From contig NZ_JAUYNV010000019.1 in NCBI RefSeq assembly GCF_030698125.1, positions 62,001 through 126,000 of the forward strand: a stretch of DNA of 64,000 nt, written 5' to 3'. Of the stretch, positions 1-64,000 are shown one piece after another. The notes under the pieces were generated by a model, which had not been told where the DNA came from, searched no databases, and was given only the letters and a program-made list of their open reading frames with translations. A program made the translations under genes and the position numbers. The stretch comes from Methyloversatilis sp. (GTDB taxonomy: Bacteria > Pseudomonadota > Gammaproteobacteria > Burkholderiales > Rhodocyclaceae). Positions within the stretch are counted from its first letter, which is position 1. Every line of letters begins with the position of its first letter.

Positions 1-366
1 GCGACCGCATTCTCGACGGAAGAAGTGGCCGTGGTGGTCAGTGAAATCCGCGATGAAGCGGGTGACGCCGCCGCTGCTGCGGCAGTGGCCAAGCATGGCG
101 ATTCGGGGGGTGCGGCTGCGACCGGGCGCGCTGCCTTCGGCGGTTCGCACATGGTCGGCGCTCCGGCCCTTTTCGACATGGATCTGTCGCAGTTCAAGCT
201 CGATGCACCATCCGCGCAACGGGTGCGTGATTTCGTCAATGCGCAGCAGGCCGGCTACCTCGAAGACCGGTTGTCACGTATCGAGCGTACGCTTGAGCAA
301 ACCATCGCAATGCTCGGAGAACTGGCTGACCGCTCGCTTGATGCATCCTCGAGGGAGGCGGAGTGA
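1..366 (+). CDS. XrtA-associated ATPase, C-terminal end (partial)
   Basis: The reading frame is open from base 1 and ends at a TGA overlapping the next gene, so this is the 3' end of a gene that begins before the window. About 121 residues are visible. They start inside what looks like a folded domain (ATAFSTEEVAVVVSEIRDEA), pass through an Ala/Gly-rich linker, and end in a charged amphipathic helix (EDRLSRIERTLEQTIAML) that may be a coiled coil. No Walker motif remains in the visible part. The assignment to the PEP-CTERM/XrtA-associated ATPase (general-secretion AAA ATPase type) rests on that tail and on its place immediately before wecB, which is the usual order in XrtA loci. The stop overlaps the wecB GTG by 4 bases, implying co-translation. 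Confidence 0.6.
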   Translation, partial: ATAFSTEEVAVVVSEIRDEAGDAAAAAAVAKHGDSGGAAATGRAAFGGSHMVGAPALFDMDLSQFKLDAPSAQRVRDFVNAQQAGYLEDRLSRIERTLEQTIAMLGELADRSLDASSREAE

Positions 367-1511
367 CTGATGCCTCCTCGCTCTCGCCGGTGCTGTGCAT
401 CGTCGGCGCCCGCCCGAACTACATGAAGATGGCGCCCATCCTGCGCGCCTTCGACGAACACGTTCCTGCCATTCCGTGGGTGCTGGTGCACACCGGTCAG
501 CACTACGACCACGCGATGAACGAACGCCTGTTCAGCGGCCTGCGCCTGCCGACACCGCAGCACAATCTCGAAGTGGGCTCGGGCACGCACGCGGTGCAAA
601 CGGCCGAAATCATGAAGCGCTTCGAACCCCTGGTCGACGACATCAGGCCGTCGTGTGTGCTGGTTGTCGGCGACGTGAATTCCACGCTGGCGTGCGCACT
701 GGTCGCGGTGAAGAAGCACATCGCCGTGGTGCATGTCGAAGCCGGCCTGCGCAGCGGCGACCGGGCGATGCCGGAAGAGATCAACCGTATCCTGGTCGAC
801 CGCATTTCCGATCGGCTGTACACGACCGAACGCAGCGCGCTGGCAAATCTGGTGAGCGAAGGCGTCGATGCATCCTGGGTGCATTTCGCCGGCAACGTCA
901 TGATCGACTCGCTGCTGTCGAGTCGCTCGCTGGCGGTGCCCCCGGCGGCGACATTGAGCGAGCACGGCATCGACCCCGCGCTGATCGCCGGCGGCCGATA
1001 CGGCGTCGTCACGCTGCACCGCCCGAGCAATGTCGACGATCCGGAACAGCTCAAGCGCCTCGCCGGCATGCTGTCCCAGGCCGCCGAGCGTCTGCCGCTG
1101 GTGTTCGCCATCCATCCGCGAACCCGCAGCAATCTCGAAAAATTCGGTCTGGGCGCCTTGCTGGACAATCCGAGCATCGCGCTGCTGCCGCCGCTGGGTT
1201 ACCTGGAAATGCTCGGTCTGATGGATGGGGCAACGGTCATGATCACCGACTCCGGTGGTCTGCAGGAAGAGACGACGGCGCTGTCGGTGCCGTGCATCAC
1301 CCTGCGCGAAAACACCGAGCGGCCGATCACGGCGGAGCAGGGCACCAACACCGTGGTGGGGTCGGACGAAACCTTGTTCGTGCGCTGCCTCGACGACACG
1401 CTCGCAACCGGTGGCAAGCGCGGTCGCGTCCCCGAATATTGGGACGGCGCCGCCGCCCCGCGCATCGCCGCCGACCTGTACGCCTGGTTGCAGGCGCGCG
1501 CCGCATCGTGA
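363..1511 (+). CDS. wecB: UDP-N-acetylglucosamine 2-epimerase (non-hydrolysing)
   Basis: Interconverts UDP-GlcNAc and UDP-ManNAc in the cytoplasm, supplying ManNAc units for the exopolysaccharide. The 382-aa length is normal for the family. The N-terminal nucleotide-sugar-binding start is clear (LCIVGARPNYMKMAP), followed by the catalytic-region motif HVEAGLRSGDRAMPEEINR and the C-terminal UDP-binding TDSGGLQEE. The GTG start at 363 overlaps the preceding stop (GTGA) and puts the conserved first strand near the N terminus. It is the second gene of the plus-strand XrtA operon, and the deacetylase GTG follows its stop by 10 bases. No UDP-ManNAc dehydrogenase distinct from the TviB homologue at 52.8 kb is visible, so ManNAc may be used without oxidation. 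Confidence 0.93.
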   Translation: MTDASSLSPVLCIVGARPNYMKMAPILRAFDEHVPAIPWVLVHTGQHYDHAMNERLFSGLRLPTPQHNLEVGSGTHAVQTAEIMKRFEPLVDDIRPSCVLVVGDVNSTLACALVAVKKHIAVVHVEAGLRSGDRAMPEEINRILVDRISDRLYTTERSALANLVSEGVDASWVHFAGNVMIDSLLSSRSLAVPPAATLSEHGIDPALIAGGRYGVVTLHRPSNVDDPEQLKRLAGMLSQAAERLPLVFAIHPRTRSNLEKFGLGALLDNPSIALLPPLGYLEMLGLMDGATVMITDSGGLQEETTALSVPCITLRENTERPITAEQGTNTVVGSDETLFVRCLDDTLATGGKRGRVPEYWDGAAAPRIAADLYAWLQARAAS

Positions 1512-1521
1512 GCCGGACGTC

Positions 1522-2367
1522 GTGACGGCCATCCGCAATGCTTTCACCGTCGACGTGGAAGATTACTTCCAGGTGTCGGCGCTCGCGCCCTACATCGCCC
1601 GCGCGGACTGGGATCGCATCGAATGTCGCGTCGAACGCAACGTGGACCGCATCCTTGCGCTGCTCGACGCGTCCGGCAACCGCGCCACCTTCTTCACGCT
1701 GGGCTGGATTGCGCAGCGCCATCCGGCCATGGTGCAACGCATTGCCCGCGCCGGGCACGAAATTGCCAGCCACGGCAGTGCGCACCTGCGTGCCACCGAC
1801 CAGTCGCCGGCCGACTTCCTCGACGACATTTCGCGTGCCAAGAAGCTGCTTGAAGACATTACCGGCGCGGAAGTGCGCGGTTACCGCGCGCCGAGCTTTT
1901 CCATCGGCCACGCCAATCCGTGGGCGCTCGACTGCGTGGCCGAAGCCGGCTACCGCTACAGCTCCAGCATCTATCCGGTCAAGCACGATCACTACGGCAT
2001 GCCGGATGCGCCGCGCTTTCCGTTCGCCTCGCGCGACGGCCTGATGGAAGTGCCGGTCACCACCGTGCGTGTCGGCAGCCGCAATCTGCCCGCCGGCGGC
2101 GGCGGCTATTTCAGGTTGCTGCCGTATGCGGCGTCGCGCTGGCTGCTGCAGCAGGTGAACCGGCGCGACGGCCGGCCGGCCATGTTCTATTGCCACCCGT
2201 GGGAGATCGACGCCGCGCAGCCGCGCATTGCCGGCGTGGATGCGAAGTCGCGCTTTCGTCACTACATCAACCTCGACCGCACCGAAGGCCGGCTGACGCG
2301 CCTGATGCGCGATTTCCGCTGGGGCCGGATGGACGAGGTGTTTCCGGAGATAGCCCGTGCGACCTGA
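1522..2367 (+). CDS. XrtA system polysaccharide deacetylase (DUF3473 type)
   Basis: A 281-aa NodB-fold deacetylase, probably removing N-acetyl groups from the exopolysaccharide or its lipid-linked intermediate. The start shows the metal-site Asp region FTVDVEDYFQVSAL, typical of the PEP-CTERM deacetylase family (TIGR03006). The metal-binding histidines follow in HEIASHGSAHLR, then GYRAPSFSI. The C-terminal DUF3473 portion has FYCHPWEID. The ORF track extends upstream to 1255 across wecB; I chose the GTG at 1522 because it follows the wecB stop by 10 bases and gives the family-typical N terminus. There is no signal peptide, so it acts in the cytoplasm or at the inner membrane face. It sits between wecB and the FemAB gene, as in other XrtA loci. 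Confidence 0.92.
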   Translation: MTAIRNAFTVDVEDYFQVSALAPYIARADWDRIECRVERNVDRILALLDASGNRATFFTLGWIAQRHPAMVQRIARAGHEIASHGSAHLRATDQSPADFLDDISRAKKLLEDITGAEVRGYRAPSFSIGHANPWALDCVAEAGYRYSSSIYPVKHDHYGMPDAPRFPFASRDGLMEVPVTTVRVGSRNLPAGGGGYFRLLPYAASRWLLQQVNRRDGRPAMFYCHPWEIDAAQPRIAGVDAKSRFRHYINLDRTEGRLTRLMRDFRWGRMDEVFPEIARAT

Positions 2368-2377
2368 GGCGGAATTC

Positions 2378-3418
2378 ATGACTGCTGCCAGCGTGAGTGT
2401 GCGCGCCGCGACCGATGCGGACCGCGCAAACTGGAACGCCTTTGTCGAAGCGAGCCCGGCGGCAAGCTTCTTCCACCTGTTCGAGTGGCGCGACATCATG
2501 CGCGACGTGTTCGGCCACCGCACGCATTACCTGCTGGCCGAACAGGCCGGACGCATCTGCGGCGTTCTGCCGCTGGCCCAGGTCAAGAGCCGGCTGTTCG
2601 GACACTCCCTGGTGTCCCTGCCTTTCGGCGTCTATGGCGGCGTGGCAGCGGATTTTGAATCCGCGGCGCTGGCGCTCGAAACCGAAGCGCAACGCATCGC
2701 GCAGTCGCTCGGCGTCGACCACCTCGAATTCCGCAACGTCACCGCGCGTCACGCCGACTGGCCGACCGAAGACCTTTACGTGACCTTCCGGAAGGAATTG
2801 TCGCCCGACGTCGAAGCGAACATGAACGCCATTCCGCGCAAGCAGCGTGCCATGGTGCGCAAGGGCATCAAGAACGGTCTGGTCGCGAAATTCGACGCCG
2901 ACAATGCCCGCTTCTTCGAGCTGTATTCCGACAACGTGCATCGTCATGGCACGCCCGCGATGTCGCGTCGCTACTTCGACACGCTGCGCGCCACCTTCGG
3001 CGAGCGCTGTTCGGTCATGACGGTCGAAGGCCCCGACGGCGCCTTGCTCAGCAGCGTCATGAGTTTCTACTTCCGCGACGAAATCCTGCCCTACTACGCG
3101 GGTGACGCCGAAGCGGCACGCGATCTGGCGGCGAATGATTTCAAGTACTGGGAACTGATGCGCCACGCCTGCGAGCGCGGCATCCGGGTGTTCGACTACG
3201 GCCGCAGCAAGCAGGGCACCGGTTCCTATTCGTTCAAGAAGAACTGGGGTTTCGAGCCGACACCGCTGCACTACGAATACTGCCTGTACAAGCGCGACAG
3301 CCTGCCGCGCAACAACCCGTCCAACCCCAAGTACAAGCTGATGATCGAAGTCTGGCGCCGCATGCCGCGCAGTTTTGCCAACACGCTCGGGCCGCTGATC
3401 GTCCGCAACCTGGGCTGA
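2378..3418 (+). CDS. FemAB-like XrtA/PEP-CTERM system-associated protein
   Basis: A 346-aa member of the FemAB-related GNAT-fold family found in exosortase loci (TIGR03019). The family resembles peptidyl/aminoacyl transferases, but the substrate in EPS synthesis is unproven. Visible landmarks are the basic motif PRKQRAMVRKGIKNGL in the middle and the C-terminal signature DYGRSKQGTGSYSFKKNWGF, the conserved FemAB acyl-acceptor region. A GTG at 2357 gives a 353-aa version overlapping the deacetylase, but the ATG at 2378 has a GAGG-type ribosome site about 8 bases upstream and begins next to the expected domain start. No membrane segments or signal peptide are seen. The next gene starts 5 bases after the stop. 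Confidence 0.9.
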   Translation: MTAASVSVRAATDADRANWNAFVEASPAASFFHLFEWRDIMRDVFGHRTHYLLAEQAGRICGVLPLAQVKSRLFGHSLVSLPFGVYGGVAADFESAALALETEAQRIAQSLGVDHLEFRNVTARHADWPTEDLYVTFRKELSPDVEANMNAIPRKQRAMVRKGIKNGLVAKFDADNARFFELYSDNVHRHGTPAMSRRYFDTLRATFGERCSVMTVEGPDGALLSSVMSFYFRDEILPYYAGDAEAARDLAANDFKYWELMRHACERGIRVFDYGRSKQGTGSYSFKKNWGFEPTPLHYEYCLYKRDSLPRNNPSNPKYKLMIEVWRRMPRSFANTLGPLIVRNLG

Positions 3419-3423
3419 CCCGG

Positions 3424-4698
3424 TTGGAACCGCTGCTTTTCCTCGCGCACAGGTTGCCGTATCCGCCCAACAAGGGCGACAAGATCCGCTCGCATCACCT
3501 GCTGAAGCATCTGGCCCGGCGCTACGAAATCCATGCGGGAGCGTTCGTCGACGACGCGGCGGACCTTCCGCACGTACCGACGCTGGCCGCGACATGCGCG
3601 CAGCTGCACACCGAGCGCATTCATCCGCGCAGCCGGAAGTTCGCCTCCCTGCGCGCGCTGGCGACCGGCGAATCGCTGAGCGTTGCCTACTATCGATCGG
3701 CGGCCATGCAGCGCTGGGTCGACGACACGATTGCACGACACGACATCCGCAAGGTGGTCGTGTTCTGTTCGACCATGGCGCAATACCTCGATCGTCATCC
3801 GCACGTGCGGCGCATCGTCGATCTGGTCGATGTCGACTCGGAAAAGTGGTCCGAGTACGCCGCGCGTCATCGCTGGCCGATGTCCTGGCTTTACCGCCGG
3901 GAGGCGCGCACCCTTTTGCAGCATGAAATGCGCGTGGTCGATGCGTCGGACATGAGTCTGCTGGTGACACCGGCCGAGGTCGCGTTGTTCGAGTCGCTTT
4001 CGCCTGCACTCAAAGGACGCGTGACGCCCCTGCCGAATGGGGTCGACGTGGATTTCTTCCATCCGTGCCAGGCAGGCGCGAATCCTTATCCGGCGTCGGA
4101 GCAGGCGATCGTGTTCACCGGCGCAATGGACTACTGGCCCAACATCGACGCCGCGAGCTGGTTCGCCACCGACGTGATGCCGCACATCCGGGCCGCCCGG
4201 CCGGCGGCGCGTTTCTACATCGTTGGCATGAATCCGTCGGTCGAGGTACGCGATCTGGAGCGACTGGGTTACGTCACCGTGACCGGGCGGGTGGACGACG
4301 TGCGGCCGTGGGTCGCCCATGCGACGTGCGCCGTGGCGCCGCTGCGCGTGGCACGCGGCATCCAGAACAAGGTGCTCGAAGCCATGGCCATGGCCCGGCC
4401 GGTCGTCGTGTCGATGACCTGCGCCGGCAGCCTTGATGCCGAAGCCGGGCGCGATTTCGCCGTCGCGTCGGATGCCCGCTCGTTCGCCGACGCAGTGCTT
4501 TCTCTTTTTGATCCGGTGCATGCCGGCGCCATCGGCGCGCACGCCCGTGCGCGCATCGAACAGGTCTATCGCTGGGACAGCGCACTGGCTGCGCTGGATA
4601 CTTGCCTCGATGCGCCCGCGCGCGACGCAGGTCTGCAGTCATTCATCAAGGAAAGTCATGTCAATGCTGAACCCGGCATCCTTCACTCCCGTGGCTGA
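3424..4698 (+). CDS. GT4-type glycosyltransferase, XrtA system (TIGR03087-like)
   Basis: A 424-aa GT-B glycosyltransferase of the PEP-CTERM/XrtA set. The N terminus EPLLFLAHRLPYPPNKGDKI is characteristic of that group. The C-terminal Rossmann half has IVFTGAMDYWPNIDA and the donor-site region RGIQNKVLEAMAMARPVV, where the Glu of the E-x7-E-like motif lies. The start is TTG at 3424; no better codon lies close to the conserved start. The end overlaps the exosortase gene by about 41 bases. It acts at the cytoplasmic membrane face, adding a sugar to the lipid-linked repeat. Acceptor and donor cannot be read from sequence. Confidence 0.9.
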   Translation: MEPLLFLAHRLPYPPNKGDKIRSHHLLKHLARRYEIHAGAFVDDAADLPHVPTLAATCAQLHTERIHPRSRKFASLRALATGESLSVAYYRSAAMQRWVDDTIARHDIRKVVVFCSTMAQYLDRHPHVRRIVDLVDVDSEKWSEYAARHRWPMSWLYRREARTLLQHEMRVVDASDMSLLVTPAEVALFESLSPALKGRVTPLPNGVDVDFFHPCQAGANPYPASEQAIVFTGAMDYWPNIDAASWFATDVMPHIRAARPAARFYIVGMNPSVEVRDLERLGYVTVTGRVDDVRPWVAHATCAVAPLRVARGIQNKVLEAMAMARPVVVSMTCAGSLDAEAGRDFAVASDARSFADAVLSLFDPVHAGAIGAHARARIEQVYRWDSALAALDTCLDAPARDAGLQSFIKESHVNAEPGILHSRG

Positions 4699-6202
4699 AA
4701 TGCGCCCGGTCAACGGTGCGTGGCGCAGCGCGGGCCCGCTGTTTGTGCTGCTGCTTGCGGTTATGCTGGTCCTGTACTGGGACACGGCCCGTTCCATGGC
4801 CGAAATCTGGCTGCGATCCGAAACCTTCGCGCACGGCCTTCTGGTGGTGCCCATCTTTACCTGGCTGGTGTGGCGCAAACGGGTGGCGCTGTCGAACGTG
4901 TCGCCGCAGCCGTGCCTCTGGGGTCTGGCCGCACTCGCGCTCAGTCTCGCAGGCTGGCTGGCAGCGGAGGTCGCCGGCGTGCAGGTGGTGCGCCAGCTTG
5001 CTTTCGTTGCGTCCATTCCGGCTCTGATCATCGCCGTGCTGGGCTGGCGCATTGCGTGGGTAATTGCCTATCCGCTGGCCTTCCTGTTCCTCGGCGTGCC
5101 GATGGGCGAGAACCTGATGCTGCCGCTGATGAATTTCACCGCCGACTTCACCGTGGGTGCGCTGCAGCTGCTGAACTTCCCGGTCTACCGCGAAGGCACC
5201 TTCTTCGAACTGCCGTCGGGCAGCTGGTCTGTGGTCGAGGCGTGCAGCGGCTTGCGCTACCTCATTTCGTCGGTCACCGTCGGAGCGCTGTTCGCCTATG
5301 TGAGTTATCGCTCGATCTGGCGGCGCGCAGCCTTCATCGTTGCGTCCTTTGTCGTTCCGGTGATCGCCAACGGTTTCCGGGCGCTGATGATCGTGCTGCT
5401 CGCCCACTACTCCGACATGAAGATCGCCACCGGTGTCGATCACATCATCTACGGCTGGGTGTTCTTCGGCGTAATCATGCTGCTGTTGTTCTGGGTCGGA
5501 TCCTTCTGGCAGGAACGCGAGGCAGAGGATGTTCCGCCAGAAGCCGGTTCGGCCGCGTGGCGACCGGTGTCGACGCTCCGGACAGCGGCAGTCGGCATCG
5601 CCGCTGCAGCACTGTTGGCGGGTCCGCTGCTCTATGTGGCTCAACTCGCGCAGCGTCCGCTGCCGCCGCTGCCCGGATTGGCTCTGCCGGTCGAGCCGGG
5701 TGCGGGCTGGACGCTGGATGAGGGGGCGGCGCTGACCGACTGGCGTCCGACGTTCCAGAATCCCGACCGTGAAACCACGCTGCAGTACCGCCGCAACGAC
5801 GAAGTGATCGTCGTGCATCTGGCTTGGTACGGGCGTCAGCGTCAGGACGCCGAACTGATCAACTCCGGCAACTACATGATCGAGCAGGAGCATGACGTGT
5901 GGTCGAACGTCGGCGAGCGCATCGTTTCGAGTTCGCCGCATGCGCTGCGTGAGACGGAACTGCGCTCGTCACGCCTGCGCTTGCTCATCCACGACTGGTA
6001 CGTGGTGGGCGACACGCCGACTGCGAACGGCGTCATCGCAAAGCTGCTGTTCGCACGCAACCTGTTGCTGACCCGTGATGATGCAGGCTACGGGGTCGTG
6101 CTGTACACGCCGCAATCGGAAGACCGGGCAAAGTCCCGGGCGCTGCTGCGCGAATTCGCGGCCTTGCTCGAACCGACGATCGACGAGGCCGTGTCGCCGT
6201 GA
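4658..6202 (+). CDS. xrtA: Exosortase A fused to EpsI domain
   Basis: A 514-aa multi-pass inner-membrane cysteine protease/transpeptidase that cleaves C-terminal PEP-CTERM sorting signals on exported proteins. The proposed catalytic triad is visible: Cys196 in VVEACSGLRY, Arg241 in ANGFRALMIVLLAHYSDM, and His262 in GVDHIIYGWVFFG. About eight hydrophobic segments occupy residues 25-290. After a further membrane segment near residue 310, the C terminus is an EpsI (DUF3485) domain with ALTDWRPTFQNPD and a soluble beta-rich region. I chose ATG 4658 because AAGGAAAG lies just upstream; the start overlaps the previous gene by 41 bases. Its substrates are not in the window. The next gene begins in a TGATG overlap. 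Confidence 0.95.
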   Translation: MSMLNPASFTPVAEMRPVNGAWRSAGPLFVLLLAVMLVLYWDTARSMAEIWLRSETFAHGLLVVPIFTWLVWRKRVALSNVSPQPCLWGLAALALSLAGWLAAEVAGVQVVRQLAFVASIPALIIAVLGWRIAWVIAYPLAFLFLGVPMGENLMLPLMNFTADFTVGALQLLNFPVYREGTFFELPSGSWSVVEACSGLRYLISSVTVGALFAYVSYRSIWRRAAFIVASFVVPVIANGFRALMIVLLAHYSDMKIATGVDHIIYGWVFFGVIMLLLFWVGSFWQEREAEDVPPEAGSAAWRPVSTLRTAAVGIAAAALLAGPLLYVAQLAQRPLPPLPGLALPVEPGAGWTLDEGAALTDWRPTFQNPDRETTLQYRRNDEVIVVHLAWYGRQRQDAELINSGNYMIEQEHDVWSNVGERIVSSSPHALRETELRSSRLRLLIHDWYVVGDTPTANGVIAKLLFARNLLLTRDDAGYGVVLYTPQSEDRAKSRALLREFAALLEPTIDEAVSP

Positions 6203-7347
6203 TGCGCATCGCCCATGTCGTTCATCATTTCGGCACGGGTGGCCTCGAGAACGGCATGGTCAACCTGTTCAACAATTTCCCCGAGGGCGACTTCGAGCAC
6301 CATGTGGTGTGCCTGCAGGGGCATTCCCATTTTGCGGAGCGCATCCATCCGGGTCGCGTGATCTTTCACGATGTGAAGAAAAAGCCGGGCAAGGATCCGG
6401 CACATTACTTCCGCCTGTGGCGCACGCTGCGCGCGCTTCGCCCCGATATCCTGCACACCCGCAACCTGTCTGCGATCGAAGGTGTGCTTGTGGGCTGGCT
6501 GGCCGGGGTGCCGATACGCGTGCATGGCGAGCATGGCCGCGACGTGTTCGACCTCGATGGCAGCAATGCCCGCTACAACCGCCTGCGCCGCATCGCCCGC
6601 CCCTTCGTCCACCGCTATCTGACCGTCAGTCGCGATCTTCAGAACTGGCTGGTTGACGCCATCGGGGTCGATGCATCACGCGTGACGCAGATCTACAACG
6701 GCGTCGACAAGCAGCGCTTCTGCCCACCCACCGACAGGTCGCGCAACCTGTTGCCGGACAGCTTCCGGCAGGACTGCTTCGTGATCGGCAGCGTGGGGCG
6801 CATGGTCGGCGTGAAGGATTATCCGACGCTGGTGTCTGCCTTCATCAGCGCCTGTGCGCAGCCGGGCGGCGATGCGCTGCGGCTGGTGATCATCGGGGAT
6901 GGCGTGGCCCGAGAGCCCTGCCAGCGGATGGTCGACGACGCCGGACTGGCTGCACAGGTGTGGTTTCCCGGCGAACGCAGCGATATTCCTGCACTGATGA
7001 CGTGCTTCGATCTGTTCGTGCTGCCCTCGCTGGGCGAAGGCATCTCGAACACGATTCTCGAGGCCATGGCGTGTGGTCTGCCCATCGTGTCGACCCGGGT
7101 CGGCGGCACGCCGGAACTGGTTGACGAGACCGTCAACGGACGTCTGTTTGCCCCCGGCGACAGTGCCACCCTTTCTTCGATCATTGTGGATTACGCAGCC
7201 AGACCCTCGCTGCTCGCCGCTCACGGCAGTGCATCACGGCAGCGAATCGAGTCGTCCTTTAGCATTGAAGCGATGGTTGCGGCTTACCGTAATACCTATC
7301 TCACGCTGTCGGGCAGGCAAAGTTGCCCTGACGCATCCACCCTCTGA
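6202..7347 (+). CDS. GT4-type glycosyltransferase, XrtA system (TIGR03088-like)
   Basis: A 381-aa GT-B enzyme of the second XrtA-associated glycosyltransferase group. It begins MRIAHVVHHFGTGGLENGMV, where the GTGG loop is the expected glycine-rich acceptor-side motif. GSVGRMVGVKDYPTLV opens the second Rossmann domain. The donor-binding signature LPSLGEGISNTILEAMACGL contains the E-x7-E glutamates. ATG 6202 overlaps the exosortase TGA as TGATG; a GTG one codon earlier is less likely. It is predicted to add one sugar of the repeat unit at the cytoplasmic membrane face. A 14-base gap separates it from the amidotransferase. Confidence 0.92.
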   Translation: MRIAHVVHHFGTGGLENGMVNLFNNFPEGDFEHHVVCLQGHSHFAERIHPGRVIFHDVKKKPGKDPAHYFRLWRTLRALRPDILHTRNLSAIEGVLVGWLAGVPIRVHGEHGRDVFDLDGSNARYNRLRRIARPFVHRYLTVSRDLQNWLVDAIGVDASRVTQIYNGVDKQRFCPPTDRSRNLLPDSFRQDCFVIGSVGRMVGVKDYPTLVSAFISACAQPGGDALRLVIIGDGVAREPCQRMVDDAGLAAQVWFPGERSDIPALMTCFDLFVLPSLGEGISNTILEAMACGLPIVSTRVGGTPELVDETVNGRLFAPGDSATLSSIIVDYAARPSLLAAHGSASRQRIESSFSIEAMVAAYRNTYLTLSGRQSCPDASTL

Positions 7348-7361
7348 TCGGACCTTCCTGC

Positions 7362-9275
7362 ATGTGCGGTTTCGTTGGCATTTTCGACACGCGCAACCGT
7401 CGCGACATCGTGCGTGACGTACTGCACCGGATGAACGAGTCGCAGCATCACCGCGGCCCGGACGAAGGCGACCTGCATATCGAGCCCGGTGTCGGCCTCG
7501 GGCATCGCCGCCTGTCCATCATCGACGTCGCCAGCGGCCAGCAGCCGCTGGCCAACGAAGACGGATCGGTCATCGTCGTGTTCAACGGCGAGATCTACAA
7601 CTTCCAGTCGCTGATACCCGAACTGACGGCACTGGGACATACCTTCCGCACGCGCAGCGATACCGAAGTGATCGTGCATGCGTGGGAACAGTGGGGCGAA
7701 GACTGCGTGCAGCGCTTTCGCGGCATGTTCGCGTTTGCGCTGTTCGACCGCAACACCGGTACGCTTTTCCTGGCGCGCGACCGGCTCGGCGTCAAGCCGC
7801 TCTTCTATGCCTTGCTGCCGGACGGCCAGCTCATCTTCGGATCGGAGCTGAAGGCCCTGACCGCGCATGGCGGTCTGTCGCTCGCGCTCGATCCGCATGC
7901 GGTCGAGGAATACTTCGCACTCGGCTATGTCGCCGATCCGCGCACCATCTACCGCCAGGCGTTCAAGCTGGAACCAGCACACAGTCTGTGCATCCGGCGC
8001 GGTGAAGTGGCGCCGGCGCCGCGTCGCTACTGGGACGTGGATTTCGGCTCGGTCATTGCGATCGACGCGGTGGAAGCGGAGGAAGAACTGATCCGCCGCC
8101 TGCGCGAGTCGGTCGGCCTGCGCATGATTTCCGAAGTGCCGCTCGGCGCGTTCCTGTCGGGGGGTGTCGATTCGAGTGCCGTGGTCGCGATGATGGCCCA
8201 GGCGTCGGACACGCCCGTCAATACCTGTGCCATCGCCTTCGACGATCCGGCGTTCGACGAATCGCGCTTCGCCCAGCAGGTGGCTGACCGCTACCACACC
8301 AATCATCGCGTCGAAATGGTCGCATCCGACGACTTCGATCTCATCGATACGCTTGCCTGGCTCTATGACGAGCCATACGCAGACAGTTCGGCGCTGCCGA
8401 CCTATCGCGTTTGCCAGCTTGCACGCAAGCATGTGACGGTCGCATTGTCAGGCGATGGCGGTGACGAAAGCTTCGGTGGCTATCGCCGCTATCGGCTGCA
8501 CATGATGGAAGAACAGCTGCGCTCGCGCCTGCCGCTGGGTGTGCGCCGCCCACTGTTCGGCACGCTCGGCCAGCTTTATCCGAAGGCCGACTGGGCGCCG
8601 CGCGTGTTCCGCGCCAAAAGCACCTTCGAATCGCTGGCCCGCACGTCCGTCGAAGCCTATTTCCACTCTGTTTCCATCCTGCGCGATCCGATGCGCAGGC
8701 AACTGTTCAGTGCGCGCATGAAGTCGGAACTCGGCGGCTACAACGCCGTGGAGGTGTTCCACCGCCACGCGGCGCGCCACCGGTCGGACGAGCCGCTGTC
8801 GCTGGTGCAGTACCTCGACCTGAATACGTATCTGGTGGGCGACATCAACACCAAGGTCGACCGCGCGAGCATGGCGCATTCGCTCGAAGTGCGCGAACCG
8901 CTGATGGATCACCCGCTGGTGGAATGGCTGGCCACGCTGCCTGCATCGCTGAAGATCCGCGGACAGGAAGGCAAGTACCTGCTGAAGAAGTCGCTGGAAC
9001 CGCATCTGCCGCATGACATCATGTATCGCCCGAAGATGGGCTTTTCGGTGCCGCTCGCGCGCTGGTTCCGCGGTCCGCTGAAGCAGCGGGTGCGCGACGC
9101 GGTGCTCGGCAGCCGGCTGGCCGATACCGGCTGGTTCAATCGCCCGTATCTGGAACATCTGGTGGACGCGCATCAATCCGGACGCAGCGACTACAGCGCG
9201 TCGCTGTGGACCCTGCTGATGTTCGACGCCTTCCTGCGCAATCAGGAGCGTCAGACCCTGCGCGACGCCGCCTGA
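7362..9275 (+). CDS. XrtA/PEP-CTERM system amidotransferase (asparagine synthetase-like, complete)
   Basis: A 637-aa class II glutamine amidotransferase fused to an ATP-pyrophosphatase domain, matching the exosortase-associated TIGR03108 group. After Met removal the nucleophile Cys2 is exposed (MCGFVGIF). Other glutaminase landmarks are intact: HHRGPDEGD, GLGHRRLSIID and FNGEIYN. The synthetase half carries the PP-loop LSGGVDSSAV and the GDGGDESFGGYRRYR segment. It probably transfers glutamine-derived nitrogen to a carboxylate (a uronic-acid sugar would fit TviB/TviC), rather than making free asparagine; that substrate is inferred. This is the only one of three paralogues in the window with a complete glutaminase site. 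Confidence 0.93.
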   Translation: MCGFVGIFDTRNRRDIVRDVLHRMNESQHHRGPDEGDLHIEPGVGLGHRRLSIIDVASGQQPLANEDGSVIVVFNGEIYNFQSLIPELTALGHTFRTRSDTEVIVHAWEQWGEDCVQRFRGMFAFALFDRNTGTLFLARDRLGVKPLFYALLPDGQLIFGSELKALTAHGGLSLALDPHAVEEYFALGYVADPRTIYRQAFKLEPAHSLCIRRGEVAPAPRRYWDVDFGSVIAIDAVEAEEELIRRLRESVGLRMISEVPLGAFLSGGVDSSAVVAMMAQASDTPVNTCAIAFDDPAFDESRFAQQVADRYHTNHRVEMVASDDFDLIDTLAWLYDEPYADSSALPTYRVCQLARKHVTVALSGDGGDESFGGYRRYRLHMMEEQLRSRLPLGVRRPLFGTLGQLYPKADWAPRVFRAKSTFESLARTSVEAYFHSVSILRDPMRRQLFSARMKSELGGYNAVEVFHRHAARHRSDEPLSLVQYLDLNTYLVGDINTKVDRASMAHSLEVREPLMDHPLVEWLATLPASLKIRGQEGKYLLKKSLEPHLPHDIMYRPKMGFSVPLARWFRGPLKQRVRDAVLGSRLADTGWFNRPYLEHLVDAHQSGRSDYSASLWTLLMFDAFLRNQERQTLRDAA

Positions 9276-9288
9276 GGAGTCCACCGCG

Positions 9289-10503
9289 ATGCGCATCCTG
9301 CACGTACTCGATCATTCCATTCCGCTGCACAGCGGCTACACGTTCCGTACCGCCGCCATCCTGCGCGAGCAGCGCAAACTGGGCTGGGACACGCACCACG
9401 TCACCGGCGTCAAGCACACGGCGCCCGGGCCGCTGGTGGAAGACGTCGACGGACTGATCTTTCACCGTACACCGTGGTCGCCAGGCACGCTCGAACGCGT
9501 GCCGGTGCTGCGTGAGCGCGCACAGATGCGTGCGCTGGAACAGCGCCTGCTCGAGGTCGCGCGCGACGTCAGGCCCGATGTGCTGCACGCGCACTCACCG
9601 GTGCTCAATGCCTTTCCGGCACTGCGCGTCGGCCGGCAACTGGGCATCCCCGTGGTCTACGAAATACGCGCCTTCTGGGAAGATGCGGCGGTCGATCATG
9701 GCACCACCACCGAAGGCAGCCTGCGTTATCGCGCTACCCGCGCAATGGAAACGCGTGCCGTGCGAGCAGTCGATGCGGTCACGACCATCTGCGAGGGCTT
9801 GCGGCTCGATCTCGCCGGGCGGGGCATACCCGCATCGAAGATCACCGTCATTCCCAATGCGGTCGATGTCGAGAATTTCGCCTTCGGCGTCCCGGGCGAC
9901 GAGGCGCTGCGCGCCGAACTCGGCCTGGTCGGCAAACGCGTGCTCGGCTTCATCGGGTCCTTCTACGCCTACGAGGGGCTGGACCTGCTGCTGCGCGCGC
10001 TGCCGGCCATCCTCGAGATGGCACCCGATGTTGCCCTGCTGCTGACCGGCGGCGGCCCGCAGGAAGCCAATCTGAAGCAACTCGCCGGGGAGCTCGGTCT
10101 GCAGAAACACGTGATCTTCACCGGCCGGGTACCGCACGCCGATGTACAGCGTTACTACAACCTGGTCGATGTGCTGGTCTATCCGCGCCATTCGATGCGT
10201 CTGACCGAGCTCGTCACACCGCTCAAACCGCTCGAGGCGATGGCCCAGGGACGGCTGCTGGTGGCGTCCGATGTCGGTGGCCACCGCGAACTCATTCGCG
10301 ACGGCGAGACCGGCATCCTGTTCCGTGCCGGTGACGCCGACGATCTCGCGCGCAGCGTGCTGCGTCTGCTCGGCATGCACGAAAGCTGGCCGTTGCTGCG
10401 TGCGGCCGGCCGACGTTTCGTCGAGAACGAGCGCACATGGAAGGCGTCCGTTGCGCGTTATGGCGATGTATACGGCGCCCTGCGGAGAGCTGCCGCCGCA
10501 TGA
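9289..10503 (+). CDS. GT4-type glycosyltransferase, XrtA system (TIGR04063-like)
   Basis: A 404-aa GT-B glycosyltransferase of the third exosortase A-associated group. Its start is MRILHVLDHSIPLHSGYTFR, with the HSGY acceptor loop typical of that group. The second domain begins RVLGFIGSFYAYEGLD. The donor site includes VYPRHSMRLTELVTPLKPLE, where the usual second-Glu region reads TPLKPLEAMAQGR. GAGGAG lies about 10 bases before the ATG. The stop overlaps the following start as ATGA, so the two are translationally coupled. It should act at the cytoplasmic face of the membrane on the growing glycolipid; specificity is unknown. Confidence 0.9.
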   Translation: MRILHVLDHSIPLHSGYTFRTAAILREQRKLGWDTHHVTGVKHTAPGPLVEDVDGLIFHRTPWSPGTLERVPVLRERAQMRALEQRLLEVARDVRPDVLHAHSPVLNAFPALRVGRQLGIPVVYEIRAFWEDAAVDHGTTTEGSLRYRATRAMETRAVRAVDAVTTICEGLRLDLAGRGIPASKITVIPNAVDVENFAFGVPGDEALRAELGLVGKRVLGFIGSFYAYEGLDLLLRALPAILEMAPDVALLLTGGGPQEANLKQLAGELGLQKHVIFTGRVPHADVQRYYNLVDVLVYPRHSMRLTELVTPLKPLEAMAQGRLLVASDVGGHRELIRDGETGILFRAGDADDLARSVLRLLGMHESWPLLRAAGRRFVENERTWKASVARYGDVYGALRRAAAA

Positions 10504-11606
10504 GCTTCGACGGCCTGCGGCTGATGCTGGTCGGGCCGTTGCCCCCACCGGCGGGCGGCATGGCAAACCAGACACGTCAGCTGGCCGACAAACTTGCCCT
10601 GGAGGGCGCAAAGGTCGAACTGGTCCAGACCAACGCGCCCTACCGGCCGGCGTGGCTCGGCGGCATGCCGGGCGTCCGCGCCATCGCGCGGTTGCTGCCC
10701 TACCTGGCTGCGTTGTGGCGCGCTGCCGCTCGCAACGACGTCATGCATGTCATGGCCAATTCCGGCTGGTCGTGGCACCTTTTCGCGGCACCCGCCATCT
10801 GGATCGGCTGGCTGCGTGCTTGTCCGGTCATCGTGAATTATCGCGGCGGTGAGGCTGAACCCTTTCTCATGAAGCACGCCTCCGTGGTCAGACTGAGCAT
10901 GGCAAAGGCGGCCCTGCTGGTCGTGCCATCCGGTTTCCTGCAGGGCGTTTTCGGGCGTTTCGGCATGACGGCCACCATCCTGCCGAATGCCGTTGATGTC
11001 GAGCGCTTCTCGTCGACACCGCCCCGTCCGTGCGGTACCGCCCCGCATCTGGTGGTCACCCGCAATCTCGAAGCGATCTACGATAACGAAACAGCCATTC
11101 GCGCACTCGATCTCTTTCGCAGGCAATTCACCGGGGCGCGTCTGACGCTCGCCGGTGAAGGACCGGAAAAACCAAGGCTCGAAGCACTCGCGCTCGAACT
11201 CGGACTGCGTGAAGCCATCGTTTTCGCCGGCCGCCTCGACCGGGATCACGTGGTCGCCCTGTATGGATGCGCGGACGTGATGATCAATCCTTCCCGCGTG
11301 GACAACACGCCCAACTCCGTGCTCGAAGCCCTCGCTTGCGGCGTACCTGTCGTCAGCACCGATGTCGGCGGCGTGCCCTTCCTCGTGGAAGATGGCCGAA
11401 CTGCGCTTCTGGTGCCGCCCGGTGATCCGCAGGCCATGTGCGATGCGCTGATCCGGTTGTTCACCACCGACGGGCTGATCCATCGACTGCACGAAGCCGG
11501 GCTGGCGCACGTCGCACAGTTTTCCTGGCCAGCGGTGCGCCGGCGCCTGGCCGATACCTACAGCACCGTGCTGCCAGCCACAGACCGCAGGCCCGACAAA
11601 AGGTAG
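10500..11606 (+). CDS. GT4-family glycosyltransferase
   Basis: A 368-aa GT-B enzyme. It begins MSFDGLRLMLVGPLPPPAGG, with the PPPAGG acceptor loop. HLVVTRNLEAIYDNETAI opens the nucleotide-sugar domain, and NPSRVDNTPNSVLEALACGV contains the donor-binding Glu pair. The ORF track starts at 10437, but ATG 10500 overlaps the previous stop as ATGA, has GGAGAG upstream, and fits the family start. It is the fourth GT of this operon, so the repeat unit likely has at least four or five sugars. A 71-base spacer precedes the next gene. Confidence 0.88.
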   Translation: MSFDGLRLMLVGPLPPPAGGMANQTRQLADKLALEGAKVELVQTNAPYRPAWLGGMPGVRAIARLLPYLAALWRAAARNDVMHVMANSGWSWHLFAAPAIWIGWLRACPVIVNYRGGEAEPFLMKHASVVRLSMAKAALLVVPSGFLQGVFGRFGMTATILPNAVDVERFSSTPPRPCGTAPHLVVTRNLEAIYDNETAIRALDLFRRQFTGARLTLAGEGPEKPRLEALALELGLREAIVFAGRLDRDHVVALYGCADVMINPSRVDNTPNSVLEALACGVPVVSTDVGGVPFLVEDGRTALLVPPGDPQAMCDALIRLFTTDGLIHRLHEAGLAHVAQFSWPAVRRRLADTYSTVLPATDRRPDKR

Positions 11607-11677
11607 TCTTCGTCCTCCCGGTGCAGCGGTTTTCCTGCGCCCGGCAGCAGGCCCGAACAATCCACATTCCCTCATCG

Positions 11678-13036
11678 ATGTCACAGGCGCGGCGCTTCCC
11701 GAATTTAATCTCTTCGGTCATTTTTCCGCTGCAGGAAAAGCTGAAGGGACACACCACAGTGGCGGACCGGCGCGCGCTTGAGCAGTCGCAATGGTGGTCG
11801 CCCGAAAGGCTCGAAGCGCATCGTGTCGAGCGGCTGCGGTCCCTGCTTGTCCGCGCCGGATCTCATGTGCCGTATTACCGCGATCTGTTTGCCCGGATAG
11901 GGCTTGATCCGGCACGCGTTGCGTCAACCGCCGATCTGCAGCGGCTCCCGTTTCTCGACAAGCCGCTGATCCGCGAGCACACGGAGGCGCTCAAGGCCGA
12001 TGACGCGCGCGGACTGGTGCGCTTCAACACGGGTGGCTCAAGCGGCGTACCGCTGATCTTCTTCATCGGTTCCGAGCGCGTCAGTCGCGATGTCGCCGCC
12101 AAGTGGCGGGCGACGCGCTGGTGGGGCGTCGATATCGGTGATCCGGAAGTGGTGCTGTGGGGCAGTCCGATCGAGCTCGGTTCGCAGGACCGGATCCGCC
12201 GCTGGCGCGACGCCCTGATGCGTACCCGGCTGTTTCCCGCATTCGAAATGTCGGACCGGAAAGTGGTCGATTTCATTGCGCAGTTTCGCGCGATGCGTCC
12301 GCGCATGCTGTTCGGCTATCCATCGGCTTTCGCGCACATTGCCCGCTACGCGCAACGCACCGGAGAGCGGCTGGACGATCTGGGCATCAAAGTGGTGTTC
12401 GTGACGTCCGAGCGGCTGTACGACCATCAGCGGGCACTGATCGAGCAGGTATTCGGCGCCCCGGTGGCGAACGGTTACGGCGGTCGCGACGCAGGGTTTA
12501 TCGCGCACCAGTGCCCGCACGGATCGATGCACATCACCGCCGAAGACATCATTGTCGAAATCGTGGATGCGCAAGGGCGCGTGTTGCCGCCCGGCCAGTC
12601 CGGGGAGATAGTGGTGACCCACCTCGCGACAGGCGATTTTCCCTTCATCCGCTATCGCACCGGCGATGTCGGCACGCTGGGCGAACAGCCCTGCGGCTGC
12701 GGCCGCACGCTGCCGGTACTGCAGAAAATCGAAGGCCGCAGCACGGACTTCATCGTCGCGCAGGACGGTACCGTGATGCACGGGTTGGCGCTCATCTACG
12801 TGGTGCGCGACATGCCCGGCGTGAGCGCTTTTCGCATCGAGCAGGAAAGTCTCGAACTCACGCGCGTACGCATCGTCACCGATGACGACTTTCCGCAGGA
12901 CGGCGATGAACGGATACGGGCGGGTATGAAGGCGCGTCTCGGAAGTGCGGTGGATGTCGTGGTTGAACACGTCGTCCAGATCCCGGCCGAGGGGTCGGGG
13001 AAGTTCCGCTATGTCATCAGCAAGGTGAAGACGTGA
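11678..13036 (+). CDS. CapK/phenylacetate-CoA ligase-like adenylating enzyme
   Basis: A 452-aa ANL-superfamily protein related to phenylacetate-CoA ligase and CapK. Landmarks are HVPYYRDLFARIG near residue 65, the P-loop-like FNTGGSSGVPL, RPRMLFGYPSAFAHIA, NGYGGRDAGFIAHQC (in place of the usual YG.TE), FPFIRYRTGDVG with the conserved Arg-Tyr-Arg-Thr-Gly-Asp, and a CGCGRTLP segment. Such enzymes adenylate a carboxylic acid and pass it to a thiol or sugar. In polysaccharide loci the acid is generally unknown. The ORF track begins at 11438 inside the previous gene; ATG 11678 is the first start giving the right domain boundary. It sits just before the O-ligase-like gene, as in other XrtA loci. 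Confidence 0.85.
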   Translation: MSQARRFPNLISSVIFPLQEKLKGHTTVADRRALEQSQWWSPERLEAHRVERLRSLLVRAGSHVPYYRDLFARIGLDPARVASTADLQRLPFLDKPLIREHTEALKADDARGLVRFNTGGSSGVPLIFFIGSERVSRDVAAKWRATRWWGVDIGDPEVVLWGSPIELGSQDRIRRWRDALMRTRLFPAFEMSDRKVVDFIAQFRAMRPRMLFGYPSAFAHIARYAQRTGERLDDLGIKVVFVTSERLYDHQRALIEQVFGAPVANGYGGRDAGFIAHQCPHGSMHITAEDIIVEIVDAQGRVLPPGQSGEIVVTHLATGDFPFIRYRTGDVGTLGEQPCGCGRTLPVLQKIEGRSTDFIVAQDGTVMHGLALIYVVRDMPGVSAFRIEQESLELTRVRIVTDDDFPQDGDERIRAGMKARLGSAVDVVVEHVVQIPAEGSGKFRYVISKVKT

Positions 13037-13051
13037 TGGCGGTGGTGGGAC

Positions 13052-14404
13052 ATGCGTGACATCGTCGTCACGCTCGCCGTCTTCGGCGTGTTGCCTTTCG
13101 TGCTGCGCTTTCCATGGTTGGGCATATTGCTGTTCACCTGGCTCAGCCTGATGAATCCGCACCGCATGGCCTATGGCTTTGCACTGAATCTGCCGTTTGC
13201 GATGATCGTCGCGCTGACCACGCTCGTGGCGCTGCTTTTCTCCAAGGAAATCAAAAAGATAATCTGGACCCGCGAAACGGTGGTCCTGTTGATTTTCGTC
13301 CTGTGGATGTGCGTCACAACCATTTTTTCGATGTATCCAGTGGTGGCTGTCGCACAGCTGGAAAAAGTGCTGAAGATTCAGTTGATGATCTTCGTGGCGC
13401 TCATCCTGATGCGCAGCTTCGACCGCATCGAAGCCTTGATCTGCATGTGCGCAGCATCCATCGGCTTCTACGGTTTCAAGGGCGGTATCTTCACGATTCT
13501 GAAAGGTGGTTCGAATCGTGTTCAGGGACCACCCGGAACGTTCATCGAGGGCAACAACGAGATCGGCCTGGCCATGGCGATGACCGTGCCACTGCTGTTC
13601 TTCGTTCGTTCGCGTGTCGTCAATCCAACGCTCAAACTTTTCATGACGGTATGGACTGTGCTGACCGCGTTCGCTGCCATCGGTACGCAGTCGCGCGGCG
13701 CCCTGCTGGGCATGGCAGCAATGACGGCGTTCGTCTGGATCAACAGCCGGAACAAGTTGTTCAGTGGATTCCTGATCGCTTTGACAGGGCTTTCGATAGC
13801 GGCCTTCATGCCGGAGTCATGGTATGAGCGCATGGGTACCATCAAGACGCACGACGAGGATGCATCGGCGATTGGCCGTGTGAATGCGTGGTGGACCAGT
13901 TTCAACATGGCCAAGGACCGAATATTCGGCGGAGGCTTCGATTGCTGGCAGTCGTTGACTTTCTCCATGTACGCGCCCGATCCATCGAATGTCCGGGACG
14001 TCCACAGCATTACCTTCGAAGTCCTGGGAGAACACGGCTTCATTGGTTTGGCGCTGTTCTTCACCCTGGGATTGCTTACCTGGCTCAGTGCCGGCTGGTC
14101 CGCCCGACAGGCACGTCGCATGCCGGACATCGCGTGGGTGGCCGACATGATGCGTATGGTGCAGGTCAGTCTTATCGCCTATGCGACAGCCGGCCAGTTT
14201 CTCGGTCTCGCATACTTCGATTATTACTACATGCTGATCGTGGCAGTCGCCTCGACAACCTGGCTCATCAAGCGGCGCCTCGCAGGCCTTTCCGACGACG
14301 AATGGTCCAGAACCCGTCCCGAAGGCTTCCTGAAGGGGGGTCGCCTTGATCTTCCGTGGCCCTGGAAAAAGCGCGGGTCAGCGCTTGCCCGTCAGGACTA
14401 TTAG
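13052..14404 (+). CDS. O-antigen-ligase-like membrane protein, XrtA-associated (TIGR03097-like)
   Basis: A 450-aa polytopic membrane protein with about ten hydrophobic segments. It matches the putative O-glycosylation ligase of exosortase A systems. The N terminus is membrane embedded (DIVVTLAVFGVLPFVLRF). A motif near residue 160 reads QGPPGTFIEGNNEIGLAMAM, and a large periplasmic-type loop around residues 255-320 carries Tyr/Trp/His residues (FDCWQSLT, DVHSITFEVLGEHG), as in Wzy_C/WaaL proteins. It could polymerise the repeat or ligate glycan to protein; the sequence does not decide. GGTGGTGGGA lies just upstream of the ATG. It is the last gene of the plus-strand operon and faces a convergent gene 41 bases away. 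Confidence 0.9.
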   Translation: MRDIVVTLAVFGVLPFVLRFPWLGILLFTWLSLMNPHRMAYGFALNLPFAMIVALTTLVALLFSKEIKKIIWTRETVVLLIFVLWMCVTTIFSMYPVVAVAQLEKVLKIQLMIFVALILMRSFDRIEALICMCAASIGFYGFKGGIFTILKGGSNRVQGPPGTFIEGNNEIGLAMAMTVPLLFFVRSRVVNPTLKLFMTVWTVLTAFAAIGTQSRGALLGMAAMTAFVWINSRNKLFSGFLIALTGLSIAAFMPESWYERMGTIKTHDEDASAIGRVNAWWTSFNMAKDRIFGGGFDCWQSLTFSMYAPDPSNVRDVHSITFEVLGEHGFIGLALFFTLGLLTWLSAGWSARQARRMPDIAWVADMMRMVQVSLIAYATAGQFLGLAYFDYYYMLIVAVASTTWLIKRRLAGLSDDEWSRTRPEGFLKGGRLDLPWPWKKRGSALARQDY

Positions 14405-14445
14405 CGTTGTGCCAAGGACGTCGATGGGTTGAACGGCCTCGCGGC

Positions 14446-15633
14446 TCAGCGACGTAACTGGTCGCAGACGATGCGTGTCTTTTCCATAACCGCCTGCCAT
14501 GAAAACTCGCGATGTGCCCGCTCCTGCGCACGCGCGGCGCATTGCGCGCCGAAGTCGCTGGCGGGATCGAGCAGGGCGAACAGTGCCTCGCCGATCGCGG
14601 CGACCGATTCGCCATCGCAGCGCAAGCCGGTTGTGCCATGAAGCACCGCCGAGCCGGTGCCGCCTGCATTGCCGGCGAGTGAGGCCCGGCCACAGGCTGC
14701 GGCTTCGATGTAGACCATGCCGAAACCTTCGGTGTCGTTGCCCACGTCGCGGTTCGGCATCGCAAAAAGATCACTCGCGGCGTACCAGAGCGGCAGATCG
14801 TCTGCGCTGACGCCGCCCAGGAGGTGAATGCGCCCCGGCATCGGCGAGTTGGCGCGCATGTCCTCGAGATACTGTTGATCCTCTCCCTTGCCGATGATTG
14901 CGTGATGAGCATCGAGTCCGCGCCTGACCAGGTCGGGGATGGCCTGCATGACATGGTCGAAGCCCTTGCGGCGCGACAATCGCCCCACCGACAGCACCAG
15001 CCGGGACGACGGTTGCAGCCCGATTGAGGCGCGCAGCGCGCTGCCATCGAGTCCGGGTCGGAAACGCAGGGTATCTGCCCCCGGATTGATGATGACAACG
15101 CGGTCGGGCGCTACGCCCATGTCGAGCAGCAGGTTGCGCGTGAATTCACCATTGGCGATGACCAGTTGCGCGGACGTGTAGGCCTTGGTCATCGCCTTTA
15201 CCCGGCGCGGATGCCGCCAGGTCGTGATTTCCTCGCCGTGGGCGTAGATGACGACCGGCAGGCGCAACAGGCGTCCGGCGTGCACGGCCACGAGTCCCTC
15301 CGGCAGCACACGCCCGGCATGGATCTGCGTGACCGGATTGCGCCATCCGACCGACATGGCCTTGAGGAAGAACTCCGCATAGACCGGCAGGGATTCCGGG
15401 CGCATCCATTCGTAGCGTTTCAGCCCGAGCCGATGGATGGTGTTCGGACTCGAGCGGTCGTGATCGTCCGCACCTTCGACGTCTGCCGTCAGGATGTGGG
15501 TGCCGGTGCCGCCCATGCGGCGATAGACCTCGTCGAACCACACGGCTGTTCCGCCCTTGGTCGGCTGGAACAGCTCGGTGATCACCAGATAGCGCGCGTC
15601 GGGCGCCTTCGCGGAAGGGTCGGTCGCTGTCAT
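14446..15633 (-). CDS. GT4-family glycosyltransferase (PimB-like)
   Basis: A 395-aa GT-B enzyme, the last gene of the long minus-strand cluster. It opens with YLVITELFQPTKGGTAVWFD; the PTKGGTA loop is the acceptor-side glycine motif. LVLSVGRLSRRKGFDHV begins the donor domain, and DVGNDTEGFGMVYIEAAACG carries the E-x7-E pair. Its start is 3 bases from the preceding gene's stop. No signal peptide or membrane segment is visible, so a peripheral cytoplasmic role is likely. It converges on the O-ligase-like gene; I saw no convincing terminator in the 41 bases between them. Confidence 0.9.
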   Translation of the reverse strand: MTATDPSAKAPDARYLVITELFQPTKGGTAVWFDEVYRRMGGTGTHILTADVEGADDHDRSSPNTIHRLGLKRYEWMRPESLPVYAEFFLKAMSVGWRNPVTQIHAGRVLPEGLVAVHAGRLLRLPVVIYAHGEEITTWRHPRRVKAMTKAYTSAQLVIANGEFTRNLLLDMGVAPDRVVIINPGADTLRFRPGLDGSALRASIGLQPSSRLVLSVGRLSRRKGFDHVMQAIPDLVRRGLDAHHAIIGKGEDQQYLEDMRANSPMPGRIHLLGGVSADDLPLWYAASDLFAMPNRDVGNDTEGFGMVYIEAAACGRASLAGNAGGTGSAVLHGTTGLRCDGESVAAIGEALFALLDPASDFGAQCAARAQERAHREFSWQAVMEKTRIVCDQLRR

Positions 15634-15636
15634 GAC

Positions 15637-17508
15637 TCAGGTGTCCAGTCGGGCCTGCGGATGCGACTGCAGCCATTGTTCGAGCATCATCAGCACCCAG
15701 ATCATCACGCCGTAATACGAGGCATGTTCGCTGCGGTGTCGTTCCAGAAGATGTTGCACGAACTCGGGTTTCACCACGCGGCGCTCTACCAGTGCATCGA
15801 GCGAATCCTTTGCCAGGCGGCCAAGTTGTGCATCCTGCTGCATCCACAGTCCGAACGGCAGCCCGAATCCGTGCTTCGATTTCGTGAGGACCGCCTGCGG
15901 CAGGAAGTCCTTCAGCGCATCCTTGAAGAACCAGCGCAACTGACCGTCGCGTACCTTGTAGTTCGCGGGCAATGGGGCCGAGAACGCCATGAGCCGCTCG
16001 TCGAGCAATGGATAGCGCACGTCGATGTCCGCCAGTTCGCACATGCGCGACACCTTGCGCAGATCGCTGTCGGCCAGCGTCTGTTTCAGATCAAGATGCA
16101 TCATGCGGTCGACCATCGCGGTCGAACGGGTGCGCCCGTAAACCTCGCGTGCGAATTCCCGGGGTCTGTGCGGATTGAGTCCGGACAGCAGGCGATCCTG
16201 CAATATCCGGCTGGCACCTTCGCGTTCGACATGATTGAACACTTCCATGCGATCGGGCAGAGGTATGCGGGCGCGATTGACGTAGTTGCGCGCGCGCCGG
16301 AATACACCGATCGCCAGTGCATCGGGCAGATTGCCGAACACGCCGTCCAGCACACCGCGCAGCGGCCCAGGCAGGCGCCCGTAACGTTCGAAAACCTCCT
16401 GATCGGCGTAGCGGGCGTTACCCCCGAAGATTTCGTCACCGCCGTCGCCGGCGAGCATCAGCGTGCGACCGCTGTCGCGCGCCATGCGGGCGCACAGGAA
16501 GGTCGGCACGGCCGACGCATTGCCGAACGGCTCGTCGTACAGCGCCGCGATCCTGGGGATTGCCTCCGTCACGTCGGCGGACGTCACATAGTATTCATGG
16601 GGCCTGCAGCCGAAATGAGAGGACGCGATGCGGGCGTACTCCATTTCATCGAAGCCGTCCGCATCGAAGCCGATGGAGTAGGTGTGCGGACCGTGTCCGG
16701 CGACGCGTGCCATGACGCCGGCGACCGTCGAACTGTCGGTGCCACCGCTCAGGAAGGCGCCTACTTCTTCTCCGGTGCCGATGCCTCGAACGGACTGTTC
16801 AAGCAGTTCGCGGAAGCGCGCCGCGTGGCGTTCGTAGTCGTCGCCCGCCGCTTCGTCGTAAGGCATGCTCCAGTAAAAGCCGGTTTCTGCCGTCGTGCCG
16901 CTCAGGTGCAGGTATTGCGCAGGCAGCAGTTTCCACACATCCCGGTAGATCGTCGCGGGTGCCGGGACCATGTGACTGTAGAGATAGTCATAGACCGACT
17001 GCGGGTCGACGTCGGCCGCGACTTCGGGGTGTGCCGTCACGGCATCAGCGGTGGCGCCGAATACCAGCGTCGATCCGCGTCGTGCGTAGCAGAGCGTGTG
17101 CGTGCCGACGCGGTCGATTGCCAGCAGAGCCTCGCCGCGGTCACTGTCGAGCAGGGCAATCGAAAAGCTACCGTGCAGGTGTTCAAGCAGCGAATGTCCG
17201 CGCTCTCTCCAGGCATGCAGCACCGACTGGGCCATGCCGGTGTGCGCGGCGCGCTCGCGCAACGCTGCGTCAGACCAGGTGGGGCGTCCGGCCAGCGCGA
17301 GCAACAGCCCGCCGTCCTTGCACACTTCCGTTTCACCGGGCGTCGCGCGCACGGCAGTCGCGCACCCTGCGCCGAGCCGGTATTGCAGCGCAGACGACGA
17401 CAGACCGCCGAGCCGATCGCCCATGAGGCGTATGCCAGCCGATGGGTCGGACATCCGTGGCGAGCCGGCACGCGTGCCCTCAAGCCAGCCGCAAATCTTG
17501 CTCATCAT
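15637..17508 (-). CDS. Asparagine synthetase-like protein with degenerate glutaminase domain
   Basis: A 623-aa protein with the two-domain asparagine synthetase outline. The synthetase half is intact in outline: FLSGGTDSSTVAGVMA for the PP-loop, and LAGDGGDEIFGGNARY. The N-terminal half does not show a working glutaminase. Translation begins MMSKICGWL, so the Cys is at position 6 rather than exposed at position 2, and neither an NGEIYN nor an RGPD motif is recognisable. The enzyme may use free ammonia, another amine, or act only as an adenylating ligase. AAAGGAAC precedes the ATG. It lies 3 bases from the downstream GT and 52 from the upstream GT. Confidence 0.85.
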   Translation of the reverse strand: MMSKICGWLEGTRAGSPRMSDPSAGIRLMGDRLGGLSSSALQYRLGAGCATAVRATPGETEVCKDGGLLLALAGRPTWSDAALRERAAHTGMAQSVLHAWRERGHSLLEHLHGSFSIALLDSDRGEALLAIDRVGTHTLCYARRGSTLVFGATADAVTAHPEVAADVDPQSVYDYLYSHMVPAPATIYRDVWKLLPAQYLHLSGTTAETGFYWSMPYDEAAGDDYERHAARFRELLEQSVRGIGTGEEVGAFLSGGTDSSTVAGVMARVAGHGPHTYSIGFDADGFDEMEYARIASSHFGCRPHEYYVTSADVTEAIPRIAALYDEPFGNASAVPTFLCARMARDSGRTLMLAGDGGDEIFGGNARYADQEVFERYGRLPGPLRGVLDGVFGNLPDALAIGVFRRARNYVNRARIPLPDRMEVFNHVEREGASRILQDRLLSGLNPHRPREFAREVYGRTRSTAMVDRMMHLDLKQTLADSDLRKVSRMCELADIDVRYPLLDERLMAFSAPLPANYKVRDGQLRWFFKDALKDFLPQAVLTKSKHGFGLPFGLWMQQDAQLGRLAKDSLDALVERRVVKPEFVQHLLERHRSEHASYYGVMIWVLMMLEQWLQSHPQARLDT

Positions 17509-17560
17509 TGTTCCTTTTCAAGCCGGACGCAGCCGGTGACTGTGGTGCCACGGCGCATCT

Positions 17561-18787
17561 TCATTGTTTTGTTCCAAGCAGATCGGCGTAAAGCCGGCAG
17601 TAGTTGCCCGCGACGGCCTCCAGCGAGAACAACTGTTCGGTGACGCGTCGACCGTTGGCGCCGAGTCTGCGGCCATCGGGTGACAAGGCATCGGTCACGG
17701 CGGTCGCCAGTGCAGCGACGTCATCTTGCGGATAGGTATAACCCGTTTCGCCGGGCTTGATCAGTTCGCGCGTTCCGCTCACGTCGGCGGCGACGCAGGG
17801 AAGACCACACGCCATCGCTTCGAGCACGACGTTGGGCAGGCCTTCGCGGCGCGACGGCAGCACTAGCAGGTCGGCCGCCCTCAGATAGGTGTCGATGCCC
17901 GCGCTGTAGGGGCGCAGACGGAAGCGACGAGGCGCGCTGTCCTGCAGGGCCTGCAGGCGCGCCAGCAATTTGCCTTCCGGATCTTCACGACTTTGCGGGC
18001 CGATCGCGACCAGCAGCGCTTCGGTGCCGAAGGCATCGTGCGCGACCCATTGTGTGGCCAGCCACTCGATGTTCTTGCGTCCGTCCATGACTCCGGCGTA
18101 AAGCGCCAGTGGTTGATTGAGCGGAAGGTCGAGCTGCGCGCGCAAGGCGGACCGGGTGTCATCGCCGGCTGGATGGAACAGCGTCGTATCCACCCCGTTG
18201 GGCAGATAGTGAATGCGCTCCGGGCAAACGCCGCAGTCCCGGAATTCGCGGGTCAGATCGCCGCTGATCGCCACGCAGGCGTCCACCTGCCGCAGCAGCG
18301 CGAGGTGCAGCCGACCGGACAGCGAAGTGCCCACGCTGTGCAGGTCATCGCTGGCCAGACTTGCCTTGACGATGGACTTGAGACCCGCGGCACGGGCGAG
18401 CGGCCCGACGATGGCATTCGTGTAATAGGCGCCGTGGCTGTGCAACAGGTCGAAATCCTTCCGTCGTCGCCATACGTAGGCCCAAAGGTTCGCCCACAGC
18501 CGCAGCTCGCGATGTTTGCTGCCTCGCCCTGCATAGAGGCGCGTGACCGGAAAACCATCCACGACATCCTGCTCCGGCAGGCCGCGCCAGCGCACGGTGA
18601 CGAACTCGACGTGGTGGCCCAGCCGCCGAAGCTGCCGTGCCAGCATCAGCGCCTGCTGCGCCGCACCGCTGAATTCCGGCGGGAAGTAGGTCGAGTACAT
18701 GAGTACGCGCAGCGGGCGCGCCGGGTCTTCCGCAACCGGCGTGCTGTCTTGCAGATGGCGGGTGGTCGATGCGCTGGGCAGGCTCAT
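17561..18787 (-). CDS. GT4-family glycosyltransferase
   Basis: A 408-aa GT-B glycosyltransferase. After a polar N-terminal extension of about 25 residues the core begins RVLMYSTYFPPEFSGAAQQA. LALYAGVMDGRKNIEWL opens the donor domain and LPSRREGLPNVVLEAMACGL is the nucleotide-sugar signature with both glutamates. It sits between two asparagine-synthetase-like genes (52 and 34 bases away), which suggests the amidated product and this sugar belong to the same repeat. No membrane segment is seen. Donor and acceptor are unknown. Confidence 0.9.
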   Translation of the reverse strand: MSLPSASTTRHLQDSTPVAEDPARPLRVLMYSTYFPPEFSGAAQQALMLARQLRRLGHHVEFVTVRWRGLPEQDVVDGFPVTRLYAGRGSKHRELRLWANLWAYVWRRRKDFDLLHSHGAYYTNAIVGPLARAAGLKSIVKASLASDDLHSVGTSLSGRLHLALLRQVDACVAISGDLTREFRDCGVCPERIHYLPNGVDTTLFHPAGDDTRSALRAQLDLPLNQPLALYAGVMDGRKNIEWLATQWVAHDAFGTEALLVAIGPQSREDPEGKLLARLQALQDSAPRRFRLRPYSAGIDTYLRAADLLVLPSRREGLPNVVLEAMACGLPCVAADVSGTRELIKPGETGYTYPQDDVAALATAVTDALSPDGRRLGANGRRVTEQLFSLEAVAGNYCRLYADLLGTKQ

Positions 18788-18821
18788 GCAGGCCGGGGGC
18801 GGACGGGTACTTGACTGGGCG

Positions 18822-20492
18822 CTACTGTAGCCGAGACAAGGTGTCGCCGACGAGGGAGGATGCCGCAGTGCGGCGGCTTGACAGCCACGCAGACAGATTC
18901 ATCAGCGCCCACACACGGTGAGTCACTGCATCGTCGCCTGCGATGAACCGATCGCGCCATCGAATGACCTCAGTCGCGTCCAGCGGCATGTGTGCGATGA
19001 CCGAGGGATCTCCCAGATGACGACGCAGCAGACGGTGGTCATTGCTGCGCAGCAATCCGGTCAGATCGATGTTGAAGCCACGCTTCGGTGTATTCCAGAT
19101 GGTTTCAGGTACGTGACGCGCGAGCAGGTCGCGCAGCAGTCGCTTCGGCCTGTCGGGGCGCCAGCACCAGTCCTCGGGCAGTGCCTGCAGCAGGTGCGTG
19201 ACATCGGGCGCGCCAAAGGGATGCTCGACACGCAGGCCCGTTGCGATGGAAGCCTGGTGGATGCGATCGTCCGGGGTTGCCGTTCCCTGCAGCACCGAAA
19301 GCCGCTTCAGGTGCGACGCGCCGCGCAGTGCGGCGTGCGCGGTATAGAAGCGCGTCAGGGAAAAGTCGGGCGAGCGGCCGGTCAGGCGGGTGATGTCATC
19401 CGCGGTAAAGCCGCTCCAGCGTATGAAAAGATCCTGCTGCACGTTGAATTCGAACAGTCGCGCATAGCCGGCTATTGCCGGCAGCCTGCCGAGCGCGCGC
19501 GCAATCGCGTGTCGCGAAGCCGGGGGAAGGTGAGCCACCCAGTCGTGTGCGATGCGCCGCCAGCGCGCCGGCATCATGCCGGGCAGCGCCTCGGCGCCGG
19601 TGCCGTCCAGCACGCGATCGGACTGCCGGGCGCAGGCTTCGAACAGCAGCCGCGTCGGCATGCCTGCGGGGTCGCAGTAGGGCTGCTCGGCTTGAGCATG
19701 TGCTCGTTCGAACACGGCTTCGAGCGCGTCGCCATCAGGTCGAAGTACGTGGTGTTCAAGGCCCAGATGACCTGCAATGGCTGCCGCCGTCGCCGATTCG
19801 TCGAGTGACGGTGTATCGAAGCCGACCGTGAACGCAGCGACGCGATGACCGGCTTTGCTCGCCAGAGCACAAAGCAGCGCCGAGTCGATGCCACCGCTGA
19901 GAAACGCCGCGGGTGCGACGCTGCCGGCGAGGCGGCGGTCTATCGCTGCTTGCAGGCGTCGCTCGACCTCATCGCACGCCGCATCGTAAGTGGCCGGGGG
20001 CGTGACCTCAGGTAATGCAGCACCGAGTTCGCGGTGTCCGCTCGCCGTGAATTCCAGAGTCTGGCCGGCTTCAAGCGCAAAAACGCCTTCGTAGAGGGTG
20101 TTGGGTGCAGCGATGTCGAGGAAGCGCAGGTATTCGTCCAGCCCGCGCTGCGAAAGCGTCGGGACAGCCCGCAGCCGGGTGAGCAGCGCATCGAGCCGGG
20201 TGGCGAAATGTATGCAACCCGATGCGTCCCGATGATGGAACAGCGACACCGCCCCTGCTGCATCACGCGCCAGAACCAGTGTGCGACGCAATCCATCAAT
20301 GGCGGCCAGCGCGTAGTGACCGTCGGCGTCCGTTGCCATTCCGGACCTGAGCGGATCGAGCATGCGGTCCGAGCAGAAAAGCGCGCCCGCGATCATCAGG
20401 TTCGGTAACGCACCGCCAAGCGACACCCAGCCCGTGGCCGGAGACAGCGAGCCGGTGCGCGGATCGAAACAGCCGTAGGCCCCGTCGTTCAT
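18822..20492 (-). CDS. Asparagine synthetase-like protein, strongly diverged
   Basis: A 556-aa protein whose middle matches the ATP-pyrophosphatase domain (APAAFLSGGIDSALLCALA, then FTVGFDTPSLDESATA). The second active-site block that normally reads GDGGDE is DGTGAEALPG here. The N-terminal half starts MNDGAYGCFDPRTG and has no Cys2 or other glutaminase motif that I can recognise. I chose ATG 20492 because it overlaps the upstream GT stop as ATGA; the ORF-track start at 20513 adds only seven residues. It is the most eroded of the three paralogues. It may have a new amine-transfer or adenylating role, or be a non-catalytic partner. Confidence 0.78.
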   Translation of the reverse strand: MNDGAYGCFDPRTGSLSPATGWVSLGGALPNLMIAGALFCSDRMLDPLRSGMATDADGHYALAAIDGLRRTLVLARDAAGAVSLFHHRDASGCIHFATRLDALLTRLRAVPTLSQRGLDEYLRFLDIAAPNTLYEGVFALEAGQTLEFTASGHRELGAALPEVTPPATYDAACDEVERRLQAAIDRRLAGSVAPAAFLSGGIDSALLCALASKAGHRVAAFTVGFDTPSLDESATAAAIAGHLGLEHHVLRPDGDALEAVFERAHAQAEQPYCDPAGMPTRLLFEACARQSDRVLDGTGAEALPGMMPARWRRIAHDWVAHLPPASRHAIARALGRLPAIAGYARLFEFNVQQDLFIRWSGFTADDITRLTGRSPDFSLTRFYTAHAALRGASHLKRLSVLQGTATPDDRIHQASIATGLRVEHPFGAPDVTHLLQALPEDWCWRPDRPKRLLRDLLARHVPETIWNTPKRGFNIDLTGLLRSNDHRLLRRHLGDPSVIAHMPLDATEVIRWRDRFIAGDDAVTHRVWALMNLSAWLSSRRTAASSLVGDTLSRLQ

Positions 20493-21337
20493 CGTGTGAC
20501 AGCCAGCCAGCAATGCTTCATGGCCCTCAGTGGATGCCCGCTGGTGAGCGCTTGCCGCGCCAGGGCACGGTGCTCACGCTGGCGCAGCGCGCGGATGCGG
20601 ACCGTGAGGTGACCAGCCGGCAGCGTTTTTGCCAGCCTCGTCAGCACACGGATGTAGGCGATCTGCATGCTGGGCGTGTCATGAGACAGGTTGGCGTCGT
20701 GCCGGCGCCGCAGCAGTGCCAGATCGGGGTGCCACAGCAGGGGGAAGCGCGCGGCAGCGCGCAACCACAGGTCGAGATCCTCTACGTGCTGCAGCGATTC
20801 ATCGAAACCGCCGAGTGCGTCGAATGCATGGCGTCTCATCACGACTGCGCCGGTGGTCACGAAACCCGCGTCGAGCAGCTTGTCGAGCGGAGCAGTCACA
20901 TACGCCGTATCTCCGAAGAAGTGTGCGTCGAGCCCGCTTTCTGCAAACAGGGTTTCGGGGCGCAGAACATATTTGCCGTCGATGTCGTCGAACTGGCGAC
21001 AGTCACCGAACACCATCGCTGCATCCGTCTTGTCATTCAGCAGCGAGACTCTGGAGGCAAGGCTGTTCGGTGGCCACAGGTCGTCCGCATCAAGAAAGGC
21101 GATGAATTCACCGCTACTGGCAGCGACGCCGGCATTGCGTGCTGCGGCCGGGCCGGGGGCGGGGCTGTCGATGACGCGAGCGCCGGCCGCGCGCGCCAGG
21201 TCCGCCGTATTGTCGGTGCAGTTGCTGGTGACAACGATGATGTCCGGCGGTGGCGAAAACGACTGCGCCTTCACGCTGGCGATCGCTTCAACAATCCATC
21301 GGGCAGCGTTGTGCGCCGGTATGACGACGCTGAGCAT
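20489..21337 (-). CDS. GT2-family glycosyltransferase
   Basis: A 282-aa GT-A enzyme. The start MLSVVIPAHNAARWIVEAI is the canonical family-2 N terminus. PGPAAARNAGVAASSGEFIA leads into the DxD-type metal site FLDADD. Further on, GGFDESLQHVEDLDLWLRAA supplies the ED acceptor-side acidic pair. The ORF track continues upstream to 21553 through unrelated sequence; ATG 21337 is 7 bases after the preceding stop and matches the family start. It overlaps the next gene as ATGA. It has no C-terminal membrane helices, so it is probably a soluble, membrane-associated transferase. Confidence 0.9.
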   Translation of the reverse strand: MLSVVIPAHNAARWIVEAIASVKAQSFSPPPDIIVVTSNCTDNTADLARAAGARVIDSPAPGPAAARNAGVAASSGEFIAFLDADDLWPPNSLASRVSLLNDKTDAAMVFGDCRQFDDIDGKYVLRPETLFAESGLDAHFFGDTAYVTAPLDKLLDAGFVTTGAVVMRRHAFDALGGFDESLQHVEDLDLWLRAAARFPLLWHPDLALLRRRHDANLSHDTPSMQIAYIRVLTRLAKTLPAGHLTVRIRALRQREHRALARQALTSGHPLRAMKHCWLAVTR

Positions 21338-21344
21338 GCGATCG

Positions 21345-22238
21345 TCAGACCTTGCGGCCACCCAGCATCGCCAGCGCCAGCGATACCAGCAGGCGACCGC
21401 GTGAAACCGGTGCAAGAGCGAACGCTTCGGCCAGATCGAACAATGCGGCCGCACGCTCCCCGTCGCGATAGCGCCATTTTGCGTAGTCGGCCAGTACGCC
21501 GGCCATCGCCATGCGCCAGAAGGCACCGCGATCGCGCGCCCCCAGCAGATCACGGTTCTTGGTCATCACATTCACGGCGCTGCTGCGCATCACTTCGCGG
21601 TTGCGGCTCATGCTGCCGGGTGAGCGAACGATGCAGGTCATCGCCTCGCGCACGCAGGCATAGCGGGTGACGGCGGCAAGCCTCATCCACATGTCGATGT
21701 CTTCCAGACTGCGCAGCGCGGTATCAAAGCCACCGATCTGATCGAACAGGCTACGTCGTGCCATCACGGCTGAACCGCTGCCGGCGACGGTCGCGTTTGT
21801 CACGAAGATGTTACGGAGGATTTCACCCTCGGCACCTGCGTCATCCCAGCGCTCAAGTGTCTTCCCTTCAGGAGAAACAATGAGCGCCGCAGTCGAGCAG
21901 AAACCGATGTTCGGGCAGGTCCTGACCAACTCCACCTGCGCGTCAAGCTTGGCGGGTAGCCACCAGTCGTCGGCGTCGAGAAACGCTATCCACTCTCCTC
22001 GCGCGGCAGCAATGCCTGCGTTGCGCGCGGCGGAGAGGCCGGCATTCTTCTGCGTCAGTACGTTGATGCGATCGCGGTAGCCAGAGAGGACTGCAGCGGT
22101 ATCGTCGGTCGATCCATCATTGATGACGATGACCTCGTAATCGTGCCAGGTTTGGCTGAGTACTGAGTCGATTGCCCGTGCCACGCACCATGCTGCGTTG
22201 TAGGCGGGGATGACGACGCTGATGTGAGGTGTGTTCAT
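21345..22238 (-). CDS. GT2-family glycosyltransferase
   Basis: A 297-aa GT-A enzyme beginning MNTPHISVVIPAYNAAWCVA. INDGSTDDTAAVL and LSAARNAGIAAARGEWIA precede the metal site FLDADDWW, and GGFDTALRSLEDIDMWMRLA supplies the later acidic pair. ATG 22238 overlaps the sulfotransferase stop as ATGA; the longer ORF-track start is unsupported. It resembles the neighbouring GT2 at 20489-21337 in layout (FLDADD, then GGFD with ED and WLRAA/WMRLA), so the pair may be old duplicates. The two are separated by 7 bases. Confidence 0.9.
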   Translation of the reverse strand: MNTPHISVVIPAYNAAWCVARAIDSVLSQTWHDYEVIVINDGSTDDTAAVLSGYRDRINVLTQKNAGLSAARNAGIAAARGEWIAFLDADDWWLPAKLDAQVELVRTCPNIGFCSTAALIVSPEGKTLERWDDAGAEGEILRNIFVTNATVAGSGSAVMARRSLFDQIGGFDTALRSLEDIDMWMRLAAVTRYACVREAMTCIVRSPGSMSRNREVMRSSAVNVMTKNRDLLGARDRGAFWRMAMAGVLADYAKWRYRDGERAAALFDLAEAFALAPVSRGRLLVSLALAMLGGRKV

Positions 22239-23197
22239 GCGCCAGTGTCGTAGCCGAGACGTTGTTGCATCGGCTCGATACGATCGAGAATGCGCTCGAC
22301 CAATTCCGGGTTTTGCTGCTTCCACTTCGCCTTCGCAGGCTTGCCCTTTACGATGCTGGTCGGGCGCTGATCCAGGGTGCGGCAGCGCTGCTCGATGTCC
22401 GATGTGAATGCGAGGTCAAGCCGCGCGTAGACGTCGCGGAACATGTCGACAGGGCGTTCGAACAGATCTTCGTAGCGCAGATGTATCCAGCGATCGGGAG
22501 GAAGCAGCGCCGCGGCATCGAGCGCGAGCTGGTTGGCGCTGATCCACTGAAAGGCGCATACCTCTTCAATCGGCGCCTGGTTGTAGGTTCGCCATCCGGG
22601 CGCGAGGAAGAAAGCCCAGTCGGTGTACTCGCCATGGTTGATCGCCACCGGCTCGGGGAAATCGCCGAGAAACTGCGAGAGGTGGAAATCACCATCGGTA
22701 CGGCCGAGACGCCAGCCGTCGATCATCGAACTGATATTGTCGCGTCCGTCACGCTGAATGAAAACGAACTTCGCTTCCGGAAACAGAGCATGCAGGTAGC
22801 CGACGCGCATGACGTTTATGCAGGTCTTGTCCAGGATTCGCCCGCCGCCCAACCGGCGATAGAAGAAGCGCAGTGCGGCATCGCGATGTTCTGGCCGGGC
22901 GTGTTCCGGGCCCGCTGCTTCGGAATGCCAGCCGTTGTTCAGCGGCCCGTACAGGTCATTCCAGAACTGCGGGATTTCGAAGCCGAGATTGACCAGTTCC
23001 GACGACGCGCCGATGGTTTCGAAGGTGACTGTGGTGCCCGAGCGCGAACAGCCGACCAGAAACACGGGCGGGCGCGGCGTCGGACGGGTAAGGTCCCAAT
23101 ACAGCCCGGCCATCTCGCGCTTCAGATGAACGAGGTTCTTTCGGACGATTTCAGGGTCCGTGACCTTGAGGAGCTTTGAAATGATTTTGCGGTTCAT
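22235..23197 (-). CDS. Sulfotransferase family protein
   Basis: A 320-aa PAPS-dependent sulfotransferase. The 5'-phosphosulfate loop is VFLVGCSRSGTTVTFETIG (residues about 45-63). The 3'-phosphate-binding region is KFVFIQRDGRDNISSMIDGW. LRYEDLFERPVDMFRDVYA near the C terminus is also typical. It should transfer sulfate from PAPS to a hydroxyl of a sugar in the exopolysaccharide or its lipid intermediate. No transmembrane anchor is visible. The ATG at 23197 follows the probable pseudogene by 51 bases. Its stop overlaps the next GT2 gene as ATGA, so sulfation and sugar addition are probably co-expressed. Confidence 0.88.
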   Translation of the reverse strand: MNRKIISKLLKVTDPEIVRKNLVHLKREMAGLYWDLTRPTPRPPVFLVGCSRSGTTVTFETIGASSELVNLGFEIPQFWNDLYGPLNNGWHSEAAGPEHARPEHRDAALRFFYRRLGGGRILDKTCINVMRVGYLHALFPEAKFVFIQRDGRDNISSMIDGWRLGRTDGDFHLSQFLGDFPEPVAINHGEYTDWAFFLAPGWRTYNQAPIEEVCAFQWISANQLALDAAALLPPDRWIHLRYEDLFERPVDMFRDVYARLDLAFTSDIEQRCRTLDQRPTSIVKGKPAKAKWKQQNPELVERILDRIEPMQQRLGYDTGA

Positions 23198-23248
23198 GTT
23201 CCTGTCCGGGCTATGGTCGCTGAGCCGGCGAGCTTTTCGATCGGTAGA

Positions 23249-23593
23249 TCACGATTTCCATCCTGATGCCCAAAGCCAATGAATCCATTCAGTGCCGGTC
23301 AGGATCCGACGATGAATCGGGTGACTGCCGGCCTTGAACAAAAGTCCCGAGAGCGGATCACCAGGTCTGCAGATCAATATCTGGATCTCGCCAGATGCGT
23401 AGTTCATCCGGGCGATCACTTCCATTGCTCGTGAATCAGCGGCCTCGGTACCCCTTCAGGAACTGCGCAGACGGCGCAAAGCGTCATGTCCGATGCGGGT
23501 CGTGATACGTATTTCCTTGAAAACGTTGATGCGGCGACGTTCGTCCACGACTGGGTCGGCGAAACAAGCACGAGCGCATGGGGATCGATTCAT
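23249..23593 (-). pseudogene. Probable decayed gene with one in-frame TGA
   Basis: The space between the DUF6492-like gene and the sulfotransferase is not empty. An ATG at 23593 overlaps the upstream stop as ATGA, the joining style used throughout this operon. It opens 45 codons (MNRSPCARACFADPVVDERR onward) ending at TGA 23456-23458. The same frame continues past that stop for 68 more codons (including MEVIARMNYASGEIQILICR) to TGA 23249-23251, just before the next gene. A single nonsense codon in an otherwise open, properly positioned frame suggests a broken gene of at least 114 codons. GC at third positions looks lower than in neighbours. I do not recognise the product. A genuine 45-aa gene is the alternative. 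Confidence 0.45.
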
Positions 23594-24531
23594 GGATGCC
23601 CGAGTATCTTTTCGAGGGCCTGCGTGTACTCGTCGGCGGGTACTTTCAACGCAGACTGCACAACGACACAGACCTTTGATGGATCTTCGGTCAGCACCGA
23701 TTGAGGGTCCGCGAAGAAACGTGCGTACGAATGGGTGTCCCACAGCATGTGATTGAAACTTCGTTCATGGATGACGAGGTCGGACGGCTTCAATGTCTCT
23801 TCGACGAAAACGCCGTAGATCGAATATTCGGACATGGTTTCTTCGGCCAGCAGCACGTCCTGCCAGGGTTTGTCATGGAGCTGTTCCAGATGGCGGCCCA
23901 GTTCGTGCAGCCACTCCGCTTGCAGGATGGCCGGGCAGGACATGTAGTGGTGCTCGGTGCTTCCTTCGGGCAGACGCAGCAACTTGCGTGCGCCGGCGAT
24001 GTGCTTGCGGTGTCTGCCCGATTCCGTCGTCGGCGTGATGCGCACCAGCACCCGCCCTCGATCCGCCAGCAGATCGGCATCGTCGAATGACCGGAAGAAG
24101 AACAGGTCAGAATCAAGCACAAGGATGGGCCCGCGTTCCTGCAGGCTTTTTGCGTTCAGTTTTGCAATCTGCTGAATGATCCAGCCGCCTTTGCCTGCAT
24201 GCTTCGCGAAGCGCCACGCCTGACCAGGCGCGTAGCGGTCGACCAGACTGTAGAGGGCTGTCGGAAAGAAACGACGGTCGACAAGGCTCTGTTGCGACAC
24301 CAGCGTGCAGTCGTCATCGCGCAACGCAGTTCGGAACAGGGCCAGATCGGATTCCGGAACGGCCACCACATGTTGGGCGGAGCCACGATAGAACTTGCGC
24401 ATGCTGCGACGAAGCAGCACCAGCCGGTCGATATCGTTGCGGTAGGACGGCGTGAAGAAGAGCAGCGACGAGTCGGATGCGTGCGGTCCCGGGCGCTTCG
24501 GGGCGATTTCCTTTTTCATGCTGGTCATCAT
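23590..24531 (-). CDS. DUF6492-like putative glycosyltransferase
   Basis: A 313-aa cytoplasmic protein. After a polar start, LLFFTPSYRNDIDRLVLLRR resembles the opening strand of the DUF6492 family, and GPILVLDSDLFFFRSFDD contains a DxD that would bind metal and nucleotide sugar in a GT-A fold. WIIQQIAKLNAK and HHYMSCPAILQAEWLHELG are further conserved-looking stretches. It likely transfers a sugar in the same pathway, but biochemical function for this family is not established. The ATG overlaps the preceding GT2 stop as ATGA, and its own stop overlaps the ATG of the probable pseudogene in the same way. Confidence 0.72.
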   Translation of the reverse strand: MMTSMKKEIAPKRPGPHASDSSLLFFTPSYRNDIDRLVLLRRSMRKFYRGSAQHVVAVPESDLALFRTALRDDDCTLVSQQSLVDRRFFPTALYSLVDRYAPGQAWRFAKHAGKGGWIIQQIAKLNAKSLQERGPILVLDSDLFFFRSFDDADLLADRGRVLVRITPTTESGRHRKHIAGARKLLRLPEGSTEHHYMSCPAILQAEWLHELGRHLEQLHDKPWQDVLLAEETMSEYSIYGVFVEETLKPSDLVIHERSFNHMLWDTHSYARFFADPQSVLTEDPSKVCVVVQSALKVPADEYTQALEKILGHP

Positions 24532-25463
24532 CCGAATTGCGCCCGCATTTCGCCTGCTGTGGCTGCCAGTCTCATCAGCCAGTAGAAGCGACGGTCACGG
24601 TTCGTGCTGAATGCCGCATGCAATGTATAGGTAACGCCTTTGCGCAGCAGCGACGGCACCATGCGAATCCCTTCGGCTCCGCCATGTATCAGGATGGATG
24701 AATACGAGCGCAGGAAGCATTTCCGCATCATGTATCGGGTGGTCATCCGCTCCGGTTCCAGCAGATGGCGCTGCCGCAGGCCAGGTACATAGAGCAGGCG
24801 ACATCCGTCCTGCAGGGCGCGCCGGATGTAGTCGATGTCCTCGCCGCCCATCAGGTTGTGTCCGGTCGGACCCAGCTCAGCAGAAAAGCGGCCCGTGCGT
24901 TCGATGACATCGCGCCGGATGATGATGTTTCCGCCGCTCGGTATCTTCATTTCCCCGGTGATTTCCGTCTCCGTCTCGCCGAAGTCGTATTCGGGGAAAG
25001 GGCGCACCGGAATCCTGTACTCGTCGCGCCGGTGCACCCAGGAAGGTTCGGACCCGTCCCACGCAGGCAGCATCCAGCCGCAGTACATGCCGTAGTCGAG
25101 ATTTCGCCGGATCAACGCCGACAGCGCGTGAAAGTAGTCCGGTGCGACCACCTGATCGTCATCGATGAAGCACACGTGCCGGGCAAGCGGCGTTGCGAGT
25201 GCCGAGTTGAGTGCATGCGACTTCCCGGCCACCGGCTCTTCGAGAACACGTAGCCCGAGTGAGTGAGGCGCCCACTGCGCCTCGATATCGTGCAGTTCGC
25301 GCAGGGTGCTTTCGTTGCAGGCGTTCGCGACGATCAGAAGATCCACGGTCAGGTCGTCCGGAGGGGGGGCGACACGCAGCGCGTCAAGCGCCTGCCGCAG
25401 CAGCGACATCCGGTTATGCGTACAGATGACGACCGTTACGTCGCAAGCAGGTCGCGTTTCCAT
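24528..25463 (-). CDS. GT2-family glycosyltransferase
   Basis: A 311-aa GT-A enzyme starting METRPACDVTVVICTHNRMS. EEPVAGKSHALNSALATPLA precedes the metal-site segment CFIDDDQVVAPDY. IPSGGNIIIRRDVIERTG and NLMGGEDIDYIRRA complete the acceptor side, with the GED acidic pair. The ORF-track start at 25526 adds an unlikely N terminus; ATG 25463 lies one base after the preceding stop. It overlaps the next gene as ATGA. The C-terminal region (ILIHGGAEGIRMVPSLLRKG) may pack on the membrane. It resembles the adjacent GT2 upstream in overall plan. Confidence 0.9.
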   Translation of the reverse strand: METRPACDVTVVICTHNRMSLLRQALDALRVAPPPDDLTVDLLIVANACNESTLRELHDIEAQWAPHSLGLRVLEEPVAGKSHALNSALATPLARHVCFIDDDQVVAPDYFHALSALIRRNLDYGMYCGWMLPAWDGSEPSWVHRRDEYRIPVRPFPEYDFGETETEITGEMKIPSGGNIIIRRDVIERTGRFSAELGPTGHNLMGGEDIDYIRRALQDGCRLLYVPGLRQRHLLEPERMTTRYMMRKCFLRSYSSILIHGGAEGIRMVPSLLRKGVTYTLHAAFSTNRDRRFYWLMRLAATAGEMRAQFG

Positions 25464-25464
25464 G

Positions 25465-26388
25465 TCAGCGGCCTGCATCGCGTGGGCGGATCCAGCCCGA
25501 CAGCGTACCGATGAAGTAAGCCACATTCATTTCCTTGCGCAGGCTGGTGTCACGTCCTTGCGACAGCGCCTGACGCATGGCCACGGAAAACGCACGCCAC
25601 AATTGACCGTAGATATAGATTGGCGGCCAGCGCGATTCCGTCCGGCGGCTGCGCGTGCCGTCGACACGCCCCTGCTTGTAGTGCAGGTCAAGAAAGTAGC
25701 CACGATTCAGCTTTACTGCCTGGATGCGGTGATGAATGACGGCATCGGGCGTCCACCACACGCCGAATCCTGCTGCCAGGAGCCGGCGGTAGAAGTCGAC
25801 TTCTTCGCCGCCGGTGTTGTCGCCGCCTTTGCGTCCGAGCATCGAATCGAATCCGCCGACTTTTTCGCACACGGTCTTTCTGAACCCGAAGTTGCCGCCA
25901 TAGAAAGACGTATCGGGAGATGTCAGTGGCACGATCGAGTCCGATCTGTTCAATTCGCCCAGAAAACCCAGCAGTTCGTCGCTCAGCCAGGGCGGCCGAG
26001 AGTCCTCGAACAGCACCTTGATGCGGCCGCCGAAGGCATCAGGTGCATGGGCATCGATCAATCGTTCAAAAGCACAGAGCCAGTCCGGATCAGCGGTTTC
26101 GTCATCGTCCATGAAGATGATGTATTCGCCTTGCGCTTCGGCAATTGCGCGGTTGCGCGCGTTCGACAGTCCGAGCTTGTCCTCGCGGACGATGCGCGCA
26201 CTGAATCCCGGAGGCCAGCGGTGCGCGGCAAGAAGCCGAGGCGTGTCGTCGCGGCAGCCGTTGTCGATGACCAGAAACTCGATCGGAGCCTGCGGCAACC
26301 GTATCGACGCAAGCTCTGCAAGCGTCCATTCAAGACGGTCTGCATGGTTGTGCGTACACAATGCAACGGAGTAGCGGGGCTGGGTCAT
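25465..26388 (-). CDS. GT2-family glycosyltransferase
   Basis: A 307-aa GT-A enzyme beginning MTQPRYSVALCTHNHADRLE. EDKLGLSNARNRAIAEAQGE leads to the metal site IIFMDDDETADPDWL. FYGGNFGFRKTVCEKVGGFD and NTGGEEVDFYRRLLAAGFGV provide the family's acceptor-side elements with the GEE acidic pair. ATG 26388 is 13 bases from the deacetylase stop; the longer ORF-track start overlaps that gene. Like its downstream neighbour it uses a DDD rather than DAD metal motif, marking these two as a separate GT2 subgroup from the three FLDADD enzymes in the cluster. Confidence 0.9.
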   Translation of the reverse strand: MTQPRYSVALCTHNHADRLEWTLAELASIRLPQAPIEFLVIDNGCRDDTPRLLAAHRWPPGFSARIVREDKLGLSNARNRAIAEAQGEYIIFMDDDETADPDWLCAFERLIDAHAPDAFGGRIKVLFEDSRPPWLSDELLGFLGELNRSDSIVPLTSPDTSFYGGNFGFRKTVCEKVGGFDSMLGRKGGDNTGGEEVDFYRRLLAAGFGVWWTPDAVIHHRIQAVKLNRGYFLDLHYKQGRVDGTRSRRTESRWPPIYIYGQLWRAFSVAMRQALSQGRDTSLRKEMNVAYFIGTLSGWIRPRDAGR

Positions 26389-26401
26389 GTCGCGCGGCCC
26401 C

Positions 26402-27211
26402 TTATCGGCTCGCGCCAGGCAGGCGTCGGGTGATTTGCCGGAAGTAATAGCGCACCGCATTGCCCAGCGTGCCATCGTTGCTGCCGAGCCTGACCTTTCG
26501 CAGCAGCATCGCAGGCGTGTCGGTACCGAACACGTCGAGGCGGCGGATGCGCAGGCGGTTCACGTCGCTGCGGTTGAATCCGGGCTGTGTCGAAAACGCA
26601 GCCCTGTAGCCGGCAGCGCGCGTTGCAGCCTCGACCCGCTCGTCCAGATGGCCGAACGGGTAGGCGATGTAATCCACATCATGACCGAGCAGGTTCTGCA
26701 GCACGCGCCGCGATCCGGCCAGCTGGTCAGCCAGGGCATCATCGTCCAGCGTCGGCAGGCTGGCGTGGCTACGCGTGTGCGAATGGAAGCTGAACCCGGC
26801 CGCGCTCATCGTGCGGATATCGTTTGCGTCGAGCAGGGGGTGGGTCTGGCCTGAAGGGTTGGATGTGCGTGTCCATTCGTCCCGGCTTCCGATGAGATCG
26901 CTGACCAGGAAGACGGTCGCCGGCCAGCCATGTTGCTGCAGCACCGGCATGGCGTGATCCATGACGCCCTTGAAGCCGTCGTCGAACGTCAGCAGGAATG
27001 AACCCTCCGGCAGTGTGAGGTCGCCCTCAAGCCACTTGACCATGTCATCTATTGTGACTGCACGGTAGCCTGCATCGGCCAGTGCCTGCATGTGGGCGCG
27101 GAAGTCTTCCGGGCGGATTCCGTAGCGTGCTTCCCATGCGTTGCTCGTGTCGCCAACGCGGTGGTACATCAGTACGGGGACGCGTTCTGCGGTCTGCTTC
27201 CGTGCTGTCAC
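26402..27211 (-). CDS. Polysaccharide deacetylase (NodB homology domain)
   Basis: A 269-aa carbohydrate esterase family 4-type protein. VPVLMYHRVGD is the first conserved strand, SFLLTFDDGFKGVMDHAMPV contains the catalytic base Asp and metal Asp, and FSFHSHTRSHASLPTLDDDA supplies the metal histidines. YIAYPFGHLDERV is a later motif. The ORF track starts at a TTG (27238), but GTG 27211 has AAAGGA six bases upstream and gives a better start. There is no signal peptide, so it may deacetylate a lipid-linked intermediate inside the cell. It is the second clear deacetylase here, in addition to the DUF3473 enzyme at 1.5 kb. Confidence 0.9.
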   Translation of the reverse strand: MTARKQTAERVPVLMYHRVGDTSNAWEARYGIRPEDFRAHMQALADAGYRAVTIDDMVKWLEGDLTLPEGSFLLTFDDGFKGVMDHAMPVLQQHGWPATVFLVSDLIGSRDEWTRTSNPSGQTHPLLDANDIRTMSAAGFSFHSHTRSHASLPTLDDDALADQLAGSRRVLQNLLGHDVDYIAYPFGHLDERVEAATRAAGYRAAFSTQPGFNRSDVNRLRIRRLDVFGTDTPAMLLRKVRLGSNDGTLGNAVRYYFRQITRRLPGASR

Positions 27212-27262
27212 GGCGGTTCCTTTGTGCGTTCCATCCAAGCGGCGCCAAGGTCAGGCCGAGCC

Positions 27263-28237
27263 TCACTGACTGCCGTGCGTGCCGCTTCCGAATTTGTCGC
27301 GCAGCGAAAATATGGCTTTGTACAGGGAGAGCGGCAGCTTTGCAGTGAGGATGTACCGCATGTCGGCCATTTTCCCGATCCCCGACTGGCTCGCGTGACG
27401 GAACAGTGTGTGAGCCGACAGCAGATCCCGCTTCCAGAGTGCCCGATACGCTTCCCTGAGTATGCGACCTTCGGTTAAATCCAGTAGTTTCTGGGGCGCC
27501 AGGTGGGCAACGCGGCCCGGGTAACGTGCCAGGAAGTCCTTCTGCGCCCAGAGGGCATCAAGCACTTGCCGCCATTTGACTGCCGACACCTGGGCGCTGC
27601 CGTGCCAACGGTAATAAGCCAGCACTTCGGGTACCCGTACGATGCGCTCGGTGCGACCGTAGACACGCAGCCAGAAGTGGTAATCCATGGATGAGAAGCG
27701 TTCTTCGCAGAAGCCGCCCACCGCATCGACCACCTCTCGCTTGAGCAGGGCTGCGTGAATGGGCCATGGGCAAGTGCGCACGAAATGGGCGGCCATGTCT
27801 TCCTGTTCGTAGGCCGGTGGTACGTAGGGTTGCGATTCCACGCCATCTCCCACGTTCTGCCAGCCGCAGTAGGCCAGATCGGCGTCGGCAGCCCTGATTG
27901 CATCGAGAAGCTTTGAAAGTGCATCCGGCTCCCACCAGTCATCAGCATCCAGAAAGGCAACAAATGTGCCGCGCGCGCGCTTCAGCGCAAGGTTGCGTGC
28001 AGGGTAGGGGCCACGCCGATCCGAGCGCAGCAGTGTGATACGCCCCGGATATCGCGCATCAAGCGACTCGGCTACGGTGAGCGAATCGTCGGTTGAACCG
28101 TCGTCCACCAGCACAACTTCGGTTCTGACATTGATCTGATCAAGCGCCGACGACACCGCTTCGTCAAGATAGGGTCCGGCGTTGTAGCACGGCATGACGA
28201 CCGAAATCAGCGGGCGCTCCGCGACCGAACCGTTCAT
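27263..28237 (-). CDS. GT2-family glycosyltransferase
   Basis: A 324-aa GT-A enzyme. It begins MNGSVAERPLISVVMPCYNA; VLVDDGSTDDSLTVA is the nucleotide loop and GTFVAFLDADDWW holds the DxD. GGFCEERFSSMDYHFWLRVY replaces the usual ED acidic pair with MDYHFWLR, as in some family members. The C-terminal 70 residues are helical and basic. ATG 28237 overlaps the WbsX-like gene's stop as ATGA, so I rejected the longer ORF-track start. A 51-base gap to the deacetylase follows. Confidence 0.9.
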   Translation of the reverse strand: MNGSVAERPLISVVMPCYNAGPYLDEAVSSALDQINVRTEVVLVDDGSTDDSLTVAESLDARYPGRITLLRSDRRGPYPARNLALKRARGTFVAFLDADDWWEPDALSKLLDAIRAADADLAYCGWQNVGDGVESQPYVPPAYEQEDMAAHFVRTCPWPIHAALLKREVVDAVGGFCEERFSSMDYHFWLRVYGRTERIVRVPEVLAYYRWHGSAQVSAVKWRQVLDALWAQKDFLARYPGRVAHLAPQKLLDLTEGRILREAYRALWKRDLLSAHTLFRHASQSGIGKMADMRYILTAKLPLSLYKAIFSLRDKFGSGTHGSQ

Positions 28238-29328
28238 GCTCGAAGTTCGTCGCGGATGACTTCGAGCCAGGCCCGTCCCCATTTCTGATCGGGCTCGACG
28301 TGGTTGCCTTCGGCCCATTCATTCCAGGCCTTCAGGAATACGATCTTCTCGCTGTCCGGATGAGGGGACACGCGGTCGAGGGCTTCCCGAAGGTGACCCC
28401 GGAAAAGTTCGGGCGTCGCATCGTGGAACACGAGTCCCCGCATGCCCATGCGTGGCGTGTTGTCCCAGTTCGGCAGTACCAGGGGGAAGTCTCTCCACTC
28501 CGGCTTGTTCGAGCGAAGCAGGCTGGGCAGTATTTCTTGATAGTCCCAGATCGTGAGTTCGTGCTTGTTGCCCTGCATTGCGAGCTTCATCTTCGTGCTG
28601 AGATACCGGCGGGGGATTCGTCCGTCGCGTGCGGGCAGCGCCTGCATCGTCGAGGCATCCAGGCCGCGGGTGCGTGGATCCCACTTCTCGTTGCGATGGG
28701 ACACGCCGATCAGGAACAGTCCCGGAAGACCTGCCTGCAGGGCCCGTTCGCGCCAGAAATCGGTGATGCGCACAATTTCGGGAATGTCGTCCGGCTTGTA
28801 GATCAAGAAGATCGGTTTGCCATCGACCGTCAGATACCGGCGGTCGGTGAACGCCTTCAAAAGCCAGTCGAAGTGGGCGGCATGATCCTCCATGCCGGGG
28901 TAGACCTGCTCGACCAGCATCGAATTGGTTCCTTGCCAGACTGTGTTCCAGCTGTGATTCGCCCAGCACAGACAGAACGGAAAGTCAGGCTCCGAAGAAA
29001 GAAGAATTTCGTTCACGGGACGCTCGAGTATCCGGCGTCCACCGAACCAGTAGTGGTAATAGCAGAAACCGCCGATGCCGTACTCTTTGGCCAACTCGGC
29101 TTGCGCATGGCGCGCCTCCGGCAAGCGCAGGTCGTAGAACCCGAGGTCAGCAGGAATGTGCGGTTGATAGTGCCCCGGGAAGAGTGGTGCCGCCTTTGCC
29201 GTGTTGGTCCATTCCGTAAAGCCTTTGCCCCACCACTCGTCGTTCTCGGGCGTAGGGTGAAATTGCGGGAGGTGAAAGGCGATCAGGCGGGCTCGCTGCG
29301 GCGAGTCAGTTGAAGTGTTTGAAGGCAT
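28234..29328 (-). CDS. WbsX/GH99-like glycan-processing protein
   Basis: A 364-aa protein of the WbsX group (glycoside hydrolase 99-like TIM barrel), frequent in O-antigen and capsule loci. Characteristic segments are RLIAFHLPQFHPTPENDEWW, GKGFTEWTN, GIGGFCYYHYWFGGRRILER, FCLCWANHSWNTVWQG, YFRVDGKP-like YLTVDGKPIFLIYKP, and the C-terminal FLKAWNEWAEGNHVEPDQ. Related GH99 enzymes act on mannosides, but WbsX proteins have no settled activity; they are often called glycosyltransferases. The track start at 29466 is upstream of the domain; ATG 29328 fits the conserved start. It is coupled to the downstream GT2 by ATGA. Confidence 0.87.
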   Translation of the reverse strand: MPSNTSTDSPQRARLIAFHLPQFHPTPENDEWWGKGFTEWTNTAKAAPLFPGHYQPHIPADLGFYDLRLPEARHAQAELAKEYGIGGFCYYHYWFGGRRILERPVNEILLSSEPDFPFCLCWANHSWNTVWQGTNSMLVEQVYPGMEDHAAHFDWLLKAFTDRRYLTVDGKPIFLIYKPDDIPEIVRITDFWRERALQAGLPGLFLIGVSHRNEKWDPRTRGLDASTMQALPARDGRIPRRYLSTKMKLAMQGNKHELTIWDYQEILPSLLRSNKPEWRDFPLVLPNWDNTPRMGMRGLVFHDATPELFRGHLREALDRVSPHPDSEKIVFLKAWNEWAEGNHVEPDQKWGRAWLEVIRDELRA

Positions 29329-29431
29329 CGATCGATTCAGATTCGTTAAGGGAAGGGCGGTACCAAACCTGTCCATGAAGAGCAAGCCGAGCCGGTACCA
29401 CGTACTGTCGCATCCAGCGTTTACGACCAGG

Positions 29432-31369
29432 TCACCGCCCGACTTCAACCGGAGAAACCGTGACACCCTGCACCCAGCTTCGCGCGGGCACTACCATGCC
29501 TTTCTCTTCGCGGCGAGTATCTCCACTGTCGTGCCACTGGACCGGCCCAACAGGGGCGAGCTTCCACTCGAGGACGATGTCGTCGTGGCTGGGGTTGATG
29601 ACGAGATACTCAAGAAGTTGTGGGCTCTTGCTCAGATTGGTCACGCAAAGTCGCGGGTCGGAGGGGCGTGGGCACAGGGTCTGCAGCTTTGGCGCAACCG
29701 CTTCAGCATTGCAGCCAAGCAACGAAGGAGACAGCCCGAGCCGGGCGTCGTCGAGATAGATCACAGCATCGGCAAGCCACGCGCGATAGCGACGATCGTC
29801 TTCAAGGAGGCACATGTGATAGAGCGCCTCTGCCCAAAAACCGAGGGAATCATCTTCCTTGCCCGCAAGTTCCTTCCAGCGTTCCTTGATGCCGCTGTGC
29901 TGCGTGAAGGCAAAACACTCCTCCAGCAGAGGGTCTAGCGCCACTTCACCGAAAATCCGCCGCGTGCGAACCAGATCCATCAGATTGACTGGCTGATAAC
30001 GAACCGAAAAAGAATGCTGGGCAAGGTCCCGTTCGATGAATCCCCCGGGCATCACCAATCGCGGAAAGCGCGCCTTGATCCGCGGCAACAGGGGAATGAT
30101 GTACTTCCAAGTGATTCTCTTGATGGCGCGAAGCGGCAAAGGCAAGGCTGCTCCGGCACTCGGGGGAAGCAAGGTAAGAGCAACCGCACGGAAAAGCGGG
30201 CGGTACAACCACTCTGCGGGTTTCAGGGCGCAGACGGCAACGGACGTTTCACGTGCCGATTCGATCAATACAGAAAACTCCTCGCTGCCGGTGACCTGAC
30301 GGCATCGCTCCATCGCAACATTCGTGTCGAGGTGCGTGTTGAGGACCATCAGATTGCTGCGTGACTTTCCGAGAGCACGACTGATCTCGTAGCGGAACGG
30401 ATAACGCTTGAGGGTCTCCTCGGTCTCCTCAAGCGAATCATGCAAGTACCAGACACCCGAATCGATGCGATCGATTCTCGCCGCCGCAAATGCGCATGCT
30501 CGCTTGATCGCTTCCCCCACGACGGGATCCTGTGCTTCTTCGAAATACGCCGCCAGCAGGAGCATTCCGGCCGCATGGAGTCGATAGTGCGACTCCATTT
30601 CATCGGTCCATTCGCCGTGATACCAGCCGCCGTCGCTGCTTTGACGGGCAACGACGGAAAAAACAATCTGCCGTCGCATTAGCTCGTATATTTTTTTCCC
30701 GGTTCCGCGCAACAGGCCAGACAGCGTCACGTAAAGCGCATAGGCATCAAGTTCCGAGCATACGCGCCAGTATTTTGGCCAGACTTCGTGATTTTCATAC
30801 ACATGCCCATTAACCAGATGGAGATACACATCGGCAGGGATCTTGTATGCAGTGTGCGAGCTCCAGAGGAAATACGGACGACGCTCCATGTGATCAAGTT
30901 GCTGAAGATCGGCCAATAAATACTCGGGTAATTTCCACACCACGATGTCAACGACGTTCGTGTCAGTGTTCTCAAACTCCAGTGACACAAATTCCGGGCT
31001 GACTTCCGCGCCGCTGACAAGTGCTGGTTTGTGAGAAAGAATATGCCCGTGGTGGTCCAGGCTTCGACTCATGGGGGGCGCCGGAAGCCAGAAGAAATCG
31101 TCTGTGATCCGGTATGGTTTCAGCAGCCAGCCGCCAGCGGCGCACCTGGCGAAGCGGTACTCACCTTCCAGAGACAAGCGAATCGATCCACTTGAAGTGC
31201 AGCGAATGAATACGCAAGCCGCCGTGCTCTCCGCAAAGCTGTCAATCAGCACAGATACGCCTGAATCCGTAGTGTAATCCAGGCGGTTGAATCCAGGAGA
31301 TTTCGAACCTCGGTCCGAGGCAACTTCCCTCTGTCTGGCGAAAAGCGATGTCAAATCAATTGAGGGCAT
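29432..31369 (-). CDS. Unrecognised 645-aa protein, possible alpha/alpha-toroid
   Basis: I do not recognise a named family. The first 160 residues look beta-rich (GSIRLSLEGEYRFARCAAGG). Residues about 165-560 look helical with repeated aromatic/acidic patterns, for example RQSSDGGWYHGEWTDEMESH then YRLHAAGMLLLAAYFEEAQD, and later DSLGFWAEALYHMCLLEDDR. These suggest two halves of an alpha/alpha toroid like those in glycan epimerases, lyases and hydrolases. The last 80 residues again look beta-rich. No signal peptide is apparent; a weak hydrophobic stretch lies near residues 395-430. Third-position GC is lower than in most neighbours. Position between a flippase and a WbsX-like gene argues for glycan modification; the reaction is unknown. 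Confidence 0.75.
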   Translation of the reverse strand: MPSIDLTSLFARQREVASDRGSKSPGFNRLDYTTDSGVSVLIDSFAESTAACVFIRCTSSGSIRLSLEGEYRFARCAAGGWLLKPYRITDDFFWLPAPPMSRSLDHHGHILSHKPALVSGAEVSPEFVSLEFENTDTNVVDIVVWKLPEYLLADLQQLDHMERRPYFLWSSHTAYKIPADVYLHLVNGHVYENHEVWPKYWRVCSELDAYALYVTLSGLLRGTGKKIYELMRRQIVFSVVARQSSDGGWYHGEWTDEMESHYRLHAAGMLLLAAYFEEAQDPVVGEAIKRACAFAAARIDRIDSGVWYLHDSLEETEETLKRYPFRYEISRALGKSRSNLMVLNTHLDTNVAMERCRQVTGSEEFSVLIESARETSVAVCALKPAEWLYRPLFRAVALTLLPPSAGAALPLPLRAIKRITWKYIIPLLPRIKARFPRLVMPGGFIERDLAQHSFSVRYQPVNLMDLVRTRRIFGEVALDPLLEECFAFTQHSGIKERWKELAGKEDDSLGFWAEALYHMCLLEDDRRYRAWLADAVIYLDDARLGLSPSLLGCNAEAVAPKLQTLCPRPSDPRLCVTNLSKSPQLLEYLVINPSHDDIVLEWKLAPVGPVQWHDSGDTRREEKGMVVPARSWVQGVTVSPVEVGR

Positions 31370-31427
31370 GCTGAATTCTTGTTCTAGCTGACTTTAAAGG
31401 CGGATCTATTCGGTTTCGAACGCTGTT

Positions 31428-32888
31428 TCAAACCGCGATTCGAAGCATTCTTTTCCAGCGGTTCGCTTCGTCACGCAGGGCATCCATCGGAAAGAAAAGA
31501 AAGACCGCTGCATACACCAGACCGCCGAGCACTGCCGTTACAAGGATATACGACACCGTCGAATCAGACCGGAAGCCAGCCGGCAGGACAGCATCGATCA
31601 GGATGATGGTGCCCACCAGAACTGAATTAAGCATGATCCCCGGTGCAAGTGCTGATATCAGCTCGCGCGGGGTGGCCTTGATCACCGCATTGGAAAGCAG
31701 ATACATATGCGTCGTCGAATACACCTGGCTCAAGACGATCCCGAATGAAACTCCCGCCAGGCCCCATTGCAATCCGACGTAGCAACCTACGCCAACGATA
31801 ATCCACGTGATTGTTTGCACGACGACTTCGCGGCCTACTCGATTGGTCGCGCCGAGCACCGCGCCACAGGGGTGGCCGATGCAATAGAGAAAACCGAGTG
31901 GCGACAGGATCTCGAGCGGAATGGCGGCGCCCGCCCACTGAGTTCCGTACAGAGTGACAATGAGCGGTTCCGCCAGCCACCACATCCCAACATAAATCGG
32001 CATCGTGTACAGCAGAAGAAGGGAGACCATCCGGAAATACAGGTACTTGATCCTGTCGGGATTATCCTGTTCCGCAGCCATTGACCGGAAAACAGGTTGA
32101 TAAATCGGCCCGCTGATTGTGCTGAACGGAAGTTTGGCCAGGCTGTCACCCTTGTTGAACAGCCCTACGGTCGTTGGACCAGCCAATTTCGTCAGAATGA
32201 AGTTGCTGGTCTGATGGCGCATGTAGCTGATGAAATCATTGAGCGTTATTTTGATTCCGAATCCACTGTGCCGTCGGGCGATGCTGCGATCAAAAATAAA
32301 TTTTGTCCGCATTGGAGTAATGCGCATGAGCAGGACACAGTTCAATATGCTTCCCAGCAAACCGCTCAGAACAAGGCTCCAGACTCCGAAACCTGCCATC
32401 GCCATCGCTATGCTAGAAACACCGCTTAATAGGTTGGCAGCCAAGCTGATGGTGGAGGTTGCCTTGAATTGCATTTCTCTGTGCAACCAGACATTGTGCA
32501 GGTTGAGGAATGGGCGCATCAGGAAGCTTATCGCCGATATGCGGAGCAAGTCTTCGTACAGCGGTGATCCGAACCACTTCGCAAACCACGGTGCGATCAG
32601 GAAAAATCCCGCATAGATTGCTATTCCTACCGCCAGTTGTACGCTGAATACCACCTGAAAGTCGCGCTCTCCAGCTTCTTTTGATCTGATCAGTGCCTGA
32701 CCTAATCCACCCGATGCAACGAGACTTACGAATCCAGTGAATATTTGAATTGTTACGATCATTCCGAAATCGGCGGGTACCAGGAGGCGCGCCAAAACTA
32801 TCCCGAACAAAAATTGTATTATCTGGGATATGAGATTGCTTCCGACCAGCCACTTGGAGCTGTTTCGTATTGATTGTTTTAGGCTCAT
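31428..32888 (-). CDS. Wzx-like lipopolysaccharide/oligosaccharide flippase (MOP superfamily)
   Basis: A 486-aa integral membrane protein with about 12-14 hydrophobic segments. Its start, SSKWLVGSNLISQIIQFLFG then LARLLVPADFGMIV, is typical of Wzx/TuaB-type polysaccharide transporters. It should flip undecaprenyl-diphosphate-linked repeat units to the periplasm. SGGLGQALIRSKEAGERDFQ is another family-like stretch. The gene is AT-richer than the GT genes of the cluster. The ATG is 3 bases after the TPR-protein stop, so the two are co-transcribed. A plus-strand counterpart is not seen within the first operon, so this may be the only flippase in the window. Confidence 0.92.
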   Translation of the reverse strand: MSLKQSIRNSSKWLVGSNLISQIIQFLFGIVLARLLVPADFGMIVTIQIFTGFVSLVASGGLGQALIRSKEAGERDFQVVFSVQLAVGIAIYAGFFLIAPWFAKWFGSPLYEDLLRISAISFLMRPFLNLHNVWLHREMQFKATSTISLAANLLSGVSSIAMAMAGFGVWSLVLSGLLGSILNCVLLMRITPMRTKFIFDRSIARRHSGFGIKITLNDFISYMRHQTSNFILTKLAGPTTVGLFNKGDSLAKLPFSTISGPIYQPVFRSMAAEQDNPDRIKYLYFRMVSLLLLYTMPIYVGMWWLAEPLIVTLYGTQWAGAAIPLEILSPLGFLYCIGHPCGAVLGATNRVGREVVVQTITWIIVGVGCYVGLQWGLAGVSFGIVLSQVYSTTHMYLLSNAVIKATPRELISALAPGIMLNSVLVGTIILIDAVLPAGFRSDSTVSYILVTAVLGGLVYAAVFLFFPMDALRDEANRWKRMLRIAV

Positions 32889-32891
32889 TTA

Positions 32892-33560
32892 TTATTCGGC
32901 GGGAAGGCTTGGTTTTTTACCTGAGGCGGTAGAAGGGCGCAAATCTTTCAATCTGAGAAGAATTTTCTTGTTTTGCTCCTCGCCGGTGACTTCGATTGCT
33001 TGTTCAAGTGTTTTTATGGCGTCGTTCTTTCGACCGATCAGGCTGTAGAGATCTCCGAGGGCAACCCAGGCGTCGACGGATTTCGGGTTGATTTTCAGTG
33101 CTTCTTCAAAGCTTTTCTTGGCAGGTTCGTATGCGCGAGCGAGTGTTTGAGCCCGACCTCGCTGCACCAATATCTCCGGACGCATGTAGAAATCTTCCTC
33201 AGAATGCCTGAGCACATAATTGAATTCGGTTTCAGCGACGCGTGCCTGGTATGTGCGAGAGGTCAAATCCCGGAAATTCGAATAGGAAAGCTGGAGTGCC
33301 TTCAGTCCGAAGCAATAGTGATGCATGTGCAACCAATTTTCGGGGCCGAATTTATTGCTCCAACCCTCGTATACGTTTTTCGGTAGTTTTTTGCTGACTT
33401 TCGCGCGACAGAACTGTGGCATGAACGCCAGATCGTCTTCCGTTAGGACATATGCTTCGGAAAGTCCGGCCTGTGCCCAAGTGGGCCGAGAGGCCCAAAA
33501 AAGGGTAAAAAACAGAAAGCAGGCAATCGACAGTGCCATTAGGTTCGATTGCGTTCTCAT
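32892..33560 (-). CDS. Secreted TPR protein
   Basis: A 222-aa protein. Residues about 8-31 form a Sec signal peptide (MALSIACFLFFTLFWASRP) with probable cleavage after WAQA. The mature part starts GLSEAYVLTEDDLAFMPQFC and carries KFGPENWLHMHHYCFGLKAL, a Cys/His-rich patch that could form a disulfide or bind metal. The C-terminal half has at least two tetratricopeptide repeats (AYEPAKKSFEEALKINPKSV, DAWVALGDLYSLIGRKNDAI). It is probably a periplasmic scaffold. ATG 33560 gives a proper signal sequence, unlike the longer ORF-track start. It heads the minus-strand cluster and is AT-rich compared with the rest. Confidence 0.78.
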   Translation of the reverse strand: MRTQSNLMALSIACFLFFTLFWASRPTWAQAGLSEAYVLTEDDLAFMPQFCRAKVSKKLPKNVYEGWSNKFGPENWLHMHHYCFGLKALQLSYSNFRDLTSRTYQARVAETEFNYVLRHSEEDFYMRPEILVQRGRAQTLARAYEPAKKSFEEALKINPKSVDAWVALGDLYSLIGRKNDAIKTLEQAIEVTGEEQNKKILLRLKDLRPSTASGKKPSLPAE

Positions 33561-34054
33561 TCGACGGGTCGCATAAATGCTGGGTTTCCTGTTTCGAAGC
33601 CAGTTAAGTGGAATCTGGCGGCTGAGTTGCCGGCGGATCACTTGTATAAGGGGCGACTACCTCGTTTGAAGAAGTCTTGTTGCGAAATCAATGCGCTGGG
33701 GCGGTTACTCCAGCGTACGACATCCGGTCTGTGGCGCATTGCAACCGACTACTTTCATGATGCCACGTGCCCACTTGGAGGTCCGCCTAGCGCGTCACGT
33801 TGGGAGCCGCCTAGTCGCTCGCGTGAAACGGTTGAGTCCATACGGAGCGCGCCTTCTCATTTCGCTCGGCGGCTGAAGTGTGCTTCTGGCGCTTCAGGTG
33901 CGCGGTCGTCCAGTAGCAGATCGGGTCTGCCTTCCAGCACTGTCCGGGTGAGCCGGGGTGACTCTGGAGTCGCGTAGCACAAGGCGCCAGCGCATCGCAC
34001 CTTTCGGCAGCCCGCTCCCACATCGGGATGGGTGAGGTCGCACCGGCGGATTTA
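33561..34054. other. Non-coding gap upstream of the minus-strand cluster
   Basis: About 490 bases with no ORF that looks coding on either strand. It probably holds the promoter for the minus-strand genes starting at 33560 and the 3' end of the MBOAT transcript. I could see a short inverted repeat, CGCTGGGG (33694-33701) against CTCCAGCG (33708-33715), and a direct repeat of CCGCCTAG at 33783-33790 and 33807-33814, 24 bases apart. I found no convincing sigma-70 or sigma-54 promoter by eye and no recognisable transposon end. Confidence 0.5.
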
Positions 34055-35482
34055 TCAGAAGTCGAAATAGATGAACCGTTGAGTGCTGCCGCCGAAGATA
34101 ATCACCGCAAGAATGATGGTGGCGTAAAGGCTGCTGCGAACGAGTGCCGGCACTTGAGCCCATTGATTCAGCTTCGCATCGGCGAATGAGACCAGTCTTG
34201 GCTCGAGCAGCACCAGAAGCCCTGTGAGTGCGGTCAGTGCCCATACATAGGTGCGCACCTCCGGGGGCGAGCCATCGCTTGCGGATAATCCGAACATTCG
34301 CGCACACATCGTTAAAGCCAGGTCGGTCCCCGCCGCGCGAAAGAATACCCAGGTCACCCATACGATGGTCAGGCTGACCGCCCAACTGGCGAAAGCGTAA
34401 GCGGTTCTTGCGAATGATGACTGCGGCTTGGGAAGCCATGGCCTGGCAAGGCGATGTGCGGCGAGCCAGCTACCGTGCAGGAAACCCCAGATCACGAAGT
34501 TCCATGCCGCGCCATGCCACAGGCCACCGAGCACCATGGTGATCATCAGATTCACGATCGTGCGTGCCTGACCCGACCTGTTTCCGCCGAGCGACACGTA
34601 CAGATAATCACGCAACCATCGCGACAGCGTGATGTGCCAGCGTTGCCAGAACTCCTGTGGGTTGCGACTGATGTACGGATACAGGAAGTTTCGCGGCAGC
34701 GTCACCCCGAAACCACGTGCCAGGCCGATCGCCATTTCGCTATAGCCCGAGAAGTCGAAATAGATCTGCAGCGCAAACGCAGTGACCGCCAGCCATGCGG
34801 TAGCGGTGTCGAGCCGTTCCGGGTTTGTCCACAGTTCATCGGCGAGGCCGGCGAAGTTGTCGGCGAACAGGACTTTCTTGATCAGCCCGCCCATGAAAAT
34901 GAGGGCACCGAGCTTGAGATCGCGCGCTTGTAGCGGCTCCAGACGCTCCAGCTGCTCCACCAGTTCCGATGCGCGCAGGATGGGGCCGGCGACCATATGC
35001 GGGAAGAAGCTGATGTAAAGCCACCAGGCACGGAAGGAAATGCGCGTGTTCCACTCGCCCCGATACACGTCGATCATCACCGACAGCATGTGGAAGGTAT
35101 AGAAGCTGATGCCCAGCGGCAGTGCCCAATGCGTCCAGCTGCTGTCCAGCCCGGTGTCTGTATGACCGGTAAAAGCGGCTAAGGCAATGACGCTGTCGAT
35201 CAGCATGCCGAGATATTTGATCGACCCGAGCAAGGCGAGGTTGAGCACCAGCGCGGTCACCAGCAGCCGCTTGCTGCGCGTGCGTGCCAGCGCGCTGTAG
35301 AACAGATAATTCAGACTGACCGACAAGACCAGCAGGATGAGGTAGGCAGGCTTCCATGAGGCGTAGAAGATGAGGCTGCCGACGAGCAGTGTCACGGCAC
35401 GCTCGGTGTGCGTGCGACACAGGCTGTAGACGCATAGCAGGGCAGCGAGGAAGACGAAGAAGATGGGCTGGCTGAAGATCAT
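34055..35482 (-). CDS. MBOAT-family O-acyltransferase (AlgI-like)
   Basis: A 475-aa membrane-bound O-acyltransferase with about 11 hydrophobic segments. The N terminus is MIFSQPIFFVFLAALLCVYS. The family core is clear: SISFYTF-like ISFYTFHMLSVMIDVYRGEW, FFPHMVAGPILRA, IYFDFSGYSEMAIGLARGFG, NPQEFWQRWHITLSRWLRDY, and LGGLWHGAAWNFVIWGFLHG with the proposed catalytic His. It should move acyl groups (usually acetyl) across the membrane to a periplasmic O-acetylation partner, as AlgI does. ATG 35482 overlaps the stop of the SGNH-like gene (ATGA), which supports a functional pair. No C-terminal extra domain is present. Confidence 0.93.
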   Translation of the reverse strand: MIFSQPIFFVFLAALLCVYSLCRTHTERAVTLLVGSLIFYASWKPAYLILLVLSVSLNYLFYSALARTRSKRLLVTALVLNLALLGSIKYLGMLIDSVIALAAFTGHTDTGLDSSWTHWALPLGISFYTFHMLSVMIDVYRGEWNTRISFRAWWLYISFFPHMVAGPILRASELVEQLERLEPLQARDLKLGALIFMGGLIKKVLFADNFAGLADELWTNPERLDTATAWLAVTAFALQIYFDFSGYSEMAIGLARGFGVTLPRNFLYPYISRNPQEFWQRWHITLSRWLRDYLYVSLGGNRSGQARTIVNLMITMVLGGLWHGAAWNFVIWGFLHGSWLAAHRLARPWLPKPQSSFARTAYAFASWAVSLTIVWVTWVFFRAAGTDLALTMCARMFGLSASDGSPPEVRTYVWALTALTGLLVLLEPRLVSFADAKLNQWAQVPALVRSSLYATIILAVIIFGGSTQRFIYFDF

Positions 35483-36480
35483 CGCTTGTCAGCCAACTTC
35501 TGCCAGGCACCTCCAAGTGCCGAACTGAACAGCACTGCCCCGCCGTCGTTCAAATGTCCGGGGTCGGCGAAATGCTCGGGCCCCAGGCGTTTGGCGAGGG
35601 GTACTTCGAGCCAGCGTGCGCCGCGGGCTTCCAGCAGTGACAGAACCTTCGAATATTCACTGGGCGCAGCAGCCGGCCCGAAGGACGACGCACGCTCGAA
35701 CATCGGCACGGCAACAAGATAGACACGGCTACCCGAACTGACCAGTCGTTCTACGAGAGCGCCGAGGGCGTTCGCCATTCGGGGGTCAGGCGGCGCACGG
35801 GTGCCTGCCTCCTGGGCAATGAGCTGTGCGCGGGTCTGGAAGCCCCCGCTGATGCCCCTGCGATAACCGCGGCTCTGCTCTGCACTGCCACCGATGGGGT
35901 CGATGTTCGAGAACGTTGCACTCACGAAACGCAGCAACTTTTCCGGCTCGCGAAGTTGGCGCAGATTGCCGCTGTAGTACCAGGTGCGAAGCCATGAACC
36001 GAACAAGGCGCCGTAGAAGCCGTGCTCGAGCATGTCGCTGCGCGAGGCAAGGAATCCGTAGTAGCCAAGCGAGTCTTCATGCTGAAACAGTGTTTCGTCG
36101 AGCGTGATGAAGACATGTGCAGGTGCAGCCATTCCTTCATCGAGCAGGCGCTCCACGACGCCCTTCAGTACCAGCGTGTTGGCGCCGGGCACGCCAAGAT
36201 TGAAAACTCCCGCGGGCTTGATCAGTCCGGCGCCGGCGGTGAATGCTTCGGGCGACAGACCATTGTCGGCACGGCTGTTCCCGACGAAGAGCACCTCTGG
36301 TCGTTGCCTTGCCAGGAAATCGACTTTGTCGCTGGCGCGCCCGACGGCAAACACAGATCGATAGCGCAGCACCCATGCATCGCTGTGGAGTACCAACTCA
36401 AAGACAAGGAGGAGTGCCAGAGTGATCCAGGGGGTCGCTCCAAGCGCGAACGGAAGCCACGTTCTTCTGATGCCATTCAT
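35479..36480 (-). CDS. SGNH/AlgJ-like putative O-acetylation partner
   Basis: A 333-aa protein with an N-terminal membrane anchor (WLPFALGATPWITLALLLVF) and a periplasmic domain. EVLFVGNSRADNGLSPEAF resembles the GDS-type serine block (here GNSR), and HFADPGHLNDGGAVLFSS gives the late DxxH block of SGNH hydrolases, so the Ser, Asp and His elements are all present. FNLGVPGANTLVLKGVVERL fits the middle block. It is coupled by ATGA to the MBOAT gene, so it probably transfers acyl groups delivered by the MBOAT onto the polysaccharide. Sequence alone does not show whether it is the transferase or a deacetylating esterase. Confidence 0.8.
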   Translation of the reverse strand: MNGIRRTWLPFALGATPWITLALLLVFELVLHSDAWVLRYRSVFAVGRASDKVDFLARQRPEVLFVGNSRADNGLSPEAFTAGAGLIKPAGVFNLGVPGANTLVLKGVVERLLDEGMAAPAHVFITLDETLFQHEDSLGYYGFLASRSDMLEHGFYGALFGSWLRTWYYSGNLRQLREPEKLLRFVSATFSNIDPIGGSAEQSRGYRRGISGGFQTRAQLIAQEAGTRAPPDPRMANALGALVERLVSSGSRVYLVAVPMFERASSFGPAAAPSEYSKVLSLLEARGARWLEVPLAKRLGPEHFADPGHLNDGGAVLFSSALGGAWQKLADKR

Positions 36481-36664
36481 CGTTCAGTCGTTTTGTGAAT
36501 ACGAGCGTGCAAGGTCTGCGTGTCGCGTCATCCGCCAGAAACTCGGGATCACGCCGGATCGGTTTGATTTCGCGGTATGCGTTGTGCCCGCTTCGCGAGT
36601 GTCTTCGACCTTGGCCACGGGACGCTCAGCACTGGATCACAATCGAGCGCATTCGCCGCCGCGC

Positions 36665-39600
36665 TCAGTGAAAACTTCTGACTCTACGGAGCACTTCGGC
36701 AATCCATCCCGTTGATTCAACAGGGGTGCTGCTGCCAAAAACCTCCTGCCGGGTGGTCTTCCCGTCAGCGGAAATCTCAATCGTCGTTCCGATGCGTCCC
36801 GGTTCGAAGGTGAAGCGCAGCGTACGTTCGGAAGTTCTTATTTCGGCGCCAATTCCGTTTTTCACCGGCGTCACCGTTGCCGGCACCTGATCTCCCAGCG
36901 TCGGCTGCAGCACCACCAGAAACTGGTCGCCTGTACTCGCTTGTGACGGGCTCAGTTCGATGCGCCAGTTTCCGGCTTCGAGCGTGCCCGGTTTGCGTCT
37001 GGCGATGTCGAGCAGCACCTTGCCGCTGTTGTCGTGATTGCGGTCATCGACGAAGAATTCGAACCCGGGGCCGCCGATCGGCAAGAGCACTGGTGCGGCG
37101 GGGTGAAGAACGGTACCGAGCAGGCGGCTCGGGCCTGCGGGGGTTGCGCGTTCGATCGTGAATTTCTGTCCGGACACGACGGGCCGGGTCTGGCTGTGCA
37201 ACAGCCAGCGCTTGACGAAATCCGCCCGGGTCGCAACCACGTCGTCGAACACGACGACGGTGTCGCTGTACCGGTCATAAGCGAAGACGCGCCAGGCCCG
37301 TTCGACACGTCGGGTACGTTCGGCGAATCGTCCCTTTCCGGATGAAGGGTTCGTATAGGCCGGTGTGATGTCGGCAACGGCAACGGTCAGGCCGTCCTGC
37401 TCGAACAATTGGCTGATGCGGCCGGTGTGATAGGCCTCACGCTTGCTTTCCCACTCCCCCCTGTCGAGGGGCGCTGCGTCGCCGCCCCAGCCGGAGCCGA
37501 TGCGCCGCTGACCCCCGTCGTTCGCGATGGCGCGTGGCGGCTTGTCGTTGCGAGCAGGCATGGGCGCCGTGTCGGAGGGGTCGGTGACGGTGAGGGTGTT
37601 GTGGGCGATGGTCTGGTACGTATAGTTCAAGTGGTGATCGCTGCCGTACTCGCAGTAGCAACCACTGTCCAGCGCGAGATCGGCCGCCTTGTAGATCATG
37701 AACGCGCCTTGATCCAGATGTGAGTGTGACCAGTAGTTGTCGCCTGCCTTGAAGCTCACGTAGGTCGCATCCGGCTCCCAGCTGCTGCGTGCCACGAGTA
37801 CGCCGAGCCCGTCGAAATGGTGGCTCAGTGGGAGGGCGCGGTCTGCGGTCGCATCGAACAGAAGGTTGTCGGTCAAGGGGCCCCAGGGCCATGAGGTCGG
37901 CCTCGGGGGGCCGCTGCGCCCTGCCCAGACGGAATAGGCCGCGGAGTGACGCAATTCGACTGCCAACGCCACGGCATCCGGTGGCTTGCGATCGACAAAG
38001 GCGATGTCTCCCCAACTGAATGCGGCCTTGTCCGGCCGCTGCCGATAGACGACGAAGTCGAGAAAGCCGCGGATGGCGGGCTCCCTGGCGATGTAGTCCT
38101 CGCCCGTTGCAGAACGCCACATGGCGGGCAACTGATAGATGGCCTGGCCGATGCCGATACCCACATATTCACCGCCTTCGTGCCACCCGCCGTTCTTCCC
38201 GCCCACCTGACGCCATACCGGCAGCACGCGGTTGATCCAGTAATCGTGGGTGAAGGCCATGACGGGCGCCGCTCGCGGGTCGTCCCGGTAGATCGACAGT
38301 GTGCAGGCCATCAGGGCCTGCAGCGGCGAGTTGTAGAGGAAGACGTTATAGGGCGACATCCGCTCGACGCGGATGACGTTGATCTGGTAGTTGCAGGCTT
38401 CGATCACCTTGTCCCGGAGTCTGGGCATCAGATCGGGGGGAATGCGGTGGTGAAGCCAGTCATAGGCCAGGGCGATGGGCTTGGTCTGTTCGTGGCCGCG
38501 CCAGGTGGGCTGGAGCCGGAGCACGTGTTCGACGATGGCGCGTACATCCTGACTGCCGGGTGAAAGGGCTTCCGCGAGGATTGCGTCATTCAGATTTCCG
38601 CGCCCGCCGCCGGCCCGCTTCAGAACCTCCCGGATGTAATCCGGGTTTTCTGCCCGCAGGCGGGCGATGTCGCGGGCATCGGGATGCGGCAGGCGTGGAT
38701 GGCCTGTGCGAAAGCCGGGCAGATCCGGTTCCCGCAAGGTTTCGGCTGCGGGCAGCATGGGTTTCGACTGGGACGTCATGACCATCTCGTCGGGGCTGCG
38801 GCCGAGCGACCACGCCGTGGTCAGTCCCGAGGCGAACACGATCACGGCAAGGTTTGCGCCAAGATATGAGGCGCGTTTTGCTTCCAAAAGCCTGGAACGT
38901 GGCGCAGATGAAGGCTTTGCGCCGCCGCCCAGGTAGCGGACGGCACCCACGGCGGTGATCAGGGCAATGACCGCCGTGGTGATATCCGGCGTGCGGCCCG
39001 GGACGTACTGCTGCATCCATTCCAGCGCAAAGGCAAAAATCCCGCACAGCGCCACGACGGTCGCCGACCAGGCGTGCGACGCAGGCGCGAGCCGGCAGAG
39101 CACCGCGACGATCAGCAGGTAGGGCCACACGGTATCGGCGATGACGCTCAGGCCGAGCATCGGGTTTTCCATATGTGCCGCGAACGGTACGTAGTTCAGC
39201 ACTCGCAGCGCGCCGTTTTCGGGCGCCAGCTCGCTGATGATCAGCGACATCAGGATGGCCAGCAGACTGATTGCCGGGCGATGCGGCTTGAGCGCCCGGG
39301 GTGAGGCGAGGGCGATCAACAAGCCGATGGCGGCGCCCGCCAGCGCCTCGGCGGACAGCTGCCGGCTGACGATGACCACCTTGAGCGCAAGCACGCCGAA
39401 GATGGTCCGGCGCAGCGTGCGACCTACCGGTACCGGGTGTTTGCGCACATCGCGCACGAGCAGCGCAAGCGCCAGTATTTCCAGCGCGGTGGTCAGCGCA
39501 CGCGAACAAGAGAAGCGCGACGGGTCCGTCAACACGGATGCCAGGGGCGCAAGCCCGGACCGGATCGAACCGACGTCGAGCGATGGCACGAAGGGTGAAA

Positions 39601-40105
39601 GCTGGGAAAGTGACCAGCCGAATAGTGCGGCGAGCACCAGGTTGGCTTCGTGCCCCGGCTCGAAACGGCGCACGCGCCATGCATGCGCTGTCGCGTAGAG
39701 CTGACCCCGCGGGTTCAGCAGCCCGACGAGCACTGCGCCGGCGAGCGCTCCACCGGTGTTGAGAATGAAGTCCGACAACGACGGTACGCGCTGCGGCAGA
39801 TGGGATTGGAACGCCTCGACGCTCAGGCTCAGCGCTCCGCCGATCAGCGTTGCGACCAGGACGGAAACGACGAGCGGCCAGCGTGCGGTTGCAAGCCGGA
39901 TACCTGCGCCCAATGGAAGGTAGATCAGCGAATTGACGACCAGGTCGGGAAGTGAAAGCGCGCCGATGTTCCACGTGGACAGAAATGCAAAGGTGTCTTC
40001 GTGGGTCGTCCAGCCGGAGAACGGATACAGACTGCCGTAGGCAATCAGAGTGGCGTACGCCAGCAAGCCGATAAGTATCTGACCGCGCTTCGGGGTGTCT
40101 GACAT
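36665..40105 (-). CDS. VanZ-VanZ-heparinase II/III fusion protein
   Basis: A 1146-aa protein. Residues 1-435 are membrane embedded and contain two VanZ-like signatures: EAFQSHLPQRVPSLSDFILN (about 97-116) and EWMQQYVPGRTPDI (about 362-375), each preceded by hydrophobic helices. After a last helix near 415-433 the rest looks periplasmic. Residues about 470-770 form a helical toroid (YDWLHHRIPPDLMPRLRDKV, KNGGWHEGGEYVGIGIGQAI). From about 775 there is a heparinase II/III beta domain with GDNYWSHSHLDQGAFMIYKA, DSGCYCEYGSDHHLNYTYQT and IAHNTLTVTDPSD. Such domains are polysaccharide lyases for uronic-acid-containing glycans. ATG 40105 precedes the first helix; the track start at 40750 is spurious. 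No strong ribosome site is visible. Confidence 0.85.
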   Translation of the reverse strand: MSDTPKRGQILIGLLAYATLIAYGSLYPFSGWTTHEDTFAFLSTWNIGALSLPDLVVNSLIYLPLGAGIRLATARWPLVVSVLVATLIGGALSLSVEAFQSHLPQRVPSLSDFILNTGGALAGAVLVGLLNPRGQLYATAHAWRVRRFEPGHEANLVLAALFGWSLSQLSPFVPSLDVGSIRSGLAPLASVLTDPSRFSCSRALTTALEILALALLVRDVRKHPVPVGRTLRRTIFGVLALKVVIVSRQLSAEALAGAAIGLLIALASPRALKPHRPAISLLAILMSLIISELAPENGALRVLNYVPFAAHMENPMLGLSVIADTVWPYLLIVAVLCRLAPASHAWSATVVALCGIFAFALEWMQQYVPGRTPDITTAVIALITAVGAVRYLGGGAKPSSAPRSRLLEAKRASYLGANLAVIVFASGLTTAWSLGRSPDEMVMTSQSKPMLPAAETLREPDLPGFRTGHPRLPHPDARDIARLRAENPDYIREVLKRAGGGRGNLNDAILAEALSPGSQDVRAIVEHVLRLQPTWRGHEQTKPIALAYDWLHHRIPPDLMPRLRDKVIEACNYQINVIRVERMSPYNVFLYNSPLQALMACTLSIYRDDPRAAPVMAFTHDYWINRVLPVWRQVGGKNGGWHEGGEYVGIGIGQAIYQLPAMWRSATGEDYIAREPAIRGFLDFVVYRQRPDKAAFSWGDIAFVDRKPPDAVALAVELRHSAAYSVWAGRSGPPRPTSWPWGPLTDNLLFDATADRALPLSHHFDGLGVLVARSSWEPDATYVSFKAGDNYWSHSHLDQGAFMIYKAADLALDSGCYCEYGSDHHLNYTYQTIAHNTLTVTDPSDTAPMPARNDKPPRAIANDGGQRRIGSGWGGDAAPLDRGEWESKREAYHTGRISQLFEQDGLTVAVADITPAYTNPSSGKGRFAERTRRVERAWRVFAYDRYSDTVVVFDDVVATRADFVKRWLLHSQTRPVVSGQKFTIERATPAGPSRLLGTVLHPAAPVLLPIGGPGFEFFVDDRNHDNSGKVLLDIARRKPGTLEAGNWRIELSPSQASTGDQFLVVLQPTLGDQVPATVTPVKNGIGAEIRTSERTLRFTFEPGRIGTTIEISADGKTTRQEVFGSSTPVESTGWIAEVLRRVRSFH

Positions 40106-40327
40106 GGGCGGACGGTGAGGTCGTTCGTTGCGATTGCGCAGTATCCGGCCGCGCCGTGCGGCAGGATCGGGCGGCTGATCGGCTGCGAGGGGGATTCCGA
40201 TTGCTGCAACCCGAAGCTTAGGGCGACGGGCCTGCTCCGGGTAGTGCCCTGAATCACGAACGCACCCGCTCGGCGCATTCCGCACATTCGATCTGTGAGA
40301 AAGTCTGCGCCCGGAGGATTGCGCATC

Positions 40328-41521
40328 ATGTACGGGTTGTTGGCTGTGGTTTTCTTTTGGGCGGTGGCGATCTACTTCTTGCGGCGCGAAATCGCCCCCG
40401 CCTGGGCTGAGCCCTGCCTGCGCCATCCCGTCTTGGTGTTCGAAGGCGACGACTGGGGCTACGGGCCGCTCGAGCAGGCCGACGCGCTGCGCGACATCGC
40501 GGTGGAGCTGGCGCGGCATCGTGATCTGACCGGACGACATCCGGTGATGACGCTCGGCGTGATCCTGGCGGGTCCGGGGGCGGCGGGAACGCCGGAAGAA
40601 GCGCTGGGCGCAGCGCGGGTCACGCTGGAGGATGCGCGGCTTGAGCCGGTCTGTGCCGCGATGGCCCAGGGTGTGCGTGCCGGGGTGTTCGATCTGCAGC
40701 TGCACGGCATGGAGCATTACCACCCGGCGGTGCTGACGCGCGCGGTTCAAATGGATCCGCAGGTGCGCGTCTGGTTGGCCGGCGCGCCCTTCGTGGAAAC
40801 CGAACAGCTGCCGTCACCCCTGCAGAGCCGCTGGACCGATGCTTCCGTGCTGCCTTCAAAGGCGTTGGACGAAGGCGACATCCGCGCCCGCGTCGCGGAC
40901 GAGGTTGCGATGTTCAGGCAGTGTTTTGGTGCCCTTCCCGAAGTGGTGGTGCCGCCCACCTTCGTCTGGAACGCATGCGTCGAGCGTGCTTGGGCGGAGC
41001 AGGGCCTGGCCGTGCTGGTGACGCCGGGCGAGCGCTACGAGACGCGCGGCACAGACGGCCTGCCGGTGGATACAGGTGTCTACTATCGCAACGGTCAGCG
41101 CTGCGCATCCGGTCTGCTCGCCATCGTGCGCAATGACTACTTCGAACCGGTGCGGGGGCATCGGACCGAGCGCGGGCTGGCGGGCCTGGCCGCGAAGTGG
41201 GCACAGCGACGGCCACTGTTGCTGGAAACCCATCGATCGAACTTCGTCGGCGCGTCGGCGCAGCGCACCGAAAGCGTTCGTGCCATCGGCGATCTGGTGT
41301 CGGCGGCATTGCACGCGCAGCCCGGCTTGCGGTTTCTGACGGTGGCCGAACTGGCGCAACACTATGTTCGGGGCGGTGACCTGATTGATCCGCGTCTGCG
41401 GACACGGCTGTTGGCGCTGCTTCACCGACTTGATCGTCCAGGACGCAGGCGCAAGATTTTCGGGCTACTTGCCGCGTTGACCATGGCTGCCGCGTTCGCG
41501 GCGTTGGTCGCCGCGGTGTGA
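40328..41521 (+). CDS. NodB-like (polysaccharide deacetylase fold) membrane protein
   Basis: A 397-aa protein with an N-terminal hydrophobic segment (YGLLAVVFFWAVAIYFL) and a C-terminal one (GLLAALTMAAAFAALVAAV) flanking a soluble domain. HPVLVFEGDDWGYGPLEQAD and FDLQLHGMEHYHP resemble the metal-binding Asp and His motifs of NodB-fold deacetylases, and EVVVPPTFVWNACVERAWAE fits the following strand. The assignment is by fold motifs only and I cannot name a subfamily. ATG 40328 has GGAGG about 10 bases upstream, better than the GTG at 40295. It is divergent from the VanZ-heparinase gene, so the 222-base spacer should hold both promoters. Confidence 0.65.
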   Translation: MYGLLAVVFFWAVAIYFLRREIAPAWAEPCLRHPVLVFEGDDWGYGPLEQADALRDIAVELARHRDLTGRHPVMTLGVILAGPGAAGTPEEALGAARVTLEDARLEPVCAAMAQGVRAGVFDLQLHGMEHYHPAVLTRAVQMDPQVRVWLAGAPFVETEQLPSPLQSRWTDASVLPSKALDEGDIRARVADEVAMFRQCFGALPEVVVPPTFVWNACVERAWAEQGLAVLVTPGERYETRGTDGLPVDTGVYYRNGQRCASGLLAIVRNDYFEPVRGHRTERGLAGLAAKWAQRRPLLLETHRSNFVGASAQRTESVRAIGDLVSAALHAQPGLRFLTVAELAQHYVRGGDLIDPRLRTRLLALLHRLDRPGRRRKIFGLLAALTMAAAFAALVAAV

Positions 41522-41539
41522 CGCGTCCTGCCGGCGGCT

Positions 41540-41791
41540 TCAGTCAGCAAGATGTTCGGTGACGAACTGATGCAGCGAACCGAAGGTCGCGAAGGTGCTG
41601 CCGTCGATATCGGCGTCGTCCAGTGTCACACCGAACTGCTCTTCGAGCGCCGTGATCACTGCGATGACGGCCATCGAATCGAGTTCGGGAATGGCGCCCA
41701 GCAGCGGCGTGTCGTCAGCCATTGTGTCGGCGCGCGCACCGAGATCCAGCACTTGCCGAAGCAGTTCGCGCAAGGTATGCCGCGTATCCAC
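41540..41791 (-). CDS. Acyl carrier protein
   Basis: An 83-aa acidic four-helix carrier protein. The phosphopantetheine attachment Ser lies in IPELDSMAVIAVITALEEQF, a good DSM motif. The GTG start at 41791 has GGGAGAG just upstream and gives the standard ACP length; the ORF-track start at 42061 runs back through the divergent ligase gene. A TATACT hexamer (41877 to 41872, minus strand) lies about 80 bases upstream and may be its -10 element. ACPs of this kind accompany the exosortase-associated ligase and decarboxylase, suggesting that an acyl or aminoacyl group is carried as a thioester. The cargo is unknown. Confidence 0.88.
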   Translation of the reverse strand: MDTRHTLRELLRQVLDLGARADTMADDTPLLGAIPELDSMAVIAVITALEEQFGVTLDDADIDGSTFATFGSLHQFVTEHLAD

Positions 41792-41913
41792 TCTGCTCTC
41801 CCTGTATTCCGCCGTCTCGAGGGCGTGTGGTTTGAATTTGTCACTCCGGGGCGTCGCTCCGGGCGCACGATAGTATAGGTTTTGCCTTGTTTGCGTCCTG
41901 CCGATTGCCCTCG

Positions 41914-43503
41914 ATGCCCGTTCCAAGCCTGCTGAACCATCTGGTCGAACATGCAGCCGCACGCGATGGCAACGCTTGCGCGCTGCGCGCCAATGGCATC
42001 GATTTTTCCTACGCCATGCTGGCGCAGCAGGTTGAGGCGTGTGCGCATGGCCTGCTGGCACTGGGCGTGTGTCGCGGCGACCGGGTGTGCATCTTCCTCG
42101 AAAAGCGTTTCGAAGCCGTGGTGGCCAGTTTTGGCGCCGCAGCCTGCGGCGCCGTGTTCGTGCCGATCAATCCGCTACTCAAGGCGGCGCAGATTGGTCA
42201 CATCCTGCGCGACAGCGGTGCTCGTGTGCTCATCACGTCGACGTTCCGGCTTGCCGCGCTCGGCACTCTTCCGCCCGAATGTCCCGCGTTGGCGCATACC
42301 GTGCTGGTCGATGGCGATGCGCCAGGTGCCCTGCCATGGGCCTCCTTCATGGATGCGCCGGCGCGTGCGATGCACCGCGTGATCGACAGCGATATGGCGG
42401 CCATCCTGTATACATCCGGAAGTACGGGACAGCCGAAAGGCGTGGTGCTGTCGCACCGGAACATGGTTTCGGGCGCGTGCAGTGTGGCGGGCTATCTCGG
42501 CAACCACGCAGGCGATACGATTCTGGCGGCGCTGCCGCTGTCCTTCGATGCAGGGTTTTCGCAACTGACCACCGGATTCCTGAGCGGTGCCCGGGTGGTG
42601 CTGATCAATTACCTGATGGCCCGCGACGTCGTAAAGGCGATGGCTGCCGAGCGGGTGACCGGACTGACCGCCGTGCCGCCTCTATATATGCAGATCGTTC
42701 AGTTGCCGTGGCCGGAATCCATCGATTCGCACCTGCGCTACTTCGCAAGTACCGGCGGGCGCATGCCGCGTGTCACGCTGGACGCGCTGCGCGCACGCGC
42801 GCCTTCCGCCAGGCCCTTCCTGATGTACGGTTTGACCGAAGCCTTCCGTGCGACCTACCTGCCGCCCGAGCAGGTGGATCTGCGGCCCGATTCCATCGGG
42901 CGTGCCATTCCGAATGCTGAAGTACTCGTGCTGCGGGAGGACGGTCGCCAGTGTGCGCCCGGGGAAGTCGGGGAGCTTGTACAGCGGGGTTCGCTGGTGG
43001 CGCAGGGCTACTGGAACGATGCCGCGCAAACGGCCGAACGCTTCCGTCCCTTGCCCGCAGCCGCGGAGGTGAATCCCCCCGGCCTGCTGCGCGATGAGAT
43101 CGTGGTGTTCTCCGGAGATTCGGTCCGTATGGACGAGGAAGGCTATCTCTACTTCGTGGGCCGTCGCGATGACATGATCAAGACGTCCGGATACCGCGTA
43201 AGTCCGACAGAGATAGAAGAATCGCTGCTGCTGACCGGTTGCGTGGCTGAATGCGTCGCTTTCGGCGTCGAAGATGCCGGTCTCGGGCAGGTGATCGCCG
43301 TCGCCGTGCACTGTACCGGTGCGCCGGACATCGACGCGCTGCGCGCGCAGTGTCGCGCGCAGCTGCCCGTATATCAGGTGCCGGCCCATTTCATCGTGTT
43401 CGACGATGCGCTGCCTCGCAACCCGAACGGCAAGCTGGATCGGACCGCCATCGAAGCCGACGCCTGTCGTCGCTTGAATTTTTCCGCCGGAATGAAACCT
43501 TGA
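41914..43503 (+). CDS. Acyl-CoA ligase (AMP-forming), exosortase A system-associated
   Basis: A 529-aa ANL-superfamily enzyme of the PEP-CTERM-associated ligase group (TIGR03098). Core motifs are intact: ILYTSGSTGQPKGVVLSHRN (P-loop), FASTGGRMPRVTLD, MYGLTEAFRATYL, GDSVRMDEEGYLYFVGRRDD and MIKTSGYRVSPTEIEE, with the catalytic C-terminal Lys in PNGKLDRTAIEA. It activates a carboxylate as an adenylate and probably loads it on the divergently encoded ACP. ATG 41914 is preferred to the TTG at 41887 because it begins at the domain start. The decarboxylase begins immediately after its stop, so the two are co-translated. The acid substrate is not predictable. Confidence 0.92.
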   Translation: MPVPSLLNHLVEHAAARDGNACALRANGIDFSYAMLAQQVEACAHGLLALGVCRGDRVCIFLEKRFEAVVASFGAAACGAVFVPINPLLKAAQIGHILRDSGARVLITSTFRLAALGTLPPECPALAHTVLVDGDAPGALPWASFMDAPARAMHRVIDSDMAAILYTSGSTGQPKGVVLSHRNMVSGACSVAGYLGNHAGDTILAALPLSFDAGFSQLTTGFLSGARVVLINYLMARDVVKAMAAERVTGLTAVPPLYMQIVQLPWPESIDSHLRYFASTGGRMPRVTLDALRARAPSARPFLMYGLTEAFRATYLPPEQVDLRPDSIGRAIPNAEVLVLREDGRQCAPGEVGELVQRGSLVAQGYWNDAAQTAERFRPLPAAAEVNPPGLLRDEIVVFSGDSVRMDEEGYLYFVGRRDDMIKTSGYRVSPTEIEESLLLTGCVAECVAFGVEDAGLGQVIAVAVHCTGAPDIDALRAQCRAQLPVYQVPAHFIVFDDALPRNPNGKLDRTAIEADACRRLNFSAGMKP

Positions 43504-43505
43504 TC

Positions 43506-44744
43506 GTGAACGCCACCCATGCTGTGCCGTACGCCCCTGCCAATGCATTTTCGCGCGCTGACGGCGAACTGTTGATCAACGGCCAGAAGGTTTCCCGAGT
43601 GGCCGCGATGGCCGGACACACTCCTTTTTACGCGTACGACCGCAGCCTGATCGACGCCCGCGTGGGCTTGCTGCGTCGGCTGCTGCCGGCCGGCGTGCAA
43701 CTGCATTACGCCATGAAAGCCAATCCGATGCCGGCACTCGTCGGTTTCATGGCGCCGCGGGTCGATGGGCTTGATGTGGCATCCGGCGGTGAATTGAGAA
43801 TTGCACTGGACGCCGGCATGGCGCCGTCGCACATCAGTTTTGCCGGCCCGGGGAAGACTGCGGACGAATTGCGACAGGCACTGGCGGCCGGTGTCCTGCT
43901 GAATGTGGAGTCCGGTCGCGAAGTTGAACTGCTGGCCAGCCTGTCGGAAGAATTCGGCTGGCCAGCGCGTGTCGCCGTACGCATCAACCCGGATTTCGAA
44001 ATACGTTCTTCGGGTATGCGGATGGGGGGAGGGGCCAAGCCTTTCGGTGTCGATGCGGAGGACGTGCCCCGATTGCTTCGGCGCATCGGGTCGCTTGGTC
44101 TTGCGTTCGAGGGCTTCCACATATACGCCGGATCCCAGAATCTGAACGCCGACGCGCTGATCGACATGCAGCGACGAAGCTTCGAACTGATGCTCAGACT
44201 TGCTTCGGACGCACCATCATGTCCAGGAACACTGAACATCGGGGGCGGCTTTGGAATTCCCTATTTCCCGGGTGAGCAACCGCTGAAACTTGAACCCGTG
44301 TGCGCTGCACTGGCCGGTTTGGTGGCAGACGCCCGCATGAAGCTGCCCGGTGCGGATCTTGTGCTCGAACTTGGTCGCTACCTGGTGGGTGAGGCCGGGT
44401 TATATATATGCAGGGTGCTCGATCGCAAGGTTTCGCGCGGACAGATCTTTATCGTGGTCGACGGCGGTATGCATCACCACCTGGCGGCATCGGGAAATTT
44501 CGGCCAGGTGATCCGCCGCAACTTTCCGCTAGCCGTGGCAAACCGGATTGATGGCGTTGCGAACGAGAAGGTCAATGTGGTCGGCCCGCTGTGCACGCCG
44601 CTTGATGTGCTGGGGGACAAGGTCGATCTGGCCGAGGCCGGCCCTGGCGACCTGATCGCTGTATTTCAGTCGGGTGCCTACGGCTACAGCGCCAGTCCTG
44701 CTGCCTTCCTCGCCCATCCGGAACCTGCCGAACTGCTCGTCTGA
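43506..44744 (+). CDS. PLP-dependent decarboxylase, exosortase A system-associated
   Basis: A 412-aa fold-III PLP enzyme related to ornithine/diaminopimelate decarboxylases (TIGR03099 group). HYAMKANPMPALVGFMA contains the PLP-binding Lys. DVASGGELRIALDAG, FHIYAGSQN, LNIGGGFGIPYFPGE and LELGRYLVGEAGLY are the phosphate and substrate regions, and VVGPLCTPLDVLGDK holds the active-site Cys. FQSGAYGYSASP is the C-terminal Tyr motif. It removes CO2 from an amino acid, giving an amine that the neighbouring ligase/ACP pair may help attach to the glycan. The start is uncertain: GTG 43506 or TTG 43500 are both possible. The 270 bases after its stop precede epsB. Confidence 0.9.
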   Translation: MNATHAVPYAPANAFSRADGELLINGQKVSRVAAMAGHTPFYAYDRSLIDARVGLLRRLLPAGVQLHYAMKANPMPALVGFMAPRVDGLDVASGGELRIALDAGMAPSHISFAGPGKTADELRQALAAGVLLNVESGREVELLASLSEEFGWPARVAVRINPDFEIRSSGMRMGGGAKPFGVDAEDVPRLLRRIGSLGLAFEGFHIYAGSQNLNADALIDMQRRSFELMLRLASDAPSCPGTLNIGGGFGIPYFPGEQPLKLEPVCAALAGLVADARMKLPGADLVLELGRYLVGEAGLYICRVLDRKVSRGQIFIVVDGGMHHHLAASGNFGQVIRRNFPLAVANRIDGVANEKVNVVGPLCTPLDVLGDKVDLAEAGPGDLIAVFQSGAYGYSASPAAFLAHPEPAELLV

Positions 44745-44805
44745 AGGCATCCAGTCGCCGCTACAGAGTGGTAGAACACCCCCTGTTTATGTGGATTTTT
44801 GTGTC

Positions 44806-44852
44806 CTGAAGCGCGTTGTGGCGCCCTGAAACGGCTTCGCAACGTGCTTCAG
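44806..44852 (+). repeat. 15-bp inverted repeat with G-U compatible mismatches
   Basis: Arms CTGAAGCGCGTTGTG (44806-44820) and CGCAACGTGCTTCAG (44838-44852) flank a 17-base loop. The two arms are reverse complements except at two positions. On the plus-strand RNA both become G-U pairs, so all 15 pairs can form. A shorter GCC/GGC pairing lies inside the loop. It sits 62 bases after the decarboxylase stop and 162 bases before the epsB start. No T-run follows, so it is not a classical intrinsic terminator; an RNA-stability hairpin, attenuator or protein-binding site are the options. Confidence 0.6.
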
Positions 44853-45014
44853 TTATCACATCCCCTTGGTGCGGCTGCGTCTCGTGATGATATTCACGCT
44901 CGAAAGGCCTCGCCGCACATATCGTTCGCGCTCCACCGCTCAAGACGTCGCTTCCGGCAACCCGTTGCATGACACGACGCGAATCAAGATGAGCAGCTCG
45001 AAAAGGGGTCTACC

Positions 45015-46403
45015 GTGGTCAGGTTGTTCAGTCACTATGTTCCGTCCGTAACGCTCATGAGACTTGTTGCCGAAGCGTTGGTCCTGTTGATTGCCGGCTT
45101 CGGTGCGGCGTGGATCAGCGCACCGGGCAGCCTCGAATCGCTGTTGCCGGCGCTGGTTCCGGCAGCGGTCTTCGCTGCCGTGATGACCGTGCTGATGAGC
45201 ACGCTCGGCCTGTATCAGCGTGAGCAGCCGCGCAATCTTTCGGAACTTGTCGGGCGCGTGCTGTTTGCCTTCCTGTTGGGCCTCCCGGTGGCTTACATGG
45301 TGTTCCGGCTGTTGCCGCAGGGCAGCATGGCAATGCCGGCGCTCGATGTTTCGCTGTGTCTCGGCTTTGGCGGGATCCTGCTGCTGCGCGCGGCGTCTTT
45401 CGTGCAGGCCGACGGTGCCGGCATGTTTACCCGCCGCATTCTGGTCGTCGGCACGGGCTCTGAGGCCGCTTCCGTGTGGGCCAGTGTTTCGACGTCGGCC
45501 AGTGCGACGCACACCATCGTCGGCTTCGTGTCGGTCGGGGCAGACACTTCAGTGGAAGTACCGAGTGCCATGGTGATGCCGGAAGGCAGTTGCGTGATGC
45601 AGCTGGCGCGCGATCACCGTGCAAATGAAATCGTGGTTGCAGTGCGCGAACGTCGGGGCGGTGTGCTGCCGCTGCGTGAATTGCTGGACTGCAAACTGGC
45701 CGGCGTGACGGTCAATGACCTGTCGAGCTTTTTCGAGCGGATGCGCGGTCAGGTGCGCCTCGATTCGCTGCGCGCCAGCTGGCTGATCTACGGCGACGGC
45801 TTCCGCCAGGGGATCGGCCGCACCGTCGTGAAGCGGCTGTTCGACGTGCTCGCGGCGTCGGTGCTGTTGATCGTGACGGCGCCGGTGATGTTGCTGGCTG
45901 CCATCGCCATCGCGCTGGAATCCGGTTTCCCTGTCATCTACCGTCAGGAGCGTGTTGGCCAGGGTGGCCGTACGTTCAAGGTGCTGAAGTTCCGCAGCAT
46001 GCGTCTGGATGCGGAAGCGGACGGCAAGCCGCGCTGGGCAAGCAACAGCGATGACCGGGTCACCCGCGTCGGCCACTTCATCCGCAAGACGCGCATCGAC
46101 GAACTGCCGCAGATCTTCAACGTGCTGCACGGCGACATGAGCTTTGTCGGGCCGCGTCCGGAACGTCCTTACTTCGTCGATCAGCTGACCGACCAGATCC
46201 CGTTCTACGCCGCGCGTCACTCGGTCAAGCCGGGCATCACCGGCTGGGCCCAGGTGCGCTACGCCTACGGTGCTTCGGTGGATGACGCGGTGCAGAAGCT
46301 GCAGTACGACCTGTACTACGTCAAGAACCACACCCTGTTCCTCGACATGCTGGTGTTGCTGCAGACGGTACGTGTCGTGCTCACCGGCGACGGCGCGCGC
46401 TGA
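45015..46403 (+). CDS. epsB: EpsB-type priming sugar transferase (XrtA system)
   Basis: A 462-aa polyprenyl-phosphate sugar-1-phosphate transferase of the exosortase-associated group (TIGR03013). The N-terminal 130 residues have four or so membrane helices, followed by a Rossmann-like domain (RRILVVGTGSEAASVWASV). A membrane re-entrant segment at about 280 (VVKRLFDVLAASVLLIVTAP) leads to the catalytic domain with VGQGGRTFKVLKFRSMRLDA, FIRKTRIDELPQIFNVLHGD, MSFVGPRPERPYFVDQL and KPGITGWAQVRYAYG. It attaches the first sugar phosphate to undecaprenyl phosphate. The GTG start at 45015 has AAGGGG upstream. It is the first gene of the second plus-strand block. Confidence 0.94.
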   Translation: MVRLFSHYVPSVTLMRLVAEALVLLIAGFGAAWISAPGSLESLLPALVPAAVFAAVMTVLMSTLGLYQREQPRNLSELVGRVLFAFLLGLPVAYMVFRLLPQGSMAMPALDVSLCLGFGGILLLRAASFVQADGAGMFTRRILVVGTGSEAASVWASVSTSASATHTIVGFVSVGADTSVEVPSAMVMPEGSCVMQLARDHRANEIVVAVRERRGGVLPLRELLDCKLAGVTVNDLSSFFERMRGQVRLDSLRASWLIYGDGFRQGIGRTVVKRLFDVLAASVLLIVTAPVMLLAAIAIALESGFPVIYRQERVGQGGRTFKVLKFRSMRLDAEADGKPRWASNSDDRVTRVGHFIRKTRIDELPQIFNVLHGDMSFVGPRPERPYFVDQLTDQIPFYAARHSVKPGITGWAQVRYAYGASVDDAVQKLQYDLYYVKNHTLFLDMLVLLQTVRVVLTGDGAR

Positions 46404-46421
46404 ATCGACGCGACACGTCGC

Positions 46422-46457
46422 CAGGCGCGCGGCAGGGCGCCTTCGGTGACGCGCCTG
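46422..46457. repeat. Overlapping inverted repeats between epsB and prsK
   Basis: CAGGCGCG (46422-46429) is the exact reverse complement of CGCGCCTG (46450-46457). The same left arm (AGGCGC, 46423-46428) can instead pair with GCGCCT (46437-46442). The two hairpins are mutually exclusive. No T-run follows. It may act as a weak terminator or processing site after epsB, but GC-rich sequence can produce such repeats by chance. Confidence 0.35.
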
Positions 46458-46459
46458 CG

Positions 46460-46488
46460 GTGACGATCCCTCGGCCGGCGGGCACAAT
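46460..46488 (+). promoter_or_regulatory. Possible sigma-70 promoter for prsK
   Basis: GTGACG (46460-46465) and CACAAT (46483-46488) each match 4 of 6 consensus positions and are 17 bases apart, ending 33 bases before the prsK ATG. This is weak evidence; transcription could equally continue from epsB. Confidence 0.28.
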
Positions 46489-46521
46489 GCAGCGGTTACC
46501 CCTCACGCTACCGGCCCGTCG

Positions 46522-48609
46522 ATGGAATCCTTCCCCGTAACGTTTGCGCTGTACGCCTATGGCGTGGCAGCGGTCGGTTTCGCCTTGTTCGGGCTGCAGC
46601 TGATCATGGGCGCGCGTCAGTCGCCGCGTGCCCGGCTTTTGTCCGTCTGCATGTTGTCGGGCGCCGTGTGGTGCGCACTTGCGGCGGCCAGCGTGCTCAA
46701 GGGCTACGCCGTATTGCGTACGCTGGTCTATGCGGCTGATGCGCTGCATACACTGCTTTTCCTGCTGTTCCTCGCGGCGTGCGTCATCGATCCCGAAGGC
46801 CGCCGGCCGTTGCCCACACTGCTCAAGCGGCCGTCCTGGCTTCTCCGTTTCGTACTGATTTCCGCGTTGCCCTGCGGCGCGGGCTATGTCGTGCTGTCCT
46901 GGCTGGTGCCAACCGGTGTGGCATCGGTGATGTGGCTGATGGCGTGCGGACTCGGACTGAGTCTGCTCGGCGCGGTGATGATCGAGCAGTTCTACCGCAA
47001 TACCCCTGTGCAGTGGCGCTGGGGCATCAAGCCGATGACGCTGGGCCTCGCGTTCTCGATCACCTTCGATCTCTATTTCTTCTCCGAATCGCTGATGTTC
47101 AGGCAGCAGGACTCGACGCTGTGGGCATCCCGCGGTCTGGTGCATGCGCTCGCGATACCGCTGTTCGCCGTGTCTTCGGCCCGCGTCAGCGAGTGGTCGA
47201 TCCGGCTGAACGTGTCGCGTGACGCGGTATTCCATACCTCGGCACTGGTCATATCGGGTGGCGCGTTGCTCATCATCGCGCTGGCAGGTTATTACGTGCG
47301 CTACTTCGGGGGCGAGTGGGGCCAGGCCTTGCAGACGGTTGTGCTGGCGGCCGGCGCGCTCGGATTCCTTGCGTCGATCGCCTCCGGCAGCGTGCGGGCA
47401 TGGCTGCGTGTTTTCATCAACAAGCACTTCTTCAGCCTGCGCTACGACTACCGGGCCGAGTGGCTGAAGCTGGCCGACACCCTGTACAGCGCGTCCAGCG
47501 TCGACGCACTCCGTCAGGCCTCGATCCGCGTCATGGCCGATCTGGTCGAAAGTCCGGGCGGCATGCTGTGGTTGCGCAGCGAAGCGGGTCATTACGCACC
47601 CGCGGCGCGGCTGAACGTGCCCATGATCGATGCGCGCGAGCCGGCCGACAGCCCGCTGATCAAGTTGCTGCTGGGCAAGATGTGGGTGATCAATGTGGAA
47701 GAGCACCGTTCGCGCCCCGGGGTGTACGGCAGTCTGAGGCTCCCTGAGTGGGTGGCGCAGACGCCGGACGTCTGGCTCATCTGCCCGCTCGGCAGCGAGG
47801 ACATGCCCCTTGGCTTCGTCGTGCTGTGCCGTCCGCGTGCGCTGCTGGATCTGAACTGGGAGGTGCGCGATCTGTTGAAGACAGCCGGGCGCCAGGTGGC
47901 CGGTGTGCTCAATCAGACCCAGGCGATGGAGGCGCTGATCGAGGCGAAGAAGTTCGAAGCCTTTTCCAAGATGAGCGCGTTCGTCGTGCACGACCTGAAA
48001 AATCTCATCGCCCAGCTGTCGCTGCTGCTGCGCAATGCGAAAAAGCACCACGACAACCCCGAATTCCAGCAGGACATGATGGAAACCATCGAACACGCCG
48101 TCGGGCGCATGAACGGCATGCTGCTCCAGCTGCGCTCCGGCACCCAGCCGATCGAGCAGGCCTCACCGGTCGAACTGACGCCGTTGCTCGAGCGACTGCA
48201 TCGGGCCCGTGCGCGCAGCGGCTGCGAACTCGAACTCGATGCGGAAAGCGGCCTGATGGTGCGCGCCCATGAAGATCGTATAGAGCGGGTTGTGGGGCAT
48301 CTTGTGCAGAATGCACTGGATGCCACGCCGCAAAACGGTAAAGTCAGTATCCGTGCGCGCCGCATCGAAGCCGGTGTCGTGATCGAGGTCGAAGACTCCG
48401 GTTGCGGCATGACCGAAGAGTTCATGCGCGAGCGCTTGTTCAAGCCCTTCCAGTCGACCAAGGCGAACGGAATGGGGATCGGCGCATATGAAAGTTTTCG
48501 CTACGTCCACGATCTGGGCGGGCGGATAGAAGTGACCAGCGAACCGGGTCGGGGCAGTCTGTTCCGGCTCGTTTTTCCTCTGCAGGCGGCTGAAGCAGCC
48601 GTTGCTTGA
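46522..48609 (+). CDS. prsK: XrtA/PEP-CTERM system histidine kinase PrsK
   Basis: A 695-aa membrane sensor kinase. Residues 1-300 contain about eight hydrophobic helices (TFALYAYGVAAVGFALFGLQ onward), followed by a GAF-like region (about 320-470). The phosphoacceptor is His490 in SAFVVHDLKNLIAQLSLLLR. The ATPase domain has NALDATPQNGKVS, VEDSGCGMTEEFMRERLFKP, TKANGMGIGAYESFRYVHDL and GRGSLFRLVFPL. With PrsR it forms the conserved exosortase two-component system (TIGR02916). The signal is unknown. The following PrsR ATG lies 11 bases after its stop, with CGGGAG between, so the two are co-expressed. Confidence 0.94.
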   Translation: MESFPVTFALYAYGVAAVGFALFGLQLIMGARQSPRARLLSVCMLSGAVWCALAAASVLKGYAVLRTLVYAADALHTLLFLLFLAACVIDPEGRRPLPTLLKRPSWLLRFVLISALPCGAGYVVLSWLVPTGVASVMWLMACGLGLSLLGAVMIEQFYRNTPVQWRWGIKPMTLGLAFSITFDLYFFSESLMFRQQDSTLWASRGLVHALAIPLFAVSSARVSEWSIRLNVSRDAVFHTSALVISGGALLIIALAGYYVRYFGGEWGQALQTVVLAAGALGFLASIASGSVRAWLRVFINKHFFSLRYDYRAEWLKLADTLYSASSVDALRQASIRVMADLVESPGGMLWLRSEAGHYAPAARLNVPMIDAREPADSPLIKLLLGKMWVINVEEHRSRPGVYGSLRLPEWVAQTPDVWLICPLGSEDMPLGFVVLCRPRALLDLNWEVRDLLKTAGRQVAGVLNQTQAMEALIEAKKFEAFSKMSAFVVHDLKNLIAQLSLLLRNAKKHHDNPEFQQDMMETIEHAVGRMNGMLLQLRSGTQPIEQASPVELTPLLERLHRARARSGCELELDAESGLMVRAHEDRIERVVGHLVQNALDATPQNGKVSIRARRIEAGVVIEVEDSGCGMTEEFMRERLFKPFQSTKANGMGIGAYESFRYVHDLGGRIEVTSEPGRGSLFRLVFPLQAAEAAVA

Positions 48610-48620
48610 CCGGGAGTGAC

Positions 48621-49970
48621 ATGGCAGACAAGGGGCGGACACTGTTGATCGTCGAAGACGATCCGGCGCTGCAGAAGCAGATGCGCTGGAGTTTCGATGA
48701 CTACGAAGTCGTACTGGCCAGCGACCGCGAATCGGCGCTGGCTCAGATCAGGCGCCACGAACCTTCCGTGATCACGATGGACCTCGGGTTGCCGCCGGCG
48801 CCCGACGACGTGACCGAAGGCATGGCACTGCTCGGCGAAATCATGGCGCTTGCGCCGCAGTCCAAGGTCATCGTGCTGACCGGCCAGAACGACCGCGCCA
48901 ACGCGCTGCGGGCGATCGGCATGGGCGCCTACGATTTCTACGCCAAGCCGTTCGAGCCTGACATGCTCGCGCTGCTGATCGAACGGGCATTCCGACTGCA
49001 CGATCTGCAGTCGGAAAACATCCGGCTGGCCAACCAGCATCTGGGTGTCGAAGGGCGATTCATCACGCGTGACGCGGACATGCTTCGCGTGTTGCGGACG
49101 ATCGAAAAGGTATCGGCCACGCGCGCCACGGTGCTGCTGCTCGGCGAAAGCGGGACCGGCAAGGAGGTCCTGGCGAAGACGTTGCACGACCGCTCGGATC
49201 GGGCGAACGAGCGCTTCGTGGCGATCAACTGCGCGGCCATACCGGACAACCTGCTCGAAAGCGAACTGTTCGGCTACGAGAAGGGTGCCTTTACCGGCGC
49301 CACCAAGCAGACGCCCGGCAAGATCGAGGTCGCCAACAAGGGCACGCTGTTCCTCGACGAAATCGGCGACCTGCCGGGTGCGCTCCAGGCGAAGCTGCTG
49401 CGCTTCCTGCAGGAACGCGTCATCGAACGTCTCGGCGGTCGCGACGAGATTCCGATCGACGTGCGCGTGGTCTGCGCCACGCACCAGGATCTGCAGGCAC
49501 TGATCGGTGAAGCGCGGTTCCGTGAGGATCTGTATTACCGCCTGGCGGAAATCGTCGTCACGATTCCGCCGCTGCGCGCACGCGAGGGCGATGCCGCGCT
49601 GCTTGCACATTCCTTCGCGAAACGGTTTTCCGGCGAGCAGGGGCGCAGCGCACTGACGCTGTCACGCGAGGCCGTTGCCGCGATCGAGGCACACAAGTGG
49701 CCCGGCAATGTGCGCGAACTCGAAAATTGCATCAAGCGGGCGACCATCATGGCCGATGGTAGCCAGATCACGGCGGCCGATCTCGGGCTCAAGCCGGCCG
49801 ATCAGGAGGACGCTTTTTTCAATCTGCGGCAGATCCGCGAAGAAGCCGAGCGACGCGCTGTCGTCAGCGTGCTGGCGCGGGTGGATGGAAACATGGTCAA
49901 GGCGGCCGAAGTGCTCGGAGTCAGCCGTCCGACCCTCTATGACCTGATGAACCGTTTCGGTTTGCGCTGA
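48621..49970 (+). CDS. prsR: PEP-CTERM system sigma-54-dependent response regulator PrsR
   Basis: A 449-aa NtrC-type activator. The receiver domain starts TLLIVEDDPALQKQMRWSF and is phosphorylated at Asp54 (VITMDLGLPP). The AAA+ domain has Walker A LGESGTGKEVLAKTLHDRS, the sigma-54 contact loop GYEKGAFTGATKQ with an intact GAFTGA, and the Walker B segment GTLFLDEIGDLPGALQAKLL. The C-terminal Fis-type helix-turn-helix is GNMVKAAEVLGVSRPTLYDL. ATG 48621 has CGGGAG about 6 bases upstream and is preferred to TTG 48606. It belongs to the TIGR02915 group and should activate XrtA-locus and PEP-CTERM genes. Confidence 0.95.
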   Translation: MADKGRTLLIVEDDPALQKQMRWSFDDYEVVLASDRESALAQIRRHEPSVITMDLGLPPAPDDVTEGMALLGEIMALAPQSKVIVLTGQNDRANALRAIGMGAYDFYAKPFEPDMLALLIERAFRLHDLQSENIRLANQHLGVEGRFITRDADMLRVLRTIEKVSATRATVLLLGESGTGKEVLAKTLHDRSDRANERFVAINCAAIPDNLLESELFGYEKGAFTGATKQTPGKIEVANKGTLFLDEIGDLPGALQAKLLRFLQERVIERLGGRDEIPIDVRVVCATHQDLQALIGEARFREDLYYRLAEIVVTIPPLRAREGDAALLAHSFAKRFSGEQGRSALTLSREAVAAIEAHKWPGNVRELENCIKRATIMADGSQITAADLGLKPADQEDAFFNLRQIREEAERRAVVSVLARVDGNMVKAAEVLGVSRPTLYDLMNRFGLR

Positions 49971-49990
49971 AAGCGCTAGGAGTATCTGTC

Positions 49991-52786
49991 TTGAATCGAT
50001 TTCTACCGCGTGAACGCGTCCCGATGAGCCGCCTGGCGGCGGCCTTGTGTTGCGTGGCGCTGCTTGCGGCATGCGACAAGAACCTGCCGCCTGCAGAACT
50101 TGTCACCGAAGCGCGCGCTGCCATCTCGCGCAACGATTATCAGACGGCGTCCATTCAGCTCAAGAACGCCTTGCAGCAGGATGCCGGCAACGCCGCCGCA
50201 CGCTACGAACTCGGACGCGTCCATTTCAAGCAGGGTGACATGCCGTCAGCGATCAAGGAGCTGCAGCGAGCGCGCGAATTGAACCATGACGAGGGAGAGG
50301 TCGTTCCCCTGCTGGCGCGTGCCATGGTGGAAAGCGGAAGCTTCGTCGATGTCATTTCGAATTTCGCGTCGACGAAAATGCCCACGCCGCAGTCCGAAGC
50401 CGATCTGAAGGCGGCGCTCGGCTATGCGTATATGGCAACCCGGAACAATGAAGCGGCGGCGGCGACTTTCGATCAGGCGATCGCCATCGACAGTCAGCAT
50501 CTCTACGCCAGTCTCGGCAAGGCGAGGCTGGCTGCGGTCACCAGGGACGTCGATGGTGCGCGTCGATTGCTCGACAACGTGATTGCTGCCGACAGGGCCG
50601 ACGAAAATGCCTGGTTCCTCGACGCCGAGTTGAAGACCGCAAAGGGGCAGTCCGACGAGGCGCTGGCGTCCTATCGAAAAGTCTATGAAATCAAGCCGGA
50701 CAATGTTCGTGCGCGCTACATCGTCGTGCACGCACTCGCCAACCAGGACAAGTTCGCCGAAGCCCGGGCCGAGCTCGCAGAATTGAAGAAGGCGGTTCCC
50801 AAAGCGCCTGAAGCGTTGTATCTGGAAGGCTTTCTGCTGGTCAAGGAACGCAAGTTCCCCGAGGCACGGCAAACGCTGAGCAAGCTGCTGGCAATTGCGC
50901 CGGACTATGTTCCGGCACTCGGCATGGCGGCCCTGACCGAATTCGAGCTGAAGTCGTACGCTCAGGCCGAACAGTTCGGCGAAAAGGTGTTGGCCGCGGG
51001 TGGCGACTCGCTGTTCATCCGCAAGATATTGATCGGGTCGTATCTGCAGACGGGGCGTATCGCGAAGGCGCAGCAGACCCTGGACCCGCTGTTGCAGAAG
51101 CTCCCCGAAAACGCCGAAGTACAGGCGCTGGCCGGACAGGTATTTCTGATGGCAGGGGATACCGAAAGAGCCGAAAAGGCCTTCTCGGCATCTGCCCGCC
51201 TCAAGCCGGATGACTCGGCGACCCAGTCCAGACTGGGCCTGAGCCGCCTGGCGGCAGGCGATCGCACGGGCGGCATCGCCGCGCTGGAGAATGCAGTACG
51301 CCTGGAGGCGGATGACACGCGCCCCGATGTCCTTCTGATCGTGGCACATCTGCGCAATCGCGACGCGGACAAGGCACTCGTCGCAATCGACGCACTGGAA
51401 AAGAAGAAGCCGGGCGACCCCATGACGCCGAATCTGAGGGGGACGGCCTACCTGTTGAAGAAGGACTCCGCCAAGGCCCGCGAGAGCTTCCAAAAGGCGC
51501 TTGAAATAGAACCGTCATTCTTCCCGGCAGCATCCAACCTTGCCCGGATGGATTTGCTGGACAAGGACGCGGCCGCTGCCGAGTCCCGCTTCCGCAGCAT
51601 ATTGGCGAAGACGCCACAGCATCCGGATGCGCTGCTCGCGCTGGCCGGCTTGAAAGCACGCACCAAGGAAGGCGCGCCAGAAGCCGTGCAGTTGCTTGAT
51701 CAGGCGGTGAAGGCAAACGCCAAGCTGGTGGCGCCGCGCATAGCGCTCGTCCAGTTGCTGTCTGTCATGGGAGAAAAGAAGAAAGCGCTGGCGGCTGCAA
51801 ACGACGCCGCGCTGGCCTTGCCGGACGACACGCAAGTGCTTGAATTGCTTGCATCGACCCAGGCGCTCGCCGGAGAGACCGACGCAGCGATTCTGACGCA
51901 GGAAAAGCTGGTCGCGCGTTCGCCGTCGAGCGCGCAGCCGCTGCTGCGTCTGGCCGCTACACAGATGGTCGCAAAGCGCGAATCCGAAGCGCTTCAGAAT
52001 GTACGCAAGGCGCTGACACTGGAGCCCAGGTCGCTGGATGCGCAGAACATGCTGATGTCAATCCACCTCGATCGTGGCGCGCTTGATGATGCATTGAAGG
52101 TCACGCGGGACATTCAGCGCCAGAATCCCGATCTGGCATTGGGGTATGCGATGGAAGGTGAAGTGCTCGCCAGGTCGGGCAAAACTGACGCGGCAGTGAA
52201 GCCCTATCGCGAGGCGCTTGCGCGTGAGCGCAACGCACGCAACGTCGTAAGGCTGCACGGCGCGCTCAGTCGTTCGAGCAATGGCGCTGCGGAGGCGAAG
52301 GCTGTCGTGGATGGCTGGATGAAGGACAAACCGGAAGACAACGCCGTGCCCGCCTACCTTGCGGAGTACGCGCTGTCCCAGAAGCACTATGACGAGGCCA
52401 GCCAGCGTTATGAAGCGCTGCTCAAGCGCGTGCCGAACGATCCCATCGTCCTGAACAATCTGGCCTGGCTGGCTGCGCAGCGCAATGACAGCAAGGCGAT
52501 GGACTACGCCGAGCGGGCCTATGCGGCGTCGCCCGACAATCCGGCCGTGCTCGACACCTACGGCACCATCCTGTTCGACAGCGGTGATACCGAACGCGGC
52601 CTGACGATGCTGAAGCAGGCCGTCGCCGCCGCTCCGGCCGCACACGATCTGCGACTGAATCTCGCACAGCGGCTGGTCAAGGCAGGCAGGAAATCGGAAG
52701 CACGCAAGGAACTCGAACCCCTGGTGGCACTGGGTGACAAGTTTACGCGATCGGCGGAAGTGTCCGAACTGATGAAGAATCTTTGA
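49991..52786 (+). CDS. prsT: XrtA/PEP-CTERM system TPR lipoprotein PrsT
   Basis: A 931-aa lipoprotein (TIGR02917 group). The start is TTG at 49991 with AGGAG about 9 bases upstream; ATG 50024 would shorten the signal peptide and has no ribosome site. The signal is RLAAALCCVALLAAC with the lipidated Cys28 in LLAAC. Asp follows the Cys, which by the E. coli Lol rule would favour the inner membrane. The remaining 900 residues are tetratricopeptide repeats, for example AARYELGRVHFKQGDMPSAI and MTPNLRGTAYLLKKDSAKAR. It is thought to scaffold EPS assembly and export, similar to PelB/PgaA/BcsC TPR regions. It lies 20 bases after prsR and 22 bases before tviB. Confidence 0.93.
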   Translation: MNRFLPRERVPMSRLAAALCCVALLAACDKNLPPAELVTEARAAISRNDYQTASIQLKNALQQDAGNAAARYELGRVHFKQGDMPSAIKELQRARELNHDEGEVVPLLARAMVESGSFVDVISNFASTKMPTPQSEADLKAALGYAYMATRNNEAAAATFDQAIAIDSQHLYASLGKARLAAVTRDVDGARRLLDNVIAADRADENAWFLDAELKTAKGQSDEALASYRKVYEIKPDNVRARYIVVHALANQDKFAEARAELAELKKAVPKAPEALYLEGFLLVKERKFPEARQTLSKLLAIAPDYVPALGMAALTEFELKSYAQAEQFGEKVLAAGGDSLFIRKILIGSYLQTGRIAKAQQTLDPLLQKLPENAEVQALAGQVFLMAGDTERAEKAFSASARLKPDDSATQSRLGLSRLAAGDRTGGIAALENAVRLEADDTRPDVLLIVAHLRNRDADKALVAIDALEKKKPGDPMTPNLRGTAYLLKKDSAKARESFQKALEIEPSFFPAASNLARMDLLDKDAAAAESRFRSILAKTPQHPDALLALAGLKARTKEGAPEAVQLLDQAVKANAKLVAPRIALVQLLSVMGEKKKALAAANDAALALPDDTQVLELLASTQALAGETDAAILTQEKLVARSPSSAQPLLRLAATQMVAKRESEALQNVRKALTLEPRSLDAQNMLMSIHLDRGALDDALKVTRDIQRQNPDLALGYAMEGEVLARSGKTDAAVKPYREALARERNARNVVRLHGALSRSSNGAAEAKAVVDGWMKDKPEDNAVPAYLAEYALSQKHYDEASQRYEALLKRVPNDPIVLNNLAWLAAQRNDSKAMDYAERAYAASPDNPAVLDTYGTILFDSGDTERGLTMLKQAVAAAPAAHDLRLNLAQRLVKAGRKSEARKELEPLVALGDKFTRSAEVSELMKNL

Positions 52787-52808
52787 TCTTGAATTGGGGA
52801 ATAGTGCG

Positions 52809-54089
<1,281 letters not shown>

Positions 54090-54096
54090 GTCCGGC

Positions 54097-55152
54097 GTGA
54101 CGCAGTTGTCCGCACTCCCCCAAGGCGTCGTCGCAGCGCTGTCGGCGCAACCGCGCCGCTGGCTGGTGACCGGTGCCGCCGGCTTCATCGGCTCCCATCT
54201 GGTCGAAGTGCTGTTGCAGGCGGATCAGCAGGTGGTGGCGCTCGACAACTTCTCGACCGGTCACCAGCGCAACCTCGACGAGGTGCTGGCCGGCGTAACG
54301 GCTGCGCAACGTGCCCGGCTCGAGTTCGTGCGCGGCGACATCCGTGATCTGGCCACCTGTGCGCCGGTCTGTGCCGGCGTCGATGTGGTGCTGCATCAGG
54401 CCGCGCTCGGCTCGGTGCCGCGATCGCTGGCCGATCCGCTGGCGACGCACGATTCGAATGTCAATGGCTTCCTGAACATGCTGGTGGCGGCGCGCGATGC
54501 CGGCGTGTCGCGCTTCGTCTATGCGGCGTCCAGTTCCACCTATGGCGATTCGCCGACGCTGCCGAAGGTGGAAGACGTCATCGGCCGGCCGCTGTCGCCG
54601 TACGCCGTCACCAAATACGTCAACGAACTGTATGCCGATGTGTTCGGTCGCTGCTACGGACTGCAGTGCGTCGGTCTGCGCTACTTCAACGTGTTCGGTG
54701 CGCGCCAGGATCCGGAAGGCGCCTACGCGGCGGTGATTCCGAAATGGGCGCGCGCGCTGCTGCTGGGTGACACCGTGCGCATCAACGGCGACGGCGAAAC
54801 CAGTCGTGATTTCTGCTACATCGACAACACGGTGCAGGCCAATCTGCTCGCCGCGCTGACGACGCGCGCCGACGCCGTGAACACCGTCTACAACGTGGCG
54901 GCGCACCGCCAGACGACGCTGAACCAGCTGTTCGACGCCATGCGCGCCGAACTCGTCGTTCGCTTTCCCGACATCGCAAAGGCGCAGGCGCAGCACCAGG
55001 ACTTCCGCGCCGGCGACGTGCGTCATTCGCTGGCCGACATCGGCCGCGCGCAGACGCTGCTGGGTTACGTACCGAGTCACGATGTCAGTCGCGGTCTGGC
55101 CGAGGCGATGGACTGGTACATCGCGCGCTTTGCACCGGTTGCGGCGGCCTGA
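54097..55152 (+). CDS. tviC: UDP-GlcNAc(A) 4-epimerase (TviC/WbpP-like)
   Basis: A 351-aa extended short-chain dehydrogenase. NAD binding: [20 protein letters not shown]. Subgroup-specific segments are [38 protein letters not shown] and [20 protein letters not shown] with the catalytic Yxxx[21 protein letters not shown] and [16 protein letters not shown] complete the match. It inverts C4 of UDP-GlcNAcA (or UDP-GlcNAc). GTG 54097 follows the TviB stop by 7 bases and gives the family-typical N terminus; the ORF-track start lies inside tviB. The next gene begins two bases after its stop. Confidence 0.93.
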
Positions 55153-55154
55153 TC

Positions 55155-56051
55155 ATGAGCGCCTGGCTGCGTCGCAGTGTTCGGTTTGCCATCGCGTTGT
55201 GCGCCGCGGCGCCTGCGTTCGCACTCGAACCGGAGGCGGTCGCCCGCTCGTTGCTCGCCGAAGCACGCCTGTTCGAACACGGAGAGGGCGTCAGTCGTGA
55301 CCCGGCGCGTGCGGCGGCGCTGTACTGTCAGGCGTCCAAGCTTGGCGAAGCCGAAGCGCAGTTCAACCTGGCCTGGATGTACGCCAATGGTCGCGGGGTC
55401 GAGCGCGACGATGCGCTGGCCGCCACCTTCTTCGACCTGGCCGCGCGGCAGGGCCACGAGCACGCGCAGCGCATGCTGCGTTTCACCGGTGAGCCGACGC
55501 GCGAGCTGCCGGACTGCATGCGCGACCCGCCGGAGCCCGAGCCGGTTGCGGTGGCCGGCATCGCCCCCGATCTCGAAGCCGCCTTCGGCACCACGCCGGA
55601 CCGGCGCAAGGTGATCGAAATCGTGCGCGAACTGGCGCCGACTTTCGACATCGATCCGCATCTGGTGCTGGCGGTCATCGGCACCGAGTCGAATTTCAAC
55701 CCGAAGGCGAAATCGCCGAAGAACGCCCAGGGCCTGATGCAGCTCATCCCGGAAACGGCGCAGCGCTTCAATGTGCGCGATGCCTACGATCCGGTGCAGA
55801 ACATCCGCGGCGGGCTGGCCTATCTGCGCTGGCTGCTGGCCTACTTCGAAGGTGATGTCGAACTGGCCACCGCCGGCTACAACGCGGGCGAGGGCGCGGT
55901 CGACCGCTACAAGGGCGTGCCGCCGTACCGCGAAACCCGCGAATACGTGAAGCGCATCCGCAGCCTGTTCAACAAGCCGGACCATCCCTACGATCATCGC
56001 GTCACCACGCCGTCGCCGGTGTTGCCGAAGATCGTGTCGCGCCGTGGCTGA
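55155..56051 (+). CDS. Lytic transglycosylase with Sel1-like repeats
   Basis: A 298-aa secreted murein hydrolase. Signal peptide: residues 1-23 (RFAIALCAAAPAFA), cleavage after AFA. Residues about 35-105 contain two Sel1-like repeats (ARLFEHGEGVSRDPARAAAL, FNLAWMYANGRGVERDDALA). The SLT domain follows: catalytic Glu in VIGTESNFNPKAKSPKNAQG, then LMQLIPETAQRF, NIRGGLAYLRWLL, and TAGYNAGEGAVDRYKGVPPY. It cleaves the glycan strand of peptidoglycan. Its position directly after the epimerase suggests it may open the wall for the EPS export complex. The stop overlaps the following GTG by 8 bases. Confidence 0.92.
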   Translation: MSAWLRRSVRFAIALCAAAPAFALEPEAVARSLLAEARLFEHGEGVSRDPARAAALYCQASKLGEAEAQFNLAWMYANGRGVERDDALAATFFDLAARQGHEHAQRMLRFTGEPTRELPDCMRDPPEPEPVAVAGIAPDLEAAFGTTPDRRKVIEIVRELAPTFDIDPHLVLAVIGTESNFNPKAKSPKNAQGLMQLIPETAQRFNVRDAYDPVQNIRGGLAYLRWLLAYFEGDVELATAGYNAGEGAVDRYKGVPPYRETREYVKRIRSLFNKPDHPYDHRVTTPSPVLPKIVSRRG

Positions 56052-56805
56052 CGCCGGGCGTCGTCTCGCCTGCGCGGCGCTGCTGTCGGCGCCGCTGCTG
56101 GTGCGTGCTGCACTGCCCGACGCCATTGTCCGCATCAAGCCGTCCATCGTCGTCGTCGGTACGCTGATGCGCTCGCGTGCGCCTGCCTTCGAGTTGAAAG
56201 GCACAGGTTTTGCCGTCGGCAACGGCACGCTGATCGCGACCAATGCGCATGTGGCGAGCGTGAAGCTCGACGACGAAAAGTTCGAAATCCTGTCGGTGCT
56301 GGCGCAGGTCGATGGCAAACCGCAGATACGCGAAGCGCGCATCGTGGCCTCCAGCCCCGAACATGACCTCGCGCTGCTGCTGATCCAGGGCGCGCCGTTG
56401 CCGGCGCTTGCGTTGGGCGATTCGTCCCGGGTGGGCGAAGGCCAGTCGATCGCGTTCACCGGTTTCCCCATCGGCAGCGTGCTGGGCTTCACCCCGGTCA
56501 CCCATCGCGGCATCGTGTCGGCCATCACCCCCATCGTGATTCCGGTCGACAACGTAAGCCAGCTCAACGCGCCCAACCGCAACCGGCTTGCGCGCGGCAG
56601 CTTTCCGGTGTTCCAGCTCGATGCCACGGCCTACCCGGGCAATAGCGGCAGCCCGGTATTCGACCCGGACACCGGCGAGGTGATCGGCATCATCAACATG
56701 GTGCTGGTCAAGGCCGGCAAGGAAAGCGTGCTGGCGCAACCGAGCGGAATCACCTACGCCATCCCGGCGTCGCACCTCGCTGCCATGATTGCCGCGCAAC
56801 GCTGA
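56044..56805 (+). CDS. S1C-type trypsin-like serine protease, no PDZ
   Basis: A 253-aa chymotrypsin-fold protease with a signal sequence ([15 protein letters not shown]). The catalytic triad is visible: His in [13 protein letters not shown], Asp in [13 protein letters not shown], Ser in [34 protein letters not shown] is another DegP-like element. Unlike DegP it ends after the protease domain and lacks PDZ domains. GTG 56044 overlaps the lytic transglycosylase stop and is the only start giving a full signal peptide. It likely works in the periplasm, perhaps in quality control or processing for this locus; targets are unknown. Confidence 0.88.
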
Positions 56806-56836
56806 GCTGCGGCCGGTCTGGTGCGGCGACGGCCAC

Positions 56837-56845
56837 TGTTATAAT
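56837..56845 (+). promoter_or_regulatory. Extended -10 promoter element upstream of hemA
   Basis: TGTTATAAT gives a perfect TATAAT (56840-56845) preceded by an extended -10 TG. No good -35 is present at the expected distance, which is compatible with an extended -10 promoter. It lies 61 bases before the hemA ATG and outside coding sequence, so it is the likely start of the hemA-prfA-prmC transcript. Confidence 0.6.
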
Positions 56846-56906
56846 CTGCGCGCCTGATGGTGTCGTCCCGACCCGTCGGCGTTCACGCAGGCGTCGTTCC
56901 CCGTAC

Positions 56907-58178
56907 ATGTCCCTGTTTGCGTTTGGTCTGAATCACCACACCGCTCCCCTTGCGGTGCGCGAACGCATGACCTTTCTGCCGGAAGCGCTGCCGGACGCAC
57001 TGGGTGAGCTGACCCGTGGCCGTCCGGTGCAGGAAGCCGCCATCCTGTCGACCTGCAATCGCACCGAACTGTACTGCGCGACCAACGATCCGGACTGTGC
57101 GCTCGACTGGATGGCGGAATACCACCGCATCGCGCCATCCGACATCGCGCCCTATGTATACAGGCTGGAGCAACCCCAGGCGGTGCGCCACGCCTTTCGC
57201 GTGGCGAGCGGTCTCGACTCCATGGTGCTCGGCGAGCCGCAGATTCTCGGCCAGATGAAGCAGGCGGTGCGCGTCGCCGAAGACGCCGGCACGCTGGGTG
57301 CGCTGCTGCACAAGCTGTTCCAGCGCAGCTTTGCAGTGGCCAAGGAAGTGCGCTCGACGACCGCGATCGGCGCCAACATCGTATCGATGGCCGCCGCCGC
57401 CGTGCATCTGTCGGAACGCATTTTCGGCAGCCTGTCGTCGCAGCGCGTGCTGTGCATCGGCGCCGGCGAAATGATGGAACTGTGTGCCGCCCACTTCGCC
57501 GGCTGTACGCCGCGCAGCATGGTGATCGCCAACCGCACGATCGAGCGCGCGCAGGCACTGGCGCAGCGCTTCACCCGGGCTGACCTGAAGGTGGAGGCGG
57601 TGAAGCTCGACGAGATCGGCGAACGGCTGTCCGAATTCGACGTCGTGCTGTCCTGTACGGCCAGTCCGCTGCCCATCATCGGGCTTGGTCTGGTGGAACG
57701 TGCGCTGAAGGCGCGCCGGTACCGCCCCATCGTCATGGTCGACCTGGCGGTGCCGCGCGATATCGAAGGCGAGGTCGGCAAGCTCAACGACGTGTTCCTC
57801 TACACGGTCGATGATCTGGCGCAGATCGTCGATTCAGGTCTGGAATCGCGGCAGGCGGCCGTGGTCGAGGCGCAGGGCATCATCGATGCGCGGGTTGCCA
57901 ACTTCCTGCAGTGGGTACAGGCACGCGAAGCGGTGCCGGCCATCCGCGCGCTGCGCGGTCACGCCGAAGACATGCGCATGCTGGAGCTGGAGCGCGCACT
58001 GCGCGCCCTGACCCGCGGTGAGGCGCCTGACCGCGTGCTCGACACGCTGTCGCGCAACCTCACGAACAAGCTGATGCATGGCCCGACCCGTCTGCTCAAC
58101 GAAGCCCCTTCGGAAGCGCGCGGCCAGATCGAGGACCTGGTGCAGCGCCTGTATCCGCTGCACGACCGCGAAGGTTAG
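56907..58178 (+). CDS. hemA: Glutamyl-tRNA reductase
   Basis: Catalyses the NADPH-dependent reduction of glutamyl-tRNA to glutamate-1-semialdehyde, the first step of C5-pathway tetrapyrrole synthesis. The 423-aa length is standard. [20 protein letters not shown] is the N terminus, and the catalytic Cys is in [51 protein letters not shown] (NADPH site) and [15 protein letters not shown] are family motifs, with the C-terminal dimerisation helix after DLVQRLYPL absent as usual. The extended -10 element upstream marks it as the start of a housekeeping operon unrelated to the EPS genes. Confidence 0.97.
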
Positions 58179-58247
58179 CGGCGGCGGCCGCCCGCCCGTC
58201 TTGCCCCGGCTATACCCGGCGTCTCCATCCTTTTCCGAACGTCCCGC

Positions 58248-59333
58248 ATGAAACCGCGCATCGCCGACAAGCTCGAACACCTGTCGCAACGTCTGGCCGA
58301 CCTCGATGCCGCGCTGTCCGATCCTGACGTGACGTCAGACATCGACCGCTACCGCCGCTTCACCTGCGAACACGCGGAGCTGACGCCGGTGATCGCGCTG
58401 TATCAGGCGTGGTGCAAGGCGCGCGACGACGCCGACGGCGCGCGCGCGATGCTGACCGATCCCGACATGAAGGAACTGGCCCAGGCGGAAATCGACCAGT
58501 CGGCCAGCGACATGGCACGGCTCGAGGCCGATCTGCAGCGCGCCCTGTTGCCGAAAGATCCGGACGACGGTCGCAACGTGTTCCTTGAAATCCGCGCCGG
58601 CACCGGCGGCGACGAATCGGCGCTGTTTGCAGCCGACCTGTTCCGGATGTATTCGCGCCACGCCGAACGCTGCCGCTGGAAGGTCGAGATCGTATCCGCG
58701 AGCGAATCGGACCTGGGCGGCTACCGCGAAATCATCGCGCGCGTGGCCGGCGAGGGCGTCTATTCGCGGCTCAAGTTCGAATCCGGCGGCCACCGTGTGC
58801 AGCGCGTGCCGGTCACCGAAACGCAGGGCCGCATCCACACCTCCGCGTGCACGGTTGCCGTGATGGCCGAGGTGGATGAAGTGGCCGAGGTCGACATCAA
58901 CCCGGCCGACCTGCGCATCGATACCTTCCGCGCGTCGGGTGCCGGCGGTCAGCACATCAACAAGACCGATTCGGCGGTCCGCATCACCCACGTGCCGACC
59001 GGCATCGTCGTCGAATGTCAGGACGACCGCAGCCAGCACCGCAACAAGGCGCAGGCGATGGCCGTGCTGGCAGCGCGCATCCGCGACGCGCAGGTGCGTG
59101 CGCGCGACAGCCAGATCGCCTCGACCCGCAAGAGCCTGGTTGGCAGCGGTGACCGCTCGGAGCGCATCCGTACCTACAATTTTCCGCAGGGCCGCATCAC
59201 CGACCACCGCATCAACCTGACGCTGTACAAGATCGACGCCATCATGGACGGCGACCTGACCGAACTGCTCGACGCGCTGGCGCATGAACACCAGGCCGAA
59301 CAGCTCGCGCAACTGGCGGAGGAAGGCGTGTGA
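58248..59333 (+). CDS. prfA: Peptide chain release factor 1
   Basis: Reads UAA and UAG stop codons and releases the finished peptide. Length 361 aa, as in other bacteria. [17 protein letters not shown] contains the PxT stop-codon recognition motif. [20 protein letters not shown] contains the universally conserved GGQ, whose Gln is methylated by PrmC, encoded by the next gene. [19 protein letters not shown] is the domain 2/4 junction. ATG 58248 gives the expected N terminus [16 protein letters not shown]. The hemA-prfA-prmC order is conserved in many proteobacteria. Confidence 0.97.
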
Positions 59334-59371
59334 AGCGGTTTTCGCCGCGTGGTGCCGGGTAGAGGATTGCG

Positions 59372-60190
59372 ATGACGCTGGACGACTGGTTACGCAGCGC
59401 CCGTACCCGCATCGACAGCCGGGATGCGCAGGTGCTCGCGGCGCATGCACTGGGCTGCGACCGTGCCGGGCTGATCGCGGGCGGCCGCATGGTGCTGGCC
59501 GCGGCATCGGTCGCGGCGCTTGATGCGCTGCTCGAACGGCGCGCGTCGGGTGAGCCGGTGGCCTATCTGGTCGGGCGACGCGAGTTCTTCGGGCTCGACC
59601 TCGCGGTTGCACCCGGCGTGCTGATCCCGCGACCGGACACCGAATTGCTGGTCGAACTGGCGCTGGCGCGCATCCGTGATCTCGACGCGCCGCGTGTGCT
59701 CGACGCCGGAACCGGCTCTGGCGCCATCGCGCTGGCCATCAAGGCGCATTGCCCGCAAGCGCAGGTTTCGGCACTCGACCGTTCGGACGTCGCGCTGCGG
59801 GTTGCGCGCGGCAACGCGCAGCGATTGGGGCTTGAAATCGGATTCTTCGCCTCGAACTGGCTCGAAGCCGTGAACGGTCACGAATTTCATTGCATCGTGT
59901 CGAATCCGCCGTACATTCGGGTTGGCGACGAGCACCTTGCGCAAGGCGATCTGCGCTTTGAACCTGAAGCGGCGCTGGTCGGCGGCGCCGACGGGCTGGA
60001 CGACCTGCGCCGTCTGTGCGGCAGCGCGCCTGAAAGAATCGCGCCAGGGGGCTGGTTGCTGTGCGAGCATGGGTACGATCAGGCGCCCGCTGTACGTGCG
60101 CTGATGCGCTGCGCCGGGCTGACCGATGTAAGCTCCTGGCGCGACCTCGCCGGCATCGAACGTGTCACCGGCGGGGTGATGTGCCGATGA
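59372..60190 (+). CDS. prmC: Release factor glutamine methyltransferase
   Basis: A 272-aa SAM-dependent enzyme that N5-methylates the GGQ glutamine of RF1 and RF2. The helical N-terminal recognition domain is followed by RRASGEPVAYLVGRREFFGL (starting ERRASGEP), VLIPRPDTELLVELAL, the SAM-binding VLDAGTGSGAIALAIKAHC, and the active-site NPPY in FHCIVSNPPYIRVGDE. Its product and target gene are adjacent. The 38-base spacer after prfA suggests co-transcription. The stop is followed by a 124-base intergenic stretch before grxD. Confidence 0.96.
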   Translation: MTLDDWLRSARTRIDSRDAQVLAAHALGCDRAGLIAGGRMVLAAASVAALDALLERRASGEPVAYLVGRREFFGLDLAVAPGVLIPRPDTELLVELALARIRDLDAPRVLDAGTGSGAIALAIKAHCPQAQVSALDRSDVALRVARGNAQRLGLEIGFFASNWLEAVNGHEFHCIVSNPPYIRVGDEHLAQGDLRFEPEAALVGGADGLDDLRRLCGSAPERIAPGGWLLCEHGYDQAPAVRALMRCAGLTDVSSWRDLAGIERVTGGVMCR

Positions 60191-60314
60191 TTCGCGCAGC
60201 TGAGTGGATCGATTCATGCGGCAGATGAATGTGTCGCCTCGTCCGGCCCGATTTCGCCCGGTCTGCGTCATGCGCAGCAGGGATTTTGACTTGACCCTTT
60301 GAAAGGAAAACACC

Positions 60315-60626
60315 ATGAGCGTCCAGGAACAGATCAAGGAAACCGTCACGAGCCACCCGGTGGTGCTCTACATGAAGGGCACGCCGCAGTTTCCGCAGTG
60401 CGGCTTTTCGGCCACGGTGATCCAGATACTGAAGCACGTCGGCGTGCAGAACCTGCACACGATCAACGTGCTGGAAGATCCGGAAATCCGTCAGGGCATC
60501 AAGGAATACGCCAACTGGCCGACCGTTCCGCAGCTCTACGTGCGCGGCGAATTCATCGGCGGCTGCGACATCGTCAAGGAAATGTTCCAGTCCGGCGAAC
60601 TGCAGAAGGAGTTGGAAGGCACCTGA
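60315..60626 (+). CDS. grxD: Monothiol glutaredoxin
   Basis: A 103-aa Grx4-type protein. The monothiol active site CGFS occurs in [18 protein letters not shown], and the glutathione-binding [20 protein letters not shown] is conserved. Such proteins bind and deliver [2Fe-2S] clusters with BolA partners. AAAGGAAAA precedes the ATG at normal distance; the alternative ORF at 60299-60640 is a frame shadow. Length and motifs leave little doubt. The upstream 124 bases include a short CTGCG/CGCAG inverted repeat but no clear promoter. Confidence 0.96.
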
Positions 60627-60716
60627 TGGAACGCACCTGAGGGAAGGAATCCGGGGGCATCACGTCCAGGCAGGTGCCTCAAAGGGCAGGCATGTGAGCC
60701 GGACCGTCTGCCGGCG

Positions 60717-61268
60717 TCAGTCCTGCAGCGATCCGGTCATGACCGGCGCGCTCGCCTGAAGCTGGCGGAACAGTTCGAGTCCTTCCGGCCACGCGCCGTG
60801 GCCGGATTCGGTATTGACGTGCCCCGCCTCGCCCAGGTCGACGAGGCGCGCGCCCCATCTGTCGGCCCAGTGAGCCGCCGACAGGAACTTCATCCACGGA
60901 TCGTTGCGACTCGCCGCCAGCACCGTCGGGAAGGGCAAAGGCGTGTCCGGAATGCGCGCCGTGATGCCGAACCTGTCCGGACTGGCCGGTGCAACCAGCA
61001 GCGCGCCGGCAATCCGGTCGGCGACGCGGCGGGCGGCGACCACTGACGCGAGGCATCCGAAGCTGTGCGCCACCAGCCACACCGGCCTGGCCTGCGAGAC
61101 GATGGCGTGTTCGACCCGCCCTGACCACACGTCGATGTCAGGCTGGGTCCAGTCGTCCTGTTCGACGCGCTGTGCGCCGATCAACGCCTCGACCCATGTC
61201 TGCCAGTGCGACGGCCCGCTGCCGTTGAGTCCCGGCACGACAAGCACCGGGCTCACCATTCCACTCAT
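60717..61268 (-). CDS. RBBP9/YdeN-family alpha/beta hydrolase
   Basis: A 183-aa serine hydrolase of the short RBBP9/YdeN type. VLVVPGLNGSGPSHWQTWVE is the oxyanion region, the nucleophile Ser is in WLVAHSFGCLASVVA, Asp in ASRNDPWMKFLS, and His in LGEAGHVNTESGHGAWPEG. ATG 61268 has GAGGA 8 bases upstream; the longer ORF-track start at 61316 lacks support. The substrate is unknown. It is convergent with grxD (90-base gap) and lies 59 bases downstream of prc in the same orientation, so it may be in a transcript with prc. Confidence 0.85.
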   Translation of the reverse strand: MSGMVSPVLVVPGLNGSGPSHWQTWVEALIGAQRVEQDDWTQPDIDVWSGRVEHAIVSQARPVWLVAHSFGCLASVVAARRVADRIAGALLVAPASPDRFGITARIPDTPLPFPTVLAASRNDPWMKFLSAAHWADRWGARLVDLGEAGHVNTESGHGAWPEGLELFRQLQASAPVMTGSLQD

Positions 61269-61327
61269 TTCCATCTTCCTCGCTGTGACACGTGGCCCGC
61301 GGATCGGGCCGGTCATGTCATTTCAGG

Positions 61328-63472
61328 TCACTGCGCGGGTGCGACGCCGGCTGTGGCCTTGCCGTTGCGCGCGAGTTCCGTTCCCGATTTCGTCAGGCTC
61401 GCCATGTCGCCCATGATGTGTGCCGCTTCCTCGAGCAGCACGTCGCGCGCTGCCTTGCGTGACTTTTCAGCAGCCAGCTCCGCGCTCAGGCTGCGCTCGC
61501 CGGCCTGCAGTCCGTCATCGCGCGGCAGCGCCGGCCCGTCGGTGTCACCATCGACGGCAGCCTTGGAAAGCGAACGCGCTTTCAGCCGGGCTTCCTGTGC
61601 TTCGCGTTCCTTGCGCCGCTCTTTTTCATTGAGCGAGATTTCGGTGCGCTTGCGGATGGCTTCGACTTCGGCGATGTCTTCCAGCAACTCCCGGTAGCCG
61701 GCGTCGTTGGCCACCCGGACGCTGTGTCGCGTGGTCAGGGCCGGCAGCAATTCGCGCGTGCTGCCCACCGGCTTGAAGTCGGCCGGTTCGATCTGCGTCC
61801 AGGGCAGCGCGTTGTCGTAGCTCGATTCGCCGAAGCGCTCGCGGTCGGCAAACGACGCCAGCGGGATGTCCGGCGTCACGCCGCGCAGCTGCGTCGTGCC
61901 GCCTGACACGCGGAAGAACTGGGCGACGGTCAGCTTCAGTTCGCCATAGGTCGGCTTTTCGCTTTTCGCCATTTCATCCATGTCGAGCAAGGTCTGCACC
62001 GTGCCCTTGCCGAAGCTCTGTTCGCCGATGACGATGCCGCGACCGTAGTCCTGGATCGCCGAGGCGAAAATTTCGGACGCCGACGCCGACGCGCGATTGA
62101 TCAGCACGCCAACCGGACCGTCCCACGCCACGCCGGGGTCGCGGTCCTGCTCGATGCGCACCTGTCCCTTCGGGTTGCGCTGCTGCACCACCGGGCCGCG
62201 ATCGATGAACAGGCCGGTCAGCCGCACCGATTCGTCGAGCGAACCACCGCCGTTGTTGCGCAGATCGATCAGCACGGCGCCGACATTCTCCGCCTTCAGT
62301 TCGGCCAGCAGCTTCGCCACATCGCGGCTCGCGCTGCGATAGTTCTCATCGTTCTTGTGACGGGCGTCGACGTCCTGGTAGAAGGTGGGCAGCGTGATCA
62401 CGCCGACCTTCTGCTTTACGTCGCCACCGACTTCGATCACCGATTTGGCGGCTGCCTGCTTTTCCAGCCTGATCGTGTCGCGCACCAGCGTGATCCGCTT
62501 GTGCTTGCCGTCCGGGCCGGCATCCGCCGGCAGGACATCGAGCACCACCTTGGTGTCCTTGTTGCCACGGATCAGCTGCACGACGTCATCCACCCGCCAG
62601 CCGAGCACATCGGCCATCGGGGCGTTCTCGTCCTTGGCCACGCCGGCGATGCGGTCACCGATCGCGAGCTGCTCGGAACGCGCCGCCGGGCCGCCCGGCA
62701 CCAGTTCGCGGATGGTCACGTACTCGTCGCGTTCCTGCAGCACGGCGCCGATGCCGACCAGCGACAGCTTCATCGTGATGGCGAAGTCGGCCGATGCGCG
62801 CGGGCCGAGGTAGCTGGTGTGCGGTTCGATCGATTCGGCGTAGGCATTCATGAACAACTGGAACACGTCGTCGCTTTTCGAGCGCGCGGTATGGGCCATC
62901 GCAAGGTCGTAACGCTTGGTCAGCGTGTCGCGGATCGCCGCATCGTCCTTGCCGGCCAGTTTCAGGCGCAGCCAGTCGTTCTTGACCCGCTTGCGCCAGA
63001 TTTCCTTCAGTTCCGCCTCCGAACTCGCCCACGGCACGTCGGTACGCACATAACGATAGCTGTCCGGCTTGCTGAAATCGAAACCGCCGGCCAGCAGCAC
63101 GCGCGCATCGGCCAGACGTTCGCGCACCCGTTGCGAATAACGGGTGAATATGGCGAACGGGGCTTCCAGCCGTTGCTGCAGGATGGCGTCGTCGAGCAGC
63201 GTGCGCACCGCGCCGAAGGTGTCGATGTCCGACTGCAGGAAATAGATGCGCTCCGGATCGAGCGTCTTCAGGTAACGATCGAAAATCTTGACCGACAGTG
63301 CGTCATCGAGCGGTACGTTCTGATAGTGAAAACGCGACAGCAACTCCGCGCTGGCCTGTGCCGCCAGCGCGTGCGCCTCGACCGGCCGCAGTGGCGGGGC
63401 CATGGTGGCGGTGCTGGCAGCCTGCGCCGATGTGGCCAGTGCAAATACTATCCAGAAGGTTTTCAGTTTCAT
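61328..63472 (-). CDS. prc: Carboxy-terminal (tail-specific) processing protease
   Basis: A 714-aa periplasmic S41 protease of the Prc/Tsp type. Signal peptide: MKLKTFWIVFALATSAQAAS. The helical N-terminal domain (LDDALSVKIFDRYLKTLDPE, RIYFLQSDIDTF) is followed by a PDZ domain (LVPGGPAARSEQLAIGDRIA, about 255-340). The catalytic region has LIDLRNNGGGSLDESVRLTG, the Ser in RASASASEIFASAIQDYG, and the Lys in GEQSFGKGTVQTLLDM. A charged C-terminal DUF3340 domain completes it. It degrades or trims proteins with nonpolar C termini. ATG 63472 yields the signal peptide; the TTG ten codons earlier is unlikely. Confidence 0.95.
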   Translation of the reverse strand: MKLKTFWIVFALATSAQAASTATMAPPLRPVEAHALAAQASAELLSRFHYQNVPLDDALSVKIFDRYLKTLDPERIYFLQSDIDTFGAVRTLLDDAILQQRLEAPFAIFTRYSQRVRERLADARVLLAGGFDFSKPDSYRYVRTDVPWASSEAELKEIWRKRVKNDWLRLKLAGKDDAAIRDTLTKRYDLAMAHTARSKSDDVFQLFMNAYAESIEPHTSYLGPRASADFAITMKLSLVGIGAVLQERDEYVTIRELVPGGPAARSEQLAIGDRIAGVAKDENAPMADVLGWRVDDVVQLIRGNKDTKVVLDVLPADAGPDGKHKRITLVRDTIRLEKQAAAKSVIEVGGDVKQKVGVITLPTFYQDVDARHKNDENYRSASRDVAKLLAELKAENVGAVLIDLRNNGGGSLDESVRLTGLFIDRGPVVQQRNPKGQVRIEQDRDPGVAWDGPVGVLINRASASASEIFASAIQDYGRGIVIGEQSFGKGTVQTLLDMDEMAKSEKPTYGELKLTVAQFFRVSGGTTQLRGVTPDIPLASFADRERFGESSYDNALPWTQIEPADFKPVGSTRELLPALTTRHSVRVANDAGYRELLEDIAEVEAIRKRTEISLNEKERRKEREAQEARLKARSLSKAAVDGDTDGPALPRDDGLQAGERSLSAELAAEKSRKAARDVLLEEAAHIMGDMASLTKSGTELARNGKATAGVAPAQ

Positions 63473-63811
63473 CAGGCGTACTCCGGGGCGAAGATCGAAC
63501 AATGTCTGCGGACGTCACGTACAGACCCCTGTTCAGGGCAAATCGTTCGGAAATAGGCTTGAAGCCGCCCCCGAACCCTGCATTCCCATGTTACCCACGG
63601 CTACGGCCTTACGGGGCGGGCAGATGCCTCATCTGCCACTTTGCCGGGTGAAAGACATGTGTCGCCGCGGCATCGGTGAAACCCCCGCCATCCCGGCGCG
63701 CCGAGAGCGCTGGTGACAAGCGTTGTTCCAGGTGTCTTGTGCAGGGCGTGCAAGGAAAAACGCCCGGTCTGCACCGGGCCTTCCTGCCGCTGCATTCCGC
63801 CTTCCTTGCGC
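63473..63811. other. Intergenic region between prx and prc
   Basis: About 340 bases without a credible gene. It should contain the prc promoter (minus strand) and, at its far end, the terminator of the peroxiredoxin gene. A short palindrome CCCTG-TT-CAGGG lies at 63527-63538, about 55 bases before the prc start, and could be an operator. The overlapping short ORFs in the track show no protein-like composition. Confidence 0.55.
63755..63779 (-). terminator. Rho-independent terminator of the peroxiredoxin gene
   Basis: Read on the minus strand, GCCCGGT-GCAG-ACCGGGC forms a perfect 7-bp GC-rich stem with a 4-base loop, followed at once by GTTTTT. It lies 32 bases after the peroxiredoxin stop codon, the expected place and orientation. 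Confidence 0.88.
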
Positions 63812-64000
63812 CTATTTCGGCTGTGGCGTCAGCCTCAGGTAGGGGCGCACTGCCTTGTAGCCGGCCGGGAAGCGGCGCGCGATTTCTTCAGGGTCCTGCA
63901 GCGAGGGCACGATGACCACGTCGTCACCGTGCTTCCAGTTGCCCGGTGTCGCCACCGAATGCTTGTCGGTGAGCTGCAGCGAGTCGATGACACGCAGCAC
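63812..64000 (-). CDS. Peroxiredoxin (Prx6/1-Cys AhpC-TSA type), C-terminal part
   Basis: The frame is open to the end of the window and terminates at TAG 63812-63814, so the N-terminal part lies outside. The 62 visible residues match the C-terminal region of Prx6-type peroxiredoxins: VIDSLQLTDKHSVATPGNWK, then HGDDVVIVPSLQDPEEIARR and FPAGYKAVRPYLRLTPQPK. The active-site Cys is upstream of the window. These enzymes reduce hydrogen peroxide and alkyl hydroperoxides in the cytoplasm. A strong terminator follows, so this is the last gene of its transcript. Confidence 0.88.
   Translation of the reverse strand: MLRVIDSLQLTDKHSVATPGNWKHGDDVVIVPSLQDPEEIARRFPAGYKAVRPYLRLTPQPK

Follow-up and report, generated by a model that had tools for sequence, protein, structure and literature searches.

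A predicted triple VanZ-like membrane module fused to a heparinase II-like domain in an XrtA/PEP-CTERM exopolysaccharide locus

A single open reading frame in an XrtA/PEP-CTERM exopolysaccharide (EPS) locus of Methyloversatilis sp. joins a VanZ-like membrane module to a heparinase II-like domain, and this fusion is real and patchy in its distribution. The stretch of DNA analyzed, hereafter called the window, is 64,000 nucleotides long. We propose, at a probability of roughly 0.55, that the product is an inner-membrane enzyme of the XrtA/PEP-CTERM EPS system, in which the VanZ module would dock a lipid-linked glycan and a periplasmic lyase would trim, release or clear it. The gene is organized as follows:

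36665..40105 (-): whole gene, 1146 aa, with the predicted triple VanZ-like module, TM13 and the heparinase II-like domain; start ATG at 40105
39716..40087 (-): VanZ unit 1, residues 7-130 (Pfam VanZ at residues 25-130; AlphaFold2 helices)
39290..39664 (-): predicted middle VanZ-like unit, degenerate, residues 148-272 (hhalign via a sister family)
38921..39298 (-): VanZ unit 3, residues 270-395 (hhalign to unit 1; NCBIfam vanZ_1 at residues 342-377)
38897..38920 (-): low-confidence linker at the seam of the modules, residues 396-403 (pLDDT < 50)
38801..38893 (-): predicted transmembrane helix TM13, residues 405-435 (AlphaFold2 helix; positive-inside counts)
37871..38740 (-): alpha-helical toroid, residues about 456-745 (Pfam, alignment, AlphaFold2, structural match)
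38165..38167 (-): codon of Y647, aligned with the catalytic Tyr257 of heparinase II
36731..37870 (-): beta domain, residues about 746-1125 (Pfam, NCBIfam, AlphaFold2, structural match)
37601..37726 (-): H794, H796, D813 and H835, aligned with His406, His408, Asp425 and His451 of heparinase II

The single 1146-aa frame claimed by the initial annotation is open throughout, from the ATG at 40105 to its stop end at 36665; its strand, which had not been given, is minus. Upstream of this ATG the frame stays open as far as a TTG at 40750, and the alignments of most of the full-length orthologs begin within approximately the first 25 residues of the ATG product. Pfam VanZ matched the protein over two stretches (8.9e-15; 55.9 bits against a gathering threshold of 30.1), and Hepar_II_III_C (1.1e-10) and DUF4962 (4.7e-8) were likewise above their curated cut-offs, which upholds both domain assignments of the initial annotation. 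A search for the same fusion elsewhere yielded an alignment of 36 near-full-length orthologs (35 loci from a species-wide scan plus the window protein) from beta- and gammaproteobacteria, with identities of 37-95% to the window protein. All three domains, VanZ, DUF4962 and Hepar_II_III_C, were matched in 36/36 members, which excludes chance and assembly error. Natural split forms do occur, as separate genes at locus L030 and as two overlapping frames at L026 and L040, and would agree with a frameshift or assembly error having fused two neighboring genes; however, the frame is open in 36 genomes, and in a sample drawn evenly from the class 13 genomes have the fusion (one of them as a fragment only), and with these orthologs at hand that explanation has practically no chance of being correct. 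Within the alignment, the VanZ half diverges faster than the lyase half (mean p-distance of 0.66 versus 0.44), and the distances of the two halves correlate at 0.74.

The window is an XrtA/PEP-CTERM EPS locus that encodes XrtA, a PEP_O_lig_1 ligase, a PEP-system amidotransferase, glycosyltransferases, Wzx, EpsB_2, PrsK, PrsR, PrsT, and TviB-like and TviC-like enzymes. The neighbors that matter most here are:

4433..6202 (+): exosortase A, XrtA (TIGR03109, 343 bits; cut-off 208)
34055-35482 (-): MBOAT acyltransferase, downstream after the SGNH-like gene (Pfam, 1e-27)
35479-36480 (-): SGNH-like protein, next downstream of the fusion on the same strand (from motif reading only, without a Pfam match)
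45015..55152 (+): EPS core near the fusion, with EpsB_2, PrsK, PrsR, PrsT, TviB-like and TviC-like genes

The gene order of fusion, SGNH-like protein and MBOAT acyltransferase is also kept in loci L001-L005. A sulfotransferase is encoded in the EPS locus at 22235-23197 (-) (Sulfotransfer_3, 1.1e-22), and together with the GalNAcA-type enzymes it suggests a sulfated, glycosaminoglycan-like polymer. Beside Wzx lies a 645-aa protein (29432-31369, -) with no relative in Pfam, NCBIfam or the PDB, although relatives are present in the Thauera and Aromatoleum loci. The divergently transcribed 408-aa neighbor of the fusion (40295-41521, +) gave only a weak glycosyl hydrolase 57 match and stays beside the fusion in Methyloversatilis relatives, and relatives of a trypsin-like protease (56044-56805, +) lie near the fusion in ten gammaproteobacterial loci. 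Elsewhere in the same genome, on contig C46 (45060-57531), a small VanZ protein is encoded approximately 11 kb from a second exosortase that falls below the XrtA cut-off. A search for sigma-54 sites with up to two mismatches gave 95 matches against 89 expected, none of them convincing at the fusion gene.

The AlphaFold2 model (mean pLDDT of 82.9) displayed a membrane half of 12 transmembrane helices in three groups of four, followed by TM13. The two VanZ-type signatures reported by the initial annotation are at the residues given, as E97xxQ100...D112xxxN116 and E362xxQ365...GRxPD374; the count of two units fell short, as three VanZ-like units were found, the middle one lying below the sensitivity of Pfam. 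We scored the active site against the lipocone definition, in which the VanZ-1 pattern consists of an Asn in H2, ExxQ in H3 and D...N in H4 (PMC12419801). Unit 1, with helices at residues 7-26, 52-72, 78-100 and 110-129, contains the complete pattern, and its residues are conserved across the 36 members as N58 (34/36), E97 (34/36), Q100 (35/36), D112 (36/36) and N116 (34/36); the first Asp of the published DxDDxxxN is a Ser in 31/36. Unit 3 (helices 270-292, 315-339, 344-367 and 375-393) is homologous to unit 1 (hhalign 97.5%, 5.5e-12) and retains ExxQ and D374, while column counts show the Asn residues of H2 and H4 to be absent. The full pattern is hence found in unit 1 and missing from units 2 and 3. 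For the middle unit (helices 152-169, 200-219, 228-244 and 252-267), a direct comparison with unit 1 reached a probability of only 17.8%. We call it VanZ-like because the middle unit of a sister family, W2, bridges the two, matching unit 1 of the window protein at 97.2% (4e-11) and unit 2 at 91.5% (8.8e-7). The membrane half is thus predicted to be a triple VanZ module with a degenerate middle unit.

With the N-terminus inside, the predicted cytoplasmic loops carry 10 Lys/Arg per 58 residues and the outside loops 8 per 115. Such an N-in topology would place the polar residues of unit 1 on the periplasmic side of the membrane, and TM13 is predicted to bring the lyase into the periplasm. At L030, the lyase occupies its own frame of 746 aa that starts with a transmembrane helix equivalent to TM13 and adjoins separate VanZ frames, indicating that TM13 is part of the lyase module. 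This locus (L030:1801-5274) is a natural split, with a divergent, separate VanZ gene beside a gene for a membrane-anchored lyase.

The helical toroid and beta domain noted earlier after the VanZ part were both predicted by the AlphaFold2 model. Among solved structures, heparinase II (PDB 2FUQ) is closest in sequence (2.5e-43 with a single sequence, 1.2e-61 with a profile) and is the best structural match in Foldseek (E-value of 3.3e-26; TM-score of 0.69 on the target). Its Tyr257 and His406 we take to be catalytic, and its His408, Asp425 and His451 to be Zn ligands; the equivalent residues Y647, H794, H796, D813 and H835 are invariant in 36/36 members. The invariant residues of the toroid are N592, H642, E643 and Y647. 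In the region of His202 and Glu205 of heparinase II the alignment is gapped, and the nearest invariant candidate is N592. NCBIfam HepB matched at 5.9e-46 with 156.8 bits against an equivalog cut-off of 600, and by this profile score the lyase domain is a distant relative of HepB and not HepB itself.

A second family carries the same platform on a different partner. Eight class-sample genomes (L050-L057; e.g., L054:5373-8690 on the minus strand) contain frames of 1096-1170 aa that begin with the VanZ platform and continue into a polytopic region. The first VanZ unit of this family, W1, matches unit 1 of the window protein at 99.9% in hhalign. Most of these frames gave sub-threshold Wzy_C or O-antigen-ligase matches, the best for Wzy_C being 2.7e-7 with 30.9 bits, below the cut-off of 31.7, and they also contain a beta insert that resembles carbohydrate-binding modules by weak, sub-threshold fold-search matches. 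AlphaFold2 modeled the VanZ-Wzy fusion poorly (pLDDT of 58.4), so that the label rests on the sub-threshold Wzy_C matches and on the appearance of the motifs, and we assign the C-terminal half as Wzy/WaaL-like on a provisional basis. The XrtA cut-off was passed by 7/8 of these genomes, and none of the eight is among the 13 genomes with the lyase fusion.

When one genome from each of approximately 85,000 species was scanned, 45 loci were returned; those named are in Methyloversatilis, Thiobacillus, Thauera, Aromatoleum, Thiohalobacter, Methylothermaceae, Chromatiaceae and other beta- and gammaproteobacteria. In the class sample of 369 evenly drawn genomes the fusion was present in 13, once as a fragment of only 604 aa and once as a tandem duplicate. 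One genome carries two VanZ-lyase fusions in direct tandem (L062:5740-9519 and 9528-13082). In a phylum-wide sample of 299 genomes (E <= 1e-60), the window's own genome was the sole match.

XrtA exceeded its cut-off in 25 of the 30 genomes behind the scan loci, and in 12/13 fusion genomes versus 73/369 of the class sample (Fisher p = 1.8e-8, ignoring shared ancestry); in class-sample genomes with both on one contig, the two genes lie 3-52 kb apart. Relatives of the VanZ module (E <= 1e-18) were counted in 39 class-sample genomes, a hand tally that includes a few single-unit proteins, and 30/39 have XrtA (p = 1.6e-16, ignoring shared ancestry). Both its position in the locus and its co-occurrence with XrtA place the fusion among the components of the XrtA/PEP-CTERM EPS system. 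A TviB-like dehydrogenase was found in 13/13 fusion genomes versus 214/369 (58%) of the sample (p = 7e-4, ignoring shared ancestry), which is consistent with, though no proof of, a uronic-acid substrate. This occurrence makes it plausible that the fusion protein cuts the strain's own uronic-acid EPS.

In the reading that we favor, the 12 transmembrane helices would form three VanZ (lipocone) units, with units 2 and 3 mostly structural and unit 1, whose polar residues would face the periplasm, binding or cleaving an undecaprenyl-linked glycan. The platform would keep growing or stalled EPS chains at the membrane while the periplasmic heparinase II-like domain after TM13 breaks uronate linkages by beta-elimination, using Y647 and H794 with Zn held by H796, D813 and H835, and the chains would be trimmed, released or cleared in a role comparable to that of AlgL in alginate synthesis. 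The sequence itself shows the fusion, its conservation, the catalytic residues and the locus; the topology and the three units are predictions, and the lipid-linked substrate, the lyase activity and the trimming or clearance role are what we infer. The partner of the platform is a periplasmic lyase here and a polymerase/ligase-like protein in the sister family, and the simplest reading is that the platform docks undecaprenyl-linked EPS and perhaps also acts on it as an enzyme; that two fusions of the same platform are both tied to XrtA suggests a lipid-linked glycan as the VanZ ligand. VanZ-1 itself is predicted to act on polyprenyl-linked head groups in the outer leaflet and has been tied to exopolysaccharide genes (PMC12419801). 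The initial annotation envisaged a membrane-tethered lyase at the export site, and this is well supported by the anatomy, the catalytic residues, the locus and the predicted location in the periplasm, while its suggested role in length control, editing or release would be one possibility; overlooked were the third unit, the lipocone site intact in unit 1 only, the XrtA/PEP-CTERM nature of the locus, the Wzy/WaaL-like partner and the alternative of an epimerase activity. We tentatively entertain, as a somewhat unlikely possibility, that both halves act in release: the lyase would cut near the lipid end and unit 1 would free the stub from undecaprenyl (pyro)phosphate, so that one protein ends the chain and recycles the carrier. 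The triple-VanZ module would then be a general dock of XrtA systems, used by the Wzy-like fusion at the polymerization step.

The VanZ half might instead be a mere anchor or scaffold that neither catalyzes nor binds lipid-linked glycan, leaving all the work to the lyase. Its faster divergence, the loss of the active-site pattern in two of three units and the L030 lyase, which is a gene of its own with a single transmembrane anchor, would agree with this; however, the pattern of unit 1 is retained in 34-36 of 36 members, and a mere anchor would not account for the recurrence of the platform on a Wzy-like partner in XrtA genomes. We consider this reading unlikely. Concerning the other half, the C-terminal domain could be a uronate C5-epimerase that edits EPS in the periplasm, with the VanZ platform as its anchor only. 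Dermatan sulfate epimerase and these lyases have a common fold and a common Tyr/His active site, and it is the structural match to dermatan sulfate epimerase 1 (6hzn; E-value of 2.8e-16) that keeps an epimerase in consideration. Yet heparinase II is much closer by both sequence and structure, and sequence searches of the PDB gave lyases only (heparinase II and alginate lyases), the epimerase appearing by structure alone; it is not the closest sequence family of this domain, and we judge an epimerase to be rather improbable. Most characterized heparinase II/III-type enzymes are catabolic, which would fit a protein that degrades exogenous uronic-acid glycans as nutrients and takes no part in EPS assembly. 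Against such a role, which we regard as very improbable, stand the EPS synthesis locus with XrtA, Wzx, glycosyltransferases and PrsK, PrsR and PrsT, the inner-membrane tether and the fact that the presence of the fusion follows XrtA; moreover, among the window genes that we searched, none for uptake or catabolism turned up.

The single parts are known, and the VanZ-lyase combination is apparently undescribed: in a literature search that covered few subscription papers, we did not find VanZ combined with heparinase and exopolysaccharide, exosortase combined with heparinase or with VanZ, or heparinase II in exopolysaccharide gene clusters. VanZ is widespread, and the fusion is valuable mainly because it opens VanZ function to testing, in a bacterium that is not a pathogen. 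It is also a candidate for the enzyme that trims or clears the exopolysaccharides of PEP-CTERM systems, which matter for floc formation (PMC9850573).

Compared with VanZ-1 as described (PMC12419801), where a lyase partner is absent from the main text, unit 1 of the window protein has the same four-helix unit, residues at the periplasmic face and association with EPS genes, but the window protein is predicted to have three tandem units, two of them degenerate. The VanZ-Wzy sister family has a three-unit platform, a similar length and a link to XrtA; in place of the lyase it has a polytopic Wzy/WaaL-like half and an insert resembling carbohydrate-binding modules. Heparinase II of Pedobacter heparinus (PL21, PDB 2FUQ) has the same toroid and beta domain, with Tyr257, His406 and the Zn ligands aligned, at approximately 20% identity in the structural alignment; unlike heparinase II, the window lyase is fused to a membrane module and encoded within an EPS synthesis locus. 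AlgL, which clears periplasmic alginate in Pseudomonas (PMC8829089), resembles the window lyase, as predicted here, in that it is a periplasmic lyase with an alpha-toroid and accompanies an EPS assembly system, whereas it is soluble, belongs to another lyase family, is without VanZ and has a known substrate.
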